From assembly GCF_025399895.1 (NCBI RefSeq), contig NZ_JAODUA010000011.1:124001-188000 (forward strand): 64,000 nucleotides of DNA. Direction: 5' to 3'. Positions 1-64,000 of the stretch are shown piece after piece (positions within the stretch are counted from its first letter, which is position 1; each line of letters starts with the position of its first letter). The position numbers and the translations under genes are program-made. Source of the DNA: Streptomyces sp. ASQP_92. GTDB taxonomy: Bacteria > Actinomycetota > Actinomycetes > Streptomycetales > Streptomycetaceae. The notes under the pieces were generated by a model. That model saw nothing but the letters and a program-made list of their open reading frames with translations, was not told the origin of the DNA and ran no database searches.

Positions 1-1
1 C

Positions 2-562
2 ACCGGCTCGTACATCGGCACCAACAAGGAGTTCGCCCGCCAGTACCTGGGCGGCGAGCTGGAGGTGGAGCTGGTCCCGCAGGGCACCCTCGCCGAACGC
101 CTGCGGGCCGGCGGCTGCGGCATCCCCGCGTTCTACACCCTGGCGGGCGTCGGCACCCAGGTCGCCGAGGGCGGACTGCCGCTGCGGTACGGGCCCGACG
201 GCGAAGTGGCCATGGTCTCGCAGCCCAAGGAGGTGCGCGAGTTCGGCGGCCGCGCCCATGTCCTGGAACACGGCATCACCACGGACTTCGCGCTCGTACG
301 GGCCTGGAAGGGCGACCGGCACGGCAATTTGGTCTTCAGACGCGCGGCCCGCAACTTCAACCCGCCGGCTGCGATGGCGGCGAGGACCACCCTTGCTGAG
401 GTCGAACTCCTCGTGGAACCGGGCGAGTTGGATCCGGACGGCGTCCATGTACCGAGCGTATTCGTGCAGCGCGTCGTGCCGCTGACGCCAACCCAGGTGG
501 CCGACAAGGGAATTGAGAAACGTACGGTGCGGCCCGTGGCGGGGGAGGCGGAGGACCGGTGA
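2..562 (+). CDS. pcaI: 3-oxoadipate CoA-transferase subunit A, 5'-truncated by window edge
   Basis: Alpha subunit of beta-ketoadipate:succinyl-CoA transferase, which moves CoA from succinyl-CoA to 3-oxoadipate at the end of protocatechuate catabolism. The reading frame is open from the first bases, so the start lies left of the window. Visible family motifs include [14 protein letters not shown], the [12 protein letters not shown] stretch and [16 protein letters not shown], all typical of CoA-transferase family I alpha subunits. About 186 residues are present of a usual 240-260. The stop overlaps the GTG start of pcaJ (GTGA), so the two subunits are probably translationally coupled, as expected for a 1:1 heteromer. 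It is the first visible gene of the pca operon. Confidence 0.9.
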
Positions 563-1332
563 GCGGGTGGACACGGCAGGAGATGGCGGCCCGCGCGGCG
601 GCCGAACTCGCCGACGGGAGCTGCGTCAACCTCGGCATCGGCCTGCCGACCCTGGTCCCGGGCCATCTACCGCCGGGCGTGGATGTGGTGCTCCACTCGG
701 AGAACGGCATTCTCGGCGTCGGGCCGTACCCCCTGGAGGCGGACGTGGACCCGGACCTCGTCAACGCGGGCAAGGAGACGGTGACCGTGCTGCCCGGCGC
801 CGCGTTCTTCGACTCCGCGCTGTCGTTCGGGATGATCCGTGGCGGCCATGTCGACACCGCGATCCTCGGCGCGATGCAGGTGTCGGCGGCCGGCGACCTC
901 GCCAACTGGGCTGTTCCGGGGCGCCTGGTGAGGGGGATGGGCGGCGCGATGGACCTGGTGCACGGGGTGCGCCGCGTGATCGTCCTGACCGAGCACACCG
1001 CGAAGGACGGCACCCCCAAACTCGTGGACCACTGCACCCTGCCGCTCACCGGCCGCGCCTGCGTACACCGGGTCATCACCGACCTGGCCGTCCTCGACAT
1101 CCACCCCGACGACGGTTTCGTCCTCGTCGAGACGGCGCCGGGTGTCGAGGTGGCGGAGGTACGGGCGAGGACCGGGGCGGAGGTTCGGGTGGGAGGGGAG
1201 CGGGGCGGTGACGCCCGGTCCGGGGGCGCCAGGGCAGGGGGCGCCAGGGCCGGGGGCGCGGAGACCGAAGCGCCCGACCGTACGGCAGGCAGCGCGGCAG
1301 GCGAGCGACAGGGAGAGGTGGCAGGGCGATGA
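559..1332 (+). CDS. pcaJ: 3-oxoadipate CoA-transferase subunit B
   Basis: Beta subunit of the 3-oxoadipate CoA-transferase. The signature [12 protein letters not shown], with the glutamate that forms the glutamyl-CoA intermediate in this family, lies near residue 50. The GIGLPTLVP motif near the N-terminus also fits. GTG start, with a strong GGAGGCGGAGGA element just upstream inside pcaI. The catalytic domain ends near residue 205. The last ~50 residues are low complexity, rich in Gly, Ala and Arg with an ARAGG repeat, and look like an added tail rather than family sequence. ATGA overlap with pcaH. In the Streptomyces operon order I remember (pcaIJFHGBL) the thiolase gene pcaF follows here; it is absent. 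Confidence 0.92.
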
Positions 1333-2309
1333 CGCTCACGCAGGACCAGGCCGGGTCGGAGGCGCTCACGCAGGACCAGACCGAGTCGGAGGCGCTCACG
1401 CAGGGCCAGACCGAGTCGGCGACACAGGAGCCGCCGGGGCACGGCCTGGCCTACCGCAGCGGCGCCCTGCGCGTGCCGACGCGCGCCCCGATAACCGTGC
1501 GGGTGCCGCCACCCGCGCCCGCGGGGACGCGTGCACCCCTGGTCGCGGGGACGCGTGCACCCCTGGCCGAGGGGCCGCATGCACCCCTGGCCACAGGGAC
1601 GCATGCACCCGTGCCCGTGGAAACACGTACACCCGTGCCCGTGGAAGCGCGTACACCCGTGCCCGTGGAAACACGTACACCCTTGGCCGTTGCGGCGCCG
1701 TACGGTGATCCGGAGGCGGTCGAACGGTACGGCCCGGTGTTCGGCGTCACCGAGGTGACCGCCCTCGACGCGGACCTCACCCGCCAGCACCCGGGAGAGC
1801 CGCACGGCGAGCGGATCACGGTGTCGGGCCGGGTGGTCGACCGCTCGGGCCGCCCGGTCGTGGGCCAGCTCGTGGAGATCTGGCAGGCGAACGCGTCCGG
1901 CCGCTACGCCCACCGGCGCGACCAGCACCCGGCCCCGCTGGACCCGTCCTTCACCGGAACGGGGCGCTGTCTGACGGACGCCGAAGGCCGGTACGCCTTC
2001 ACGACAATCAAGCCGGGCGCGTACCCATGGGGCAACCACGAGAACGCGTGGCGCCCCGCGCACATCCACTTCTCGCTCTTCGGCAGGGCCTTCACGCAGC
2101 GCCTGATCACCCAGATGTACTTCCCGGGCGACCCCCTCCTCGCGTACGACCCGATTCTGCACACGGTGACCGACCAGGCGGCGCGGAACCGTCTGGTGGC
2201 CGCCTACGACCCCCAACTGTCAGCACCAGACTGGTCGTTGGGCTATCGCTGGGACATCGTCCTGGACGGCCCGGAGGCGACGCTGCCCGAGCCGGAGATG
2301 ACCGCGTGA
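1329..2309 (+). CDS. pcaH: protocatechuate 3,4-dioxygenase beta subunit with repeat-expanded N-terminus
   Basis: Beta (iron-binding) subunit of protocatechuate 3,4-dioxygenase, an intradiol ring-cleaving non-haem Fe(III) enzyme that makes 3-carboxy-cis,cis-muconate. The conserved core starts near residue 120 and includes [28 protein letters not shown] and [12 protein letters not shown]. These carry the Tyr and His ligand regions of the family. At 326 residues it is ~70 longer than the usual ~240-260. The extra length is two in-frame tandem repeat arrays near the N-terminus, described separately. The intradiol core shows no break, so the protein is probably functional. The stop overlaps a GTG start of pcaG. 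Confidence 0.93.
1331..1420 (+). repeat. three 30-bp in-frame tandem repeats in pcaH
   Basis: Units at 1331-1360, 1361-1390 and 1391-1420 differ by only a few bases and encode variants of [10 protein letters not shown] at the extreme N-terminus of PcaH. Their length is a multiple of three, so the frame is preserved. Confidence 0.85.
1527..1694 (+). repeat. seven 24-bp in-frame tandem repeats in pcaH
   Basis: Seven contiguous 24-bp units, beginning at 1527, 1551, 1575, 1599, 1623, 1647 and 1671, each encode eight residues of the form [TRP]-[RH]-[AT]-P-[LV]-x-x-x. Adjacent units are nearly identical, most clearly units 4 to 6. The array sits just before the folded dioxygenase core, so it adds a Pro/Thr/Arg-rich flexible arm. 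Confidence 0.88.
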
Positions 2310-2962
2310 GCCGCGTGAGCCGCGTGAGCACCGAGCGTGCGGGGCGGCAGGCGGTGCCGCGGGGCCACGCGACGCCGGAACCCACCGGGCTCGGCCCGAC
2401 CCCCGCGCAGACCGTCGGGCCCTTCTTCGGCCACGCCCTCCCGTTCCCCGCCGGGGGCGAGATCGCGCCCGCCGGGCACCCGGACGCGATCACCGTGCAC
2501 GGGTATGTGTACGACGGGCACGGCGAGCCCGTACCGGACGCGCTGTTGGAGTTCTGGCAGGCCGCACCGGACGGTTCCCTCGCGGGCACCCCGGGTTCCT
2601 GGCGGCGCGACCCGGCCGACGGCGCCTTCCTCGGCCGCGACGGGCTCGGCTTCACGGGCTTCGGCCGGGTGCCGACGGGCGCGGACGGCCACTGGTCGGT
2701 ACGCACCCTGCCGCCACCGCCGGCCGCGCCCTATCTCGCGGTGTGCCTGTTCGCGAGGGGGCTCTCCCGCCACCTCTTCACCCGGGCGTACGTCGAAGGG
2801 CTGGGCGGGGACGCCGAGTTGACGGCGATCGCCGGTGAGCGGGGCCGGACGATGCTGGCCCGGCGCGAGGACGCCCCGCACGGCGGCCGCCCCGGACGCT
2901 TCCGCTTCGACGTCCACCTCCAGGGGGAGAAGGAGACGGTCTTCCTTGACTTCCACGCGTGA
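2306..2962 (+). CDS. pcaG: protocatechuate 3,4-dioxygenase alpha subunit
   Basis: Alpha subunit of protocatechuate 3,4-dioxygenase. Family landmarks are PTPAQTVGPFFGHALPFP, the VHGYVYDGHGEPVPDALLEF block and DGLGFTGFGRVPT, followed by RHLFTRAYVEG near the C-terminus. The alpha subunit lacks iron ligands but completes the active site. GTG start overlaps the pcaH stop. The junction holds three copies of a GTGAGCCGC repeat, so any of three in-frame GTG codons could be used; the first is annotated because it gives the four-base overlap seen at the other junctions. About 218 residues, near the usual size. Confidence 0.92.
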   Translation: MSRVSRVSTERAGRQAVPRGHATPEPTGLGPTPAQTVGPFFGHALPFPAGGEIAPAGHPDAITVHGYVYDGHGEPVPDALLEFWQAAPDGSLAGTPGSWRRDPADGAFLGRDGLGFTGFGRVPTGADGHWSVRTLPPPPAAPYLAVCLFARGLSRHLFTRAYVEGLGGDAELTAIAGERGRTMLARREDAPHGGRPGRFRFDVHLQGEKETVFLDFHA

Positions 2963-4271
2963 GACCGGGCGCGGGGCGGAGGCGGCCGGCCACGGGGACG
3001 TCGGCCTGCTCACGCCGGTGAGCGCGGGGAGCCCCGCCGAGGCGGCGACCGGCGACCGCGCGGTGCTGCGCGCGATGCTCGACGCCGAGGCGGCGCTGAC
3101 CCGGGCGCAGGCGCGGCTCGGCGCGGCACCCCGCAGGGCCGCGGACGCCGTGACCCGCGCGGCCGACCCGGGCCGCTTCGACGCCCGGAGCCTGGCCCTG
3201 CGGGCCGGGGCGGGCGGCAACCCGGTGATCCCCCTGGTGGCCGACCTGAGGCGGGCCGTGGCGCATCTCTCGCCCGGCGACGAGGAGTTCGTCCACCGGG
3301 GTGCCACCAGCCAGGACATCCTGGACAGCGCGCTGATGCTGGTCGCCGCCCGCACCCTCGACCTCATCACCACCGACCTGGCGGCGACGGCCACCACCCT
3401 CACCGCCCTCGCCGACCACCACCGCACCACCGCGATGGCGGGCCGCACCCTGACCCAGCACGCGGTGCCGACCACGTTCGGCCTGAAGGTGGCGGGCTGG
3501 CGTTCCCTGGTCCTGGACGCGCGCGACCGCGTCGTACGGGTCAGGGCCGGCCTGCCCGCGCAACTGGGCGGCGCGGCGGGAACGCTGGCAGCGTTCGAGG
3601 CGTACGGGATGGCGGGCGGAGAGCTGGTGGACGCGTACGCCGCCGAACTGGGCCTGTGCGCACCGCAGTTGCCGTGGCATGTGCTGCGTACGCCGGTGGC
3701 GGACCTGGGCGGCGTCCTCGCGTTCTGCGCCGGGGCGCTGGGCAAGATCGCTGCGGACGTCCTGGTGCTGGGCCGCACCGAGGTGGGGGAGGTCGCGGAG
3801 GGCACGGGCGGGGTCTCGTCCTCGATGCCGCACAAGAGCAACCCCGTGCGCTCGGTCCTGATCGCCTCGGCGGCGCGGCAGGTCCCGGCGCTGGCCTCGG
3901 TCCTGTACGCGGGCCTGGCGGCGGAGGACGAACGCCCACCCGGCGCCTGGCACGCGGAGTGGTCCCCCCTGCGCGAGGCCCTGCGCCTGTGCGGCGGCGC
4001 GGCGAACGCGACCGCGACGCTGTGCGCGGAGCTCCGCGTCTTTCCCGAACGGATGAGGTTCAACTTGGCCTCGGCGACGGCTGGTTGGACGCCCGCCCCG
4101 GACGGGCCGGTGCTCGATCGTGTGCGGGATGCGCCTCATCCGGCGGGGGGAGTCGCGTCGGCGCCCGCTCCTGCGCAGGGGACGGGGACGGGGGCGGCGG
4201 AGGCGTTGGTGGAGGGTGAGCTGCGGAGGCGGCCGACAGGGGGCCCACCACCGGCGACCCGCCCCGTGTGA
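2946..4271 (+). CDS. pcaB: 3-carboxy-cis,cis-muconate cycloisomerase
   Basis: Cycloisomerase of the fumarase/aspartase superfamily, converting 3-carboxymuconate to gamma-carboxymuconolactone. The superfamily signature GVSSSMPHKSNPVRS lies near residue 295, and the RGATSQDILDSALM motif near residue 115. A TTG start is chosen because it gives the family-like opening MTSTRE...GLLTPVSAGSPAE and follows GGAGAAGGAGAC at a good distance. This makes it overlap the end of pcaG by 17 bases. A later GTG at 3018 is the alternative. The last ~60 residues are low complexity (Gly, Thr, Pro) beyond the usual end of the fold. Confidence 0.9.
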   Translation: MTSTRETGRGAEAAGHGDVGLLTPVSAGSPAEAATGDRAVLRAMLDAEAALTRAQARLGAAPRRAADAVTRAADPGRFDARSLALRAGAGGNPVIPLVADLRRAVAHLSPGDEEFVHRGATSQDILDSALMLVAARTLDLITTDLAATATTLTALADHHRTTAMAGRTLTQHAVPTTFGLKVAGWRSLVLDARDRVVRVRAGLPAQLGGAAGTLAAFEAYGMAGGELVDAYAAELGLCAPQLPWHVLRTPVADLGGVLAFCAGALGKIAADVLVLGRTEVGEVAEGTGGVSSSMPHKSNPVRSVLIASAARQVPALASVLYAGLAAEDERPPGAWHAEWSPLREALRLCGGAANATATLCAELRVFPERMRFNLASATAGWTPAPDGPVLDRVRDAPHPAGGVASAPAPAQGTGTGAAEALVEGELRRRPTGGPPPATRPV

Positions 4272-4307
4272 GGCGACCCCCCTATGAGCCCTCCGTAAGG
4301 AACCCCC

Positions 4308-4535
4308 ATGCCGAACCCCATGCCGGCCTCTGTGCCGAACCCCATGCCGAACCTTGCGCCGGGCTGTGTGCCTGATCCCGCGCCGGCCTCGGTGCCTGGC
4401 CCCGCGCCGGCCTCTGTGCCTGGCCCCGCGCCGGGCTGTGTGCCTGATCCCGCGCCGGCCTCTGTGCGTGGCCCCGCGCCGGGCTGTGTGCCTGGCCCCG
4501 AGCCGACCTCTGTGCGTGGCCCCGCGCCGGCCTCT
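4308..4535 (+). repeat. 24-bp in-frame tandem repeats encoding the PcaL N-terminus
   Basis: About nine units, each encoding VP[DG]PAPAS, VRGPAPGC or a close variant. The Ser and Gly-Cys endings alternate, which implies a higher-order duplication. The hydrolase fold begins only after this array, near APRPTLVLVPS. Confidence 0.87.
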
Positions 4536-5954
4536 GTACCGATCTCCGCGTCGGCCCCGCGCCCCACCCTCGTGCTCGTGCCCTCACTCGGCACCACCCA
4601 GGACCTGTGGCGGCCCCAACTCGCGCTGTTGAACGCCCACTTCAACGTCATCCGCTGGGACCTGCCCGGCCACGGCGACACCCCCGCCTCCCTGCTTCCC
4701 CCCGACCCCCGCCCCACCCTCGAAACCCTGGCCACCCTCCTCCTTGAGCGACTCGAAGAACTCCGCGTCGACACCTTCGCCTACGCGGGGATCTCGCTCG
4801 GCGGTGCCGTGGGCGCGTGGCTGGCCGCGCATCACCCCGAGCGGGTGAAGTCGCTCGCGCTCCTGTGCACCTCCGCCCACTTCGGACCGCCCGAACCCTG
4901 GCTGGAGCGCGCCCGTACCGTACGGGCCAGGGGGATCGGGGAGGTCGCCGAGAGTGCCCCGAACCGCTGGTTCACCCCGGCGTTCCGGCCGCCGCCGGGC
5001 CTGCTCGCCGACCACCACCGCGTGGACCCCGGGGCGTACGCCACCTGCTGCGAGATCCTCGCCGGGATCGATCTGCGCCCCGATCTGGCCCGCATCACCG
5101 CCCCCACCCTGGTGATCGCGGGCCGGGACGACACCGCCACCCCGCCCCCGCACGCCCGCGAACTCACCGACGGCATCGAAAACGCCGAGCTCCTCGAACT
5201 CCCCCGCGCGGGCCACCTGGCCAATGTGGAGCGCCCCGAACCCGTGGGCCGGGCGCTGCGCCGCCACTTCGCGGCGCACCGGGCGCCCGCCGATCACCCG
5301 CGCCCCGGCCCCGCCCGCGAGGCCGCACCCGAACCTGCCCGTGCCCCCGCCCACGACCCTGCCCGCGCACCCGCACCCGAGCCGGGTCGCCCCCTTGCCC
5401 CCGACCCCCTCCGCCGAGCCGGCGAGGCCGCCCGCCGTGCCGTACTCGGCGACGCCCACGTCGACCGCGCCCACGCCCGCACCACCCCCTTCACCGCCCG
5501 CTTCCAGGACTTCATCACCCGTTACGCCTGGGGCGAGATCTGGGGCGGATCGCCGAGCGGGACCTCGGCCAGTACCCCGGCCGGCACCGACAGTCCTCCG
5601 GCCGGACACACCACCCTGGACCGCCGCACCCGCAGCGCCATCACGCTCACCGCACTCGTCGCGGGCGGCCACAAGGACGAGTTGGCCCTGCACGTCCAGG
5701 GCGCGCTGCGCAACGGCCTGACCCCCGACGACATCGCCGACGTCCTGCTCCAGTGCGCCGTGTACTGCTCGGTCCCCGCCGCCAACGCCGCCTTCGCCGT
5801 CGCGGAACGGGCGATCGAGGCGTACGACGGCCATGCCGACCTGGTCGACCCCAGCGACCGCACCGACCGGGTCGACCACAGCGACCACACCGACCACACC
5901 GACCACACCGACCGGGTCGACCACACCCACCACGCCGATCAGAAGGGGAGCTGA
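4308..5954 (+). CDS. pcaL: 3-oxoadipate enol-lactonase / 4-carboxymuconolactone decarboxylase fusion
   Basis: PcaD-PcaC fusion of the actinobacterial PcaL type. Residues ~85-330 are an alpha/beta hydrolase: LVPSLGTTQDLW oxyanion region, nucleophile elbow GISLGG and GHLANVERPE with the catalytic His. Residues ~415-520 are a carboxymuconolactone decarboxylase domain (FQDFITRYAWGEIW, RSAITLTALVAGGHKDEL, VLLQCAVYCSVPAANAAF). The two activities turn gamma-carboxymuconolactone into 3-oxoadipate. Three additions are unusual: ~75 residues of eight-residue P/A/V/S repeats at the N-terminus, a Pro/Ala/Arg-rich linker of ~70 residues, and an Asp/His/Thr-rich C-terminal tail. AAGGAA lies upstream of the ATG. 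The gap to pcaB is 36 bases. Confidence 0.93.
   Translation: MPNPMPASVPNPMPNLAPGCVPDPAPASVPGPAPASVPGPAPGCVPDPAPASVRGPAPGCVPGPEPTSVRGPAPASVPISASAPRPTLVLVPSLGTTQDLWRPQLALLNAHFNVIRWDLPGHGDTPASLLPPDPRPTLETLATLLLERLEELRVDTFAYAGISLGGAVGAWLAAHHPERVKSLALLCTSAHFGPPEPWLERARTVRARGIGEVAESAPNRWFTPAFRPPPGLLADHHRVDPGAYATCCEILAGIDLRPDLARITAPTLVIAGRDDTATPPPHARELTDGIENAELLELPRAGHLANVERPEPVGRALRRHFAAHRAPADHPRPGPAREAAPEPARAPAHDPARAPAPEPGRPLAPDPLRRAGEAARRAVLGDAHVDRAHARTTPFTARFQDFITRYAWGEIWGGSPSGTSASTPAGTDSPPAGHTTLDRRTRSAITLTALVAGGHKDELALHVQGALRNGLTPDDIADVLLQCAVYCSVPAANAAFAVAERAIEAYDGHADLVDPSDRTDRVDHSDHTDHTDHTDRVDHTHHADQKGS
5838..5940 (+). repeat. 9-bp in-frame repeats encoding an Asp/His/Thr tail of PcaL
   Basis: Repeated gaccacacc units encode DHTDHTDHTD flanked by DRVDHS and DRVDHTHH. 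The tail follows the last helix of the decarboxylase domain and is histidine- and aspartate-rich, so it could bind divalent metal. That role is inference only. Confidence 0.8.
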
Positions 5955-5955
5955 C

Positions 5956-7257
5956 ATGCGCGCCGCCCACGAGCGACCCGTCCCCGCCCGCACCACCGTG
6001 GGCATCATCGGCGCCGGACCCGCCGGACTGCTGCTCGCCCGGCTGCTCCACAACGCCGGGGTCGACTGCGTGGTCCTGGAGAGCCGGGACCGCGCGTACG
6101 TCGAACAGCGTCAGCGCGCCGGCATCCTCGAACAGAGCACCGTCGACGTGCTGCGGGCCGCGGGCGCCGGGGAACGCATGGACCGCGAGGGGCAGCCGCA
6201 CGACGGCATCGAACTCCGCTACGACCGCCGCTCCCACCGCATCGACTTCCCGTCCCTCACCGGGGGTCGCGGCGTGATGGTCTACGCCCAGACGGAGGTG
6301 GTGAAGGACCTGGTGGCCCTTCAACTGGCCGATGGCGCAGCCCTGTTCTTCGAGACGGAGGTGCAGGCCGTCGAAGGCATCGAGGACACCGACCACGCCC
6401 CCGGCGCCGGCCGCACTACGAGCGCCACCCGCCCCGCCCCCGCGCCCCGCACCCCCGGTCCCGTCATCCACTACCACCGCCTGGGCCACGGCCCCGCGAC
6501 CCTGACCTGCGAGTACGTCGTCGGCTGCGACGGCTTCCACGGGGTGGCGGCGCGCACGGTACCCGCGCCGCTGCGCACCACCTACGAGCGCACGTACCCC
6601 TACTCCTGGCTCGGCATCCTGGCCCAAGCGCCGCCCCGCTACCAGGAGTTGATCTATGCCCACTCCCCCCGCGGCTTCGCCCTCGCCAGCATGCGCTCGC
6701 CCACCGTCAGCAGGCTCTACCTCCAGGTCCCCAACGGAACCGACCCCCGCGACTGGCCGGACGCCCGCGTCTGGGACGAGCTGGACGCCCGTCTGGCGAC
6801 CGACGCCGACCCGGGGTGGAAGCTGGAGCGCGGAGCCGTGACGGCCAAGGCGGTGCTGCCCATGCGGAGCCGGGTCGTCGAGCCGATGCGGTACGGGCGG
6901 CTGCTGCTGGCCGGCGATGCCGCGCACATCGTGCCGCCGACCGGTGCGAAGGGGCTCAACCTGGCCGTCGCCGACGTCGTCGTCCTGTCCCGGGCTTTCG
7001 TCCAGCGCCATGTCACCGGCTCGACGGAGCTCCTCGACGCGTACTCCCAGACGTGTCTGCGCCGCGTCTGGCGCGCCCAGCACTTCTCGTACTCGATGAC
7101 CGAGCTGCTCCACGTGGACCCGGCGCAGTCCCCGTTCCGGACCCGCCTCCAGCTGGCCCAACTCGACCGCATCGCCCACTCGCGGCACGCGGCCGCGGAA
7201 CTGGCGGAGAACTACACGGGCCGTCCCATCAACCCGGCGTCACACCAGGGGAGTTGA
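5956..7257 (+). CDS. pobA: 4-hydroxybenzoate 3-monooxygenase
   Basis: Class A flavoprotein hydroxylase making protocatechuate from 4-hydroxybenzoate with NAD(P)H and O2. Visible motifs are the N-terminal FAD-binding GIIGAGPAGLLLARLL, then RQRAGILEQSTVDVLR of the PobA subgroup. The DG motif VVGCDGFHG and the GD motif LLLAGDAAHIVPPTGAKG follow. About 433 residues against a usual ~395. The surplus is mainly a Pro/Ala/Thr-rich insertion near residues 145-170 between conserved strands. The ATG lies one base after the pcaL stop, behind GGGGAGCTGAC, so it belongs to the same transcript and feeds the pathway encoded before it. Confidence 0.93.
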   Translation: MRAAHERPVPARTTVGIIGAGPAGLLLARLLHNAGVDCVVLESRDRAYVEQRQRAGILEQSTVDVLRAAGAGERMDREGQPHDGIELRYDRRSHRIDFPSLTGGRGVMVYAQTEVVKDLVALQLADGAALFFETEVQAVEGIEDTDHAPGAGRTTSATRPAPAPRTPGPVIHYHRLGHGPATLTCEYVVGCDGFHGVAARTVPAPLRTTYERTYPYSWLGILAQAPPRYQELIYAHSPRGFALASMRSPTVSRLYLQVPNGTDPRDWPDARVWDELDARLATDADPGWKLERGAVTAKAVLPMRSRVVEPMRYGRLLLAGDAAHIVPPTGAKGLNLAVADVVVLSRAFVQRHVTGSTELLDAYSQTCLRRVWRAQHFSYSMTELLHVDPAQSPFRTRLQLAQLDRIAHSRHAAAELAENYTGRPINPASHQGS

Positions 7258-7392
7258 GCCCGCCCCATCCTCGGCCGCGCCCGCCCCGACGCTCGCAACA
7301 ACACCGGCACCGGACCCACGTGACCCGCGCGTCCCCTGTGCCGCTCCCCGCCCGCATCCGCCTCACCTCACCCCGCCCGCATCCGCCTCAAC

Positions 7393-8067
7393 TCACCCCG
7401 CCCGCAGCCCGCCCTCCAACTCGCGGGCCCGCAGCCCGGCCTGGAAGCGGGAGGTCGCCCCCAGGGTCTCCATCAGCTCGGCGACCCGTCTGCGGTACGT
7501 CCGCAGGGACATCCCGAGGTGGCGCGCGGCCGCCTCGTCGGTGTGCCCGGCGCCGAGCGTCCGCAGGATGCGGTGCGCGTCCGCCCCCAGCGCGGGAGCC
7601 CTCCGCAGCAGATGGGCGTCGAGATCCGGCGAGGACTCCCACGCCGCCTGGACCAGCGACCTGAGCCCCGCGACGACATCCGGCGTACGGATCACCGTGT
7701 AGGTGCGCGGCCCCGCGCCCGGCGCGCCCGCGAGGATCGCGACCCGGCGGTCCAGGACGATCGTCTCCTGGACGAGCGGTGCCGAGCAGATGCGGATGTG
7801 GGCCCCGCCGGCGGCCATCCTGGCGAGCCGACGCTCGGCCCGGGCGTCGGGGAGCGCCTCAGGGGTGTAGAGCTTGCGCAGGGCGAGCCCACCGGGCTCC
7901 GTGGCGGGGCGCAACCCGGCGGCGAAGGCGGTACGGACCCCGGCCGACCAGGTCAACGGGTCGGCCGCGGCGACCAGGAACTCGTGCCGGGTCCCCGCGA
8001 ACAGATGCCCGGCGCGGTCGATGAGGGCGCGTTCGCCGTGCAGGGTCACGATGGGTTCGTCGTTCAT
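7393..8067 (-). CDS. LuxR-type helix-turn-helix regulator
   Basis: A 224-residue regulator with a C-terminal LuxR-family HTH (residues ~165-215: LGAGHTDEAAARHLGMSLRTYRRRVAELMETLGA). The N-terminal part resembles the phospholipase-D-like/TrmB-type sensor domain seen in many Streptomyces LuxR proteins (FLVAAADPLTW, RRLARMAAGGAHIRI, VLDRRVAIL). The ATG at 8067 is used because upstream in-frame sequence is the repeat array at 8129-8261 and has no coding character. Convergent with pobA across a 135-base gap. Its target is unknown; nothing in the sequence links it to the pca genes. Confidence 0.8.
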   Translation of the reverse strand: MNDEPIVTLHGERALIDRAGHLFAGTRHEFLVAAADPLTWSAGVRTAFAAGLRPATEPGGLALRKLYTPEALPDARAERRLARMAAGGAHIRICSAPLVQETIVLDRRVAILAGAPGAGPRTYTVIRTPDVVAGLRSLVQAAWESSPDLDAHLLRRAPALGADAHRILRTLGAGHTDEAAARHLGMSLRTYRRRVAELMETLGATSRFQAGLRARELEGGLRAG

Positions 8068-8128
8068 GGTCCGGCCAGTGTGAGCGGCCCGCCGGGCCGG
8101 GTCAACGGGCGTCGAGGCGTCACGGGGC

Positions 8129-8261
8129 CGGACCTGCCCCCCGTCCCCAACGCGCGCCGAGGCGCCAAGGGACCGGACCTGTCCCTGTCCGCAACGCGCG
8201 CCGAGGCGCCAAGGGACCGGACCTGCCTCCGTCCCCAACGCGCGCCGAGGCGCCGCAGGAC
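8129..8261. repeat. three 44-45-bp tandem repeats in the intergenic region
   Basis: Contiguous units at 8129-8173, 8174-8217 and 8218-8261 share the core aacgcgcgccgaggcgcc. A weaker partial unit precedes them. They fill most of the 328-base gap between the divergent LuxR-type and GNAT genes; the rest of the gap is a C/T-rich tract (8270-8360). No spacers, so this is a minisatellite and not CRISPR. Confidence 0.85.
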
Positions 8262-8395
8262 CGCGCCCGCCCCGCCCCTCCCCACTTCTTCTCGCCGCCT
8301 TTCCGCTCTTCCCTCTCTCTCCCCCTCTCCCCCCTCATCCCCTCTCCCCGCCTTCCCCTGTTCCGAGAACCGCCGTGACCTGCCACGCTGTTGCG

Positions 8396-8950
8396 ATGAC
8401 AGAGGTGTTCTTGCGGCGGTTGTCCCGATGGCAGGCCGAGCAGCAACGGGAATCCGTCGCCGACCTGTACGTAGCGGCGTACGAAGAGGTGCCCGGCGTG
8501 CAGTCGTTGGGCCGGAGTGGTTTCCTGCGCCGCTTCGAGGAGGATGTGCAGCGCCCCGGCTTCGACATGATCATCGCGGGCGATCCGTTCCTGGTGGGCT
8601 GTGCCTACGGATACCCGCCCGGGCGCGAGGGCGAGTGGTGGCACGGCTTCCGGGGTGCCGTGACCGACGGAACCGAGGAACTGGCAACCTCCGACCGGGT
8701 GTTCGCGCTGGCCGAGCTCATGGTGCTGCCCGATCGCCGCCGCACCGGTATCGCGACCCGCCTTCAGGAGCGACTCCTGGAACGCCAGGAAGCCGACCTC
8801 CTCACCACCCTGATCGCCCCCACCAACACCCCCGCGGCAGCGGCGTACACATCCTGGGGCTGGACCAGATCGCTCCGTCCCCCGACCGCCGCGCCGGCCC
8901 TCACCGAGGGGGAGCGCACGGAGGCCTGGATCCGACGCCCGGCGGGCTGA
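8396..8950 (+). CDS. GNAT-family N-acetyltransferase
   Basis: A 184-residue GNAT acetyltransferase. The acetyl-CoA-binding motif A is visible as FALAELMVLPDRRRTGIATRLQERLL around residues 100-128, with the R/Q-x-x-G-x-G/A-like turn RRTGIA. Motif B-like PTNTPAAAAYTSWGW follows. The substrate cannot be told from sequence. The ATG at 8396 starts MTEVFLRRL. Codon use and length fit a real gene. It is transcribed away from the LuxR-type gene. Confidence 0.8.
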   Translation: MTEVFLRRLSRWQAEQQRESVADLYVAAYEEVPGVQSLGRSGFLRRFEEDVQRPGFDMIIAGDPFLVGCAYGYPPGREGEWWHGFRGAVTDGTEELATSDRVFALAELMVLPDRRRTGIATRLQERLLERQEADLLTTLIAPTNTPAAAAYTSWGWTRSLRPPTAAPALTEGERTEAWIRRPAG

Positions 8951-9031
8951 GTACGAGGGCGCGACGGGAGAGCTCAACGGGGCGTAATGGGGGCGCGTCA
9001 TGGGGGCGCGTCATGGGGGTGGCTCCCCGCG

Positions 9032-10678
9032 TCAGAGCCCCTCCTTCACCGCCCGCGCACGCCGGGCGAAGACCGCCGGGACGACGTAGATCATCGCGAG
9101 TGAGCCCAGGGCCAGGAGGAAGGAGAACATGCCGTTCAGGGAGTCCACGAGGTTCTGGTAACTGGTAACCACCCCGTGGTGACGCGCCGCCACGCCCATC
9201 GCGTTGTACGTGCTGATCCCCCACCAGCCCTGCACTTCGAAGAAGGCGAGGACCAGCCAGAAGACCTGGTTCATGCGGCACCACTGCCCGATGGGCATCC
9301 GCCTCCGGCCTGCCGTGAGCCGGGCGCAGAGCGCGAGCAGACCCGGTACGGCGATCACCCGCACCCAGCCCATGAAGCTGGGCTCCGCGAACACCACCAG
9401 ATACGACCCGATGCCCAGCGGCAGCAGCCAGAACAGCGCGAACAACGGGCGCCCGAGCAGCCCGCCGTAAACCCAGGAATGGTCACGGGCCGCCATGGGG
9501 AACCCGGAGTCGGGCGAGTACGAGTACGAGTGTGAGTACGGGGACGAGTAGGGCGGCGGGGTGCCGGGCGGGGGAGGGGGCGGGGGTGTGGAGGGCCGGG
9601 ACGGCCCGGCTCCCTGCGTCGCGGCACCGTGAAACGCGCCAGGGCCGAAGAACGGCGCCTCGGGCCCGCCGGACGGTGCTCCGGGCCTGCCCGACCCGGA
9701 CCCGGACCCGGACCCGGAGGCGGGGCCCCCGCGCCAGGCCTCGTCCCCGACCCCGCCTCCCCTCCCGGCGCCGGGGTCGGGGCCGGGGTCGGGTTCAGTC
9801 TTCACCCGTGCCTGCCCGAGGTCGTCCTGCGCCTCCAGGTTGAGGAGCTCTTCCGACGTACGGGCGATCGCGGACGCCACCGCCGCGGGCAGCCAGGTGT
9901 CGCCCGTGGTGTCCAACGCCCGTGCCCGGACGTGGAGTTCGGCTGCGGTGGGACGCCGTTCGGGGTCGTGATCCAGGCAGTGGGAGATGAGCAGCGTGAA
10001 CTCCGGTCCCACACCGCCGAGTTCGTCGGGGCGCGTGCCGCGCCGTGGGGTGATGCCCGTGGCGGCGAAGGCCAGCGTCAGACCGTAGCTGTAGATGTCG
10101 CTCGCGGCCGTGACGCGCTCCCCGTACGCCTGCTCCGGCGACATGTACGCGGGCGTACCGATGCGGGCGCCCGACAGGGTGAGCCCGGTGTCCAGGGCGG
10201 CGTGCACGATGCCGAAGTCGATGAGCCGGGGGCCCGAGGTGGACAGCAGCACGTTGGACGGCTTGAGGTCCCGGTGGACGAGGCTCTTGCCGTGGACGTG
10301 CTCCAGGGTCTGAGCGAGGTCGGCCGCGAACCGCCACAGCGCCTGTTCGGACAGCGGCCCAAACGTCTCCACCGCGTCCTGGAGGGAGGGGCCCGGCAGG
10401 TAGTGCGACGCGTACCAGGGGTGCTGCTCGTCGACCCCGGCATCCACGACCGGCACCGTGCCGACCCCGGCGACCCGCCGAACGACGTCCACCTCGCGCC
10501 GGAACCGGTCCCGGAAACCGGGCAGGGCCGCCATGTCGGAGTGGATGAGCTTGAGCGCCACCGACCTGCCGCCGGGGGTGCGCGCCAGATAGACCCGCCC
10601 CATACCCCCTTCGCCGAGCCGCCCCAGCACCCGGTACCCACCCACGGCACGCGGATCCCGCTCGTCCAGCGGTTCCAT
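9032..10678 (-). CDS. Hanks-type Ser/Thr protein kinase with C-terminal membrane domain
   Basis: Residues ~12-270 form a complete kinase domain: glycine loop LGRLGEGGMGRVYLAR, lysine VALKLI, catalytic loop HRDLKPSNVLL, DFG motif IDFGIV and GTPAYMSPEQ of the activation segment. A Gly/Pro/Ser-rich linker of ~120 residues (GSGSGSG, proline runs, a YSHSYSYS stretch) follows. About 150 residues with four hydrophobic segments come last (LFALFWLLPLGIGSYLVVF, VIAVPGLLALC, VFWLVLAFFEVQGWW, FSFLLALGSLAMIYVV). The kinase is therefore probably membrane-anchored by its C-terminus, unlike PASTA kinases that have one central helix. The start is ATG at 10678; a TTG lies one codon earlier. Confidence 0.9.
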   Translation of the reverse strand: MEPLDERDPRAVGGYRVLGRLGEGGMGRVYLARTPGGRSVALKLIHSDMAALPGFRDRFRREVDVVRRVAGVGTVPVVDAGVDEQHPWYASHYLPGPSLQDAVETFGPLSEQALWRFAADLAQTLEHVHGKSLVHRDLKPSNVLLSTSGPRLIDFGIVHAALDTGLTLSGARIGTPAYMSPEQAYGERVTAASDIYSYGLTLAFAATGITPRRGTRPDELGGVGPEFTLLISHCLDHDPERRPTAAELHVRARALDTTGDTWLPAAVASAIARTSEELLNLEAQDDLGQARVKTEPDPGPDPGAGRGGGVGDEAWRGGPASGSGSGSGSGRPGAPSGGPEAPFFGPGAFHGAATQGAGPSRPSTPPPPPPPGTPPPYSSPYSHSYSYSPDSGFPMAARDHSWVYGGLLGRPLFALFWLLPLGIGSYLVVFAEPSFMGWVRVIAVPGLLALCARLTAGRRRMPIGQWCRMNQVFWLVLAFFEVQGWWGISTYNAMGVAARHHGVVTSYQNLVDSLNGMFSFLLALGSLAMIYVVPAVFARRARAVKEGL

Positions 10679-10797
10679 CAACTACCCCCCGATACCCCCT
10701 GATGACCCGCCCCGCATTCTGACACGCCGTCCTCCGCCCCCTCCTCCGGCCCCGAACCCAGCACGCAGGCCCGCCTGTTGGAGGGTCGGGGCGCCGA

Positions 10798-10885
10798 CTC
10801 AGATGGCGGCGAACCGTGGACCGCCGTGGCCTGTTCGCGGTAGGGGCGCGGGCTCAGGTGGCGGCGGACCGTGGAGCGCCGTGGA
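10798..10885. repeat. two imperfect copies of ~32 bp at the 3' end of the HNH gene
   Basis: The stretch at 10798-10829 is repeated at 10853-10884 with a few mismatches (core gtggcggcgRaccgtggaSc). The right copy contains the last codons and stop of the SBD-HNH gene, so the left copy is a duplicated gene end lying beyond the stop. Confidence 0.7.
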
Positions 10886-11747
10886 AAACCTGACTGGTGT
10901 GCCAGGAACGGTGGGCCTCCGCGACGGGGCGGATACCGGGCTGGGGGCCGAGGACGGGGCGGCCGGCAAGCGCGGTGACCTGCTCGCGGGCGACCTGACT
11001 GCGCCCGACGAAGCGCTGTGAGACCAGGATGCGGTGACCGTCACCTATCCCCAGGACGCCCTTGTCGAAGAGCTTGTGGTGCAGCGAGCACAGGCACAGG
11101 CCGTTGTCGATGTCGTCGGGCCCGTCGAAGGCCCACCAGCGCACGTGCGCGGCCTCCAGCCCGACGGAGGTCGTGCCGATGAGGCCGTCGTAGCCGCAGA
11201 AGGCACACCGGTACTCATACGCCACCAGCACCAACTCCCGCATGTGGCGCCCCCGTTGACGCCGCTCTGGCATGGCGGGCCCGCCGGCCTCCACGGCTTC
11301 CAGTTCCAGGCCGACCGCGTCGCAGAGGTCCTGGTGCAGCGACGGGGGGAAGTTCAGATCGAGCAGGATCCTCGCCATGCGGCCCAGCAGCGAGGGCTCC
11401 CGCCCGATCGCGGCCCGGAGCTCCGGGACGAGCCGCCCGGCGGCCCGGCCGGCACGGAGTTCCCGCACCCCGGTGCCAGGGCTGCCGAGACCGCGCTCGG
11501 TCCGCACTTCCCACACCCCGTCGCTGACCAGATGGTGAAAGGGGTAGGCGGGCGTGGTCGCGCGCGGCGGCCCGTACTCCACGAGCAGCCGCCGCAGATC
11601 CCCCTCCACCGCGCTGTACACCAACTCGCCCTCGCCATCAGCCTGGTACCGCCCCAGCGCGTACAACAGCAACAACGGCTTGTGCGGCGCCCGCACCCCA
11701 CCCCGACTCCACTGCCTCAGCTTCGCGACCCGCTCAAGCCAGTCCAT
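10854..11747 (-). CDS. phosphorothioate-dependent type IV restriction endonuclease (SBD-HNH)
   Basis: The 297-residue protein has the two-part layout of ScoMcrA/SprMcrA-like enzymes, which cut DNA carrying phosphorothioate links. The N-terminal sulfur-binding domain (residues ~1-150) shows RAPHKPLLLLYALGR, TTPAYPFHHLVSDGVWEV and a proline/arginine-rich groove region. The C-terminal HNH domain (~175-245) has CAFCGYD, GLEAAHVRWWAFDG and DNGLCLCSLHHKLFDKG, giving the His-Asn-His set and zinc cysteines. The ATG at 11747 lies only 28 bases after the stop of the caspase-helicase on the same strand, so they probably share a transcript. No dnd phosphorothioation genes are in the window. Confidence 0.85.
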   Translation of the reverse strand: MDWLERVAKLRQWSRGGVRAPHKPLLLLYALGRYQADGEGELVYSAVEGDLRRLLVEYGPPRATTPAYPFHHLVSDGVWEVRTERGLGSPGTGVRELRAGRAAGRLVPELRAAIGREPSLLGRMARILLDLNFPPSLHQDLCDAVGLELEAVEAGGPAMPERRQRGRHMRELVLVAYEYRCAFCGYDGLIGTTSVGLEAAHVRWWAFDGPDDIDNGLCLCSLHHKLFDKGVLGIGDGHRILVSQRFVGRSQVAREQVTALAGRPVLGPQPGIRPVAEAHRSWHTSQVFHGAPRSAAT

Positions 11748-11775
11748 GCGGGTGATCGTAGTGAGGGGGTCCGGC

Positions 11776-14700
11776 TCATCCCCGCTGCTCGTCCGTCTCG
11801 TACAGCCTCCAGGCCGGCCAACGAGCGGCCTCGACTTCACCGTTCAGGCTGCTCAGAAGGGTGCGCCGGTGCAGCATGAGTCGGAGGTGGCGTGCCGGAT
11901 CGGCGCCCTCCTCGACTCCTCTGTCCAGCAGTACAGCTCTGGTGGCGGTGTCGCCGGCCCCTCCCACCAGAGCGTCCGCCGGGTACCCGTGAACGGTCTC
12001 GCCCAGCGTCACAGTGGCTCCCACCTCGCGGGCAAGGGCCCGGTACAGGCGTTTGAGCAGCACGTCTTCGGTGCCGTCACGCCGGGGTACGCCGTCGCGC
12101 TCCGCGGCCTCCAGCAGCGCGCCGGCCACGCCTCCCCGTTTCCGCCAGCGCTCCTTGTCCCCGACCACGATGAGGTGACTGCGCGCTCGGGTCACGGCGA
12201 CGTTCCAAAGGTTCAGTTGTCCGGCGACCCATTCGACGGCGCCGGGGTGCATGCCGTCCCCGGCGACGAGGGTGAACACCATGACATCGCGTTCACCGCC
12301 CTGGAAGGTGTGCACCGTACCGATGCGCAGACGCCGCTCGTCGTACGGTCGCAACCGCCGCCGCAGTGCTTCGGCTTGCGGCGCGAACGGGGTGACGACA
12401 CCGACGGTAGCTTCGGGCGGTAGCTGTTCCAGCAGGTAGTTGACGCTGTCGTGCGCCTTTCGGATCTCGTCTTCGTTGACCCAGGAGCCACCTGACCGGG
12501 GGCGCGAGGCCCGCCCCGGCACGTCCGTCCAGATGACGGCGGGCCGCGGCAGACCGGGGCGGCCGCGAGTGTCGGTAAGGACGGTCAGCCCGCCGTCGTA
12601 GAAGAGGTCGTTGGAGATCGCGGCGATGTGCGGATGGCAGCGGAAATGTTCGTCGAGGAGCAACGTGCCGCCCACGGCGCGTTCGGCGGCATGGAAGGCG
12701 GAGTGGCGCCGGTAGGCGAGGCGGTGTTTCTCGAGCCACTCGGACCGCAGCCCGTTCTCCCGGCGAATGAGCGCCTCGCGGTGCGGGCTGGTCTTCGTGA
12801 TGTGGGTGAGCTGCATGGGATCGCCGATGACGAGGGCGCGCCGCGCACGGAAGAGCAGCGGCAGGATGTGCGGGATCGCGCACTGGCTGGCCTCGTCGAT
12901 GACGACCAGGTCGAACAGGGCTGGGGCCAGCGGGAAGCGTCGCGCGGAGAGACTGGTGACGGCCCACCCAGCGACCGCGGGGGTGTCCGACGAGCCGTCC
13001 GAGCGGCCCAGAACTTTCCGCATCTGCGGCCAGTCGCTGCGAGCACCGTCCTGGGCGGTCAGCAGATCGAGGATGCGACGGCGCCCGGTCCAGGCGGCGG
13101 TCTGCACCGTGGTGGCGAGGAGAGTACGCGAGGCTTCCTGGACGCCGTTCTCGGCGTCGCGCAGTGCGCGCGCGAGCGCCGAGTCATCCACGGAGGCCGC
13201 GTGCTCGCGCCCCTCGCGCCATTCCGTCTCGGCCGCGGCGAAGCCGGCGAGCGCGAGGCAGCCGACGGCGGAATCGCCGTCGTACCCCTGTAGGCCTGCA
13301 CCGCGCAGGAACCGGGTCCGGCGCCACGATCCGAGGAAGCGCGCCCGGGAGAGGCGGCGCGCCTTGTCCTCGAACTCGCTCGGTCGGGGCAGACGATCCA
13401 GAAGGTCCTGTAGGTCGGCAACGGCGATTCCGAGCTGTTGCGCGTGATGGTCGCGGGCCTCACCTGCCCGGCGCAGCCGCAGCTCCGTCTCCGCGATGTG
13501 CGCCAGGGTGCTCCGCACTTCTGTCAGCCGATCGTCGGCCACGGCCGCTTCCATGGACGCCGTGGCCACGGTGCACGACGGCTCCGGGCCGGTGCGCAGT
13601 GCGTGCAACGCGGCCACTTCGTGCTCCGCGTTGCTCTTGGCGTTCTTCCGGGCCGAACCTGTTCGTACCATGCTGCCGGGCACCAGCGTGTCGCAGCGGC
13701 GCCAAACCTCGTCCACGGCCTCGTTGTTGGTGGACGCGACCAGTACGGTCTGGCCGGCGGAGATCGCGGTCGCGACGAGATTGGCGACCAACTGGCTCTT
13801 GCCCGTGCCGGGCGGCCCGGTGGCGACCGTGAGTCGGCGGCTCATCGCGGACCGCAGCACCGTGGACTGCCCCTCGTTGCAGGGCAAGGGCGTTACGAGG
13901 CGCACCGGTTGGGGCTCGGTGTGGCCGAGGGATCGGTCCCGCTGCGAGGCTTGGGGCGCGAGGGCCCCCAGAGCGGTCTTCTCGATCTGATCGGTCCGGT
14001 TGGCGATGTCGGCGAAGTCGTTGAGCAGGCGCTTGGTGAAGCCCGTCTGAGGGCGCGCGGAGAAGAGAATCGCGGTGTTGCGGGCGCCGTGACCAGGTGT
14101 GTGGACATCGATGCGGCCGGCGAGCCGGTCGGGCTGGAGCTCCTGCACACACGGCAGCTCGAACTCCTGGGTGAGGAGGTTGCGTACCTCCAACGCCATA
14201 CGGTCGTGTTGCCCCCGATGCCAAGACGGCTGGAACGTGTCGATGAGCTGGGTGGCCTCCTCCTCACCGATCCAGTCGAGGGCCAGTTGGGGGTGCGGCT
14301 GGACAGGACCGTACGGCTTCAGCCTCACCTCCCCGTCGCCCTGGACGATCTCGACTCGGCGTACCAGGAGCGGCGCGAACTTCGGATGCCGCCAGGGGGC
14401 CGCGGAACGCGGCCCGGTGAGGACCACGGCCGGGTAGCCCGCCCAGAGCTCCGCGTCCTCCTCGGCCGCCGCGTCCACCAGCGCGGCCGCTTCCTCGGGA
14501 AGCGCGGTGCATCCGTCGTCGTCCACGTCGCCGGAGATGAACCTCTCCGAGCCCTCCAGGCATACGTACGACGTGTTCTGGTGGCCCACCTCCATCAGAG
14601 GCGTCTCGGCGTCTTCGGCCATGACGCACTCGCGGTAGTAGTCCAGCAGGGCGGTCCAGGTGGGCTGTGCAGGAGCGGACTTCGCCGGATGCGGCCGCGG

Positions 14701-15540
14701 TGGCTCCTCGACGCCGGGGCGGGGTCGCGGGCGCAGTGGATCGAGGGTAGGGGCCCGACCGAAGGGACTGTCCGCGATGACGATCCGGTCGTCGACGCCG
14801 AGCGCGGACTGCACCGGGACCTGACGGCCGCCGTCCTGGGCACGCATACGCCGGTTCACATAGTGGAACAGGTCGCTGACCTGTACCGCGCTGCCGCCGT
14901 CCTTGCTGACCTTCCCCGTGCGCAGCGCCTCGATGACCTCACCCGTGAACGCCGACGGCTTCACGACGTCGCCGCCGCCCGCGTCGGCGAACGAGTCCTC
15001 CCCGGCACGTGAGGACGACAGTACGTACACACCTCTGCTGGTCAGCGGGGGACCCTCACCGGATTTCGCCACAGAACTGTCAGGACGACGGTCCGATGTA
15101 CGCAGCCCCATGGCGAACCCGCCGCTCCGACAGCAGTCGATCATCACGATCTTCTGCGGTGCGACGCACTCTTCCAGCGCGTCATTGAGGAACCCGGCGC
15201 TGACCGCGGTCGCGGCCACTCTGTCGAAGTCGGTGTCTTTGGCGACGAAATGGAACTCGCCGCCGTCGCGCACCGTGCGTACACCGTGCCCGGAGACATA
15301 GACGAGCGCGAGCTCGTCCTCGTCGCGATCCTGAAGGAACTCACCGATGACCGCCCGCATGTCGTCCGCAGCCAGATCGGATTCGGTCTGGACGGAGACG
15401 AAGTTGCCGATGTTGCGGTGCTTCAAGACCTGGGAAAGCCCCCATACGTCCGCTCGGACGGAGGCGAGTGGCGAGAAGCGGCCGTCGTCGTAGTGCTCGT
15501 TGCCGATGAGGAGAGCCCGGCGCTTGTGGAGGCGGGTCAC
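11776..15540 (-). CDS. caspase-like peptidase fused to SF1 (DNA2/UPF1-type) helicase
   Basis: A 1254-residue fusion. Residues ~1-255 are a C14 caspase-like domain: N-terminal RALLIGNEHY, catalytic His85 in YVSGHG and Cys137 in MIDCCRSGGF, so both dyad residues are present. Residues ~260-560 match nothing I recognise and contain DVDDDG and LDWIGEEEA stretches. An SF1 helicase follows: Walker A GPPGTGKSQLVANL (~573), Walker B VVIDEASQC (~876), GDPMQLTHI, then IGTVHTFQGGERDVMVF and VAVTRARSHLIVVGD (~1110). A final ~90-residue segment may be a further domain. The start overlaps the stop of the EACC1-like gene (ATGA). Caspases tied to NTPases or nucleic-acid motors are known in bacterial conflict systems. 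Confidence 0.9.
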   Translation of the reverse strand: MTRLHKRRALLIGNEHYDDGRFSPLASVRADVWGLSQVLKHRNIGNFVSVQTESDLAADDMRAVIGEFLQDRDEDELALVYVSGHGVRTVRDGGEFHFVAKDTDFDRVAATAVSAGFLNDALEECVAPQKIVMIDCCRSGGFAMGLRTSDRRPDSSVAKSGEGPPLTSRGVYVLSSSRAGEDSFADAGGGDVVKPSAFTGEVIEALRTGKVSKDGGSAVQVSDLFHYVNRRMRAQDGGRQVPVQSALGVDDRIVIADSPFGRAPTLDPLRPRPRPGVEEPPRPHPAKSAPAQPTWTALLDYYRECVMAEDAETPLMEVGHQNTSYVCLEGSERFISGDVDDDGCTALPEEAAALVDAAAEEDAELWAGYPAVVLTGPRSAAPWRHPKFAPLLVRRVEIVQGDGEVRLKPYGPVQPHPQLALDWIGEEEATQLIDTFQPSWHRGQHDRMALEVRNLLTQEFELPCVQELQPDRLAGRIDVHTPGHGARNTAILFSARPQTGFTKRLLNDFADIANRTDQIEKTALGALAPQASQRDRSLGHTEPQPVRLVTPLPCNEGQSTVLRSAMSRRLTVATGPPGTGKSQLVANLVATAISAGQTVLVASTNNEAVDEVWRRCDTLVPGSMVRTGSARKNAKSNAEHEVAALHALRTGPEPSCTVATASMEAAVADDRLTEVRSTLAHIAETELRLRRAGEARDHHAQQLGIAVADLQDLLDRLPRPSEFEDKARRLSRARFLGSWRRTRFLRGAGLQGYDGDSAVGCLALAGFAAAETEWREGREHAASVDDSALARALRDAENGVQEASRTLLATTVQTAAWTGRRRILDLLTAQDGARSDWPQMRKVLGRSDGSSDTPAVAGWAVTSLSARRFPLAPALFDLVVIDEASQCAIPHILPLLFRARRALVIGDPMQLTHITKTSPHREALIRRENGLRSEWLEKHRLAYRRHSAFHAAERAVGGTLLLDEHFRCHPHIAAISNDLFYDGGLTVLTDTRGRPGLPRPAVIWTDVPGRASRPRSGGSWVNEDEIRKAHDSVNYLLEQLPPEATVGVVTPFAPQAEALRRRLRPYDERRLRIGTVHTFQGGERDVMVFTLVAGDGMHPGAVEWVAGQLNLWNVAVTRARSHLIVVGDKERWRKRGGVAGALLEAAERDGVPRRDGTEDVLLKRLYRALAREVGATVTLGETVHGYPADALVGGAGDTATRAVLLDRGVEEGADPARHLRLMLHRRTLLSSLNGEVEAARWPAWRLYETDEQRG

Positions 15541-15953
15541 GCCGCGGTGTCATCCGGTGCGGTGCCGTCATCGCCGGAGATCCGGTCCTGGAATTCCCGG
15601 ACCATGCGTTCCTGCGCGGCGTCGGGGCGCCCGGTGATCTCGACGGAGTCACCCGCGATGGTGACCACGACCCTGCGGTGCCGCTCCTTGGCGCACCACT
15701 CCTTGATCAGCGTGATCAGGACCTGGGACGCCGGCCGAACGACAGCGGCGCCGGTAGCGGCCCAGAGGGCCACTTCGCCCATGCCCGTGCCCTTGCGGCC
15801 CGGTCCGGCGGGCCCCTCGGCGTCATGGAAGCCGACAACGAGACCGTCAACCCTCCCCAGGCTGTCGTGCAGATCCCGGGTGAGGCGTTCCTGCCGGAGT
15901 GCGTCGCCGCCTGTGGGCACGGTCAGTGTCCACTGCGGTCCCCCGTCGCGCAT
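15537..15953 (-). CDS. EACC1-like effector-associated component
   Basis: A 138-residue protein resembling the effector-associated constant component family that precedes caspase and other effector genes in actinobacterial conflict operons. The layout fits: an N-terminal strand-rich part (QWTLTVPTGGD, LTRDLHDSL), then a hydrophobic helix (ALWAATGAAVVRPASQVLIT), then a basic turn and strands (KERHRRVVVTIAGDSVEITG). The ATG at 15953 has GAGGAG six bases upstream and discards a long upstream extension without coding character. Four-base overlap with the caspase-helicase. It is expected to act as an adaptor, but that comes from family context and not from the sequence. Confidence 0.75.
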   Translation of the reverse strand: MRDGGPQWTLTVPTGGDALRQERLTRDLHDSLGRVDGLVVGFHDAEGPAGPGRKGTGMGEVALWAATGAAVVRPASQVLITLIKEWCAKERHRRVVVTIAGDSVEITGRPDAAQERMVREFQDRISGDDGTAPDDTAA

Positions 15954-16412
15954 GTGCTGCTCCTCGCGTTCGTTCTGTGCCTGGCCTGTCTGTTCAGCGA
16001 CTTTTGCATGAGGACGTTCGCTGGTGACAGCCCAGAGGGGAGGGGAGGGACGGCATCCGGCCACCTCGGCGCTGAGCAGGAGCAGTGTCTCGGCGGCCAC
16101 CGACAAGCGCGCAGGCACCAGCTGGGGCCACGGGACCGCGTGCCTCTCCCGGCCGGGCGCTTTCCGACTGCTCCCCAGGAGTCCGTGCCTGACCTCTGCC
16201 GACAACCCCGCTGACGGGAAGGAGATGCTGTCCCAGTCAGGAACTCGGCGCCGAAGACATCCGCTTCCTTTCTTGGCGGCCACCCCTGTCGCGGCGGCGT
16301 ACTCACTGCCGCCGCGATGCTTATGCGCCGTTGCCGGCGACGGCGACGGACGGGGTCTTCGGCACGCCCGCGCCTCCGAAGCGGTAGTCACGCAGATAGA
16401 CACGCACAACGA
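15954..16412. other. gene-poor stretch upstream of the EACC1 operon
   Basis: No supported gene. It should hold the promoter of the leftward EACC1-caspase-HNH operon. Open frames here have poor codon character and no recognisable domain. It ends at the palindromic terminator at 16413. Confidence 0.5.
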
Positions 16413-16450
16413 ATCAGGGCCACCGACTCACGTGAGTCGGTGGCCCTGAT
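16413..16450. terminator. perfect 38-bp palindrome, original tRNA-Pro terminator
   Basis: The palindrome centred at 16431/16432 reads gggccaccgactcac and its complement with no loop bases. It lies 13 bases beyond attL on the side where transcription of an intact tRNA gene would leave, so before insertion it would have terminated the tRNA-Pro transcript. Confidence 0.7.
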
Positions 16451-16463
16451 CTGCTACTTAGCT

Positions 16464-16506
16464 GTCGGGGTGGCGGGATTTGAACCCACGACCTCTTCGT
16501 CCCGAA
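16464..16506. repeat. attL: 43-bp copy of the tRNA-Pro 3' half
   Basis: Positions 16464-16506 are identical to 34705-34747 over 43 bp, covering the T-arm, acceptor 3' strand and part of the anticodon arm. Outside this block the two sites diverge at once, and no D-arm or 5' acceptor strand follows at 16507. It is therefore a truncated tRNA copy left by site-specific integration. Confidence 0.92.
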
Positions 16507-16610
16507 TGAGGTTCGGGCAAGATCGACACCGGGCGGTTTGGTGTTTTGCCTGGTCAGAGCGCTGGCGTGCGGTGGTGTCGGGTGGTCTGGAAGGGGCTTG
16601 GGGAGCGGGT

Positions 16611-16631
16611 TGGCTCCCAGATGGCTCCCAG
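16611..16631. repeat. paired TGGCTCCCAG repeats near attL
   Basis: TGGCTCCCAG occurs at 16611-16620 and again at 16622-16631, in direct orientation 11 bases apart. The same GGCTCCCA core occurs as an inverted pair near attR. Position and symmetry suggest arm-type recombinase binding sites; this is inference. Confidence 0.5.
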
Positions 16632-16641
16632 CGGGAAGCGG

Positions 16642-18906
16642 TCAGCGTGTGTCGTCGAGCTTGCACATCAGGTCGGTGACCAGCGTGTGATCGCGAGCGA
16701 CGTCGGAACGCTCGGACGGATCCCGTTGGACTAGGTGCTTCTGGAGCCACTCGTTCCGCTCTGCTTCCCGGAGCGCGAACACGCGCTCGGCTCTGCCGTA
16801 CACGACTGCGAACTGCTCGGGCAGCTCGTCCTCGGCCCCTGCTCCAGGAGGAAGTCCACCAGTTCCTCCAACAGTTCCAGGTAGGCAATACGTGGTTCGC
16901 GCTCGGGCTGCGCGGCGAGCCGGCGCAGCTCTTCCAGGCCGTTCTGGACCAGACCCTCGGTCGCCTGTTCGCGGGAGGCTCTGGACGGTGTCCGGCGCAG
17001 CTGGTGGTACAGCGCGATGGACCAGTACCAGTCGCCGGCCTCGACGTACTCCAGCATTTCGGCGTGGATGGCGGCAGTCACCTTTTCCCGGAACCGCTGG
17101 GCGTGCTCCCGCGGCACTAACGGGCTGGCATCGAGAGAGTTGATCAGGCCCTCCAGGTGGGAGAAGGGTCCATAGGGGGTAAACGGGGAGACCGTCTCCT
17201 GCATCACGTACGCGGCCAGCGTGGCAGAGTCCAGCAACTCGGCCGTCTCCAGTACCCACTCCAGATGCGTCGACCGGCTTTCGTCCTTGTGCCACAACCT
17301 GGTCTCCATGTCACCGCCCATCGCTTGGACGATGGTGCTCACGGTCGACTCGTGCTCCCGCAGTCGGGTCAGAATGCCCGCCCCGTCAGCCATACGAGCT
17401 GCAGCGACGAGTCGTTGCACCTGTTCCTCGTGGACGAGTGCCTTGAGGAGTTCCGAGAAGTGGGCCCGGCCGGCGTCGAGGTGGAAGCGGACATAGTCCT
17501 CGATCGATGGGTTGTGGAATGCCACCCGCCCCTGTTCGACCGAGATCATCGTGCCGTCCAGCAGCTGCAGTGCCCTGCGGAAGGTTCTGCCGTCCGCCGC
17601 CCGCTCCATCTTCTTGCGGTACGAGCGCCAGGACTCCTCCAGGTCGTCCAGACCGGCGGATTTGAAGGTGAACAGCACCTCCAGCATGTGGACGGCCTCG
17701 TCCGTCAGCTCGTTCTCAACGATGCGTTCCCATACGCGGCGGGGGTCGTCCAGGTTCTTCCGCATCGCCGCGGCGACGTCCTGGCCCCGGCGCGCGGACA
17801 GCCGGAGGGTCTCCTGGACCAGACGCGGATTGGAGTTCTTGTGCCGAACCACCGGACGCCACACCTTCGGATCGGCGAACCGGCGCTTGACGTCCGGTGG
17901 CAGGGAGGAGTGGTGGACGTGGTTGTAGAGGATCTGGCCCCGCACCCGCCGATGCAGGTCGGTCAGCCGGATCACGCTGACCGCGTCCGACACGTCCGGT
18001 GCGACCAGCCGGTCGTACCGGAGACGGGCGTGCTCCAGCAGGTAGTCGCGGGTCGTCATCACCAGTGCCTTGCCAGGTGTCTCCTGGATCTCCCGGATCA
18101 CCGACAGCAGGCGGTTGTCCTCGTTCTTGTTCAACGGCGTGTCCAGGGTCGTACGCCCAAAGAAGTCGTCGTAGAGGAACACCTGCCGAGTGCCCTCGCG
18201 CCACAGGGTGCCGATCTCGTCGACGTCTTGGGTGATCTCGTGGACCTCGTAGCCGTTGCCCACAGCCAGGCCGTGAGCATCAGCGCCACCGTCGTCTTGC
18301 CCACCCCGGGGATGCCGGCGATGACGCAGACCTGCTGGGTGTCCAGAAGCTGCTGGGCTCGTTCGAAGCCCTCGTGCGGGACGAAGGTGTCGGCGACGCC
18401 CGGTAGTCGCCTCTGAAGCCAGGACGACCGCAGGTACTGGTCCTGGTTCAGCACGGTCTGAAGGACGGCGGTACTGCTCAGCCAGAGCCGGAAGTGTCGT
18501 CGGACCAGGTCCGGGCGGCGCAGCAGCTCGGCGACGATCTCGTCCACGCCGTACAGGTCGCTGGTGCTGCGTACGTACGGGGAGAAGGCGTCGCGGAGCT
18601 CTCTTCCTTGCCGTCGACGGTCAGACCGACCGTCGTGGCGACGATGTAACGGTCGGGTGCCAGCGCGCGGACCTTGGGCAGTTCATCCTTGATCAGGCGT
18701 CTGATCAGAGTCTTCTGGGTCGCGCGCGGCCAGTGCTTGCACTGCACGACGGTTGTCCCGGCGCAACCAGTGTGCCGCAGGTCGATGCCGCGGTCTCGGC
18801 CGCGCGGGAATATTTCCAGCGGTATACCGAGGACATCACTGAACAGATCATGGCAGACCACCTCAAAATCATGATCCGTCAACCGCCCCAACTCGAAAGA
18901 GTCCAT
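16642..18906 (-). pseudogene. restriction endonuclease-STAND NTPase, broken by three frameshifts
   Basis: Three frame changes interrupt an otherwise continuous ~750-residue protein. The N-terminus (from ATG 18906) is an Mrr/REase fold: FELGRLTDHDFEVVCHDLF, then RGRDRGIDLRH and TVVQCKHWPRA, giving the D...QxK core. After a break near 18600 comes the P-loop VIAGIPGVGKTTVALML of a STAND NTPase. After a break near 18265 come VFLYDDFFG (Walker B) and VMTTRDYLL (sensor), then a long helical region. After a break near 16845 the C-terminus continues to 16642. Each break is repaired by adding one base. They may be real decay or sequencing deletions. Architecture matches REase-nSTAND defence proteins. 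Confidence 0.75.
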
Positions 18907-19762
18907 GTCGTGTTCGCCTCTGGATGCCGACCAGCCTCCAGTCTCCCGCAGCAGTCCGGGCGCTGGCTAATGCAGGTTAGGGCCTTGTCGTGGGTTGTCC
19001 CCGGAAGACGCCTGGGCGTACGCCGCGAAGAGCTGACCCTGCTGTCTTGGGATGGGGAAAGCATGGGCGGGAGTCGATGGCACCCGCCGTGCGAGGTATC
19101 TCCGCCATCAGGGTGTCTCGCATTCCCGTTATGGCGATGTCGACAACCGGGATCTGAATCTGTAAGTCGTCCAATTATCTGCTGCTGCAGCTGGATTTGC
19201 TGCCATGTCCTTGAGATTATCGACTGCGTTGCTCAGGGCCGAGGGCGCGTCGGACTTGAGCCCATCGGGAACGCCCCAGCTGCTTTTCCCGCCCGCACGA
19301 CCACCTCACCAGCACCTCGAGTCTCCAAGTTGCCAGCTTGGTTGTTCTACAGGTGATTTCTCAAAAGCGAGGAGCCTCGCGTGGCGAGCGTGCCATCAAT
19401 ATTCGTCAATCATTTCCGACCGTGGTTATGAAGGTCCCCAAGGGCATAGACGACTTGCCTGGATGGGCGGGGACCCACGGAGTCGGCTGCGCCGCCGCTG
19501 AAAGAAGTTTTAGCCTGTGCGGCGAACTTAGCGCCCACGGTGTGGCGAGTCAACGAGTCGGACTTAGCGCCCAAATTGACGCTCGCGCGTCGCGTCTTCG
19601 GCCTTTATCGATTACCGCTCCGTATGTCAATTAATCGGGCTTTCGCTTGCGCTCGGCTGATCTGTCGTCCTAGCTTTTCCCCACTGGACCGAGGGAAGGT
19701 CAACGGCATCGCTCGAGGTCCAGGTAATTCACTTTTTCAATCCAGGGGGAGGCGTCTTCGAA
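18907..19762. other. 856-base region without a supported gene, between divergent defence genes
   Basis: It separates the leftward REase-STAND gene from the rightward sigma-drmAB operon. The sequence is visibly more A/T-rich than its surroundings, especially 19100-19760. Open frames of 90-200 codons exist but overlap one another and match nothing. A 12-bp direct repeat ACTTAGCGCCCA occurs at 19526-19537 and 19562-19573. It may be a remnant of a lost gene plus the operon promoter. Confidence 0.5.
19647..19676 (+). promoter_or_regulatory. possible sigma-70-type promoter of the sigma-drmAB operon
   Basis: TTGCGC at 19647-19652 and TAGCTT at 19671-19676 are separated by 18 bases, ~90 bases before the sigma-factor start. 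The match to consensus is partial, so this is a weak call. Confidence 0.3.
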
Positions 19763-20911
19763 GTGGAAGACGTGATCGAAGCCTGCGTCGAGGCGCTCAT
19801 GGAGGACAGCGAGCGTCTGGGCCGGCTTGAGCGTGCTCACGTGGTTCAGGTTGCGAGCCGTCGAGGCATCGATCCGCAGCAGGTGGGGCGCGTCATCACG
19901 ATGCTGCGCGAGTACGGGGTGCTGAGCCAAGAACCGGGGGGTGAGGGTGCGGATCGCGGTGGGATCAGGACGGACACCGGGCCGACGGCGTCCAGTGGCG
20001 ACAACCAGTCAGACGCCTACCCGGGACGGATCGGGCGCCACCGCATCTTGACGGCCGAGGAGGAAGTGGCATTGGGCCGACGCATCCAGATGGGACTACG
20101 GGCAGCGGAGGGTGGTGAGGTGTCGGATGAAGTGGCTGAGCTGGTACGTGACGGTGAGGCGGCCCGCAGGGTGCTCGTTCGGCACAACGTGCGCCTGGCT
20201 ATCGATATCGCGAGGCGGTACTTGCCGAGCGCGGGCGACCTGGAGCTTGACGACCTGATCCAGGACGGAGTCCTGGGGCTCAACCGTGCGGCGGAGAAGT
20301 TCGATCCGACGCGGGGCTACAAGTTCTCGACGTACGCCAGCTGGTGGGTGCGGCAATCGGTAAGCCGGGCCATCGCGAACACTAGCTCCGCGGTCCGCTT
20401 GCCGGTGCACGTCCGCGACGACCTGCGGCGTGTGCAGCAGTACGCGCGCCGTTTCGAGGAGCGCAACGGACGATCCGCGACGGTGGCGGAGCTGGCCGAG
20501 GGACTGAGTGAGAAGGGAGAGGAGATCCAGGCTCTGTTGGACTACTCCGCCCCCATCATCCACCTGGATGTCCCAGTGGACGAGGAAGGTGGTGCCACTC
20601 TCGGCGATCTGGTGCTGGCCGCCAAGGCGGAACGGCCGGAAGACGAGATCATCCGCCGGCTCTTGAAGGAGCAGATCCTCACGACCATCAGCACTCTGCT
20701 CGACGGCACCGACCCACGTCTGGCGCGGTTGTTGGAGGGGCGCTTCGGACTGGATGGCGAGGATCCCATGACGCTCGACGCGTTGGGCAAGGAGTTTGGC
20801 TGCACCCGCGAGTGGGTGCGGCAACTGCAGAAGAAGTTGCTTGAGCGGCTGCGGGATAACTGCAGCCTCAGGCAGCTAACGCTGGAATTCTTGGCGATGG
20901 AGGCGACGTGA
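19763..20911 (+). CDS. sigma-70 family (group 2-like) RNA polymerase sigma factor
   Basis: A 382-residue sigma factor with regions 1.2 to 4. An acidic N-terminal helical part (~1-55) resembles the sigma 1.1 winged fold (IDPQQVGRVITMLREYGVLS). Region 2 is clear: VRHNVRLAIDIARRYLP, DLIQDGVLGLNRAAEKFDPT and YKFSTYASWWVRQSVSRAI. Region 3 is PVHVRDDLRRVQQYARRFEE, and region 4.2 is TLDALGKEFGCTREWVRQLQKKLLERL. Unlike ECF factors it keeps all core regions, so it could recognise a -10/-35 promoter on its own. GTG start behind GGGGGAGG. Its stop overlaps the GTG start of the DrmA-like gene, which has GGAGG just upstream, so they are translationally coupled. Confidence 0.9.
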   Translation: MEDVIEACVEALMEDSERLGRLERAHVVQVASRRGIDPQQVGRVITMLREYGVLSQEPGGEGADRGGIRTDTGPTASSGDNQSDAYPGRIGRHRILTAEEEVALGRRIQMGLRAAEGGEVSDEVAELVRDGEAARRVLVRHNVRLAIDIARRYLPSAGDLELDDLIQDGVLGLNRAAEKFDPTRGYKFSTYASWWVRQSVSRAIANTSSAVRLPVHVRDDLRRVQQYARRFEERNGRSATVAELAEGLSEKGEEIQALLDYSAPIIHLDVPVDEEGGATLGDLVLAAKAERPEDEIIRRLLKEQILTTISTLLDGTDPRLARLLEGRFGLDGEDPMTLDALGKEFGCTREWVRQLQKKLLERLRDNCSLRQLTLEFLAMEAT

Positions 20912-23900
20912 CGCAGGACGTGGTGGAGGCGCAGAGCCGGTTCGTGGACTGGCTCGACAGCCAGGTAACAGCAGAAGGACGAGGGGACCGGGACAACGTC
21001 TTGGACGCGGACCCGGCCGGGGTGTACTGGTTGGGCCGGCTGGCTCCGGAAAGCGAAGCGGCCGCCGTACGTAGAGAGCGGCGCATGGACCCGTGCGCGA
21101 TTGGCCTGCGAGTGCGGCCCGAGATCGAGGGGCCATGGACACTGCGGGCACGCCTGCGTGCGCTGGCCTGGAACCAGGTGCGCGGTTCGGAGGGGCGAGG
21201 CGAGAAGTGGGAGAAGACGGCGTCGATCGACGTAGTGGTGCCGATCGAAGTCCCATTGGGGGCCGCAGGAGTGGTCTTCGGCAGGCGTCAGATCGCCGAG
21301 GCCCTGGACGCGGCGGGTGCGGTGGGCTCGTGCGCGGAGGTGCGCGTAACGGACGAGTCTTGGCGCGGCAGCCCTGAGCTCGTGGTGGAACTCGTCAACA
21401 CCACGCCTGACGGCTCGCGTCAGCGAGGCGAGCGTCATCTCTTCGAAGTGGAGCTGACGGTCCTGGACCTGCGGACCACTCCTTTCCTGCTGGAATCCCT
21501 GCCCGAGAGCTTCCGCTACGACCGGCGTTTGCCGGCCATCGGCATTAACTGTGGTGTTGCTCTCCGGGGCGTCAATGAACTTGTTACCACCGATCAGGTC
21601 GTTGTCGATCGATATCGCCCTGAATACACTTTTGAGCGGACCAACGCCGGGGTGTTGCCGCTGACCTTCGAGCATCTGGCCCAAGAACCGGTGGCCATCC
21701 TCGCGCGGCTGGTGGAGGCGTATGAGGCTTGGGGACTCGAGCACTGGTCCTCGGAAGCCTTGCAACGCCGTGCCACAGAGGAGTCTTGGAAGCCGGAGAT
21801 GCTCCAAGAAGCCGTGGGAGCTGCTGCGGAGCACACGGCCGAACTCCAGCGGCTACGTGCCGGCGTGGCCGTTCTGGAACAGGACGCCGATCTACGTCAA
21901 GCCTTCCAGCTCATGAATCGCGCCATGCGCCGCGCTGCCTGCGGGCGCTACGTGGGCTGGCGCCCGTTCCAGATCGGTTTCATTCTCTCAGTGCTGCCCT
22001 CCTTGGTGAACGAGGGCGAAGATTGGCAGCAGGTCGAGATCGTGTGGTTTGCCACCGGCGGTGGCAAGACCGAGACGTATCTCGGTCTGCTTGTCCTAGC
22101 CGCCTTTTATGATCGACTGCGCGGGAAGCTCGCGGGCATCACGGCCTGGAGTCGATTCCCCCTACGGATGCTGTCCCTTCAACAGACCCAGCGCTTCGCG
22201 GACGCCCTAGCCGCAGCCGAGCTGGTGCGTCGTCAACACGCGATCGGGGGGGAGCCGATTTCTTTGGGGTACTTCATCGGTGCGGGCGCGACCCCCAACG
22301 AAATTCCTATCGCGCCTACCGAATACAACCCCATCGACGTGGACGAGCCTCGTATGGCGGACCGCTACCAGGTTCTCACCGCCTGCCCGTTCTGCGGGTC
22401 GAAGGAGATCCGCATGAAGTTCCACCGCGGTGACTGGACACTGCGTCATCTGTGCGCGGCACCTGGCTGCCCCAGCGATGGTAAGCCGCTACCGGTGTAT
22501 GTCGTCGACCAGGAGATCTACCGCTTCCTGCCCACCGTCGTTATCGGCACCCTGGACAAGGCCGCACTGATTGCTATGCAGGGAGGCATGCGGGGCTTCT
22601 TCGAGGGACCGGCCGGACGCTGCTCACGCCCCGGCCATGGGTTCACGTACGCGAAGCGCGCTAAGCGGCCTACCGGCTGCCTGGTCCCCGATTGCCCCGG
22701 CGAGACCACGCCGCTGGCACCTAGGGACCGCGCGCGATTCGCCCCCTCCTTCCGGCTGCAAGACGAACTGCACCTGCTACGTGACTCCCTGGGCGCGGTG
22801 GACTCCCACTACGAGTCATTGCTGGACGCCCTGCAGACGGAGCTCACCGGTAGAGCCCCGAAAATTATTGCCTCGTCGGCGACTCTGACGGGATTCGAGC
22901 GTCAGGTAGAGGTTCTGTACAACCGACGCGGCCGGGTATTCCCAGTTCCTGGCCCCTCTGCTCGCGAGTCCTTTTGGTCTCGTGAGACGGATCGACTGCT
23001 CCGCAGGTTCGTCGCGGTGTGGCCGCGCGGAGTCACACTTGAGTGGGTCTCAGACCGGACCACGACCATCCTCCAGCAGTCTGTGCGCCGTCTGCATGAC
23101 GAGCCCCAGGCCGTATGTGCTGAGGCAGGCGTCGACCCCGTCCACGTGCCCATGCTTCTGAACCTCTATGGCACTCATGTGGTGTACGGCAACACTGTGC
23201 GTGATGTTGAGGCCGCCAGGCGCTCCCTCGGAACACAGGTCCCCGTCACGCCTCTCAACGCCGCCCAACTCACCGGTCAAACCCCATTCGAGGAAGTCCG
23301 CGAGACCCTGCAACGCCTCTTGCGTCCTGAGACGAATTTCCTTGACCGCCTGCACGTGATCACCGCGTCCTCGATGATCTCGCACGGCGTGGACGTCGAC
23401 AGGCTGAATGTGATGACTGTGCTCGGCGTGCCGCTGACAACTGCGGAGTTCATTCAGGCCACGGCCCGCGTGGGACGCGCCCATCCCGGCTTGGTGTACG
23501 TCATCCACAAGATCGGCCGCGAACGGGATTCCGCCGTTTTCTCCCAGTTCAGGCCCTTCATCGAGCAGGGCGACCGCTTCGTGGAACCCATTCCCATCAC
23601 TCGCGCCAGCCGTCGTGTGCTGGAGCTAACCACCAGCGCGGCAATCGAGTCCCGCCGTCTGTTCGTCCACGAACCGCGTTCGGCTGGCGGACGGCTTACC
23701 ACCGTGGACCTGCTCCGGAAGTACACCGCTCAGACGGGCTTGACCGCTGCGGAGGAGGCGCGGGCCTGCACCGCCGCCCTGGGAGTGGATGAAGAACACC
23801 ATCTGGCTTTCACCGACGTGACCCGTCAGCTCGAGACGTACTTCATGCGCCTGGAGAACCCTGGAGACGGAGCCAAGTGGCCCAATCAACTGCTCGCACG

Positions 23901-23958
23901 CGCACCCATGCGTTCCCTGCGTGATGTCGAAGCCCAGATCCCCGTCAGCGACGACTAA
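20908..23958 (+). CDS. drmA: DISARM-type SF2 helicase DrmA-like
   Basis: A 1016-residue helicase-related protein with the features of DrmA. Walker A is FATGGGKTETYLGLL (residues 381-395). A zinc ribbon CPFCGSKEI...HLCAAPGCP lies between motifs I and II. Motif II is DELH (619-622) in RLQDELHLLRD, followed by motif III ASSATLTG. Motif VI is QATARVGRAHPG (from residue 850), preceded by SHGVDVDRLNV. The ~370-residue N-terminal part has no match I recognise. In DISARM, DrmA pairs with DrmB and loads on incoming DNA. Here it is followed by the DrmB-like gene after 22 bases and preceded in overlap by a sigma factor. It could also be a Druantia-type relative, but the pairing favours DrmA. Confidence 0.8.
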   Translation: MTQDVVEAQSRFVDWLDSQVTAEGRGDRDNVLDADPAGVYWLGRLAPESEAAAVRRERRMDPCAIGLRVRPEIEGPWTLRARLRALAWNQVRGSEGRGEKWEKTASIDVVVPIEVPLGAAGVVFGRRQIAEALDAAGAVGSCAEVRVTDESWRGSPELVVELVNTTPDGSRQRGERHLFEVELTVLDLRTTPFLLESLPESFRYDRRLPAIGINCGVALRGVNELVTTDQVVVDRYRPEYTFERTNAGVLPLTFEHLAQEPVAILARLVEAYEAWGLEHWSSEALQRRATEESWKPEMLQEAVGAAAEHTAELQRLRAGVAVLEQDADLRQAFQLMNRAMRRAACGRYVGWRPFQIGFILSVLPSLVNEGEDWQQVEIVWFATGGGKTETYLGLLVLAAFYDRLRGKLAGITAWSRFPLRMLSLQQTQRFADALAAAELVRRQHAIGGEPISLGYFIGAGATPNEIPIAPTEYNPIDVDEPRMADRYQVLTACPFCGSKEIRMKFHRGDWTLRHLCAAPGCPSDGKPLPVYVVDQEIYRFLPTVVIGTLDKAALIAMQGGMRGFFEGPAGRCSRPGHGFTYAKRAKRPTGCLVPDCPGETTPLAPRDRARFAPSFRLQDELHLLRDSLGAVDSHYESLLDALQTELTGRAPKIIASSATLTGFERQVEVLYNRRGRVFPVPGPSARESFWSRETDRLLRRFVAVWPRGVTLEWVSDRTTTILQQSVRRLHDEPQAVCAEAGVDPVHVPMLLNLYGTHVVYGNTVRDVEAARRSLGTQVPVTPLNAAQLTGQTPFEEVRETLQRLLRPETNFLDRLHVITASSMISHGVDVDRLNVMTVLGVPLTTAEFIQATARVGRAHPGLVYVIHKIGRERDSAVFSQFRPFIEQGDRFVEPIPITRASRRVLELTTSAAIESRRLFVHEPRSAGGRLTTVDLLRKYTAQTGLTAAEEARACTAALGVDEEHHLAFTDVTRQLETYFMRLENPGDGAKWPNQLLARAPMRSLRDVEAQIPVSDD

Positions 23959-23980
23959 CCAAACCAGGGAAGGCACAGCA

Positions 23981-25735
23981 ATGAAGGACGAGCGCAGCGG
24001 ATCCCAGATCCTCTACAGCTTCCTCCCACAGCAGACCGCTGACCTCAAAGGCGGAATCTGGCGCACCGCTGAGTGGAAAGACCCGCGCCCCGTCGATGTG
24101 GAGGATTCGATCATTAGGGGCCGCCTGATCTCCGAACTCGAAGGCTGGGTAGGCCGCGGCCTGGACGTTACCGCCGTGAATTATCTGCGTGCAGGCGGCC
24201 CGGTCGAAGTCGTGGGGGTTAACCCCGAACGAGGAGTACGCGTCGAGCGCTTTCCCCTGGTATGGGTGTGCCGCGGATGCCGACGTGTGGAGACCGGCAC
24301 CGTCAAGACCTGTCAGTGCGGGAGCAACCACTGGAGACAGCTGCACTTCGTCGGGTTCCATGACTGCGGACTGCTGGAACAACCCCCAATTCCTCTGTGC
24401 AGGGAGCACCGACAGGTCCGCATGCCTCACCAGTCGAGCATGGATGCCGCACGCATCCGTTTCGAGTGTCCGGTATGCCAGAAGGAGATCCAGAAGGGCT
24501 TCGCATGGCGTAAGTGTTCCTGCGGGCGCCGATACTCAGAGGCCAAGAACGCGGAGTACCTGCGTTACAACGTTCACCGATCTGCCAGCGTCTACACGCC
24601 CCAGACCTTCACACAGATCAACCCAGCCAGCCGCGCCGCGATGCGCCGCGTCACCGAGTCTGGCGGACCGCGTCGTGCTCTACTTTGGGCCTTGGGCGGC
24701 TTTGAGGACTCCGAGCCTGGTGCAGGCCGCCAGACCCAGACCTCCCTGGTCGACCAGCTCGTCGCTTCCGGGCTAACCCGCGCGGTTGCCGAGCAGATGG
24801 CCGCCGTGGCCGGCGCAGCAGGAGAATTGGGTGCCGAGGAAGACCTCGGCGAGCTGGCTAATGCCCACAGCCTGCAAATCGAAGCCGCTGAACGGGAGGC
24901 CGTAGACGTTGCCTTGGCAGCTACCGAGAAGGGCTCCCGCCAGCGCGTTGCCGACCTCGTCACTGCTGCTACCCCGCCCGCTGTTCAGACCCGCTACCAA
25001 GTCCACTATCCCGCCGCTCTGCAGCGCGCAGGACTAGCTGGGGTGGACCTGTTCACAGACTTCCCCGTCCTCAAGGCCGTATATGGGTACACACGAGGCG
25101 GCGGTGAGCCTGGTACCTCCCGCCTGAGCCTGTTCACGGGTAAAAGCGGACGACGGATCTATGCCGACCTGCGATCCACGGAGGCCCTGTTTTTCCGCCT
25201 CGACCCCCTCCTGGTCCACACCGCCTTGCGTCAACGCGGGCATGTACTACCGCCAGCAGACGACGCGCGCACCGCCCGCACCGTTCTCGCCGCTCATGTC
25301 ACCCCGCCTTCTCGCTTCAGCGACCCGGATGACGCGTCGCCCGTCGGCCGGGACCTTCTCACCCTCATCCACTCCTACGCACACCGGGCCATCCGCCAAC
25401 TCGCTGTCTTCGCTGGTGTTGACCGCGAGGGATTGGGCGAATACCTCATCCCTCGGCACAACGGCTTCTTCGTCTTCGCAGCCAGCCGAGGTGATTTTGT
25501 CCTTGGTGGCCTGCAAGCTGTATTTGAGAACGACCTGCACATCCTGCTCGCGAGCATCGCCGGCGCCGAGTCCCGGTGTGCTATGGATCCCGCCTGTGAA
25601 CGTAACGGCGGCGCTTGCCCCGCCTGTTTGCATCTGGGCGAACCGGCTTGCGACCACTTCAATCGCTATCTGAATCGCACGGCCCTTTTCGGCCCCGACG
25701 GCTTCCTCGCCACCTCCGCACACCAAAAGCCGTAA
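23981..25735 (+). CDS. drmB: DISARM DUF1998 protein DrmB-like
   Basis: A 584-residue DUF1998-type protein. Two zinc-finger-like clusters occur in the first third (C97-x2-C100...C111-x-C113; C163-x2-C166...C179-x-C181). The C-terminal part has LLTLIHSYAHRAIRQLAVFAG, GEYLIPRHNGFFVFA and GGLQAVFENDLHILL, then a cysteine cluster CAMDPACERNGGACPACL. This is the expected DUF1998 arrangement. DrmB forms a complex with DrmA in DISARM and is the marker gene of that system. The ATG has AGGGAAGG upstream. No DrmC phospholipase-D protein follows; the next gene is convergent. Confidence 0.8.
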   Translation: MKDERSGSQILYSFLPQQTADLKGGIWRTAEWKDPRPVDVEDSIIRGRLISELEGWVGRGLDVTAVNYLRAGGPVEVVGVNPERGVRVERFPLVWVCRGCRRVETGTVKTCQCGSNHWRQLHFVGFHDCGLLEQPPIPLCREHRQVRMPHQSSMDAARIRFECPVCQKEIQKGFAWRKCSCGRRYSEAKNAEYLRYNVHRSASVYTPQTFTQINPASRAAMRRVTESGGPRRALLWALGGFEDSEPGAGRQTQTSLVDQLVASGLTRAVAEQMAAVAGAAGELGAEEDLGELANAHSLQIEAAEREAVDVALAATEKGSRQRVADLVTAATPPAVQTRYQVHYPAALQRAGLAGVDLFTDFPVLKAVYGYTRGGGEPGTSRLSLFTGKSGRRIYADLRSTEALFFRLDPLLVHTALRQRGHVLPPADDARTARTVLAAHVTPPSRFSDPDDASPVGRDLLTLIHSYAHRAIRQLAVFAGVDREGLGEYLIPRHNGFFVFAASRGDFVLGGLQAVFENDLHILLASIAGAESRCAMDPACERNGGACPACLHLGEPACDHFNRYLNRTALFGPDGFLATSAHQKP

Positions 25736-25755
25736 CTTCGAACGCCATGCTCCCG

Positions 25756-25788
25756 GCGCTCGCCCTACCAACCAGGTCAGGCGAGCGC
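25756..25788. terminator. stem-loop between the convergent drmB and R-M operons
   Basis: A perfect 9-bp stem GCGCTCGCC (25756-25764) pairs with GGCGAGCGC (25780-25788) around a 15-base loop. It lies in the 119-base gap between two convergent operons, so it can serve both. Confidence 0.6.
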
Positions 25789-25854
25789 TCGTCCCCCCTC
25801 CACCACTTTGGCCCGCAGAAGTGGGCGGCCACGGAAGATCCGAAGAATCGCGAT

Positions 25855-26472
25855 CTAGGGCATCGTGATGAGCTCCGGGTTATCGATCATGGTTCGGTGC
25901 AGGTGGCTCAGGTCGACGCCGCAGTGATTCGCGAGCCGAACGTGACGCTCACGCGCGTGCTGGGGAATCGTTTCGCCGTCCCTTGTGGTGATCACGATAC
26001 CGGGGCGGCTGGGCGAGTCGATCGCCTCGTTCAGCACTGCCCAGATGAGGTCTTTCAAGACCCCGGCCTTACCCCAACAGATGTAACGCTTGGTCTTCCC
26101 ATCTGTGGCAAGGCAGTGGTTGGGCTTGCCTTCCACCGAGTCGGGGACCACTGACCAGCCAGGCCCGCAGAAGAACTGGACGATCTCGTCCGCCCCGCGG
26201 AAACGGCGGCGGACGTACGGGACGAACTTGCCGATACCCTCCTGAGCCCTGGCGTACTCCTTCATCGGTACGTCCTTGATCCACACCCGGACGTCCTGGT
26301 CGCTGGCGAAGTCTCGGAGCTCCCCGCCGATTTGAGGATCATCGAACCAGCGACGGTACTGAGCGGTCTTCCCGGGATTGCTCAGGAACTCCCAGTCCAG
26401 CTCGTCGGCGGTGCGGTACATGCTTAGGAGGATGCGACGACGGAGAGCTTCGGGAAGGTTGAGCTGGGGCAA
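25855..26472 (-). CDS. unknown protein, last gene of the MORC/helicase operon
   Basis: About 205 residues, no family recognised. The frame starts five bases after the stop of the REase-helicase gene if a TTG at 26472 is used (PQLNLPEALRRRILLSMYRT); an ATG at residue 17 of that frame is the alternative. Notable segments are ELDWEFLSNPGKTAQYRRWF, KFVPYVRRRFRGADEIVQFF and KRYICWGKAGVLKDLIWAVL. No signal peptide or transmembrane segment. Codon use is normal for the region. Its place at the end of a restriction-type operon suggests a specificity or regulatory role, but the sequence does not show one. Confidence 0.65.
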   Translation of the reverse strand: MPQLNLPEALRRRILLSMYRTADELDWEFLSNPGKTAQYRRWFDDPQIGGELRDFASDQDVRVWIKDVPMKEYARAQEGIGKFVPYVRRRFRGADEIVQFFCGPGWSVVPDSVEGKPNHCLATDGKTKRYICWGKAGVLKDLIWAVLNEAIDSPSRPGIVITTRDGETIPQHARERHVRLANHCGVDLSHLHRTMIDNPELITMP

Positions 26473-26477
26473 GGCGG

Positions 26478-28154
26478 CTACTCCAGGGTGGCGAGGGCGG
26501 ACGGGAACTGTAGGCGGTGCTCGTCGTACGCGGTTTCGAGGCTGGCCGCGTCCTTGATCCACTCTTCCATAAGGGTCGCGACTCGTTGGTCGTTGAACTC
26601 AATGCGCGATGGGGCGACTTGGTCCAGGGTCTCCACCTCACCGCCCTCCAGGCTGCGCTTGATGTTGAGGGCCGCCGCGATCCGCCGCAGATCGCTGACG
26701 AAGTCGAGCACCGTCACGCGTTCCTTGCCCGTCCTGAGCCGGAGCCCCCGTCCCAACTGCTGGACGAAGATCCGGCGGGAGTGAGTCACCCTGGCGAAGC
26801 AGAGGATGTTGACGTCGGGGACGTCGACACCCTCATTGAGGATGTCGACAGAGGTGAGGATGGGGACCTCGCCGCTGCGGAAGGCGAGAAGGCGGCTCTG
26901 CCTCTCGCGCTTGGCCAGGCCCGCGTGCAAGGCCAAGGCTCCGGACCAAAGGGGGGTTCGACGCAGGAGTTCGGCCAGTCGTTCGGCGTGCTCAACCGTG
27001 CGACAGAACACGATGGCGCGGGGGTTGGCGGTGGCCGCCCATGCCGCAGCTAGTTCATCACGGATGGACTCGTCACGCTGCGGCAGGAAGAGGTGGGCGT
27101 TGAGGTCCGCCAGGCCGTATTCATGCTCGCTGGCCGCCTTGACGACATCCCAGTCGACGTTGTCGACGAACAACCGGTAGTCCACCTGCGCCAGGTAGCC
27201 CCGACGCATTCCCTCCTCGATGCCGAGTGTGAAACTCGCCGGCCCGAAGTGGTGGCCGATGTCGTGAGCGTCGCCTCGCCAAGGTGTGGCTGTGACCCCG
27301 AACTGCCTGGAGGCGGACAGGACTTCCAGTAGTTCGTCGTACTGCCCGTCCGCGCCGACGTGATGCGCCTCGTCAACCATGACAAGCGCCGGCCGGTAGC
27401 CGAAGCGGGCGGCTGGCAGAGCGGAGCCGACGGTGGCGCAGGTGACTCCGGACAGGTCGTCGGGGCGGGTGTCTCCGGTGAGCAGGCGGGTGGGGACCTC
27501 CCTGGGCAGGTGCCGCCATAGCGCGCGTTCGAGTTGCTGGACCAGGTCCTTGGCGTGCGCCACCACAAGAACTTGATCCGTGGGGTGACGACGGAGGTGC
27601 GCCGCGATGACCTCACCGCCCACCACGGTCTTGCCGAGCCCTGTCGCCAGGATGAGCAGGGCGCGTCCGTGGGAGTCCAGGTCCTTGTCCAGGGCCCAGA
27701 GCGCCTCGGCCTGGTAGGGCCGGGGTGTCACCTCCCCGAAGCGGGGTGCGAGTCCCTTGAAACTGCGGGCGAGGTGACCGCCCTCCCAGAGGTGGATGCT
27801 CGGGCGGATGCGGGACAGTACGTCGACCCGGCGCCGGGCGTCCGAGCTGAAGCGGCTGTTGGTCACAACGACGGCCTGATGCGCGCTGTAGTGGTCCCGC
27901 GCGTTGTCGACCTCGTCCACGGCGTCAGCGCCGACGACTCCGCGCCGCTTCCACTTGCACTGGAAGACCCACAGCTCTCCCCGCCGGCGCGCGAGGACGT
28001 CGCCACCCTCGTCGCCGGAGCCGTCGATGACGGCGACGTCTGTGAAGCCGAGATGCCACAGGAGCCGCTCGACGCACCTCGGGAACTGCAGAGGCCCGGC
28101 GTCGAGAAGTGGGCCTGGGTCCAGGAAGCTGTGCATCGCCTCTCCGATCCTCAC
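26478..28154 (-). CDS. Mrr-type nuclease fused to SF2 DEAH helicase
   Basis: A 558-residue fusion. Residues ~20-130 are a restriction endonuclease-like domain of the Mrr type: GDEGGDVLARRRGELWVFQCKWK, with D52 and the Q65-C66-K67 core. Residues ~140-500 are an SF2 helicase: Walker A ATGLGKT (170-176), DEAH (261-264), GVTATPWR, AIVFCRTVEHAERLAELL and motif VI QQLGRGLRL. It would couple ATP-driven translocation to DNA cleavage, as in type I/III-like restriction. It overlaps the stop of the preceding ATPase gene by four bases, so the two are translationally coupled. Confidence 0.88.
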   Translation of the reverse strand: MRIGEAMHSFLDPGPLLDAGPLQFPRCVERLLWHLGFTDVAVIDGSGDEGGDVLARRRGELWVFQCKWKRRGVVGADAVDEVDNARDHYSAHQAVVVTNSRFSSDARRRVDVLSRIRPSIHLWEGGHLARSFKGLAPRFGEVTPRPYQAEALWALDKDLDSHGRALLILATGLGKTVVGGEVIAAHLRRHPTDQVLVVAHAKDLVQQLERALWRHLPREVPTRLLTGDTRPDDLSGVTCATVGSALPAARFGYRPALVMVDEAHHVGADGQYDELLEVLSASRQFGVTATPWRGDAHDIGHHFGPASFTLGIEEGMRRGYLAQVDYRLFVDNVDWDVVKAASEHEYGLADLNAHLFLPQRDESIRDELAAAWAATANPRAIVFCRTVEHAERLAELLRRTPLWSGALALHAGLAKRERQSRLLAFRSGEVPILTSVDILNEGVDVPDVNILCFARVTHSRRIFVQQLGRGLRLRTGKERVTVLDFVSDLRRIAAALNIKRSLEGGEVETLDQVAPSRIEFNDQRVATLMEEWIKDAASLETAYDEHRLQFPSALATLE

Positions 28155-30478
28155 CTGTCGTCCGCGAGGTCACGGGCGATCAGGCGGCAGCTAACACGGA
28201 TACGTCCCAGCTCCTCGGGCGTGACCTTGGGTCGGTGCTGGGCGAGAAGCGCCAGGTCGCTCAAGGGGTTCATCAAGCGTTCCACCATCAAGTCACGTGC
28301 GTCTGAGGCCGACAGCGCGGCATACGAGCGTCGGAAGACCTTCCCGTCCATGAAGAGCGCCGGAGACTCGCTGATGACGCGCAGAATGGCGCTGGCGGGC
28401 GCGAAGCGGATGAAGTCGCCGTTGTTAACAGCCTCGTTCCAGTCGAGACCGGGTTCGGATTCCAGGGCGAACCGCTCCTCGGCGGCCTCCCTTTCCTCTG
28501 CCCGCAGTTGCAGCCAGTGAACGGCCGGCGTCTCCGCGATCACTGGGGCCATCAGCGTGCGAATCCGCTCCAGGAGCCGCTCAGCTTCATCGGCCATCGC
28601 GGTCGGCGTCAGCCGGGGGCTGGAGGAGCGCTCCTTGAACAGGAGCAGCAGCTGGGTCAGGGGCGTGGAGTTGTTGTTCTTCCGGACGCGCATGTACTCG
28701 GCCGCCTCCAGCAGCGCGACGTCACGCATGTCCACCCCGTGCTCGCGATAGAGGTGGTGATCGGAGTCGACGAAGACCTCCAGCTGCGGGGACCGCACCA
28801 TGATGGCGAAGGCCGGGGTCTCCTGGTCCTTGGCGTTGGTGAGCCGCTGGTCCCGCACGGCCCAGACTCTCAGTTCGACCCGCCCCATCTCGGGGATCAA
28901 GTACTCCCCGGCGAGGTCGGGGAACTGGTCGGCACCGTCACGGTAGCGTTGTAGCCGCTGCTCGAAGGTCTCTGCCGGATCCTCGGCCGCCGGCGGAACC
29001 TCATCGACCGCAGGTGTCTCCTGATCCTTGTCCTCACCGGGCGAAGCGGGGCCGAGACCGGGCAGAAGCTCGTCTGCATCGCTGTCGGTGCCAGGGTCCG
29101 GCTCATTTTGGACCGGGTGATCGTTGCTGTACGCCGCCTCATACCAGATCTCGTCGCTCTGGTAGTCGGGGTGTCCGTCCCGGAACAGCTTCGCCCATTG
29201 GACGGTCTTCTCGTGGATGGCCTCCTTGCCGTTTCCGGGCACCAAGTAGTTCAGGCCCGCGTCTTGGCGGCGGAAGCCTGAGTACAGGAGGGCGAGCGGA
29301 CTCTCGTTCTCCGGCAGCTGTCGCCGCTTGGCGATCTCCGGACGCAGCGGGCTCTCGCCACGGATGGCTCGGAGCACCTGGTGCCACTCTGCGGTCTCGA
29401 ACTCGAATGCGGTCTTCTGGTAGTTCGGGGTGACGTGGTCGCAATGGATCTCTCCGACAATGCGGCCCGTGGCCGCCTTGGAGTCGATCGGGTACTCCAA
29501 TTCCGGCTCTCCGAGGCCGTCCTCGTCGGTCCAGTAGAAGACTCGCTTGTCCTTGAGCAGGATCTTGCGGCCGTTGCGGAGGAAGTCGACGCCGTAGTCC
29601 GTGCGGTGCACGTAGCGCTGGACTCCGAGCCAACCCCAGATGCGACGGGAACGGACCACAAGACGGTCCTGATCGCACTCTCGGCAGCGTTCGACGTCCA
29701 GCGGGTTCCAGTACCCGCAAGCCATGCACGCCTTCTTGTCAGTGAGAGCGACGTCTATGCGCTGGACGGCGTTGATCTCCACGCCCCGTCGGGTGACGGT
29801 GCGCTTCTCGTCCCAGACACAGGGCTTCCGAGGCGGCAGCTTCTTCCCGTTGATCGTGAGCAGGAAGCCACGCTCCGTGAGGAGGTAGCTGTACACGTCG
29901 CTCAGCTTCTCCCTGATCACCTTCAGGGCGTTCGCACGACGAAGCGCCTCGAACTGCTCACCCTTGAGGTCGCTGATGGTGATGACGGTCCCGTGCTCCG
30001 AGGGATTCAATTTGGGCAACTGGCGGTGCGGCGCTTGGTACTCCTCCGACGCTTCGATCTCCGGAAGGTCGAGCGTGACCTCCGTCCAGTAGGAGTCGCC
30101 GGCGCGTCCCGTGCGTACGACGGTCTTGCGCCCGAGCCGGGCGGTCGCGATGTTGAAGCCCATGCCGAACAGGCCCAGGGCGCCGTGTCGGCCGTTGCCG
30201 CTCCAGCCGGCGCTGATCGCGTTGCGCACCTCGTCGAGACTCATGCCCCGGCCGTTGTCCTGGACGAGCACCTCAGCCGTGGACCGCGAGTCCTGAGCGG
30301 TCGGCAGTGAGATGCTCACGGTGGGCCTCTCGCTCCCCGTCTCGGGGGAGGATTGGAACACGTCGAAGGCGTTGTCCACGAGTTCGGCGAGGCACTGCCA
30401 GGCCGCGAACTCGATGTCACCCAGGACACCGAGGATGCGGGGGTGCGGCATCACGTTGATGTACTGGCCCTCAGACAT
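28151..30478 (-). CDS. MORC/MutL-type GHKL ATPase
   Basis: A 775-residue protein starting at ATG 30478, preceded by GGGGAG. The GHKL ATP-binding fold fills the first ~200 residues: catalytic-type Glu32 in LAELVDNAFDVF, DNGRG (74-78) and GLFGMGFNIATARLG. A middle zinc-binding pair ACMACGYWNP...CRECDQDR follows. An Asp/Glu/Pro-rich linker (DPGTDSDADELLPG) then leads to a helical C-terminal half. GHKL ATPases of this kind are known beside C5 methylases, Vsr nucleases and SF2 helicases in bacterial restriction operons and are relatives of eukaryotic MORC proteins. They probably clamp DNA on ATP binding. It is divergent from the AbrB-type gene. Confidence 0.85.
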   Translation of the reverse strand: MSEGQYINVMPHPRILGVLGDIEFAAWQCLAELVDNAFDVFQSSPETGSERPTVSISLPTAQDSRSTAEVLVQDNGRGMSLDEVRNAISAGWSGNGRHGALGLFGMGFNIATARLGRKTVVRTGRAGDSYWTEVTLDLPEIEASEEYQAPHRQLPKLNPSEHGTVITISDLKGEQFEALRRANALKVIREKLSDVYSYLLTERGFLLTINGKKLPPRKPCVWDEKRTVTRRGVEINAVQRIDVALTDKKACMACGYWNPLDVERCRECDQDRLVVRSRRIWGWLGVQRYVHRTDYGVDFLRNGRKILLKDKRVFYWTDEDGLGEPELEYPIDSKAATGRIVGEIHCDHVTPNYQKTAFEFETAEWHQVLRAIRGESPLRPEIAKRRQLPENESPLALLYSGFRRQDAGLNYLVPGNGKEAIHEKTVQWAKLFRDGHPDYQSDEIWYEAAYSNDHPVQNEPDPGTDSDADELLPGLGPASPGEDKDQETPAVDEVPPAAEDPAETFEQRLQRYRDGADQFPDLAGEYLIPEMGRVELRVWAVRDQRLTNAKDQETPAFAIMVRSPQLEVFVDSDHHLYREHGVDMRDVALLEAAEYMRVRKNNNSTPLTQLLLLFKERSSSPRLTPTAMADEAERLLERIRTLMAPVIAETPAVHWLQLRAEEREAAEERFALESEPGLDWNEAVNNGDFIRFAPASAILRVISESPALFMDGKVFRRSYAALSASDARDLMVERLMNPLSDLALLAQHRPKVTPEELGRIRVSCRLIARDLADDR

Positions 30479-30544
30479 ACGTTGTGGCTCCCCGGGTCCC
30501 GTGTGCCGCGTCGTACTGGATGTAGTGCCTTGGACCGGCGGGGT

Positions 30545-30571
30545 GTGAGTCTCGCGTCGTCCGCGACTCAC
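30545..30571. promoter_or_regulatory. inverted repeat between MORC and AbrB-type genes
   Basis: GTGAGTC (30545-30551) and GACTCAC (30565-30571) are perfect complements 13 bases apart, in the 185-base divergent promoter region. The placement suits an operator, for example for the AbrB-type protein. This is inference. Confidence 0.4.
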
Positions 30572-30663
30572 CCCCCGAGATACCTCGCGTCAGCATGCAT
30601 TCACTCTACTGACGCCCACTGACAACCGGTCCGGAATGAGCGGGATCCCGCCTGCCATCAGGA

Positions 30664-30903
30664 GTGATGCGCATCGCCGACGATCTTTCCTTAGTACGCG
30701 CCAGACTGGCCCTCATGATCCGAGAGCCCGCCGAGGTAATCATCGACGAGAACGGTCGGGTCGAGCTGCCCATGGGGCTACTAGCAGAGGCCGGCCTTGG
30801 TTGGGGCAGCCGTCTGCTCGCCCACAGTGCGGGCGACGGTAGCATCGTGCTGCGCCGTGCCGAGGACGCCATCGCCGACCTTCTGGGGGATGGCAAGTTG
30901 TGA
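30664..30903 (+). CDS. AbrB/MazE-type swapped-hairpin DNA-binding protein
   Basis: A 79-residue protein. Residues ~25-65 (VIIDENGRVELPMGLLAEAG, then GSRLLAHSAGDGSIVLRR) match the AbrB/SpoVT/MazE beta-hairpin pattern with the conserved GR-x-x-LP core. Such proteins are dimeric regulators or antitoxins. GTG 30664 or ATG 30667 may start it. It is divergent from the MORC gene and its last 123 bases are antisense to the 3' end of the vsr gene, so it may regulate the surrounding module. No toxin gene is adjacent. Confidence 0.7.
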   Translation: MMRIADDLSLVRARLALMIREPAEVIIDENGRVELPMGLLAEAGLGWGSRLLAHSAGDGSIVLRRAEDAIADLLGDGKL

Positions 30904-31713
30904 GCCAGCGTGCCCAGGGGCCGCAGTACGGCGCCTTGCCCTAACGAGCGCGATGATCTTTTCGGCGGCCACCGATGGGTCCTCGTGCTCCCATACCCGC
31001 ACAGGCAGCCAGCCCGACTCCTCCAACACGCGGTTCGTCTCGGCGTCCCGTGTGCGGTTCCCCTCGATCTTGTTCCGCCAGAAATCCTCGTTCGTCGCTG
31101 GCCACCGACAGTGGTCCGGGCAACCGTGCCAGAAGCATCCATCCACGAACACGGCCACCCTCACACCGGGGAAGGCCACGTCTGCGGTTCTCCGCAGGCT
31201 GCGCAGAGGGCGGTGGGAGACGCGGTATCGCACGCCCCGCTCGTGCAGGTGCTTACGCAGGAGCTTCTCCGGAGCCGTGTCGCGCGACCGGTTGCCCTGC
31301 ATCGATGCGCGAACCGAGTGGCTCGCCGCCCATGAGGACGCTGGCGCCTCCTCCTGGGGGCGCTGCACAAGGCCGCGATCGATGGCCCGGCGCCACGCCT
31401 CGGCGAGATTCTCGCGCCGAGTCTCGTGTTCGACCTCTCCGAGGTAAACGGGCCTACGGGTGGTCCCCTTGTCGGACCAGCGCAAATAGGCCCGGATCCG
31501 GCGGGTCTTGGTCAGTACCTTCAGCTCGACGGAGGCGCGGGCTCGGCGCCCCTCGCCCAAGTCCACCCAGCGTCGATCAGGTCCGCCTGCGGCTTTGTCC
31601 TGCTCCGCCGACGCTTGGGCCCTTGTCCTACCGGGCCGCCCTTTCCACGCTTTCTCGGGGGGCTGTTTGTCCTTCCAACGGCCCTGACGTGGAGTCGCTT
31701 TCGCGGTGGTCAC
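30781..31713 (-). CDS. vsr: Vsr-family nuclease with N- and C-terminal extensions
   Basis: The Vsr fold lies at residues ~140-256: RDTAPEKLLRKHLHERGVRYR, then TADVAF with the catalytic Asp near 178, VFVDGCFWHGCPDHC and ENRTRDAETNRVL-like ending (GNRTRDAETNRVL), WLPVRVWEHED. Vsr nicks near T:G mismatches left by deamination of 5-methylcytosine, or acts as nuclease in some R-M systems. This copy is 310 residues instead of ~140. About 135 N-terminal residues form a basic domain (VELKVLTKTRRIRAYLRW) and ~50 C-terminal residues lie antisense to the AbrB-type gene. The GTG start overlaps the dcm stop (GTGA). Confidence 0.85.
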   Translation of the reverse strand: MTTAKATPRQGRWKDKQPPEKAWKGRPGRTRAQASAEQDKAAGGPDRRWVDLGEGRRARASVELKVLTKTRRIRAYLRWSDKGTTRRPVYLGEVEHETRRENLAEAWRRAIDRGLVQRPQEEAPASSWAASHSVRASMQGNRSRDTAPEKLLRKHLHERGVRYRVSHRPLRSLRRTADVAFPGVRVAVFVDGCFWHGCPDHCRWPATNEDFWRNKIEGNRTRDAETNRVLEESGWLPVRVWEHEDPSVAAEKIIALVRARRRTAAPGHAGSQLAIPQKVGDGVLGTAQHDATVARTVGEQTAAPTKAGLC

Positions 31714-33035
31714 CGCGTGCTCCCCGCCTTGCCCAGGGCGTTGGCCACCGCCTTCGCGAAGAACTCGCCCAACAGAACGGGAACAGCGTTCCCGAGCTGG
31801 CGCATCTGCTCTCCGCGGGGGCCCTCCAACACCCAGTTGTCCGGAAACGTCATGACGCGGGCCGTCTCTCGCACGGTCATGTACCGGTGCTTGTACCTCC
31901 AATCCCCTGGAGTGAAAGGGTCACGCTCGCGTTCGTCGGTCAACATCACCGACTCGCCGCCAGGGACTCCGTGGACGCCCGCCTTCACTGTCTTCGCCGG
32001 ACGGTCCAGCTCGTTCGGGGTGTGCCCCTTGTAGATACGCGCGCCAGGCCAGCCGATGTGGTTGGTCACGCCGCCCAGGTGGCGCTCCTGCCGGTCGAGA
32101 TGGCCCCAAGGGACGGGCGGTAGGGGTGGCTCACCGTTCAGGCCGGCCAGTGCATCGCGGAACGTCCGCCAGGGAAGCAGTGACGCTTCCTCCGTGTCAT
32201 TCCGCTTCGGGAGCCCAGCCATGACTCGATCATGAACGTAGTCCGGGACCTGGTGCCGAGCCCAGTAATCGCCCTTCACCATTGAGCGGACCAGAGCGGC
32301 ATACGAGTGGGTGGGCCTCACGCTCCGCTTGAACGCCTCGACGTCCACGCCGAGGTCTCGACGGAACGCAACGATGATCACCCGGTTCCTCACCTGCGGT
32401 ACGCCGTAGTCCGCCGCGTTCACGGTCGTTGCCACTACGTCGTAAAGCTCATAGCCCCCGGACGGGTCGGAGGCACGGCCGGCCCGCAACGCGGCGTCAT
32501 ACGTCCGCAAGAGGGCGTCGTGTTCCTGCCACGTGGTGTCCGGGTCGCGTTTCAGGTAGGGATACGACAGCTCGTTGAGGATGTACTGGAAGTACGGCTC
32601 GAAGGACTTCCTGCGAAGTCCGACGACGTTCTCGCAGATCACGGCCTTGGGTTGGATCTCGCGAACGGCCCGGAACATCTCCGGGAACATGTTCCGCTTG
32701 TCCTCGTCCCCCTTGGCGATGCCTCCGAGGCTGAAAGGCTGGCACGGCGGCCCTCCGGCCAACACATCCACCTTGCCGCAGAGGTAGCGCATATCGAGCT
32801 CGCGGACATCCCCTGAGACGAGCGGCACAGGTCCACCGGGTTCGGGGATCCACTCCTCCTCGCCCCGCTCCTTGGCGCCGTTCGCCTCCAGCGTCTCGCA
32901 GGCGCGTTTGGCGACCTCGCTGACGAGGAGCGGTCGGAAGCCCGCTCGCCCGACGGCCATGGCCAGGCCGCCGCCGCCGGCGAACAGTTCCACCGCCGTA
33001 CGGTCGGGCGATCGGTATTCTTGCTGCTCAGACAT
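31710..33035 (-). CDS. C5-cytosine DNA methyltransferase
   Basis: A 441-residue DNA (cytosine-5) methyltransferase. Motif I is ELFAGGGGLAMAVGRAGF, motif IV is AGGPPCQPFSLGG with catalytic Cys98, motif VI is CENVVGL, motif VIII is QVRNRVIIV and motif X is RQLGNAVPVLLGEFF. The target-recognition region between VIII and IX (~200-340) gives no clue to the site. The ATG at 33035 (MSEQQEYRSP) is preferred to a further upstream codon that adds an unlike extension. First gene of a two-gene unit with vsr; it should protect host DNA from a nuclease of the same island and make 5-methylcytosine in this genome. Confidence 0.92.
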   Translation of the reverse strand: MSEQQEYRSPDRTAVELFAGGGGLAMAVGRAGFRPLLVSEVAKRACETLEANGAKERGEEEWIPEPGGPVPLVSGDVRELDMRYLCGKVDVLAGGPPCQPFSLGGIAKGDEDKRNMFPEMFRAVREIQPKAVICENVVGLRRKSFEPYFQYILNELSYPYLKRDPDTTWQEHDALLRTYDAALRAGRASDPSGGYELYDVVATTVNAADYGVPQVRNRVIIVAFRRDLGVDVEAFKRSVRPTHSYAALVRSMVKGDYWARHQVPDYVHDRVMAGLPKRNDTEEASLLPWRTFRDALAGLNGEPPLPPVPWGHLDRQERHLGGVTNHIGWPGARIYKGHTPNELDRPAKTVKAGVHGVPGGESVMLTDERERDPFTPGDWRYKHRYMTVRETARVMTFPDNWVLEGPRGEQMRQLGNAVPVLLGEFFAKAVANALGKAGSTR

Positions 33036-33292
33036 TACAAAACCATACCGCGGAGTACGTCTCGTTGGAAAGTGGAACACACAGATTCACCATCTGAGTC
33101 AAGAGCGCACGGGGATGTATGGGGGCACGGGGCAGCGATACCTAGACCGCTGAGTTACGCACACGTACGGGTGGTGAGCCGTAGAGCTAACGCGGTCGGC
33201 GGCGGGGTCTCTTCTCAGCCCCGACGCTCACTGATTGACCCGCAGGCGATCCCGCAGTGCGTGATGTCAGTGGGCTCAGCAAGACTGCCGTC

Positions 33293-34484
33293 ATGACGAC
33301 TGTGCTGAAGGGGGCAACTGTGCTCGTGGGTGCCCTACTGCTCGCCTCTGTTTGGGATTTGTGGCGCCGGAGGGCATGGCCACCCCTTGCGTGAGCAGAC
33401 CATCGAGCGGGTTCGCAGACGACGGGACGCCTTCGCACAGGAGCGAGCCACGATCTTCATGGAACACACCCGGGAGCTGGTTGCTCCTGTCGTCAGTGGG
33501 CATGTTCCGGACAGCCTGCCAGGACTGGTCCCTCAGTGTGTGTTGCTGTGGTGGCAGGGCTTCTTAACTCAGGTGCCGATGATGTTGGCGCTATGGGTGA
33601 TGTTGGCCATCGCGGTTACAGGCGGTTCGCTCCTGAACGGGATGGTCGACGCGCTGCGATGGACAGCAGGCAAGGTGACGTCTGCCGCGACGGGGCTCGG
33701 GCATACGTGGGAGAGTCCGCCCGGCCTCGCCTTCGGATTGCGGGTCGCGCTGGCGCTGTTCCTGGTCGTCACAGTGATCTTTGCCGTGCGCGGTGTAAGC
33801 CTCTCGTTCCCTGAAAGCGAGCGAGCGAAGCGGGAGCGCGAGCGACGGGAAAGGCAGAGGGCAGAGCGGGGCGGCTTTCTGCCGGTCGTGGTGCTGCTGA
33901 TGTCAGCCGCACGGTGTAGTCGCGCGTATCAGCAGTGGTCGCGGGGGACTGGCGTAGCTGGAGTCCCACGGGTCTCGATGCGGTCTGTCGAACGAGTCAT
34001 CTGGCGGGCGCACAAGACGCGCTACCCCGCGTCGGAATCGTTTTGGCCCAGCACGTTGGGCCTCATGGACATTGGCAGCCATCACCGCAGAGTCCTCAAG
34101 GCGCATGCTGCGCAGGTGGTCGGCGCACTACGGGCCGCAGAGGCTCGGCAGGACGCTGAACCAGCCGAGGCATTGAGGGAAATGGCCGTCATGCTCGTGA
34201 TCATCGCGGAGCGATATGCGGAGGGTCGGCTCGGCCAGCTTCTCGACGAAGACCGCCTGGACTCAGAGGTGTCGGCGACTCAGGGGGAATATCTGCGGTT
34301 CCTCGGCCTCGGCACTGCGGTCATCGCTGCTATGACTGCGGCGGTCTCCTTCGGGATCCCCTCTGACGCCTTGGGTCCACTGCTCGGCGTCGTCGCCACA
34401 TTCGGGGCGGTCATCTTCCTCCGAGGACGGATTCCCGCCTCTGCTGATCTTGTCGACATCCTCCGCGGCGCCGACAGGCGCTGA
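33293..34484 (+). pseudogene. multi-pass membrane protein of unknown function with a frameshift near its start
   Basis: From ATG 33293 a hydrophobic N-terminus is read (KGATVLVGALLLASVWDLWR), ending at a stop near 33394. The +1 frame continues from about 33385 with REQTIERVRRRRDAFAQE and runs to 34484. Joined, they give ~395 residues with about five membrane segments (VPMMLALWVMLAIAV, VALALFLVVTVIFAV, AAMTAAVSFGI, LLGVVATFGAVIFL) and a basic cytoplasmic stretch (RAKRERERRERQRAE). Removing one base restores one frame. A start at GTG 33330 in the second frame would avoid the shift but loses the first helix. No family recognised. It is divergent from dcm. Confidence 0.55.
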
Positions 34485-34603
34485 CGCTCGAACGTTTCGT
34501 TGAATGCGTTAGCCGGGCAGAAGCGCTTGCACAGCGTCGGCTCGTAACAACGAAGCCAGGTCGGTGCCGCCTCGGCGGCCGATGCGACAGGGTGGGTGAG
34601 TCG

Positions 34604-34636
34604 TTTGGGAGCCGTGAGTGGAAGTCGGCTCCCAAA
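34604..34636. repeat. inverted TTTGGGAGCC / GGCTCCCAAA pair near attR
   Basis: A perfect 10-bp inverted repeat (34604-34613 and 34627-34636) with a 13-base spacer. Its core matches the TGGCTCCCAG pair near attL, so both island ends carry the same motif about 70-110 bases from the crossover repeat. Probable arm-type recombinase sites, by inference. Confidence 0.5.
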
Positions 34637-34653
34637 TCGCCCTCATGAACCAC

Positions 34654-34690
34654 TCAGGGGCCTGATCCACTAGGTGGATCAGGCCCCTGA
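34654..34690. terminator. palindromic terminator of tRNA-Pro supplied by the island
   Basis: A perfect 17-bp stem TCAGGGGCCTGATCCAC with a 3-base loop, 15 bases beyond the tRNA 3' end. It differs in sequence from the terminator at 16413-16450 but occupies the same relative position. Confidence 0.75.
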
Positions 34691-34704
34691 CCTGGTCTTA
34701 CGAA

Positions 34705-34747
34705 GTCGGGGTGGCGGGATTTGAACCCACGACCTCTTCGTCCCGAA
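34705..34747. repeat. attR: 43-bp direct repeat inside intact tRNA-Pro
   Basis: Identical to 16464-16506. Here the sequence continues into the anticodon, D-arm and 5' acceptor strand, so this end keeps the working tRNA gene. Confidence 0.92.
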
Positions 34748-34779
34748 CGAAGCGCGCTGCCAAGCTGCGCTACACCCCG
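34706..34779 (-). tRNA. tRNA-Pro(CGG)
   Basis: On the minus strand the 5' acceptor CGGGGTG pairs with 3' CACCCCG, followed by discriminator A. The D-arm is GCGCAGCTTGGCAGCGC and the anticodon stem CTTCG/CGAAG encloses loop TTCGGGA with anticodon CGG, reading CCG. The T-arm GTGGGTTCAAATCCCGC is standard. CCA is not encoded. It is the integration target of the island on its left. Confidence 0.96.
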
Positions 34780-34813
34780 ATTGTCTCCGCTTGTCGCGGC
34801 GACGTCGTTTACT

Positions 34814-35566
34814 TTAGCCCACTGGCGGCCGGAGACGAAATCCGGTTTTCGGGGGCTTCGGGTAGGGGCGGACGTGGTCCAGGCCGGTGATCGTCAGGGC
34901 CAGGGCGTAGAAGGCGAGGCCCAGGACCACGGCGTTGGTCAGGACGCCCGGGTAGCCGTGCTGGTCGACGTCGAGGAAGGGGTACGGGTAGCGGCCCACC
35001 GTGCCGGGGGCGAGCAGGGCGCCTCGGATGAGGGCGAAGGCGAAGTAGGCCAGGGGATACACCAGCCACTGGGCGGCGTGGCGCATGCGCAGGCCGCCCG
35101 GGCGGGTCAGCAGGAGCCAGTCCAGTACCGCGCCGAGCGGGGTCACGGTGTGCAGGAGCTGGTTCGACGCGGCCCGCCAGTCCGTCATGACCACCGTCGG
35201 GTCGTCCGTCATCGAGAACCCGCTGGAACTGTTGGCCAGGATCAGGTGGTAGACCAGGCCGGTGATCGAGATGTAGAGGAGTACGCCGCCCGTGACGCGG
35301 GCCGGCAGTGCGGGGCCGCCCCTCCAGGCGCGTACCGCCGACCATCCGAAGGCGACGGCTACCAGCACATTGGACTGGATCGTGAAGTAGCTCAGGACGC
35401 GCGGTGGGCTGCCCGTGACCAGGTCGATCACGATGCCCGTCACCGCTGCCAGGCAGATCAGCGCGCGGAAGGCGGCCGCGTATGGGCGGCGGGGGGTCGG
35501 TAGGACGACGGAGGCGGGCACGTCGGCCTTGCCGGGCGCTCGGGGGGAAATGTGGTCGTACCGCAT
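34814..35566 (-). CDS. Pr6Pr-family membrane protein
   Basis: A 250-residue polytopic membrane protein with about six hydrophobic helices (AFRALICLAAVTGIVIDLVT, YFTIQSNVLVAVAFGWSAV, GGVLLYISITGLVYHLIL, LLHTVTPLGAVLDWLLL, WLVYPLAYFAFALIRGALL, VLGLAFYALALTITGL). The FTIQSNVLVA and WLVYPLAYFAFALIRG motifs are typical of the Pr6Pr family, whose function is unknown. ATG at 35566. First core gene right of the tRNA, ending 35 bases from it. Confidence 0.8.
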   Translation of the reverse strand: MRYDHISPRAPGKADVPASVVLPTPRRPYAAAFRALICLAAVTGIVIDLVTGSPPRVLSYFTIQSNVLVAVAFGWSAVRAWRGGPALPARVTGGVLLYISITGLVYHLILANSSSGFSMTDDPTVVMTDWRAASNQLLHTVTPLGAVLDWLLLTRPGGLRMRHAAQWLVYPLAYFAFALIRGALLAPGTVGRYPYPFLDVDQHGYPGVLTNAVVLGLAFYALALTITGLDHVRPYPKPPKTGFRLRPPVG

Positions 35567-35650
35567 ATGTTCACCGTAGGGGGTGGGTGTTCGTGCCACA
35601 TACGCCCCACCCCGCCCCGCCCCGCATCGCCTCGTACCCCCTCCCCCCTC

Positions 35651-36580
35651 TTACGGGTGGCGCTCCACCAAGGTCAGCAGCGTCGCCTCCGGGGGGCAGG
35701 CGAAGCGGACCGGGGTGTAGCGGTTGGTGCCGCAGCCCGCCGAGACGTGCAGGTAGGCCCGCTTGCCCTCGGTGGAGTGGGTGGACAGGCCCTTGACGCG
35801 GTCGGTGTCCAGGTCGCAGTTGGTGACCAGGGCGCCGTAGAAGGGGATGCACAGCTGGCCGCCGTGGGTGTGGCCGGCCAGGATCAGCGGGTAGCCGTCC
35901 GCGGTGAAGGCCTCCAGCGTGCGCAGGTACGGCGCGTGGACCACCGCGATCGACAGGTCGGCGTCCTGCTCGGGGCCGCCGGCGACCCGCTCGTACCGGT
36001 CGCGCTTGATGTGCGGGTCGTCCAGGCCGGTGAAGGCCAGCTCCATCCCGTCCAGCTTCAGGCGGCCCCGCGTGTTGCTCAGGTTCACCCATCCCGCCGT
36101 GTCGAACGCGTCCCTCAGGTCTTCCCACGGGTTGTGTACGACGCCCTGGGCCGGCGCGTTGCCGTTGAGGCCGTGCCGGCCCTGCGCCTTCTCGAAGAGG
36201 TACCGGGCGGGGTTGCGCAGCTTCGGGCCGTAGTAGTCGTTCGAGCCGAAGACGTACACACCGGGGAACTCCATCAGGGGGCCCAGCGCGTCGAGCGTCT
36301 CGGGGACGCCCTCCGGGTCGGAGAGGTTGTCGCCGGTGTTCACCACGAAGTCGGGGCGCAGACCCGCGAGCGACTGAAGCCACGCCCGCTTCTTGCGCTG
36401 GCCGCTCACCATGTGGATGTCCGAGACCTGAAGTACGCGCAACGGGCGCGTCCCGGGCGGCAGCACGGGCACCGTCACCCGGCGCAGCCGGAACGATCTG
36501 GCCTCGAACCCGGCCGCGTAGGCGAGGCCTGCGGCCCCGACAGCCGTGATGCCCAAGGGAATTCCGTATCGCGCGCGCAT
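35651..36580 (-). CDS. calcineurin-like metallophosphoesterase, membrane-anchored
   Basis: A 309-residue phosphoesterase. Metal-binding motifs are VLQVSDIHMVSG (DxH), NTGDNLSD (GDN), FGSNDYYGP (GNHD-like, GSND) and LAGHTHGGQL (GHxH). An N-terminal hydrophobic stretch (GIPLGITAVGAAGLAYAAGF) suggests a signal anchor, as in YkuE/YaeI-like enzymes. ATG 36580 chosen because the motif-bearing region starts soon after and upstream sequence lacks coding character. Divergent from yqeY. Confidence 0.87.
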   Translation of the reverse strand: MRARYGIPLGITAVGAAGLAYAAGFEARSFRLRRVTVPVLPPGTRPLRVLQVSDIHMVSGQRKKRAWLQSLAGLRPDFVVNTGDNLSDPEGVPETLDALGPLMEFPGVYVFGSNDYYGPKLRNPARYLFEKAQGRHGLNGNAPAQGVVHNPWEDLRDAFDTAGWVNLSNTRGRLKLDGMELAFTGLDDPHIKRDRYERVAGGPEQDADLSIAVVHAPYLRTLEAFTADGYPLILAGHTHGGQLCIPFYGALVTNCDLDTDRVKGLSTHSTEGKRAYLHVSAGCGTNRYTPVRFACPPEATLLTLVERHP

Positions 36581-36721
36581 ACGCCCATGGTCGCAGACCC
36601 GGCCGCGACACCTGACGCCCCCTGAAGCCGCCCGGCAGGGCTTGACGGAGCCGGCGGGGAGGAGGTCGCGGCGGCGGAAATCGGCGGGCGGGTCCACGCC
36701 CGTACCTGACACACTGGGGAC

Positions 36722-37186
36722 ATGACCACGCTCAAGGCCCGACTCAAGGACGACCTCACAACCGCCATGAAGGCGCGCGACGAGCTGCGCTCGTCCACGC
36801 TCCGGCTGACCCTCACCGCCGTCGCCAAGGAAGAGGTCGCCGGCACGGCCGCGCGTGAGCTCTCCGACGACGAGGTCCTCAAGGTGATCGCCAAGGAGGC
36901 CAAGAAGCGCCGCGAGGCGGCCGAGGCCTTCGACAAGGGAGGCCGCGCCGAGTCCGCCGCGCGCGAGCTGGCCGAGGGCGAGATCCTCGACGCGTACCTG
37001 CCCAAGCAGCTCTCCGACGACGAGCTCGCGGCGATCGTCGCCTCCGCCGTCGAGGAGGCCAGGGCCGCCGGCGCCGAGGGCCCGCGCGCGATGGGCGCCG
37101 TCATGAAGATCGTGAACCCGAAGGTGGCGGGGCTCGCCGACGGCGGCCGGGTCGCCGCGGCGGTGAAGAAGCTGCTGGCGGGCTGA
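36722..37186 (+). CDS. GatB/YqeY domain protein
   Basis: A 154-residue YqeY-type protein: KARLKDDLTTAMKARDELR, IAKEAKKRREAAEAFDKGGR, EILDAYLPKQLSDDEL and MGAVMKIVNPKVAGLADG. The domain is the tRNA-binding tail of the GatB amidotransferase subunit; the free form has no settled role. The length is normal. Followed by the bidirectional terminator at 37403. Confidence 0.92.
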   Translation: MTTLKARLKDDLTTAMKARDELRSSTLRLTLTAVAKEEVAGTAARELSDDEVLKVIAKEAKKRREAAEAFDKGGRAESAARELAEGEILDAYLPKQLSDDELAAIVASAVEEARAAGAEGPRAMGAVMKIVNPKVAGLADGGRVAAAVKKLLAG

Positions 37187-37402
37187 GCCCCGTCCCGGGT
37201 ACGGCACCCGTGGCCGCGACGCCGCGGAAGTGACGCGCTGCTGTCGTGAGCTTTCGGCGGCTCCCGGCGGCTCCCGGTGGCTTCTGGAGGCTTCCGGGCG
37301 GGCTGGATTCCCAGCACCGCGATCGCCGTGGTGTGCCGTACCGACCGCACCGCATGCGCGTACGCGTAGGCCTACGCGTATGCGTACGCGTACGCGTACG
37401 AA

Positions 37403-37440
37403 AAGGGGCGCCCCAGGATGTGAATCCCGGGGCGCCCCTT
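37403..37440. terminator. strong bidirectional terminator between yqeY and the PBP gene
   Basis: A perfect 12-bp stem AAGGGGCGCCCC / GGGGCGCCCCTT (37403-37414 and 37429-37440) with an inner GGAT/ATCC pair. The flanking cgtacg runs on both sides are also complementary and could extend the stem. Gene-less stretch 37187-37544 otherwise holds only this and the 32-bp repeats. Confidence 0.75.
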
Positions 37441-37450
37441 CGTATGCGTA

Positions 37451-37533
37451 CGCGAGGGCTACCGCGGCCACCCGCACCCCTGCGCAAGGGCTACCGCGGC
37501 CACCCGCACCCCCGCGCGAGGGCTACCGCAGCC
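37451..37533. repeat. 32-bp tandem repeats abutting the 3' end of the PBP gene
   Basis: The block gggctaccgcggcc recurs at 37456, 37488 and 37520, a 32-base period, and resembles the sequence around the last codons of the PBP gene at 37545-37560. It looks like duplicated gene-end sequence beyond the stop. Confidence 0.7.
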
Positions 37534-37544
37534 GCACGCGAGAG

Positions 37545-39809
37545 TTACTGCGGCCAGCCGCCCCCGTCCCCGCCGATGACGCCCGGCGGGAAGGAGATGC
37601 CCGGGAAGGGGGGCTGGCCGCCGCGGTTCGGGGGCTTGTTGTCGCCGCCCCCCGGCTTCGGCTTGTGCTTGCCCTTGTTCTTGCTCTTGTCGTTGTTGTT
37701 GCCCGCCGTGCCCGGCACCGGGTCGGTGGTCTTCTGGCCGCCGTCGGGGATGTCGACGCGGACGAAGGGCGGCGAGTCCTGCCCCTGGAGCGCGCCGGTC
37801 ATCGCGTCGCGCCAGATGGGGCCCGGGACCTGACCGCCGTACACCTGCTCCTGGAACTGGCCGCCGATGGTGATGTTGTTCATCTCGACGCGCTGGGAGG
37901 GGCTGCCGACCCAGACCGCGGCCGACAGGTTCGAGGTGTAGCCGACGAACCAGGCGTTCTTACGGGCGTCGGTCGTACCGGTCTTGCCCGCGTTGTCGCG
38001 GTCCTTGAGCCCGGCCTCCGCACCCGTACCGGAGTCGATCACGCCCCGCAGCAGGGTGTTGATGCTGTCCGCGGTGGTCTGCGACATCGCCTGCGAGCAG
38101 GAGGTCTTGGGCACCGGGACCGAGGAGCCGTCCGGCTTCTTGATGGACTCGATGGCGATCGGGCTGCAGTACGTGCCCCGGTTGGCGAAGGCCGCGTACG
38201 CCGAGGCCATCGTCAGGGGCGAGATGCCGGTCGAGCCGAGGGTCAGTGCCGAGGGCAGCATGGGGAGCTTGTCGCCGTTGCCCTGACGGACGTTCAGCCT
38301 GTCCGTCATCTGCGACACGGGGCACATGCCGATGTCGCCGAGCATCTGCACGAAGTACGTGTTGACGGACTTGGCCATCGCGTCCCTGAGCGCGTACGGC
38401 CCGCTCTCGCTCTCGTTCTCGTTCTCCAGGTGCGCCGGGTTCTTCGGGTCGTTCACCCACGGCTTGCCGCTGCACGTCTGGACGGAGGCGGGATAGTCCA
38501 TCTCGTACGGCGAGGGGTACTGCTGGGTCGGCGGCTTGCCGCCCTCGATCGCGGCCGCGGCCAGGAACGGCTTGAACGTCGAACCCACCGGGAAGCCGAA
38601 GTTGGAGCCACCCATCTGGCGGTTGACCGAGAAGTTGATCTGCGTCTCGTTGTCCCCGAAGCCGTACGGCTTGGACTGACCCATCGCCAGGATCTTTCCG
38701 CTGCCCGGCTGGACCAGGGTGACGGCGGTCGCCACCGAGTCCTTCTGGTAGACGTGCTCCTTGATCGACGCCTGGGTCGCCTTCTGGCTCTGCGGGTCGA
38801 GCGTCGTCTGGACGGTGAGCCCGCCCTGGTTCCAGAGCTTGGCCCGCTCTTCCTTCGTCTTGCCGAAGACCGGGTCGGACAGGAAGACCTCGCGTACGTA
38901 GTCGCAGAAGAAGCCCGCGCCGTCGACGGCGGTGATGCAGCCGTTCTTCGGCTTGCTCACGCTCAGCTTGATGGGCACTTCCTTGGCCTTGTCGGCCTCC
39001 GCCTGCGAGATGTCCTTCACGTCGGCCATCCGCTGAAGCACCGTGTTGCGGCGCTTCTTGGCCTCCTGCGCGTCGTTGACGGGGTCGTACCGGCTGGGCG
39101 ACTGCACGATGCCGGCGAGCATCGCCGACTCGTCCAGGGTGAGGTCCTTGGCCGGCTTGGAGAAGTAGCGCTTGGCGGCGGCCTCGATGCCGTACGCCTG
39201 CTGCCCGAAGAACGTGATGTTGAGGTAGTTCTCCAGGATCTTCTTCTTGCCGAGCTCCTCCTCGACCTGGATCGCGTACTTCAGCTCCTTGACCTTGCGG
39301 CCGATCGTCTGCTGGGTGGCCTCGGCGACCTTGTCGGGGTCGTCACCGGCCTCCTCGACGAAGACGTTCTTCACGTACTGCTGGGTGAGCGTGGACGCGC
39401 CCTGGGCGACACCGCCGCTGGTCGCGTTCTTGTTCATCGCGCGCAGGACGCCCTTGAGGTCGATCGCGCCGTGCTCGTAGAAGCGCCCGTCCTCGATCGC
39501 GACGATCGCCTTCTGCATGTACGGGGAGATGTCGGCGAGCGGCACCACGGTGCGGTCGCGCGAGTACACCTGGGCGATCGTGCCGCCCTTGTTGTCCAGG
39601 ATCGTGGTGCGCTGGCTCAGCGGCGGGGTCTTCAGATTGGCCGGGATCTCGTCGAACCCCTCGACCGTGCCCTTGGCCGCGAGCCCCAGCGCGCCGGCGG
39701 CGGGAAGGGCGATTCCCGCGAGCACGGCACCCGCCAACACACTCACGCCGAGGAACTTGGCCGCCTGCTGGGTCCCGGTCAGGCCTCCGCCCGATCGCTT
39801 CTTTGCCAT
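37545..39809 (-). CDS. class A penicillin-binding protein (glycosyltransferase/transpeptidase)
   Basis: A 754-residue bifunctional PBP building peptidoglycan outside the membrane. After a short cytoplasmic head and one membrane helix (AAKFLGVSVLAGAVLAGIAL) comes the GT51 domain: IEDGRFYEHGAIDLKGVLRA, GASTLTQQYVKN and KKKILENYLNITFFG. The transpeptidase domain has the SxxK motif GSTFK, the SxN motif KSVNT and the KTGTT motif. A flexible Lys/Asn/Gly/Pro-rich C-terminal tail (NNNDKSKNKGKHKPK) follows. Located upstream of and divergent from wblA, as I recall for Streptomyces. Confidence 0.93.
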   Translation of the reverse strand: MAKKRSGGGLTGTQQAAKFLGVSVLAGAVLAGIALPAAGALGLAAKGTVEGFDEIPANLKTPPLSQRTTILDNKGGTIAQVYSRDRTVVPLADISPYMQKAIVAIEDGRFYEHGAIDLKGVLRAMNKNATSGGVAQGASTLTQQYVKNVFVEEAGDDPDKVAEATQQTIGRKVKELKYAIQVEEELGKKKILENYLNITFFGQQAYGIEAAAKRYFSKPAKDLTLDESAMLAGIVQSPSRYDPVNDAQEAKKRRNTVLQRMADVKDISQAEADKAKEVPIKLSVSKPKNGCITAVDGAGFFCDYVREVFLSDPVFGKTKEERAKLWNQGGLTVQTTLDPQSQKATQASIKEHVYQKDSVATAVTLVQPGSGKILAMGQSKPYGFGDNETQINFSVNRQMGGSNFGFPVGSTFKPFLAAAAIEGGKPPTQQYPSPYEMDYPASVQTCSGKPWVNDPKNPAHLENENESESGPYALRDAMAKSVNTYFVQMLGDIGMCPVSQMTDRLNVRQGNGDKLPMLPSALTLGSTGISPLTMASAYAAFANRGTYCSPIAIESIKKPDGSSVPVPKTSCSQAMSQTTADSINTLLRGVIDSGTGAEAGLKDRDNAGKTGTTDARKNAWFVGYTSNLSAAVWVGSPSQRVEMNNITIGGQFQEQVYGGQVPGPIWRDAMTGALQGQDSPPFVRVDIPDGGQKTTDPVPGTAGNNNDKSKNKGKHKPKPGGGDNKPPNRGGQPPFPGISFPPGVIGGDGGGWPQ

Positions 39810-40245
39810 GGGGGCAGCCTACGTTCTCAATCGCCGGACACGGCTTAAGGCTCTGGCCTAAGCTGCTCTCAACTGTCACAGCAGTGCGGTTGCGCATCAA
39901 GTCCTGGGCCGTGCGTGGAAGTGTCCCGCCGTCCTCGAATCCGGTTCCGCCGTCCCCGAATCCGGTGGAAATCAACCCGGTTGGTGTCCGATTGCGCCTC
40001 ATGCGTCATCGGGCGTCCGTTGTGACTCAGCTGATACGTCCTGTTATTTCGGATTGGTCGCGCATGTCCTCGCCTCACTCCGTTGGGTGATCTGCCGCGT
40101 ACGCATAGTCCGTTCGGGCCATTCAAGATTGGGCCCGACGGGGGTGTTGCGCTGTGCCCACCTTCCGTAACGTCCTCAACTGGCAGCGGTGAATATGCCG
40201 CTGCCGCCGTGGGGGAGCCTCGATTCGGGAGAGGACGGCGCCGGC
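39810..40245. other. divergent promoter region between PBP and wblA
   Basis: 436 bases without a gene. It contains a short direct repeat (cgaatccggt at about 39935 and 39958) and an A/T-richer part near 40020-40050. It should hold both promoters; no exact promoter can be assigned. A GTG-AUG pair near 40189 could lengthen wblA but is less likely. Confidence 0.5.
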
Positions 40246-40614
40246 ATGGGCTGGGTAACCGACTGGAGTGCGCAGGCAGCCTGCCGCACTACCGATCCGG
40301 ACGAACTGTTTGTACAAGGTGCAGCGCAGAACAGGGCCAAGGCGGTATGCACCGGTTGCCCGGTGCGGACCGAGTGCCTGGCCGATGCGCTCGACAATCG
40401 CGTCGAGTTCGGCGTGTGGGGCGGAATGACGGAACGGGAGCGACGCGCCCTTTTGCGCAGGCGCCCCACCGTCACCTCCTGGCACCGCCTTCTGGAGACC
40501 GCGCGCACCGAGTACGAGCGCAGCACGGGGATCCTGCCCGTGTGCGCGGAGGAGGAAGCGGCGTACGACTACCGGCATTCCTTCGGAGACGAGGCGTACG
40601 CGGCGGCGGGCTGA
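40246..40614 (+). CDS. wblA: WhiB-family regulator WblA
   Basis: A 122-residue WhiB-like iron-sulfur regulator. Four cysteines ligate the [4Fe-4S] cluster: AACRTTD, then AVCTGCPVRTEC. The GVWGG turn and the basic RERRALLRRRP helix for sigma/DNA contact follow. The opening MGWVTDWSAQAACRTTDPDELF is the WblA subtype as I remember it. WblA in Streptomyces represses antibiotic production and promotes aerial development. The ATG at 40246 is used because MGWVTDW is the conserved start; GGGAGAGG lies upstream. Confidence 0.93.
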   Translation: MGWVTDWSAQAACRTTDPDELFVQGAAQNRAKAVCTGCPVRTECLADALDNRVEFGVWGGMTERERRALLRRRPTVTSWHRLLETARTEYERSTGILPVCAEEEAAYDYRHSFGDEAYAAAG

Positions 40615-40641
40615 CAGAGCCAGGCTGACAGAGTCAGAGGG

Positions 40642-42306
40642 TCAGACAGCTCCGGCCGGGGAACCACCGGCCGCGAGCCGCTCCCCGATGGTCCGCAGCC
40701 CCGCGAGGTCGTGCACATCGCCCGGCAGGGCGGCCACTTCGGCGACCTTGACCTCGGGGTGGAGCGCGGAGAAACGGTCGCGCGTCCGCTGTTCACGCGC
40801 GAGCACCTGCATCCGCTCGGCATGCAACCGCAGCAATCCCGCGGTCAGCCGCTCGACGGAATCCTGGTCGTCCTCGTCGTTCTTGTCGTCCTGGTCAGCC
40901 TGCTCATGCTGATCGGAAACCTCGACGCCGGAATCCTCGACGGAATCCCGGGCCTGCGAATCCTGGGCCTGCGAATCCCGGGCCTCCGGCTTTCCGTCCG
41001 TGGCCGTGTGAGTGGCCGAATCCCGCCTGGCCGAATTCCGGGCCATCGACTGGTCGTCCTGGTCCAGGGAATGGTCGACGCAATGGTCGGGTGACGCGTC
41101 GGCACCGGAAACGGTCCCGGAAATGTCATCGGCGCCGGAAGGGGCGCCGGAAGTGGCACAACCAGTTGCATCGGAAGCGGGGTGGGGAACCTCGCCGGGC
41201 GTCGTGGCGGTGTCGGGGGCAGCGTCGGGAGAGGAAACGCTGGCGCCACGCCCTCCAGCCTTCCCGGCCTCCTGATCCACAATGCGACGGTCGTCAAGAT
41301 TTTCCGCGGGTTCTTCGGCAAGGCCCTGGGTGAAGTCTTCCGCGAGAACGTCAGCGGGGTCCTCCGAAAGGCCTTCCGTGAGATTCTCCGCCGCGGCGAG
41401 GGCCCGCTCGGCCGAGAGCCGGGAGGCCGCGCTGCCGTGCACACGGTTCAGTACGAGCCCGGCCAGCGGCATGTCGTCGGCGGCCAGGCGCTCCACGAAG
41501 TACGCCGCCTCGCGCAGCGCGTCCCGCTCGGGCGAGGCGACGACGAGGAACGCGGTGCCCGGCGCCTGAAGCAGCCGGTACGTGGCGTCGGCCCTGGTCC
41601 GGAACCCCCCGAACATCGTGTCCATGGCCGCCACGAAGGTCTGTACGTCGTGCAGGAAAGGCCCGCCGAGCAGCTTGCCGAGCGTGCCCGTCATCATCGA
41701 CATGCCGACGTTGAGGAACTTCATCCCGGCCCGGCCGCCCATCTTCGCGGGCGCCATGAGCAGCTTGATGAACTTGCCGTCGAGGAACGACCCGAGCCGC
41801 TTCGGCGCGTCCAGGAAGTCGAGCGCGGAGCGCGACGGCGGGGTGTCGACCACGATCAGGTCCCACTCGTCCCTGGCCCGGAGCTGTCCCAGCTTCTCCA
41901 TCGCCATGTACTCCTGCGTGCCCGCGAAGCCGGCCGACAGGGACTGGTAGAACGGGTTGGTCAGGATCGCCTTGGCCCGGTCCGGATCCGCGTGCGCCTC
42001 GACGATCTCGTCGAAGGTCCGCTTCATGTCGAGCATCATGGCGTGCAGTTCGCCGTCGCCCTCGACGTCCTTGACCCGGCGCGGGGTGTTGTCCAGCGAG
42101 TCGATGCCCATGGACTGGGCGAGCCTGCGAGCCGGGTCGATGGTCAGCACCACGACCTTCCGGCCCCGTTCGGCGGCCCGAACTCCCAGTGCGGCGGCGG
42201 TAGTTGTCTTACCCACCCCGCCCGAGCCGCAGCACACGATGATGCGGGTGCCCGGATCATCCAGCAGCGGATCGATCGCCAGCGCCTCGGCCGCGTCCAA
42301 AGTCAC
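40642..42306 (-). CDS. ArsA-family ATPase with long acidic insertion
   Basis: A 554-residue ArsA/GET3-type P-loop ATPase. The deviant Walker A is CCGSGGVGKTTTAAALG (residues ~24-40), followed by VVLTIDPARRLAQSMG (switch I type) and DLIVVDTPPSRSALDFLD (Walker B). From about residue 325 an Asp/Glu/Gln/Ser-rich low-complexity region of ~170 residues precedes the C-terminal helix. GTG start overlaps the stop of the paired ATPase by four bases, so the two are coupled and may form a heterodimer. Actinobacteria carry this pair near wblA; role unproven, no arsenic genes nearby. Confidence 0.88.
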   Translation of the reverse strand: MTLDAAEALAIDPLLDDPGTRIIVCCGSGGVGKTTTAAALGVRAAERGRKVVVLTIDPARRLAQSMGIDSLDNTPRRVKDVEGDGELHAMMLDMKRTFDEIVEAHADPDRAKAILTNPFYQSLSAGFAGTQEYMAMEKLGQLRARDEWDLIVVDTPPSRSALDFLDAPKRLGSFLDGKFIKLLMAPAKMGGRAGMKFLNVGMSMMTGTLGKLLGGPFLHDVQTFVAAMDTMFGGFRTRADATYRLLQAPGTAFLVVASPERDALREAAYFVERLAADDMPLAGLVLNRVHGSAASRLSAERALAAAENLTEGLSEDPADVLAEDFTQGLAEEPAENLDDRRIVDQEAGKAGGRGASVSSPDAAPDTATTPGEVPHPASDATGCATSGAPSGADDISGTVSGADASPDHCVDHSLDQDDQSMARNSARRDSATHTATDGKPEARDSQAQDSQARDSVEDSGVEVSDQHEQADQDDKNDEDDQDSVERLTAGLLRLHAERMQVLAREQRTRDRFSALHPEVKVAEVAALPGDVHDLAGLRTIGERLAAGGSPAGAV

Positions 42307-43265
42307 TCACCCACCCCGAGCTTCCGCAGTTCCGTGGCCAGGCGGTACAGCCCGGCCAGGTCCATCCCCTCGCCGACCAGCGGCAGTTCGTACGTCGGTA
42401 TCCCCAACGTGCCCAGCACCGCCCGCTGTTCGCGCTCGAGCTCCACCCGCTCGGCGTGCTCGGCGGCCTGCGCCAGGAGCGGTGTCACCAGCTTGGCCGA
42501 GCCGGTCACCCCGGCGCGGGTCAGCGCCTTGGCGACCTCCCTGCGCCGGTCGCCCGTCACCCCGCGCACGGCCGCCCCGTCCAGGACGTGCGGCCGGACC
42601 ATGTTCACGATGACCTTGCCCGTCGGCAGCTCGGCGCCCCGCAGCTCGGCGATGCCGTCGACGGTCTCCTGGACGGGCATCTCCTCCAGGAGCGTCACCA
42701 AGTGCACTGCCGTCTCAGGGGACTTGAGGACGCGCATGACGGCCTGCGCCTGGTTGTGTATCGGACCGATCTTCGCGAGACCCGCCACCTCGTCGTTGAC
42801 GTTCAGGAAGCGGGTGATGCGGCCGGTCGGCGGCGCGTCCATCACGACGTAGTCGTACGCGTACGCCCCCTGTTTGTTCTTCCGGCGCACCGCCTCGCAC
42901 GCCTTGCCGGTCAGCAGGACGTCGCGGACCCCCGGCGCGATGGTGGTCGCGAAGTCGATCGCCCCGAGCTTCTTCAGCGCCCGGCCCGCGCCGCCCAGCT
43001 TGTAGAACATCTGGAGGTAGTCCAGGAGCGCCCGCTCGGCGTCGATGGCCAGCGCGTACACCTCCCCGCCGCCGGGCGCGACCGCGATCTTGCGCTCCTC
43101 GTACGGAAAGGCCTCCGTCTCGAAGAGCTGCGCGATGCCCTGTCTGCCCTCGACCTCGACGAGGAGCGTGCGCCTGCCCTCCGTCGCGAGGGCGAGCGCG
43201 AGTGCTGCGGCGACCGTGGTCTTGCCGGTACCGCCCTTGCCACTGACGACCTGGAGCCTGCTCAC
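42303..43265 (-). CDS. ArsA-family ATPase, partner subunit
   Basis: A 320-residue ArsA/GET3-like ATPase. Deviant Walker A VSGKGGTGKTTVAAALALAL with the signature lysine is at residues ~6-25. DYVVMDAPPTGRITRFLNV is the Walker B/switch II region. It lacks the long insertion of its partner. Start at 43265, about 96 bases from the divergent DUF4177 gene. Confidence 0.9.
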   Translation of the reverse strand: MSRLQVVSGKGGTGKTTVAAALALALATEGRRTLLVEVEGRQGIAQLFETEAFPYEERKIAVAPGGGEVYALAIDAERALLDYLQMFYKLGGAGRALKKLGAIDFATTIAPGVRDVLLTGKACEAVRRKNKQGAYAYDYVVMDAPPTGRITRFLNVNDEVAGLAKIGPIHNQAQAVMRVLKSPETAVHLVTLLEEMPVQETVDGIAELRGAELPTGKVIVNMVRPHVLDGAAVRGVTGDRRREVAKALTRAGVTGSAKLVTPLLAQAAEHAERVELEREQRAVLGTLGIPTYELPLVGEGMDLAGLYRLATELRKLGVGE

Positions 43266-43361
43266 ACCTTCGAGCCTAACCAGTCCGTCCGCGGCCTACG
43301 CATGTGGCCCGCGTAAGGCGCTCGCGCGAGGGGGCGGCGGCCAGCGGCTACAGTCGGGCCC

Positions 43362-43523
43362 ATGACCAAGTGGGAATACGCGACCGTGCCCCTTCTCGTG
43401 CACGCGACCAAGCAGATTCTGGACACCTGGGGCGAGGACGGCTGGGAGCTGGTCCAGGTCGTCCCCGGGCCGAACAACCCCGAGCAGCTCGTGGCCTACC
43501 TGAAGCGGGAGAAGCAGGCATGA
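43362..43523 (+). CDS. DUF4177 small protein
   Basis: A 53-residue protein starting MTKWEYATVPLLVH, with GEDGWELVQVVPGPN in the middle. The WEY...GWELV pattern is the DUF4177 family, conserved in Actinobacteria and of unknown function. Its stop overlaps the ATG of the RidA gene (ATGA), so the two are cotranslated. It is easily missed because of its size. Confidence 0.85.
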   Translation: MTKWEYATVPLLVHATKQILDTWGEDGWELVQVVPGPNNPEQLVAYLKREKQA

Positions 43524-43987
43524 GCGCCGTCGAGGCCAAGCTGGCCGAGCTCGGCCTGACGCTGCCGTCGGTCGTCCCGCCGCTCGCCGCCTACCAGCCC
43601 GCCGTGCGGTCCGGGGTGTACGTGTACACCGCCGGCCAGCTCCCCATGGTGGAGGGCAAGCTGCCCGTCACCGGCAAGGTCGGCGGCGAGGTCACCCCGG
43701 AGGAGGCCAAGGAACTGGCCGCCACCTGTGCCCTCAACGCGCTTGCCGCGGTCAAGTCCGTCGTGGGCGACCTGGACCGCATCGCGCGCGTCGTGAAGGT
43801 CGTCGGCTTCGTGGCCTCCGCCGCCGACTTCACCGGCCAGCCCGGTGTCATCAACGGCGCCAGCGAACTCCTCGGCGCCGTACTCGGCGACAAGGGCGTC
43901 CACGCCCGCAGCGCCGTCGGCGTCGCGGTACTGCCCCTGGACGCTCCGGTCGAGGTCGAGATCCAGGTGGAACTCGTCGCGGACTGA
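43520..43987 (+). CDS. RidA-family (YjgF/UK114) protein
   Basis: A 155-residue RidA-type protein of the longer actinobacterial YjgH/UK114-like subgroup: YVYTAGQLPMVEGKLPVTGKVG, ALNALAAVKSVVGDLDRIARVVKV and ARSAVGVAVLPLDAPVEVEIQ. RidA enzymes hydrolyse reactive enamine/imine intermediates. The catalytic Arg of the archetype is not obvious near the usual C-terminal position apart from ARSAVGV, so activity is likely but not certain. Coupled to the DUF4177 gene. Confidence 0.87.
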   Translation: MSAVEAKLAELGLTLPSVVPPLAAYQPAVRSGVYVYTAGQLPMVEGKLPVTGKVGGEVTPEEAKELAATCALNALAAVKSVVGDLDRIARVVKVVGFVASAADFTGQPGVINGASELLGAVLGDKGVHARSAVGVAVLPLDAPVEVEIQVELVAD

Positions 43988-44007
43988 GGTCTTCACTCCT
44001 TTCGTCG

Positions 44008-44033
44008 AGGGCCGTCCCCCAGGGGGCGGCCCT
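44008..44033 (+). terminator. terminator after the RidA gene
   Basis: GGGCCG-T-CCCCC and GGGGG-CGGCCC form an almost perfect stem 21 bases after the ridA stop. Confidence 0.65.
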
Positions 44034-44193
44034 TCGTCGGTCCTGCTGTCGTCGGTTCTGCTGTCCGCCGACCGCCCGTCGCCCGGCTCGGCCGGGCGCT
44101 GGGCGGCGGCTCGGGCGGGCCGGGTGTGTCGAAGGGATGACCAACCCCATGCACCCCCTCGAACATCCACACGCCACCCCGTAGCATCCGCCC

Positions 44194-45078
44194 ATGCCCA
44201 ATGGTCAGTGGTATCCGCCGGAGTGGCCGGACCGCATCCGCGCCCTCGCCGCAGGCGAGCTCATCGCGGTCGAGCCGCGACGGGCCGCGACCGTGATGCT
44301 GCTGCGCGACGGGGCGGCCGGTGCGGACACCGGCCCCGCCGTGCACATGCTGCGCAGACGCACCTCCATGGCCTTCGCCGGCGGCGCGTACGCGTACCCG
44401 GGCGGTGGCGTGGACCCCCGCGACGCCGAGGACGCCCGACTCGGCTGGGCCGGCCCCTCCCGTGACGTCTGGGCCGAGCGCCTCGGCACGGACGCGGCCT
44501 CCGCCCAGGCCATCGTCTGTGCCGCGGTCCGTGAGACCTACGAGGAGGCGGGCGTCCTCCTCGCCGGCCCTGACGCCACCACCGTCGTCGGCGACACCAC
44601 CGGCGACGACTGGGAGGCCGACCGCCAGGCCCTGGTGACCCGCGACCTCAGCTTCGCCGAATTCCTGGACCGCCGAGGTCTGGTGCTCCGCTCCGATCTG
44701 CTCGGCGCCTGGGCCCGCTGGATCACCCCCGAATTCGAGCCCAGGCGGTACGACACCTGGTTCTTCGTCGCCGCGCTGCCCGAGGGCCAGGTCACCCGGA
44801 ACGCGTCGACCGAGGCCGACCGCACCGTCTGGATCCGCCCCGCCGAAGCCGCCGCCGGCTACGACAAGGGCGACCTCCTGATGATGCCGCCGACCATCTC
44901 CACCCTGCGCGACCTCCTTCCGTACGCCACTGCCGCTGAGGCCCTCGTGGCCGCGGACGAACGCGATCTGACTCCCGTCCTCGCCCGGGCCCGCCTGACC
45001 GACGCGGGTGAACTCGTCCTGAGCTGGCCCGGCCACGACGAGTTCACCAAGCACATCCCGGCGGGCGGACCCCGATGA
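44194..45078 (+). CDS. Nudix hydrolase
   Basis: A 294-residue Nudix protein. The recognisable elements are FAGGAYAYPGGGVDPRDAED at the start of the Nudix fold and AAVRETYEEAGVLLAG, giving RExxEExG. The spacing between them is enlarged by ~40 residues relative to the classical box, as in the NUDT19/RppH-unlike acyl-CoA group. The C-terminal half is larger than in small Nudix proteins. Substrate unknown. It is followed after 49 bases by the MBL-fold hydrolase, and the pair may be one operon. Confidence 0.85.
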   Translation: MPNGQWYPPEWPDRIRALAAGELIAVEPRRAATVMLLRDGAAGADTGPAVHMLRRRTSMAFAGGAYAYPGGGVDPRDAEDARLGWAGPSRDVWAERLGTDAASAQAIVCAAVRETYEEAGVLLAGPDATTVVGDTTGDDWEADRQALVTRDLSFAEFLDRRGLVLRSDLLGAWARWITPEFEPRRYDTWFFVAALPEGQVTRNASTEADRTVWIRPAEAAAGYDKGDLLMMPPTISTLRDLLPYATAAEALVAADERDLTPVLARARLTDAGELVLSWPGHDEFTKHIPAGGPR

Positions 45079-45127
45079 GGCCCACTCCGGTGACCACGAC
45101 CGACCCGGCCACTCCTGGAGCTGCCGT

Positions 45128-45958
45128 ATGACCGACGCCGCCGCCCTTCCCGGGCAGCCGCGCGGCGGGGTCCTTTCGGGCCCTGCCACCGAGCGCGCGA
45201 TCAACGTCCTCGCGCCCAACCCCTCCGCGATGACCCTGGACGGCACCAACACCTGGATCGTCTCCGAGCCCGACTCCGACCTGGCCGTCGTCATCGACCC
45301 CGGCCCGCTCGACGACGGACACCTCAGCCGTGTCATCGCCGCGGCGGAGAAGGCCGGCAAGCGGGTGGCCCTCACCCTGCTCACCCATGGGCACCCCGAC
45401 CACGCCGAGGGCGCGGCCCGCTTCGCCGAGCTGACCCGTACCCCGGTGCGCGCCCTCGACCCGGCCCTGCGCCTGGGTGACGAGGGCCTCGCGGCCGGTG
45501 AGGTCATCACCACCGGTGGCCTGGAGATGAGGGTGGTGCCCACCCCGGGCCACACGGCGGACTCACTCTGCTTCCACCTGCCCGCCGACCGCGCGGTGCT
45601 GACGGGGGACACGGTCCTCGGGCGCGGCACGACCGTCGTGGCTCATCCCGACGGCCGCCTGGGCGACTATCTCGACTCCCTTCGCAGGCTGCGTTCGCTG
45701 ACTGTTGACGATGGTGTGCACACGGTGCTGCCGGGTCACGGCCCGGTCCTCGACGACGCGCAGGGTGCCGTCGAGTTCTATCTCGCCCACCGAGCCCACC
45801 GCCTGGCGCAGGTGGAGACGGCGGTGGAGAACGGCGACCGCACGGCGGCCGACGTGGTGGCCCGGGTCTACTGGGACGTCGACCGGTCGCTGTGGCCGGC
45901 TGCGGAACTTTCCGTGCACGCTCAGCTCGAGTACCTGCGCGAGCACGGGCTTATCTGA
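45128..45958 (+). CDS. metallo-beta-lactamase fold hydrolase
   Basis: A 276-residue MBL-fold hydrolase. The metal motif LLTHGHPDHAEGA (HxHxDH) lies near residue 87, with VVIDPGPLDDGH before it, PTPGHTADSLCFHL and LTGDTVLG (third His and bridging Asp) after it, and VLPGHGPV near the C-terminus. Resembles the LACTB2/glyoxalase II-like group. Substrate not assignable. Confidence 0.88.
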   Translation: MTDAAALPGQPRGGVLSGPATERAINVLAPNPSAMTLDGTNTWIVSEPDSDLAVVIDPGPLDDGHLSRVIAAAEKAGKRVALTLLTHGHPDHAEGAARFAELTRTPVRALDPALRLGDEGLAAGEVITTGGLEMRVVPTPGHTADSLCFHLPADRAVLTGDTVLGRGTTVVAHPDGRLGDYLDSLRRLRSLTVDDGVHTVLPGHGPVLDDAQGAVEFYLAHRAHRLAQVETAVENGDRTAADVVARVYWDVDRSLWPAAELSVHAQLEYLREHGLI

Positions 45959-46472
45959 CGGCTCTGATGGCTCTGATGGCTCTGATGGCTTTGCCGGCTT
46001 TGACGGCCTTGTTGGAATGACACCGCCGGGGCCGCCCGCGGGTCCGGGTTCGGGTCCGGCGGGGGTCCGGGTTCGGGTTCGGGGTCGGCTCCGAGCAGGG
46101 TCACTCGCGGTGTGAAAGGGCGCTCTGTAGAGGAGAGTTGGGCGGGGCGGCTCTCAACTCTCGTACAGGCGCGGCGCCTTGGCGCCATGGACCGTGCCAG
46201 ATTCGGCGGCGGGCCCGCGGTCCGAGATCTGGTGGTGAGGGGCCGAGATCTCTGGTGTACATCGTGAGAACGTCCCGGCCCGTGACCGAGTTCCCGGTGA
46301 ATCCGGCGGATTCGAAATTCTCAACTCCCCGGACGGTTCTGCCTGGTGGGGGCGGTGGTTGGGCCCGGCGGTCGAGCGCGGTGGCGGGGCGGGGGCGCCG
46401 GTGGTCCTGTGGGGGCATGGGGGTCGCGAGTCCGCCGTCGCCCGGGGCCGTTCACGGTTCGGCCCATGCGAA
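45959..46472. other. repeat-rich intergenic region downstream of the MBL hydrolase and crp
   Basis: About 510 bases with no supported gene. It opens with four or more 9-bp ggctctgat-type repeats (45960-46005), then a C/G-rich tract of ccgggttcggg units (46040-46085). The rest shows nothing recognisable. Confidence 0.6.
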
Positions 46473-46502
46473 AGGGGCCGGTCCCGAAAGAGACCGGCCC
46501 CT
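46473..46502 (-). terminator. terminator of crp
   Basis: A perfect 11-bp stem AGGGGCCGGTC / GACCGGCCCCT with an 8-base loop, 12 bases past the crp stop on the minus strand. Confidence 0.75.
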
Positions 46503-46513
46503 CGCGTGGTGGA

Positions 46514-47188
46514 TCAGCGCGAGCGCTTCGCCAGGCGCTCCACGTCCAGCAGGATGACCGCGCGGGCCTCCAGGCGCAGCCAGCCGCGCTGGGCGAAGTC
46601 GGCGAGCGCCTTGTTCACCGTCTCGCGGGAGGCGCCGACCAGCTGGGCCAGCTCTTCCTGGGTCAGGTCGTGCACGACGTGGATGCCCTCCTCGGACTGC
46701 ACACCGAACCGGCGCGACAGGTCGAGGAGCGCGCGGGCGACACGGCCCGGCACGTCGGAGAAGACCAGGTCGGACATCTGGTCGTTGGTCTTGCGCAGGC
46801 GGCGGGCGACGGCGCGCAGCAGAGCGGTCGCCACCTCGGGGCGGGCGTTCAGCCAGGGCTGAAGGTCGCCGTGGCCGAGGCCGAGCAGCTTGACCTCGGT
46901 CAGCGCGGTCGCGGTGGCGGTGCGCGGGCCCGGGTCGAAGAGGGAAAGCTCGCCGATGAGCTCACCGGGGCCGAGGACCGCCAGCATGTTCTCGCGGCCG
47001 TCGGGCGAGGTCCGGTGCAGCTTCACCTTGCCCTCGGTGACCACGTACAGGCGGTCACCCGGGTCGCCCTCGTGGAACAGCGCGTCGCCACGGGCGAGCG
47101 TCACTTCACTCATCGAGGCGCGCAGCTCCGCGGCCTGCTCGTCATCGAGCGCCGCGAAGAGCGGGGCGCGCCGCAGAACGTCGTCCAC
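46514..47188 (-). CDS. crp: cAMP receptor protein-type transcription factor (Crp/Fnr)
   Basis: A 224-residue CRP/FNR regulator. Residues ~10-120 are the cyclic-nucleotide-binding beta-roll with the phosphate-binding-type cassette PGELIGELSLFDPGPRTATAT. A dimerisation helix and a C-terminal winged HTH (LTQEELAQLVGASRETVNKALADF) follow. It matches the single Crp of Streptomyces, which controls germination and secondary metabolism. GTG start with AAGGAGA upstream. Monocistronic with its own terminator. Confidence 0.92.
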   Translation of the reverse strand: MDDVLRRAPLFAALDDEQAAELRASMSEVTLARGDALFHEGDPGDRLYVVTEGKVKLHRTSPDGRENMLAVLGPGELIGELSLFDPGPRTATATALTEVKLLGLGHGDLQPWLNARPEVATALLRAVARRLRKTNDQMSDLVFSDVPGRVARALLDLSRRFGVQSEEGIHVVHDLTQEELAQLVGASRETVNKALADFAQRGWLRLEARAVILLDVERLAKRSR

Positions 47189-47413
47189 GAATCTCTCCTT
47201 GTGACCGGTTTCAGGGGATCCAGCTCCCCATTTTGCCGGACGGTATAAACAGTGCGATCAATCACAGGATGACGTACTGGAGTGCCGGACCGTGAGTCAG
47301 GGGGCCGATTGGGGCCGTGATTCGCGGTGGCCGGGGCGGATGTCGGTGTCGGGCTCTAGGCTGGCCGAGTGTCCAATTCGCCGGTGAGAGCGCAGGCCAG
47401 GGGGGCTGGGAGA

Positions 47414-48763
47414 GTGTCCGCAGAGAACGATTCCGCTGTGGGCGAACAGCCCGCGTCCAAGCCGAAAGAGCCCGCGAAGAGGGTTCCCCGGGCCGGCGCA
47501 GCCGCGTCGTCGGCGCGGGCCGGCAAGGCGGTCGATCGGACCGCTGAGGCCGCCACCGCTGGGCCCGCCCCCAGGAAGGCCGGCGCGAAGAAGGCTGCCC
47601 CTCAGAAGGCCGACCCTCGGACTGCCGGCGCCAAGAAGGCGGCTGCCTCTGAGAAGGCCGGGCCTCCGACTGCCGACGCCAAGACGGACGCCCCTCAGAA
47701 CGCCGCCCCTCGGGCTGCCGGCGCCAAGAAGGCCGCCCCTCAGAACGTCGGTGTCAAGAAGGCCGCCCGGAAGAAGCCGGGGGCAGGCGTTAGGACGGCT
47801 GACGTGGTGGAACCCGCGAACAAGGAAGTTGTCGCAGTGAAGCCCGCGACCAGGAAGGCCGTCGCAGTGAAGCCCGCCGCCAAGAAAGCCGGGACCGTGA
47901 AGTCCGCCGCCACCAAGGCGGGGGCGAAGGCGAAGGGGGTGGGGGGCGCCGAGACGGAAGGCGGGGGCGCGCCCGCCGGGCAGCCCGTCGGGGGCAAGCC
48001 CGAGTCGCATCTCGCGATGGTCCGCCGGGCCCGCCGGATCAATCGCGAACTCGCCGATGTGTATCCGTACGCCCATCCCGAGCTGGACTTCCGCAACCCG
48101 TTCGAGTTGCTCGTCGCGACGGTGCTCTCCGCGCAGACCACCGACCTCCGGGTCAACCAGACGACGCCGGGCCTGTTCGCCGCGTACCCGACCCCCGAGG
48201 ACCTCGCCGCGGCGAACCCCGAGGACGTGGAGGAGATCATCCGGCCCACCGGGTTCTTCCGGGCCAAGACCAAGTCGATCATGGGCCTTGCCACCGCGCT
48301 CCGGGACGAGTTCGGCGGTGAGGTGCCGGGTCGTCTGGAGGATCTCGTCAAGCTGCCGGGCGTGGGGCGCAAGACGGCAAATGTCGTGTTGGGCAACGCG
48401 TTTGGCGTCCCGGGCATCACGGTCGACACCCACTTCGGGCGGCTTGTGCGACGGTTCAAGTGGACCGAGCAGGAAGACCCCGAGAAGGTCGAGGCGGAAG
48501 TGTGCGCGATCTTCCCCAAGAGCGAGTGGACGATGCTCTCGCACCGCGTCGTCTTCCATGGCCGCCGCATCTGCCACGCCCGCAAGCCCGCCTGCGGCGC
48601 CTGTCCGATCGCGCCGCTCTGCCCGTCCTACGGCGAGGGCGAGACCGACCCCGAGAAGGCGCGCAAGCTCCTCAAGTACGAGAAGGGCGGGCTGCCCGGC
48701 CAGCGGCTGAGCCCGCCACCGGACTACCCCGGGCTGCCCGCACCGCCGCTGGGAGCCGGCTGA
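47414..48763 (+). CDS. nth: endonuclease III with long histone H1-like N-terminal tail
   Basis: DNA glycosylase/AP lyase of base excision repair. The core starts near residue 202 ([21 protein letters not shown]). It contains VLSAQTTD, the helix-hairpin-helix [13 protein letters not shown] with the catalytic Lys, VDTHFGRLV with the catalytic Asp, and the [4Fe-4S] ligands [17 protein letters not shown]. Upstream are ~200 residues of Ala/Lys/Pro repeats ([21 protein letters not shown]) like linker-histone tails, probably DNA-binding. The GTG at 47414 follows GGGAGA; GTG 47369 or the internal ATG at 48017 are alternatives. Confidence 0.9.
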
Positions 48764-48848
48764 CGTCACCCGGAAGACGGACGCCGGCGCCGACCGGAAC
48801 GAAAGCGACCGTCACAGGCGTTGTGGACGATGAACGACGGGGGTGCAG

Positions 48849-49958
48849 ATGACGCACACGAGCGAGACGTACGACGGTGACCTCAGCGGTGTCGACGGTC
48901 TTGGCCGCACGGGCGGTCAGGCCGTCGGCCGTACGGGAGCCGATCGAGGCGCCGCAGACGGCCGCTCCGGCCGTGTGGAGGCCGATCAGGGCAGCGCGGG
49001 CCGGTCGGGCCGGCCGGGCCGTGTGGAGGCGGGCCTCGGCCGTACCGGCGCGCTGAGCGACCGTGTCGGCGGCCCCGGCCACGCCCTGCCCTCGGAGCGG
49101 GCCGGGGAGACCACCAGAACCGACGCCCAGACCGCCGAGCCAGACCCCACCCCGCCCTCACCCACCCAGTCCTCACCCCCGGAACCCGCTCCGCACCTGG
49201 CTGAGCCCTCGCCCTCCCCGCCCCCCTCGTCAGGACACGCCGAACACAGCCGGGCCTTCGATGTCGGGGGCGCTGCGGGACCCGGCGGGCGTGGGCTTGT
49301 CGTCAGTAGTGACGGGCTGCCCGAGTGGCTGGTGCCGGTCGCCCGGGCGGCCGAGTCCGTCGCGCCCGAGCAGATGAGCCGGTTCCTGCCGCCGGAGAGC
49401 GGCGACGGGCGGCAGTCCGCCGTGCTCGTCCTCTTCGGCGAGGGCCCGCGCGGCCCCGAGCTGCTCCTCATGGAGCGGGCGAGCCAGCTGCGGTCGCACG
49501 GCGGACAGCCCTCCTTTCCGGGGGGTGCCCTCGATCCGGAGGACGGCGATCCGGCCACCACGGGGCCGCTGCGGGCCGCGCTGCGCGAGGCGGAGGAGGA
49601 GACCGGGCTCGACCCGGCAGGCGTCCAGATCTTCGGCGTGCTGCCCCGGCTCTACATCCCGGTGAGCGGCTTCGTCGTGACGCCCGTGCTCGGCTGGTGG
49701 CGCGAGCCCACGCCGGTGCGGGCGGTCGATAGCGGCGAGACGGCGCGCGTCTTCACCGTGCCCGTGGCGGATCTCACGGATCCCGCGAATCGCGCCACCG
49801 CCGTGCACCCGCGGGGCCACGCAGGCCCGGCATTCCTGGTCGAATCGGCGCTGGTCTGGGGGTTCACGGCAGGTGTGATCGACCGGATCGTGCACTACGC
49901 CGGGTGGGAGCGGCCGTGGGACCGGGCCAAGCGGGTGCCGCTCGACTGGCACGCGTGA
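48849..49958 (+). CDS. CoA pyrophosphatase-type Nudix hydrolase with disordered N-terminus
   Basis: The Nudix domain lies at residues ~155-369. LLLMERASQLRSHGGQPSFP with GGALDPEDGDP matches the NUDT7/CoA subgroup signature, and LREAEEETGL completes the Nudix box. This type splits CoA into phosphopantetheine and ADP. The first ~150 residues are low complexity (Gly, Arg, Pro, Ser, Thr) with no fold. The ATG at 48849 is the best start seen; no better in-frame start lies closer to the domain. Adjacent to nth and to the MarP-like gene, all rightward. Confidence 0.85.
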   Translation: MTHTSETYDGDLSGVDGLGRTGGQAVGRTGADRGAADGRSGRVEADQGSAGRSGRPGRVEAGLGRTGALSDRVGGPGHALPSERAGETTRTDAQTAEPDPTPPSPTQSSPPEPAPHLAEPSPSPPPSSGHAEHSRAFDVGGAAGPGGRGLVVSSDGLPEWLVPVARAAESVAPEQMSRFLPPESGDGRQSAVLVLFGEGPRGPELLLMERASQLRSHGGQPSFPGGALDPEDGDPATTGPLRAALREAEEETGLDPAGVQIFGVLPRLYIPVSGFVVTPVLGWWREPTPVRAVDSGETARVFTVPVADLTDPANRATAVHPRGHAGPAFLVESALVWGFTAGVIDRIVHYAGWERPWDRAKRVPLDWHA

Positions 49959-49971
49959 CAGGCTGGGGCCC

Positions 49972-51171
49972 GTGAACGTGCTGGACATCCTGTTGCTGGT
50001 CGCCGCCGTATGGTTCGCGATCGTCGGCTACCGCCAGGGCTTCGTCGTCGGCATCCTGTCGGTGATCGGGTTCCTCGGTGGTGGCCTCATCGCCGTGTAC
50101 CTGCTCCCGCTGATCTGGGACCAGGTGACCAACGAGTCCCAGGTCTCGACGACAGCGGCCATCGTCGCGGTCGTCGTCGTGATCGTCTGCGCCTCCGTGG
50201 GCCAGGCTTTCACCACCCACCTGGGCAACAAGCTGCGCCGGCACATCACGTGGTCGCCCGCCCGGGCCCTGGACGCCACGGGTGGCGCCCTGGTGAACGT
50301 CGTCGCCATGCTGCTCGTCGCGTGGCTGATCGGTCTGCTGCTCGCCGGGACCGCCCTGCCGACGCTGGGGAAGCAGGTCCGCAACTCCAAGATCCTGCTC
50401 GGGGTCTCGGACGTGATGCCCCAACAGGCGTCGACGTGGTTCAGCGACTTCTCCTCGGTCCTCGCGCAGAACGGGTTCCCGCAGGTCTTCTCGCCGTTCT
50501 CGAACGAGTCGATCAACGAGGTCCAGGCGCCCGATCCCAAGCTCGCCGGCAGTCCGGTCGCGGTCGCCGCCAAGAAGTCCATCGTCAAGGTCGTCGGCAT
50601 GGCCCCCAGTTGTGGAAAGCGTCTGGAAGGCACCGGATTCGTCTTCGCCGACCGCCGCGTGATGACCAACGCCCATGTGGTGGGCGGAGTGGACGAGCCG
50701 ACCATCCAGATAGGCGGTCAGGGGCGTACGTACGACGCGAAGGTCGTGCTCTACGACTGGCGGCGCGACATCGCGGTCCTGGACGTGCCGGACCTGAAGG
50801 CGCCCCCGCTCCAGTTCAGCTCTACCGACGCCCGCACCGGCAACGGCGCGATCGTCGCGGGCTTCCCGGAGGACCACCCCTATGACGTCCGCGCGGCCCG
50901 CATCCGCGGCCGGATCAGCGCCAAGGGCCCCGACATCTACCACCGCGGCACGGTCCGCCGTGACGTCTATTCGCTGTACACGACGGTCCGTCCCGGCAAT
51001 TCGGGCGGCCCGCTGCTGACTCCTGAGGGCAAGGTGTACGGAGTGGTCTTCGCGAAGTCGCTGGACGACCCGGACACGGGCTACGCGCTGACCGCCGACG
51101 AGATCCAGGCCGACATTCAGCAGGGCCGTACGGCCGTTCAGCAGGTCGACAGCCAGCAGTGCGCCCTATGA
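49972..51171 (+). CDS. MarP-like membrane serine protease
   Basis: A 399-residue protease. The N-terminal CvpA/colicin V-like membrane domain has four hydrophobic helices (VLDILLLVAAVWFAIVGY, ILSVIGFLGGGLIAVYLL, TAAIVAVVVVIVCASVG, LVNVVAMLLVAWLIGLLLAG). An extracytoplasmic trypsin-like domain has the triad His in TNAHVVGG, Asp in RRDIAVLD and Ser in RPGNSGGPLL. This is the MarP (acid resistance protease) layout of mycobacteria, including a cysteine pair-like APSCGK and a C-terminal QCAL. GTG start 13 bases after the Nudix gene. Confidence 0.9.
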   Translation: MNVLDILLLVAAVWFAIVGYRQGFVVGILSVIGFLGGGLIAVYLLPLIWDQVTNESQVSTTAAIVAVVVVIVCASVGQAFTTHLGNKLRRHITWSPARALDATGGALVNVVAMLLVAWLIGLLLAGTALPTLGKQVRNSKILLGVSDVMPQQASTWFSDFSSVLAQNGFPQVFSPFSNESINEVQAPDPKLAGSPVAVAAKKSIVKVVGMAPSCGKRLEGTGFVFADRRVMTNAHVVGGVDEPTIQIGGQGRTYDAKVVLYDWRRDIAVLDVPDLKAPPLQFSSTDARTGNGAIVAGFPEDHPYDVRAARIRGRISAKGPDIYHRGTVRRDVYSLYTTVRPGNSGGPLLTPEGKVYGVVFAKSLDDPDTGYALTADEIQADIQQGRTAVQQVDSQQCAL

Positions 51172-51209
51172 CCCCCTGACCGACCGACTTCCTCGACGAG
51201 AAGGCTCCG

Positions 51210-52559
51210 ATGCGACTGACGATCCTCGGCGGCGGCGGCTTCCGCGTCCCGCTCGTCTACGGCGCCCTGCTGGGCGACCGCGCGCCCGGGCGGGTCACCG
51301 AGGTGGTCCTGTACGACGTGGACGCGGCCCGGCTGCACGCCATCGGCCGGGTCCTTGCCGAGCGGGCGTACGGGATCGACGACGCGCCCCGGGTGCGCAC
51401 CACCACCGACCTCGACGAGGCGTTGCGCGGCGCGGATTTCGTGTTCTCGGCCATCCGCGTGGGCGGCCTGGAGGGTCGGGCCGCCGACGAACGGATCGCG
51501 CTCGACGAGGGAGTCCTGGGGCAGGAGACGGTCGGGGCGGGTGGCATCGCCTATGGGCTGCGCACCGTGCCGGTGGCCGTCGAGATCGCCCGCCGGGTGA
51601 AGGTGCTCGCCCCGGACGCCTGGGTCATCAACTTCACCAATCCGGCGGGCCTGGTCACCGAGGCGATGGCCGAGCACCTGGGCGACCGCGTGGTGGGCAT
51701 CTGCGACTCGCCGGTGGGCCTGGCACGGCGAGTCGCCCGCACGATCGGCCTCGACCCGGCCACGGTGCGCCTGGACTACGCGGGCCTCAACCACCTGGGC
51801 TGGCTGCACGGCATGTACGTGGGCGAGGAGAACGTGCTGCCGCGCCTGTTCGCGGACGACACGCTGCTGACCTGCTTCGAGGAGGGCAAGCTGTTCGGCG
51901 CCGACTGGCTGCGCACGCTGGGTTCCGTGCCGAACGAGTATCTGCACTACTACTACTTCAACCGCGAGGCGGTGGCCGCCTATCAGCGGGCCGAGCAGAC
52001 CCGCGGCGCCTTCCTCAGGGATCAGCAGGCCGGCTTCTACGCCTCGACGGACTCCGTGCCGGAGGCCTCGGTGTGGGCGGCCTGGGACCGCACCCGGGCC
52101 GAGCGCGAGGCCACGTACATGTCGGCGAACCGCAAGGCCTCGGGCGGCGGCGAGCGCCACGCCGACGACATGGAGTCCGGCGGGTACGAGAACGTGGCGC
52201 TCGCCCTGATGAGGGCGATCGCGCGGGACGAGCCGGCGACGCTCGTCCTGAACGTGCGCAACGGAACGTCCCTGCGTGCGCTCGACGAGAAGGCCGTCAT
52301 CGAGATTCCCTGCCGCGTCGACGCGGCAGGCCCTCGCCCGCTGCCCGTCTCGCAGTTGACGGGCCATGAGGCAGGCCTGGTCAGCACGGTGAAGGCGGTC
52401 GAGCGGTGTGTCCTGGAGGCGGCCGGGAGCGGGTCGGCGCGAGCGGCGGTGAAGGCTTTCGCCCTGCATCCGCTCGTCGACTCCGTCCATGTCGCCCGAA
52501 GGCTTCTGGACGGCTACCGGGGCGCCCACCCGGGCCTCGGCTACCTCAGGGCCGACTAG
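51210..52559 (+). CDS. GH4-family 6-phospho-beta-glucosidase-like enzyme
   Basis: A 449-residue glycoside hydrolase of family 4. The NAD-binding start is LTILGGGGFRVPLVYGALL, followed by DFVFSAIRVGG. NFTNPAGLVTEAM, then GICDSPVGLARRVA with the metal-binding Cys and NHLGWLHG with the His, are catalytic-region hallmarks. GH4 enzymes use NAD+ and Mn2+ in a redox-elimination mechanism. ATG start with GAGAAGG upstream. It stands apart from any PTS or transporter genes, so its substrate is uncertain. Confidence 0.88.
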   Translation: MRLTILGGGGFRVPLVYGALLGDRAPGRVTEVVLYDVDAARLHAIGRVLAERAYGIDDAPRVRTTTDLDEALRGADFVFSAIRVGGLEGRAADERIALDEGVLGQETVGAGGIAYGLRTVPVAVEIARRVKVLAPDAWVINFTNPAGLVTEAMAEHLGDRVVGICDSPVGLARRVARTIGLDPATVRLDYAGLNHLGWLHGMYVGEENVLPRLFADDTLLTCFEEGKLFGADWLRTLGSVPNEYLHYYYFNREAVAAYQRAEQTRGAFLRDQQAGFYASTDSVPEASVWAAWDRTRAEREATYMSANRKASGGGERHADDMESGGYENVALALMRAIARDEPATLVLNVRNGTSLRALDEKAVIEIPCRVDAAGPRPLPVSQLTGHEAGLVSTVKAVERCVLEAAGSGSARAAVKAFALHPLVDSVHVARRLLDGYRGAHPGLGYLRAD

Positions 52560-52753
52560 GTACGCGTATGCCGCAGCCGGGCCGAGACCCAGCGGGCCCG
52601 GCGCCGCAGGATGCGCGGAATACCCACCTCCTGGGAATCCGGGGAGGGGTGTTGCAGCCCCTGCCCCTGCGGGCCGCCCCTCTCGTACGAGACCGGCCCT
52701 GCGGCCGTTCGGCGGTTGCGTGCTGCGTCACCGTAGTCGTGCGTCCAGCCCAT
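52556..52753 (-). CDS. putative small basic protein
   Basis: A 65-residue open frame (MGWTHDYGDAARNRRTA..., ending RRRARWVSARLRHTRT) that converges with the GH4 gene and overlaps its stop by a few bases. The basic C-terminal helix and GC-rich third positions give it coding character, and the 310-base gap would otherwise be empty. No family is recognised and no strong ribosome-binding site is seen. The remaining part of the gap, 52754-52869, shows nothing. Confidence 0.4.
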   Translation of the reverse strand: MGWTHDYGDAARNRRTAAGPVSYERGGPQGQGLQHPSPDSQEVGIPRILRRRARWVSARLRHTRT

Positions 52754-52869
52754 ACCCCGACGTTTGCCCGGGGCCCATGGTCGGTAACCGCTTCGGAGGG
52801 GGCCAATTGGCCTATGCGCCGGGCATTTGGCCGTTCGTAGGACAGTAGTTCCCCCCAGGTCACCGAAAC

Positions 52870-53817
52870 TCAGCGATCGGGCTCCGGATCCCGCAGCCAG
52901 TTGACCAGTTCGGCCGAGAAGGCGGTGGGGTCCTCCTCGTGCGGGAAGTGCCCCAGACCGTCGAACAGCCGCCAGCGGTAAGGGGCTTCGACGTACTGGC
53001 CGGAGCCGGCCGCGCTGCGGGTCCGCATCACCGGGTCGAGCGAGCCGTGCAGATGGAGCGTCGGAACCTGGACCGGCCGCTTCATCCTGCGGTTGAACTG
53101 GATGCCGTCGGGCCGCGCCATCGACCGCACCATCCACCGGTACGGCTCGATGGAGCAGTGTGCCGTGGACGGGATGCACATGGCACGCCGATAGGTCTCC
53201 ACGGCCTCGTCCTCGGGCTGGCGGGGGCCCGACCAGTCACGGACCAGCCGGCCGACCAACGCCCCGTCGTCCGCGGCCAGCTGACGCTCCGGCAGCCACG
53301 GCCGCTGGAAGCCCCAGACGTAGGACCCGGCGGAGGTCTGCTTGAGGTCGCCGAGCATCGCCGAGCGCCAGCGGCGCGGGTGGGGCATCGACGACACGAC
53401 GAGCCGGCGCACCACCTTGGGGCGCATCACGGCCGCCGTCCACGCCAGGTAGCCGCCCAGGTCGTGTCCGACGAGCGCCGCGTCGGGCTCGCCCAGGGAC
53501 CGTACGACGCCGGTGATGTCCAGCGCGAGGTTGGCCGGGTCGTAGCCGCGCGGGGTGCGGTCGCTGCCGCCCACGCCCCGCAGGTCCATCGCGACAGCGC
53601 GGAAGCCTGCGTCGGCCAGCGCGGTCAGCTGATGGCGCCAGGTCCACCAGAACTGCGGAAAGCCATGGAGCAGCAATACCAGTGGCCCGTCGCCGAGTTC
53701 GGCGATATGGAAGCGCGCACCATTGGCCGCGACGTCCCTATGGGTCCAGGGACCATCGATACGGACGGGGCTTCCGGTGCCGCCAGGGCTTCCGGTACCG
53801 GGCTCGGGTGCGGTCAT
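52870..53817 (-). CDS. alpha/beta hydrolase, epoxide hydrolase-like
   Basis: A 315-residue alpha/beta hydrolase. HGFPQFWWTW carries the HGxP oxyanion motif. The nucleophile elbow LVGHDLGGYLAW has Asp, not Ser, which is the epoxide-hydrolase/haloalkane-dehalogenase type. The acid is likely in HGSLDPVMR and the catalytic His in DGLGHFPHEEDP. The start overlaps the stop of the holin-like gene (ATGA). Confidence 0.87.
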   Translation of the reverse strand: MTAPEPGTGSPGGTGSPVRIDGPWTHRDVAANGARFHIAELGDGPLVLLLHGFPQFWWTWRHQLTALADAGFRAVAMDLRGVGGSDRTPRGYDPANLALDITGVVRSLGEPDAALVGHDLGGYLAWTAAVMRPKVVRRLVVSSMPHPRRWRSAMLGDLKQTSAGSYVWGFQRPWLPERQLAADDGALVGRLVRDWSGPRQPEDEAVETYRRAMCIPSTAHCSIEPYRWMVRSMARPDGIQFNRRMKRPVQVPTLHLHGSLDPVMRTRSAAGSGQYVEAPYRWRLFDGLGHFPHEEDPTAFSAELVNWLRDPEPDR

Positions 53818-54290
53818 GCAGACGAGCGTGCCACAGTGGCGCCGGTGTCGGTGACCGTGACCTCTACGGTGGCCGGACGCGGGTGGGGCTTGACGCCCTG
53901 CAAGGTCGCGGCCGTCGCCTTGGCCGACGCGATCGACTTCTCCGGCGGCTTGACCTTCTTGAACTTGGTGATGGCGAGCACCCCGAGCAGCGCCGCGAGC
54001 AGCAGGAACGCGCCACCGACGATGAGGAACGACCAGGCGAGCCCGAGCCCCAGGTTGTGGATGCCGTACGCGGCGGCGAAGCTCAGCACCGGCAGTGAGA
54101 ACAGCGCGAGCACACCCGCCGTACTGATGGCGATGCCACCGATCGCCCCGCGCTTGACGTCCTGCCGCAGCTCGGCCTTGGCCAGCGCGATCTCGTCGTG
54201 CACCAGGGCGGACATCTCGGCGGTCGCGGAGGCAACCAGCTGGCCGAGGCTGCGCTCGGCGCTGCCGGCGTTGTGGCTGGGGTCGCTCAT
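53814..54290 (-). CDS. holin-superfamily-III-like membrane protein
   Basis: A 158-residue protein with an N-terminal helix (LGQLVASATAEMSALVHDEIALAKAELRQD) and two membrane helices (GGIAISTAGVLALFSLPVLSF, WSFLIVGGAFLLLAALLGVL). A basic, disordered tail follows. This is the common actinobacterial phage_holin_3_6-type (DUF1469-like) protein, which is chromosomal and not evidence of a prophage. ATG 54290 (MSDPSHNAG) gives the family start. Between nhaA and the hydrolase, same strand. Confidence 0.8.
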   Translation of the reverse strand: MSDPSHNAGSAERSLGQLVASATAEMSALVHDEIALAKAELRQDVKRGAIGGIAISTAGVLALFSLPVLSFAAAYGIHNLGLGLAWSFLIVGGAFLLLAALLGVLAITKFKKVKPPEKSIASAKATAATLQGVKPHPRPATVEVTVTDTGATVARSSA

Positions 54291-54357
54291 CGCTGACTCC
54301 CTCATCTCTTCTCGGATACCGACGGGGTCGAACAAGTCCAACAGGTCCGTTGTCAGA

Positions 54358-55752
54358 TCATGCCGGACTGTCGCCGTCGTCGCGCCCCGCCCCCGCCAGT
54401 TGCGCCAGCCTGCGGTGCTCGGCGGCCTTGTTCTCGTAGATCACGGCCATGCGCAGGTGGTACTCCGGCTTGTCGAGTTCGTACATGTCGGGGATGCCGT
54501 CCTGGTCGTCGTCGCGCTCCTCGTCCTCCACGAGCGCCTTGTACTTGCGCACCCGCATCTTGAGCAGGACGGAGGCCAGGACCGCGGCGGTCAGGGAGCC
54601 GACGAGCACGGCCGCCTTGACCTCGTCCGTCAGCCGGTCCTGCCCGTCGAAGGCGAGTTCGCCGATGAGCAGCGAGACGGTGAAGCCGATGCCGGCGAGC
54701 GAGGCGACGGCGAAGACGTCGGGCCAGGCGAGGTCGTCGTTGAGTTCGGCCCGGGTGAAGCGGGCGGCGAGCCAGGTGCCGCCGAAGATGCCGATGGCCT
54801 TGCCGACGACCAGGCCGAGGACCACGCCCAGCGTCTCGGGCCGGGTGAAGACATCGGCCAGGGTGCTGCCGCTGATGCCCACGCCGGCCGAGAACAGGGC
54901 GAACAGGGGTACCGCGAGGCCGGCCGAGATGGGCCGCACCAGGTGCTCGATGTGTTCGCCGGGGGAGTGGTCCTCGCCCTCGGTGCGGTGGCAGCGGAGC
55001 ATCAGGCCCATGGCGACGCCCGCGATGGTGGCGTGGACGCCGCTGTTGTACATCAGCCCCCAGTTGACGAGCGCGAGGGGGATGTAGATGTACCAGCCCC
55101 GTACGCCCTTCCTGAGCAGCAGCCAGAAGACCACGAGCCCGACGGCGGCGCCGCCGAGGGCGACGAAGTCGAGGTCGCTGGTGAAGAAGACCGCGATGAT
55201 CAGGATGGCGAAGAGGTCGTCGACCACGGCCAGGGTCAGCAGGAAGGCGCGCAGGGCGGACGGCAGCGAGGTGCCGATGACCGCGAGCACGGCCAGAGCG
55301 AACGCGATGTCCGTAGCGGTCGGTACGGCCCAGCCGTCAAGGGATCCGCTGCCGAAAACGTTGACCAGCGCGTAGACGAGTGCGGGGACGGCCATGCCGC
55401 ACAGGGCCGCGATCACGGGCAGTGCCGCGGCCTTGGGGTCGCGCAGTTCTCCGGCGACGAGTTCACGTTTGAGCTCGATGCCGGCGACAAAGAAGAAGAC
55501 CGCGAGCAGCCCGTCGGCCGCCCAGTGCTGGATCGACAGATCGAGCCCCAGGGAGCCGATTCCCACGTGGAAGCCGCGCACCGACTCATAACTGGCGCCC
55601 AGGGTGTTCGCCCAGATGAGGGCGGCGATCGCGGCCACGAGAAGCAGGACGCCGCCTACGGTCTCGGCGCGCAGGGCCTCGGCCAGGTACGTGCGCTCGG
55701 GCAGCGAGAGGCGCCGCAGGAACGTGGACTTGGTGGGGGTGGGTGTGGCCAC
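54358..55752 (-). CDS. nhaA: Na+/H+ antiporter NhaA
   Basis: A 464-residue antiporter with ~12 membrane helices. Family motifs: DGLLAVFFFVAGIELKRELV, VPTATDIAFALAVLAVIG with the functional Asp region and LTLAVVDDLFAILIIAVFF with the paired Asp residues of the ion path. The C-terminal ~70 residues are hydrophilic (DEERDDDQDGIPDMYELD resembles a calcium-binding loop) and exceed E. coli NhaA. GTG start. Confidence 0.93.
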   Translation of the reverse strand: MATPTPTKSTFLRRLSLPERTYLAEALRAETVGGVLLLVAAIAALIWANTLGASYESVRGFHVGIGSLGLDLSIQHWAADGLLAVFFFVAGIELKRELVAGELRDPKAAALPVIAALCGMAVPALVYALVNVFGSGSLDGWAVPTATDIAFALAVLAVIGTSLPSALRAFLLTLAVVDDLFAILIIAVFFTSDLDFVALGGAAVGLVVFWLLLRKGVRGWYIYIPLALVNWGLMYNSGVHATIAGVAMGLMLRCHRTEGEDHSPGEHIEHLVRPISAGLAVPLFALFSAGVGISGSTLADVFTRPETLGVVLGLVVGKAIGIFGGTWLAARFTRAELNDDLAWPDVFAVASLAGIGFTVSLLIGELAFDGQDRLTDEVKAAVLVGSLTAAVLASVLLKMRVRKYKALVEDEERDDDQDGIPDMYELDKPEYHLRMAVIYENKAAEHRRLAQLAGAGRDDGDSPA

Positions 55753-55953
55753 GGGGGCGACCTCCGGTCGGTTCGGCGGGCATGACTGAGCACGTTGCCG
55801 ACCAGACTTCCCGGCGCACCTGACCTTCTTGTCGCGTCATTGACGCTTTCCTTACTTTACCTAACTTTACGGAGCGGCGCATGCGGCGGGGTTGATCCGG
55901 TGATCATCACTTTAGGGGCATACCCGGCACGAGGCGCGCGTGAGGGTGCACGC

Positions 55954-55987
55954 GAAGGGCCCGGCCGCACTCCCGGCCGGGCCCTTC
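55954..55987 (-). terminator. terminator of acs
   Basis: A perfect 13-bp stem GAAGGGCCCGGCC / GGCCGGGCCCTTC with an 8-base loop, 18 bases after the acs stop. Confidence 0.8.
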
Positions 55988-56005
55988 GTCAGATGTTCGC
56001 TCCGC

Positions 56006-57961
<1,956 letters not shown>

Positions 57962-58099
57962 GACATCTCCCTTTCCCAGGGCGTCCTCTGTGCGTATGTG
58001 TCCCGGGCCCTAGCTCATCAGTCCAGGCGCCGGGTGACAAGAGTCTCCAGGAAATTGGTTTAGACCTGTAGGGGCTCCTGGTCATCGGCAGGGCGCGCC

Positions 58100-58130
58100 G
58101 ACGGCCTCTCCCGAGGTGGGAGAGGCCGTC
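58100..58130 (-). terminator. terminator of the SulP-carbonic anhydrase gene
   Basis: A perfect 13-bp stem GACGGCCTCTCCC / GGGAGAGGCCGTC with a 5-base loop, 24 bases after the stop. Confidence 0.8.
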
Positions 58131-58154
58131 ACGTGCGGGGGAGGCGGTCCGGGT

Positions 58155-60470
58155 TCAGGCGTGCGTGTCCTCCAGGAGGTTGACGCCGACGCCCTCGAAG
58201 ACCTCCTCGTGGTCGTCCCCGGCCAGTAGATAGGCCTGCGCCTCGCCGACATGGAAGTACATGCCGTGCAGAGCCAGAGTGCCGGCCGCGAGCGCGCGCG
58301 CCACCGACTCATGACGGCGCAGATGCTCCAACTGCTGGACGACATTGGTCAGACACAGCTGTTCCACCGCGTCGGCCGGCAGCCGTCCCGCGATGCGGGC
58401 CCAGGCGTGCCGTCGGCTCGCCATCCGCTCGATGCTCGGGGCGCCGTGCCGCAGCCAGCGGCGCAACGGCGTCATCGGCGCCTCGGGCTTGGCGTTGAGC
58501 AGCGCCTGCATCGCGCCGCATCCGGAGTGCCCGCAGACCGTGATCGACTGCACCTGGAGGATGTCCACGGCGTACTCGATGGCCGCCGCCACCGAGTCGT
58601 CCGCGCCCTCCGCGCCCGGCGGCGGCACCAGGTTGCCGATGTTGCGCACGGTGAACAGATCGCCCGGGCCACTGGAGGTGATCATGCTGGTGACCAGGCG
58701 GGAGTCCGCACACGTGATGAAGAGCTGCTGCGGGCGCTGGCCCTCGCGGGCGAGGCGGGCCAGTTCCTCCCGTACCAGGGGCGCGGTGTAGCGCTGGAAC
58801 GAGCTGAGCCCGCTGGCCAGTTGATGACCGTGGGTGCGCTGCGGGGGCTGGTCGTGGCAGTGGTGGTTGCGCCATGGCGTCCAGGGGCGGCAGCAGCTCT
58901 GGGCGGGGGAGGCGGGCTCGGCGATCCTGCCTCCGGCACGGCCGGTGATCCGTACCGTGCCGCCGCGCGCCTGGTGCGCGTCCTGCCAGCCCTTCAGCGC
59001 CTCGAAGGCGGCGTGGTCCATGAATGATCCGTCCAACTCCACGATCGCGTCCGCTCCTTGGGGGACATGGGTGAGCGCCCGGGTCAGCCGGGGCACGGCG
59101 AGGAACGTCAACTGGCCGCGTATGCGCACCAGATGGGTGCCGTCGGCCTCCTCCTGGGTGACGATCCGGGTGCGGGCGAGGCGGTGGAGCGCGACGGCCA
59201 CGGCCACCGCGATCCCGAGGACGACGCCTTGCAGCACCCCGAACACGAGCACTCCGCCGACGGCCGCGACATAAACCAGGAACTCGCGGTGTTCGTGGAC
59301 GTTACGAATGTGCGCGAAGTTGACCATCTGGATGCCGACCATCATCACCAGTGCGGCCAGCGCGGCCAGCGGGATCCACTCCAGGACCGGGACGAGCAGC
59401 CCGGCCGCGAGCAGCACCCAGATCCCGTGCAGCACCGTCGAGGCCCGACCGGTCGCGCCGGCGCGGACGTTGGCGCTGCCGCGCACCGCGCCCCCGGAGA
59501 TCGGCATGCCGCCGAGCAGCCCGGAGACGGCGTTGGCGATGCCCTGGCCACGCAGTTCCCGGTCGAGGTCGGCGCGCGGGACGGTGCTGCCCGGCCGCTC
59601 CGCCGCGAGCCGGTCGACGGCGACCGCGGAGAGCAGCGACTCCAGGCTCGCGACCAGCGTCACGGTGAGCACCGCGGTGATCAGCCCGAGCACCGGGCCG
59701 TGCGGCATCTCGGGCAGCACATGCGCGCCCCAGGAGGGCAGGTCGACCCGGGCGATCCCCGGGGCGGCGAACGCGGCGACGCCGGTGGCCAGCACCACAC
59801 AGGCCAGCGCGGCGGGGATGCGGCGCAGCGCCTTCCCGATCCGCCCGGGAAGGCGGGGCCACAGCAGGAGCACGGCCAGCGTCAGCGCGCCGATGAGCGG
59901 TGCGGCGGGGCCCACGTGCGCCAACTGCCCCGGCAGCGCGAGGGCATTGGCGACGGCCGAGCTCTGCGGGGAGCCGCCGAGGACGATATGGAGTTGGGCG
60001 AGCGCGATGGCGGCCCCGATACCGGCGAGGGTGCCGTGCACGATGGCGGGGCTGACCGCGAGGGCGGAACGCGCCGTCTTCAGGGAGCCCAGGGCGACTT
60101 GGAGCAGACCCGCGCACACGGTGATGGCGCAGGTGGTGCGCCAGCCGTAGCTCTGGATCATCTCGGCGGACACCACGGTCAGCCCGGCGGAGGGTCCGCT
60201 GACCAGCAGCGGTGAGCCGCCGAGCAGTCCGGCGACGATGCCGCCGACGCCGGCGGCGATGAGGCTGGCCTCCAGGGGGGCGTCGATGGCGACGGCGAGG
60301 CCGAGCGACATCGGGACGGCGAGCAGGAAGACGGTGATGGACGACGACAGATCGGCGCCCTTGATCTGGAAGCGGCGCCCGGAGCCGTCCCCGTGAGGGG
60401 GCCGGTGGGATCGCCGTGCGCGGGGCGGTTGAGCTGGTGGCTGGGCGCGAGTGGGTACGCAAGCAGGCAT
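58155..60470 (-). CDS. SulP anion transporter fused to beta-carbonic anhydrase
   Basis: A 771-residue fusion. The N-terminal ~400 residues are a SulP/SLC26 permease (IKGADLSSSITVFLLAVPMSLGLA, GLLGGSPLLVSGPSAGL, VSGLLGGMPISGGAVRGSAN). A STAS domain follows (LVRIRGQLTFLAVPRLTRAL, IVELDGSFMDHAAFEAL). After a Pro/His-rich linker comes a beta-carbonic anhydrase with zinc ligands in FITCADSRLV and TVCGHSGCGAMQAL, and NIGNLVPPPG. It likely imports bicarbonate and interconverts it with CO2 at the membrane. ATG 60470 follows GGAGACGG; earlier starts add odd sequence. Confidence 0.9.
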   Translation of the reverse strand: MPACVPTRAQPPAQPPRARRSHRPPHGDGSGRRFQIKGADLSSSITVFLLAVPMSLGLAVAIDAPLEASLIAAGVGGIVAGLLGGSPLLVSGPSAGLTVVSAEMIQSYGWRTTCAITVCAGLLQVALGSLKTARSALAVSPAIVHGTLAGIGAAIALAQLHIVLGGSPQSSAVANALALPGQLAHVGPAAPLIGALTLAVLLLWPRLPGRIGKALRRIPAALACVVLATGVAAFAAPGIARVDLPSWGAHVLPEMPHGPVLGLITAVLTVTLVASLESLLSAVAVDRLAAERPGSTVPRADLDRELRGQGIANAVSGLLGGMPISGGAVRGSANVRAGATGRASTVLHGIWVLLAAGLLVPVLEWIPLAALAALVMMVGIQMVNFAHIRNVHEHREFLVYVAAVGGVLVFGVLQGVVLGIAVAVAVALHRLARTRIVTQEEADGTHLVRIRGQLTFLAVPRLTRALTHVPQGADAIVELDGSFMDHAAFEALKGWQDAHQARGGTVRITGRAGGRIAEPASPAQSCCRPWTPWRNHHCHDQPPQRTHGHQLASGLSSFQRYTAPLVREELARLAREGQRPQQLFITCADSRLVTSMITSSGPGDLFTVRNIGNLVPPPGAEGADDSVAAAIEYAVDILQVQSITVCGHSGCGAMQALLNAKPEAPMTPLRRWLRHGAPSIERMASRRHAWARIAGRLPADAVEQLCLTNVVQQLEHLRRHESVARALAAGTLALHGMYFHVGEAQAYLLAGDDHEEVFEGVGVNLLEDTHA

Positions 60471-60623
60471 GGTTCCCGTCTCCTCCGGGGCAGCGCGGTC
60501 GCGGAACGAGGGGTCGCGGCCGTGGGTCACGGCAGTGCAGCGGCGGGATTCTCAACTCTCGGTAAACGAATCGTAATGCAGAGTAAAGCGGCGTACTTCT
60601 CATTTAGAGCAAATAGGGCAACG

Positions 60624-60643
60624 ATTCACCCTCAAGGGTGAAT
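60624..60643. promoter_or_regulatory. ATTCACCCT-CA-AGGGTGAAT palindrome in a divergent promoter region
   Basis: Perfect 9-bp arms with a 2-base centre, in the A/T-rich 281-base gap between the SulP-carbonic anhydrase gene and the lipoprotein gene. Size and symmetry suit a dimeric regulator; which gene it serves is unknown. Confidence 0.5.
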
Positions 60644-60751
60644 AGGCAGCTTTTAGTGCGGCTTGTCGTGCCGGTGTCCTTTGGTCCCCGTGCGACTTTT
60701 GCGGCGCCGTGACGGCATTCAACGGACTAACCGCAAGGAAGAGGTGGGCGG

Positions 60752-62047
60752 ATGATCGCCGCCACGCACGCCACCAAGAAGATCGCTGTCGGTGTCATCG
60801 CCGCGGTCCTGGCCGTCGGAGCGGCGGGCTGCTCCTCCGGCCCCGCCCCCGACAAGCAGGCCGGCCCCGTCGGCAAGAAGGGCGCGGTCCCCGACATCGC
60901 CCCGCATCTCATCGGGGACGGCTCGACCGCGTACACCGGGCTCCAGCCGCACCTGCTCAAGGCCCAGAAGCTGAAACCGGGGGAGCGCCCGCCCCAGTTC
61001 GTGGTGTTCTCCTGGGACGGCGCCGGCGAGGACAGCCAGAAGCTGTTCTCGCACTTCCGTCAGGTCGCCAAGGAGTCCAACGCGACCATGACGTACTTCC
61101 TCAGCGGCGTGTACATGCTCCCGGAGGCGAAGGCCAAGCTCTACACCGCGCCCAAGCACTCCGCGGGCACCTCGGACATCGGCTTCAACGACCTCAAGGG
61201 GATCAAGGACACCGTCACGCAGATGCGCGCCGCCTGGAAGGAGGGCAATGAGATCGGCACCCACTTCAACGGCCACTACTGCGGGCCCGACGGCGGCGTC
61301 GGCACCTGGTCGGTGGACGAGTGGAAGAGCGAGATCGCGCAGGCCAAGTCCTTCGTGAAGAACTGGAAGACGAACTCGGGCCTGAAGGCCGAGGCGCCGC
61401 TCCCGTTCGACTACGACAAGGAACTCATCGGCGGCCGCACGCCGTGCCTGGAGGGCCGCAAGAACTTCGTCGCGGCCGCGGGCCAACTCGGCTTCCGGTA
61501 CGACACCAGCGCCGTCAACGACCAGGTGTGGCCGAAGAAGAACGACAACGGCGTCTGGGACCTGTCGATGCAGCTCGTACCCGTTCCGGGCCGGGGCTTC
61601 GAGACGCTGTCCATGGACTACAACTTCTACATGAACCAGTCCAACGCGATGACCGGTGACGCCGATCAGCACGAATACTGGGGCAACCAGATGCGCGACG
61701 GCCTCCTCCAGGCCTTCGGCCGCTCCTACGACGGCAACCGGGCCCCGCTGATCGTCGGCAACCACTTCGAGTCCTGGAACGGTGGCGCCTATATGCGTGC
61801 CGTCGAGGAGACGATCAGGACGGTCTGTGTGAAGCGCGACGTCCACTGTGTCTCGTTCCGCCAGCTCGCCGACTGGCTGGACGCCCAGGACCCGGCCGTG
61901 CTCGCCAAGTTCCACTCACTGAAGGTGGGCGAGGCGCCGAAGGGCGGCTGGGCAGCCCTGGAGGCCGCCCAGCCCGCGGCTCCGGCGAAGCCCGTCGCCC
62001 CGCTGAAGCCCGCGGAGCCGGCCGTCAGGCAGGCTGCGGCTCACTGA
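60752..62047 (+). CDS. polysaccharide-deacetylase-like lipoprotein
   Basis: A 431-residue secreted lipoprotein. The signal peptide ends in the lipobox AVGAAGC (residues ~24-30), so Cys30 is the likely lipidation site. The body contains FVVFSWDGAGED (beta-strand Asp motif), EGNEIGTHFNGHYCGPDGGV with the His-x-x-x-His-like set, and VGNHFESWNGGAYMRA near the end. This recalls NodB/CE4 deacetylases but lacks some canonical motifs, so catalytic activity is not certain. Pro/Ala-rich tail. Converges on the ParA-like gene with a 23-base overlap. Confidence 0.78.
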   Translation: MIAATHATKKIAVGVIAAVLAVGAAGCSSGPAPDKQAGPVGKKGAVPDIAPHLIGDGSTAYTGLQPHLLKAQKLKPGERPPQFVVFSWDGAGEDSQKLFSHFRQVAKESNATMTYFLSGVYMLPEAKAKLYTAPKHSAGTSDIGFNDLKGIKDTVTQMRAAWKEGNEIGTHFNGHYCGPDGGVGTWSVDEWKSEIAQAKSFVKNWKTNSGLKAEAPLPFDYDKELIGGRTPCLEGRKNFVAAAGQLGFRYDTSAVNDQVWPKKNDNGVWDLSMQLVPVPGRGFETLSMDYNFYMNQSNAMTGDADQHEYWGNQMRDGLLQAFGRSYDGNRAPLIVGNHFESWNGGAYMRAVEETIRTVCVKRDVHCVSFRQLADWLDAQDPAVLAKFHSLKVGEAPKGGWAALEAAQPAAPAKPVAPLKPAEPAVRQAAAH

Positions 62048-63023
62048 CCTCGTCGAGAAGCCGTTCGTTCAGTACGAAGTCCGGGTCGACCTGCGCCGCC
62101 AGGTCGGCCCCGGTCTTCGCATTGCCCCAGCTCTCCGCGTTCTTCAGATGGAAGTGCACCATCTGCCGCGTGTAGCGGTCCCAATCCCGGTTCCCGTACG
62201 AATCGTCCGCCGCGTTCTGCAACGCCTGGAGAGCCAGGCGGTTGTCGGCCTCCAGGAGCTCGAAGCGGGGCGGGCGGCCCTTCTCCATGGCGCGCACCCA
62301 GTCGGAGTGGCCCACCGTGACCAGGAGGTCGTCGCCGACCTCGGCACGGAGGAAGTCCACGTCGTCCTGGCCCTGGACCTTGTTGCCGACGACCTTGAGC
62401 GCGACCCCGTAGTCCCGGGCGTACTCCTTGTACTGGCGGTAGACCGAGACGCCCTTGCGGGTGGGCTCGGCCACCAGGAACGTCATGTCGAAGCGCGTGA
62501 ACATGCCGGAGGCGAACGAGTCCGAGCCCGCCGTCATGTCGACGACGACGTACTCGTCCACGCCGTCCACCAGGTGGTTCAGGCACAGTTCGACCGCGCC
62601 GACCTTCGAGTGGTAGCAGGCCACCCCGAGGTCGGAGTCGGTGAACGGGCCGGTCGCCATCAGCCGGATGTCCCCGTCGTCGAGCACCACCCGGCGCGCG
62701 CAGGCCTCGTACACCGGGTTCGCCTCGCGCACCCTGAGCAGCCGCGAGCCGTGACCCGGCGGGGTCGTCTTGATCATGGTTTCCGTCGAGGCGATCCGGG
62801 GGTTGGTGCCGCGCAGGTACTCCTTGATGAGCGGGAGGTGCGCGCCCATCGCGGGCAGCGCGGCGGCCTCCTCCTCGTCGAGCCCGAGGGCGGCTCCGAG
62901 GTGCTGGTTGATGTCGGCGTCGACCGCGATGACGGCGGCCTCGTTGGCGGTGAGGTGACGGATGAAGAGCGAGGACAGCGTGGTCTTGCCGCTGCCGCCC
63001 TTCCCCACGAAAGCGATCTTCAT
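62025..63023 (-). CDS. ParA/CooC-type P-loop ATPase
   Basis: A 332-residue SIMIBI ATPase. Deviant Walker A MKIAFVGKGGSGKTTLSSLF, IAVDADINQHLGAALG (Walker A' type) and EYVVVDMTAGSDSFASGMF (Walker B) are clear. It resembles the septum-site-determining/CooC-like ATPases found near tad-pilus genes in Streptomyces. ATG 63023 selected because the family starts with this P-loop strand; an upstream ATG adds only seven residues. Divergent from the Fic-like gene with ~100 bases between them. Confidence 0.82.
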   Translation of the reverse strand: MKIAFVGKGGSGKTTLSSLFIRHLTANEAAVIAVDADINQHLGAALGLDEEEAAALPAMGAHLPLIKEYLRGTNPRIASTETMIKTTPPGHGSRLLRVREANPVYEACARRVVLDDGDIRLMATGPFTDSDLGVACYHSKVGAVELCLNHLVDGVDEYVVVDMTAGSDSFASGMFTRFDMTFLVAEPTRKGVSVYRQYKEYARDYGVALKVVGNKVQGQDDVDFLRAEVGDDLLVTVGHSDWVRAMEKGRPPRFELLEADNRLALQALQNAADDSYGNRDWDRYTRQMVHFHLKNAESWGNAKTGADLAAQVDPDFVLNERLLDEVSEPQPA

Positions 63024-63125
63024 GTTCACCAACGGTAATCGCATGGTGACGTCAAGTATGCGAGGCGAGTGAAGAAGACCACTCGAAGGTGGGGCGGGGC
63101 TTGCGGACGCGTAGCCTCGCTACTT

Positions 63126-63944
63126 ATGAGTACGAACGCCGCTGACCCTCTTGTCGCCCTGGGCGGGCTGCCAGGCGTCCCGGATGCCGTGGACTCCGTG
63201 CGCAAGGCCGTGGACCGGGTCTACGGGCACCGTGTGATGCGGCGCCGCAGCAACGAGATCACCTCGGAAGCGGCGCTGCGCGGAGCGCGTGGCAGCGCGG
63301 CCCTGTCCGGTGCGGACTGGGCACTCGAAGAGGTGCGGCGGCGCACCGACTTCGGCAGTGAGGCCGAGGCGCGCACGGTCGGCGCGGCCCTGCGGCTCAC
63401 CGCGGAGGCGGGTCAACTCCTGTCCATCTGGCGGCAGTCGCCCCTGCGGGTGCTCGCCCGGCTGCACCTGGTCGCGGCGGCGGACGCCGATGGGGCGGTC
63501 GGCCGGCCGCGGGGGAGCGGCGAGGCGGTGGACGAGCCCCTCATCGAGGTTCCGCTGCCCGATGCGGACGAGGTCGCGGGCCGCCTCGAAGGGCTCTCGC
63601 AGCTGATCATCGCGGGCAGTTCCGCTCCGGCCCTGGTGACCGCCGCCATCGTGCACGGGGAGCTGCTCGCGCTGCGGCCCTTCACCTCGTACAACGGGCT
63701 CATCGCGCGTACGGCGGAGCGGATCGTGCTGCTCGGCAGCGGTCTCGACCCGAAGGCGATCTGCCCCTCCGAGGTCGGTCACGCGGAGCTCGGGCGGGCG
63801 GCCTACGCGGCGGCGCTCGACGGGTATGTCTCGGGGACTCCCCAGGGCATGGCGGCGTGGATCACCCACTGCGGCAAGGCCGTCGAGCTCGGTGTGCGCG
63901 AATCGACGGCGGTGTGCGAGGCGCTTCAGCGCGGCGCCGCGTAG
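63126..63944 (+). CDS. degenerate Fic/DOC-like protein
   Basis: A 272-residue all-helical protein. The C-terminal half carries a Fic-like segment, ELLALRPFTSYNGLIAR, where the canonical HPFx[DE]GNGRxxR motif keeps P, F, N, G and the last Arg but lacks the catalytic His. It is therefore unlikely to transfer AMP and may have a structural role. The N-terminal part (SEAALRGARGSAALSGADWALEEV) resembles the inhibitory-helix-like region of Fic proteins. The ATG at 63126 lies within ~100 bases of the divergent ParA-like gene, with which it is often paired in actinomycetes as I recall. Nothing is seen after 63944. Confidence 0.65.
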   Translation: MSTNAADPLVALGGLPGVPDAVDSVRKAVDRVYGHRVMRRRSNEITSEAALRGARGSAALSGADWALEEVRRRTDFGSEAEARTVGAALRLTAEAGQLLSIWRQSPLRVLARLHLVAAADADGAVGRPRGSGEAVDEPLIEVPLPDADEVAGRLEGLSQLIIAGSSAPALVTAAIVHGELLALRPFTSYNGLIARTAERIVLLGSGLDPKAICPSEVGHAELGRAAYAAALDGYVSGTPQGMAAWITHCGKAVELGVRESTAVCEALQRGAA

Positions 63945-64000
63945 GCGGACCGGATCCGAACGCGCGGGTCGGCGGACCCAACCCGAGCGCGCGTGTCAGC

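What the first reader, a model, noticed from the sequence alone, without database searches (positions are those of the whole stretch)
19763..25735. A DISARM-like DrmA-DrmB pair coupled to its own sigma factor
The sigma factor stop overlaps the DrmA-like start (GTGA), and DrmB follows after 22 bases, so the three are one translation-linked unit. Known DISARM classes pair drmAB with drmC and either drmD/drmMI or drmE/drmMII. None of drmC, drmD or drmE is here, and a sigma-70-type factor is not a described DISARM part that I know. A dedicated sigma could switch the defence on from a cognate promoter, or could take part in sensing phage takeover of RNA polymerase.
Basis: partly seen in the sequence, partly recalled or inferred. 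Interest (0 to 1): 0.87.

Follow-up and report, generated by a model that had tools for sequence, protein, structure and literature searches.

The report
DISARM-like defence with own sigma factor
A Streptomyces-like genome carries a DISARM-related anti-virus gene pair locked to its own RNA-polymerase sigma factor, and the same three genes travel together in bacteria of several phyla and on plasmids and phage-like contigs, which points to a widespread and apparently undescribed form of bacterial immunity with a built-in transcription switch.

Summary
In detail: sigma (19763-20911), DrmA-like helicase (20908-23958; GTGA overlap) and DrmB-like protein (ATG 23981-25735) lie in this order on one strand. 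The only significant PDB matches of the DrmA and DrmB profiles are the DISARM subunits. The clade is one branch of the DrmA tree; sigma and DrmA distances correlate. Strict DISARM membership is not met (no drmC/D/E found; scores below NCBIfam cut-offs). Best reading: a DISARM-related restriction system whose dedicated, intact sigma factor switches on its own genes. That last step is inferred, not shown.

The parts
19647..19676 (+). candidate promoter of the sigma-drmA-drmB operon (TTGCGC, 18 bases, TAGCTT)
   Evidence: TTGCGC identical in 4 of 4 Streptomyces-type copies; TAGCTT in 3, TAGCGT in L041; spacing 18 in all (position); picked by eye, no experiment
19763..20911 (+). sigma-70 factor, regions 1.2-4 plus an N-terminal ~55-residue helical (winged-helix-like) domain
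   Evidence: Pfam, PDB sequence and fold matches, model
20908..23958 (+). DrmA-like SF2 (YprA family) helicase
   Evidence: PADLOC DrmA, NF038325 385 bits, PDB DrmA 7s9v_A E 1.5e-83; helicase motifs in 15 of 15 aligned
23981..25735 (+). DrmB-like (DUF1998/HAR type) protein; longest ORF starts at 23921
   Evidence: PADLOC DrmB, PDB DrmB 7s9v_B by profile E 2.4e-12 and fold E 1.2e-12, TM 0.43-0.48
31710..33080 (-). DNA C5-cytosine methyltransferase (Dcm type), first gene of the convergent operon; true start probably the ATG at about 33035
   Evidence: Pfam PF00145 172.5 bits; conserved start region; a Dcm lies in 28 of 32 fetched loci
30781..31902 (-). Vsr-family endonuclease
   Evidence: TIGR00632 115 bits, over cut-off; Vsr in 18 of 32 loci
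28151..30571 (-). GHKL ATPase, accessory
   Evidence: Pfam HATPase_c_3; found only in the window, L035 and L040 of 32 loci
26478..28154 (-). Mrr nuclease plus ResIII helicase fusion, accessory
   Evidence: Pfam; window, L035 and L040 only
25855..26562 (-). 235-aa conserved protein of unknown family, accessory
   Evidence: 85-89% identical in L035 and L040; no Pfam hit

Best explanation
A mobile, DISARM-related restriction cassette. A C5-methyltransferase marks self DNA. The DrmA-DrmB complex loads on unmarked, single-strand-ended phage DNA and, with Vsr, NERD or Mrr nucleases, destroys it. A dedicated sigma factor of the RpoD/SigA type, co-translated with DrmA in this lineage and inherited with it, directs RNA polymerase to the cassette's own promoters, so that the system runs in any host it enters, can be turned up as a unit, and can be timed against its methylase. 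Shown by computation: gene identities, linkage, co-inheritance, intact sigma and helicase motifs, conserved promoter-like elements. Inferred: phage defence, the promoter targets of sigma, the order of events.
For: Sigma in the cassette in 30 of 31 assessable loci, 0 of 54 other DrmA/YprA loci. DrmA clade supported at SH-aLRT 100 (quick method). DrmA-sigma distance correlation rho 0.64, n=22, 0 of 999 permutations as high; sigma-NERD helicase rho 0.82, n=14. In one search the 30 cassette sigmas fall on one side of a branch against 14 host RpoD-like factors (support 53/89, not significant), and host factors of different phyla group together rather than with the local cassette, so repeated pick-up of the local housekeeping factor is unlikely. 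The -35-reading motif RExxRQ is kept in 27 of 27 and the WW promoter-melting pair in 26 of 27, while the residue aligned to sigma70 T440 differs by lineage (roles and numbering recalled). A promoter-like ATCTTGCMA lies at the dcm start in 6 of 8 sigma-downstream loci. In S. oceanensis (L062) the sigma gene is gone while the upstream region, dcm, drmA and drmB remain; pairwise dN/dS of its DrmA is 0.11-0.17, no looser than 0.17-0.24 among relatives that keep sigma. Three loci continue with a DrmD-like helicase and four with a type IIG/DrmMI-like methylase. DISARM DrmAB is activated by unmethylated DNA with a 5' overhang (PMC9142583, passages).
Against: No expression or infection data. The ATCTTGCMA pattern was picked by eye from five of the six loci, so only L032 is an independent find; six further copies lie elsewhere in the same eight loci, its -10 part does not align well, and it was not found upstream of the sigma operon. 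One origin of the cassette sigmas is not significant: 38% of bootstraps, where one host factor (L124) fell among them, and 55%. L062 suggests that the system can do without sigma. The window's sigma operon promoter looks like an ordinary housekeeping-type promoter, so sigma may not read it. Co-inheritance fits any functional link, not only a transcriptional one, and the correlations do not correct for host relatedness.
Confidence: 0.6

Rival explanations
1. The sigma factor is a stand-in for the housekeeping factor: when a phage blocks or redirects the host sigma, the cassette keeps its genes transcribed with its own.
For: All 27 aligned sigmas keep near-consensus -35 reading residues, as a substitute would. 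An N-terminal domain that among plasmids is covered only in the two cassette plasmids (2 of 506 records with a sigma match) could alter contacts used by phage anti-sigma proteins.
Against: No direct evidence; the -10-reading position differs between lineages, which suits own promoters better than housekeeping ones.
Confidence: 0.17
2. Sigma is a structural part of the defence complex: it brings DrmAB to promoter-like melted DNA or to RNA polymerase on phage genomes.
For: 4-nt overlap of sigma and drmA in 11 of 12 actinobacterial sigma-first loci; DrmAB binds single-stranded DNA (PMC9142583, passages); the WW melting pair is kept in 26 of 27.
Against: In 7 of 29 loci sigma is on the opposite strand beyond a NERD helicase. 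L062 keeps drmAB intact without sigma. DISARM as described has no sigma (PMC9142583, passages).
Confidence: 0.1
3. Ordinary DISARM-like locus with a linked but unrelated sigma factor that serves the mobile element or host stress.
For: The cassette lies on plasmids and beside phage genes; L062 lacks sigma.
Against: Sigma follows DrmAB over several phyla and different elements and was not found in other DrmA loci; its N-terminal domain was seen only beside drmAB among plasmids.
Confidence: 0.08

Closest known systems
DISARM (drmA, drmB, drmC with drmD/drmMI or drmE/drmMII; gene sets partly recalled)
   Same: Separate DrmA and DrmB genes homologous to the solved DISARM subunits 7s9v; a DNA methyltransferase nearby; some relatives carry DrmD-like and type IIG/DrmMI-like genes.
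   Different: No drmC, drmD or drmE found in the window; a conserved sigma factor; Vsr and NERD/Mrr helicases instead of a PLD nuclease; DrmA, DrmB and DrmD scores below curated NCBIfam cut-offs.
MZA (mzaABCDE)
   Same: The one defence system with a sigma-70 component that I found in print (PMC9523054, section 11 and passages; PMC10924106, passages, notes a Sigma70 domain in mzaA).
   Different: The window's and L063's sigmas score 231 and 236 bits against a cut-off of 800 and match only the C-terminal part of the model. No Z1 or AIPR match among the nine scanned window proteins; the window's GHKL ATPase resembles a MutL-type partner only in fold class and has no PADLOC match.
ARMADA, BRIGADE, TALON, Druantia, Dpd (YprA-family systems, Bell et al. 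2025)
   Same: YprA-family helicase core; Vsr and NERD nucleases recur in the family (PMC12458937, abstract, sections 5 and 7 and passages).
   Different: There the DUF1998 part is typically fused to the helicase and Vsr is a C-terminal domain of it; here they are separate genes. The main text mentions no RNA-polymerase sigma factor; its supplements were not read.
CapW/BrxR, CapH-CapP and CapK-CapS controlled immune operons
   Same: A dedicated, adjacent transcription regulator of an immune operon, DISARM included (PMC13373217, passages).
   Different: Those relieve repression after DNA damage; here the regulator is an RNA-polymerase sigma subunit.

Membership tests
DISARM | DrmA helicase homologue | tested here: met
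   PADLOC DrmA 351 bits; PDB DrmA 7s9v_A E 1.5e-83
DISARM | DrmB (DUF1998/HAR) homologue as a separate gene | tested here: met
   PADLOC DrmB 91 bits; 7s9v_B E 2.4e-12 by profile and the only fold match under 0.001
DISARM | scores above the curated NCBIfam cut-offs for DrmA and DrmB | tested here: not met
   385 of 950 bits and 43 of 240 bits
DISARM | drmMI or drmMII methyltransferase | tested here: inconclusive
   a C5-methyltransferase is there but matches a type II MTase model best (286 bits; best DrmMII model 123 bits) and sits in a convergent operon
DISARM | drmC PLD nuclease | tested here: not met
   no match among the 9 window proteins scanned
DISARM | drmD or drmE | tested here: not met
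   none among the 9 window proteins (for proteins 4 and 7 only the best 25 families were shown); DrmD-like genes in relatives L042, L046 and L062
DISARM | restricts phages | not testable with these tools
   needs infection assays
MZA | MzaA sigma over cut-off, with Z1 and AIPR partners | tested here: not met
   231 of 800 bits; no Z1 or AIPR in 9 window proteins by Pfam
[quoted passage not shown]
   DrmA, DrmB and Vsr are separate genes; no BrxHII-PglX pair among the 9 window proteins scanned

The most novel reading that the evidence does not exclude
The sigma factor is an effector-targeting subunit: RNA polymerase holoenzyme with this sigma, or sigma itself, hands DrmAB to promoter-melted, unmethylated phage DNA, making a restriction system that finds invaders through their promoters.
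Probability: 0.08. Interest if true: 0.95.

Novelty: new variant of a known kind. Interest (0 to 1): 0.8.

Why it matters
Adjacent regulators known for immune operons mostly act by repression; a sigma factor kept through transfers between phyla as a near-constant part of a DISARM-related system would be a different way to control immunity, and could explain how one cassette works in very different hosts. It also offers ready experiments: natural copies with and without sigma, and two gene orders.

Tried and rejected
MZA membership was considered because the sigma hits MzaA models; rejected on scores and partner genes. Region 1.1 identity of the N-terminal domain: Pfam Sigma70_r1_1 in only 3 of 27 members, best E 0.014, beside other winged-helix families at similar scores; left open. 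LexA control: GAACATTTGTTC lies upstream of the cassette in 7 of 7 Micromonosporaceae loci; two perfect boxes lie upstream of lexA in Plantactinospora, but none perfect at the lexA-family genes of Dactylosporangium or Salinispora vitiensis, and no box with up to one mismatch lies upstream of the window's sigma; so it is a lineage trait, not the general switch. Perfect boxes also occur scattered in 10 of the other 25 loci, and SOS-box patterns of other bacteria gave scattered hits only. DrmA in viral contigs by the single window protein: nothing. INPHARED phages: no match to the DrmA of L061. Literature: nine searches, seen as listings except for the six papers opened; none describes a sigma factor with DrmAB in what I saw. 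Subscription papers and supplements were not searchable. PMC12839542 (passages) has only a sigma-like helix-turn-helix in BrxL.
Full report
1. The observation. The sigma stop and the DrmA start share GTGA, and DrmB's ATG at 23981 follows the DrmA stop by 22 bases. Homologues with the same neighbours exist elsewhere, and the four Streptomyces-type copies show pairwise dN/dS of 0.13-0.17 (sigma) and 0.06-0.12 (DrmA).

2. What the proteins are. The sigma factor has regions 1.2, 2, 3 and 4 over Pfam cut-offs; its best PDB sequences are SigB, HrdB and SigA, and its model (mean pLDDT 80, pTM 0.51) matches SigA-type factors. An N-terminal stretch of about 55 residues, modelled as three helices, aligns across the cassette members. 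In the plasmid collection 506 records hold a match to the cassette sigma of L063 and only 2 cover 80% or more of it; both are the plasmids with DrmAB. DrmA: PADLOC DrmA models and NCBIfam NF038325 at 385 bits against a cut-off of 950; the only PDB match (E up to 0.01) of a 15-row profile is DISARM DrmA, 7s9v_A, E 1.5e-83. DrmB: its 15-row profile finds DISARM DrmB (7s9v_B, E 2.4e-12; the only other match is at E 0.46), and Foldseek with its model finds the same chain as the only match under 0.001 (TM 0.43-0.48). Helicase motif patterns are present in 15 of 15 aligned DrmAs.

3. Where else it is. In 297 genomes of the window's own family, the window's included, 107 have some DrmA/YprA match, but only the window's genome and one other (92% identical over the whole length) carry this kind; the next by score is 38% identical over 794 residues. 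The plasmid collection gave two (50% and 43% identity). One scan of the 84,980-species genome collection with a three-row alignment returned 49 loci, of which 25 are of this kind (L040-L063, L065; 47-95% identity), and IMG/VR gave three more. With the window and its near relative the set is 32 loci: Actinomycetota (Streptomyces, Plantactinospora, Dactylosporangium, Salinispora, Haloactinopolyspora, Kineococcus), Pseudomonadota, and one MAG contig each of Planctomycetota, Myxococcota and Acidobacteriota, where binning error is possible. Some are near-copies (four Streptomyces-type, five Salinispora, L089 with L091). The scan starts from two short peptide patterns, so this is a lower bound and not a frequency.

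4. Is the sigma factor really part of it? In 29 of 32 loci a sigma gene lies in the cassette: 22 upstream of drmA on the same strand, 7 on the opposite strand beyond a NERD helicase downstream of drmB. In L057 the contig ends inside that helicase; the other end of the helicase and a sigma 76% identical to that of L055 lie together on another contig of the same genome. L089 is cut inside drmA. L062 (Salinispora oceanensis) lacks it. That is 30 of 31 where the place can be seen. The same search (tblastn with the cassette sigmas, E 1e-3, which would see RpoD-type but not surely ECF factors) over 58 other sequences with DrmA/YprA genes (54 distinct loci, 24 of them with only about 1.5 kb around the match) found none. 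On a 73-row DrmA tree (quick method; 42 of the 54 other loci used; L032 left out) the 31 members form one branch with SH-aLRT 100, L062 inside it among the Salinispora. Distances of DrmA and sigma correlate (rho 0.64, n=22 after dropping eight near-copies, 0 of 999 permutations as high), as do DrmA-DrmB (0.76) and sigma-NERD helicase (0.82); sigma-Dcm is 0.50 and sigma-Vsr weak (0.27, 20 of 999). In sigma trees most cassette members stand apart from host RpoD-like factors, but one origin is only suggested: 38% of bootstraps, one host factor (L124) among the cassettes, without five distant host rows, 55%, support 53/89.

5. The rest of the cassette. A C5-methyltransferase lies in 28 of 32 fetched loci (missing in four Salinispora), Vsr in 18, the NERD-UvrD helicase in 15, in 14 of them next to drmB; L044 has an NgoMIV-type restriction enzyme between Dcm and Vsr. 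Three actinobacterial loci (L042, L046, L062) continue with a helicase whose best PADLOC model is DrmD (about 299 bits; NCBIfam DrmD 320-328 of 610 for the two scanned), and these three plus L043 have a large methylase that matches type IIG enzymes best and DrmMI second (L042, L043 and L046 scanned, L062 by clustering). In the window, Dcm, Vsr, a GHKL ATPase, an Mrr-helicase and a 235-aa protein form the convergent operon; the last three occur only in the window, L035 and L040. By strict definition this is not DISARM: drmC, drmD and drmE were not found among the window proteins scanned and the scores are below the curated cut-offs. It is a DISARM-related variant.

6. How it may work. DISARM DrmAB is held off by a trigger loop and activated by unmethylated DNA with a 5' overhang (PMC9142583, passages); the helicase motifs are intact here. 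The sigma factors keep the residues that read -35 (RExxRQ, 27 of 27) and melt promoters (WW, 26 of 27), whereas the position aligned to T440 of sigma70 is T or S in 13, E in three Micromonosporaceae, Haloactinopolyspora and L065, and K, L, R, D, Q or H in the rest; in six of the eight sigma-downstream members the position aligned to R436 is E (residue roles and numbering recalled). They therefore look like working factors with lineage-specific -10 reading. Conserved promoter-like elements exist: TTGCGC-18-TAGCTT upstream of sigma in the Streptomyces-type copies (TAGCGT in L041), and ATCTTGCMA at the dcm start in 6 of 8 sigma-downstream loci. The second was picked by eye in five of these; L032 is the one independent find, L054 and L060 lack it, and six further copies lie elsewhere in 178 kb of the same loci. 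Which polymerase uses either is unknown.

7. A natural deletion. In S. oceanensis the region upstream of sigma, with the SOS-like box GAACATTTGTTC, runs straight into the last few dozen bases of the sigma gene and drmA. drmA, drmB and dcm are open frames, with pairwise dN/dS of 0.11-0.17 for drmA and 0.12 for drmB; these values include the time before the loss. Its four sigma matches elsewhere are three that group with host factors and one weak. This speaks for a regulatory rather than an obligatory structural role, though the loss could be recent. The same box lies upstream of sigma in the other six Micromonosporaceae loci. Plantactinospora's lexA has two such boxes, but no perfect one was found at lexA in Salinispora vitiensis or Dactylosporangium. 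The window has no box at sigma.

8. Mobility. The cassette sits on plasmids; on two IMG/VR contigs beside tail, endolysin or tape-measure genes; near a phage-type topoisomerase gene in L061 and an integrase in L063. The DrmA of L061 has no match in 50,697 phage records.

9. Novelty. Nine text searches of the held library showed no account of a sigma factor with DrmAB. The most complete survey of the helicase family that I found (PMC12458937; abstract, sections 5 and 7 and passages seen) has no RNA-polymerase sigma factor in its main text; its supplements were not read. MZA is the precedent for a sigma factor in a defence system (PMC9523054, section 11). I rate this a new variant of a known kind: firm on linkage and identity, open on the role of sigma.

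Noticed in passing
L062 9650-10120: Salinispora oceanensis lost the sigma gene from an otherwise intact cassette; the upstream region now runs into drmA.
   Followed up: yes
L042 8289, L043 8290, L045 6917, L047 8294, L048 8321, L049 8321, L062 9888: A perfect SOS-like box GAACATTTGTTC upstream of the cassette in 7 of 7 Micromonosporaceae loci, suggesting DNA-damage induction in that lineage.
   Followed up: partly
L091 13041-18415; L090 9877-11979: On IMG/VR contigs the cassette lies beside endolysin, tail and tape-measure genes, so phage-like elements carry it.
   Followed up: partly
L053, L055, L057, L063, L065, L032 at the dcm start: Promoter-like element ATCTTGCMA conserved where the surrounding sequence is not.
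   Followed up: partly
window 33027-33055: CTCCGCGGTATG block just before the likely dcm start, conserved in 4 Streptomyces-type copies; possibly a leaderless promoter or a self-methylation site.
   Followed up: no
window 16731-18906: Mrr_cat and nSTAND3 pieces in different frames on the minus strand (the latter matches candidate defence model PDC-S73), apparently frameshifted.
   Followed up: no
window 11776-15540: 1254-aa fusion of a caspase (EACC1-associated type) and an SF1-type helicase, another candidate defence gene.
   Followed up: no
L032 14968-20966: drmA frame broken into pieces and drmB interrupted by an IS3 transposase on the Burkholderia aenigmatica plasmid.
   Followed up: no
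L044 6070-6912: NgoMIV-type restriction enzyme between Dcm and Vsr in the planctomycete cassette.
   Followed up: no
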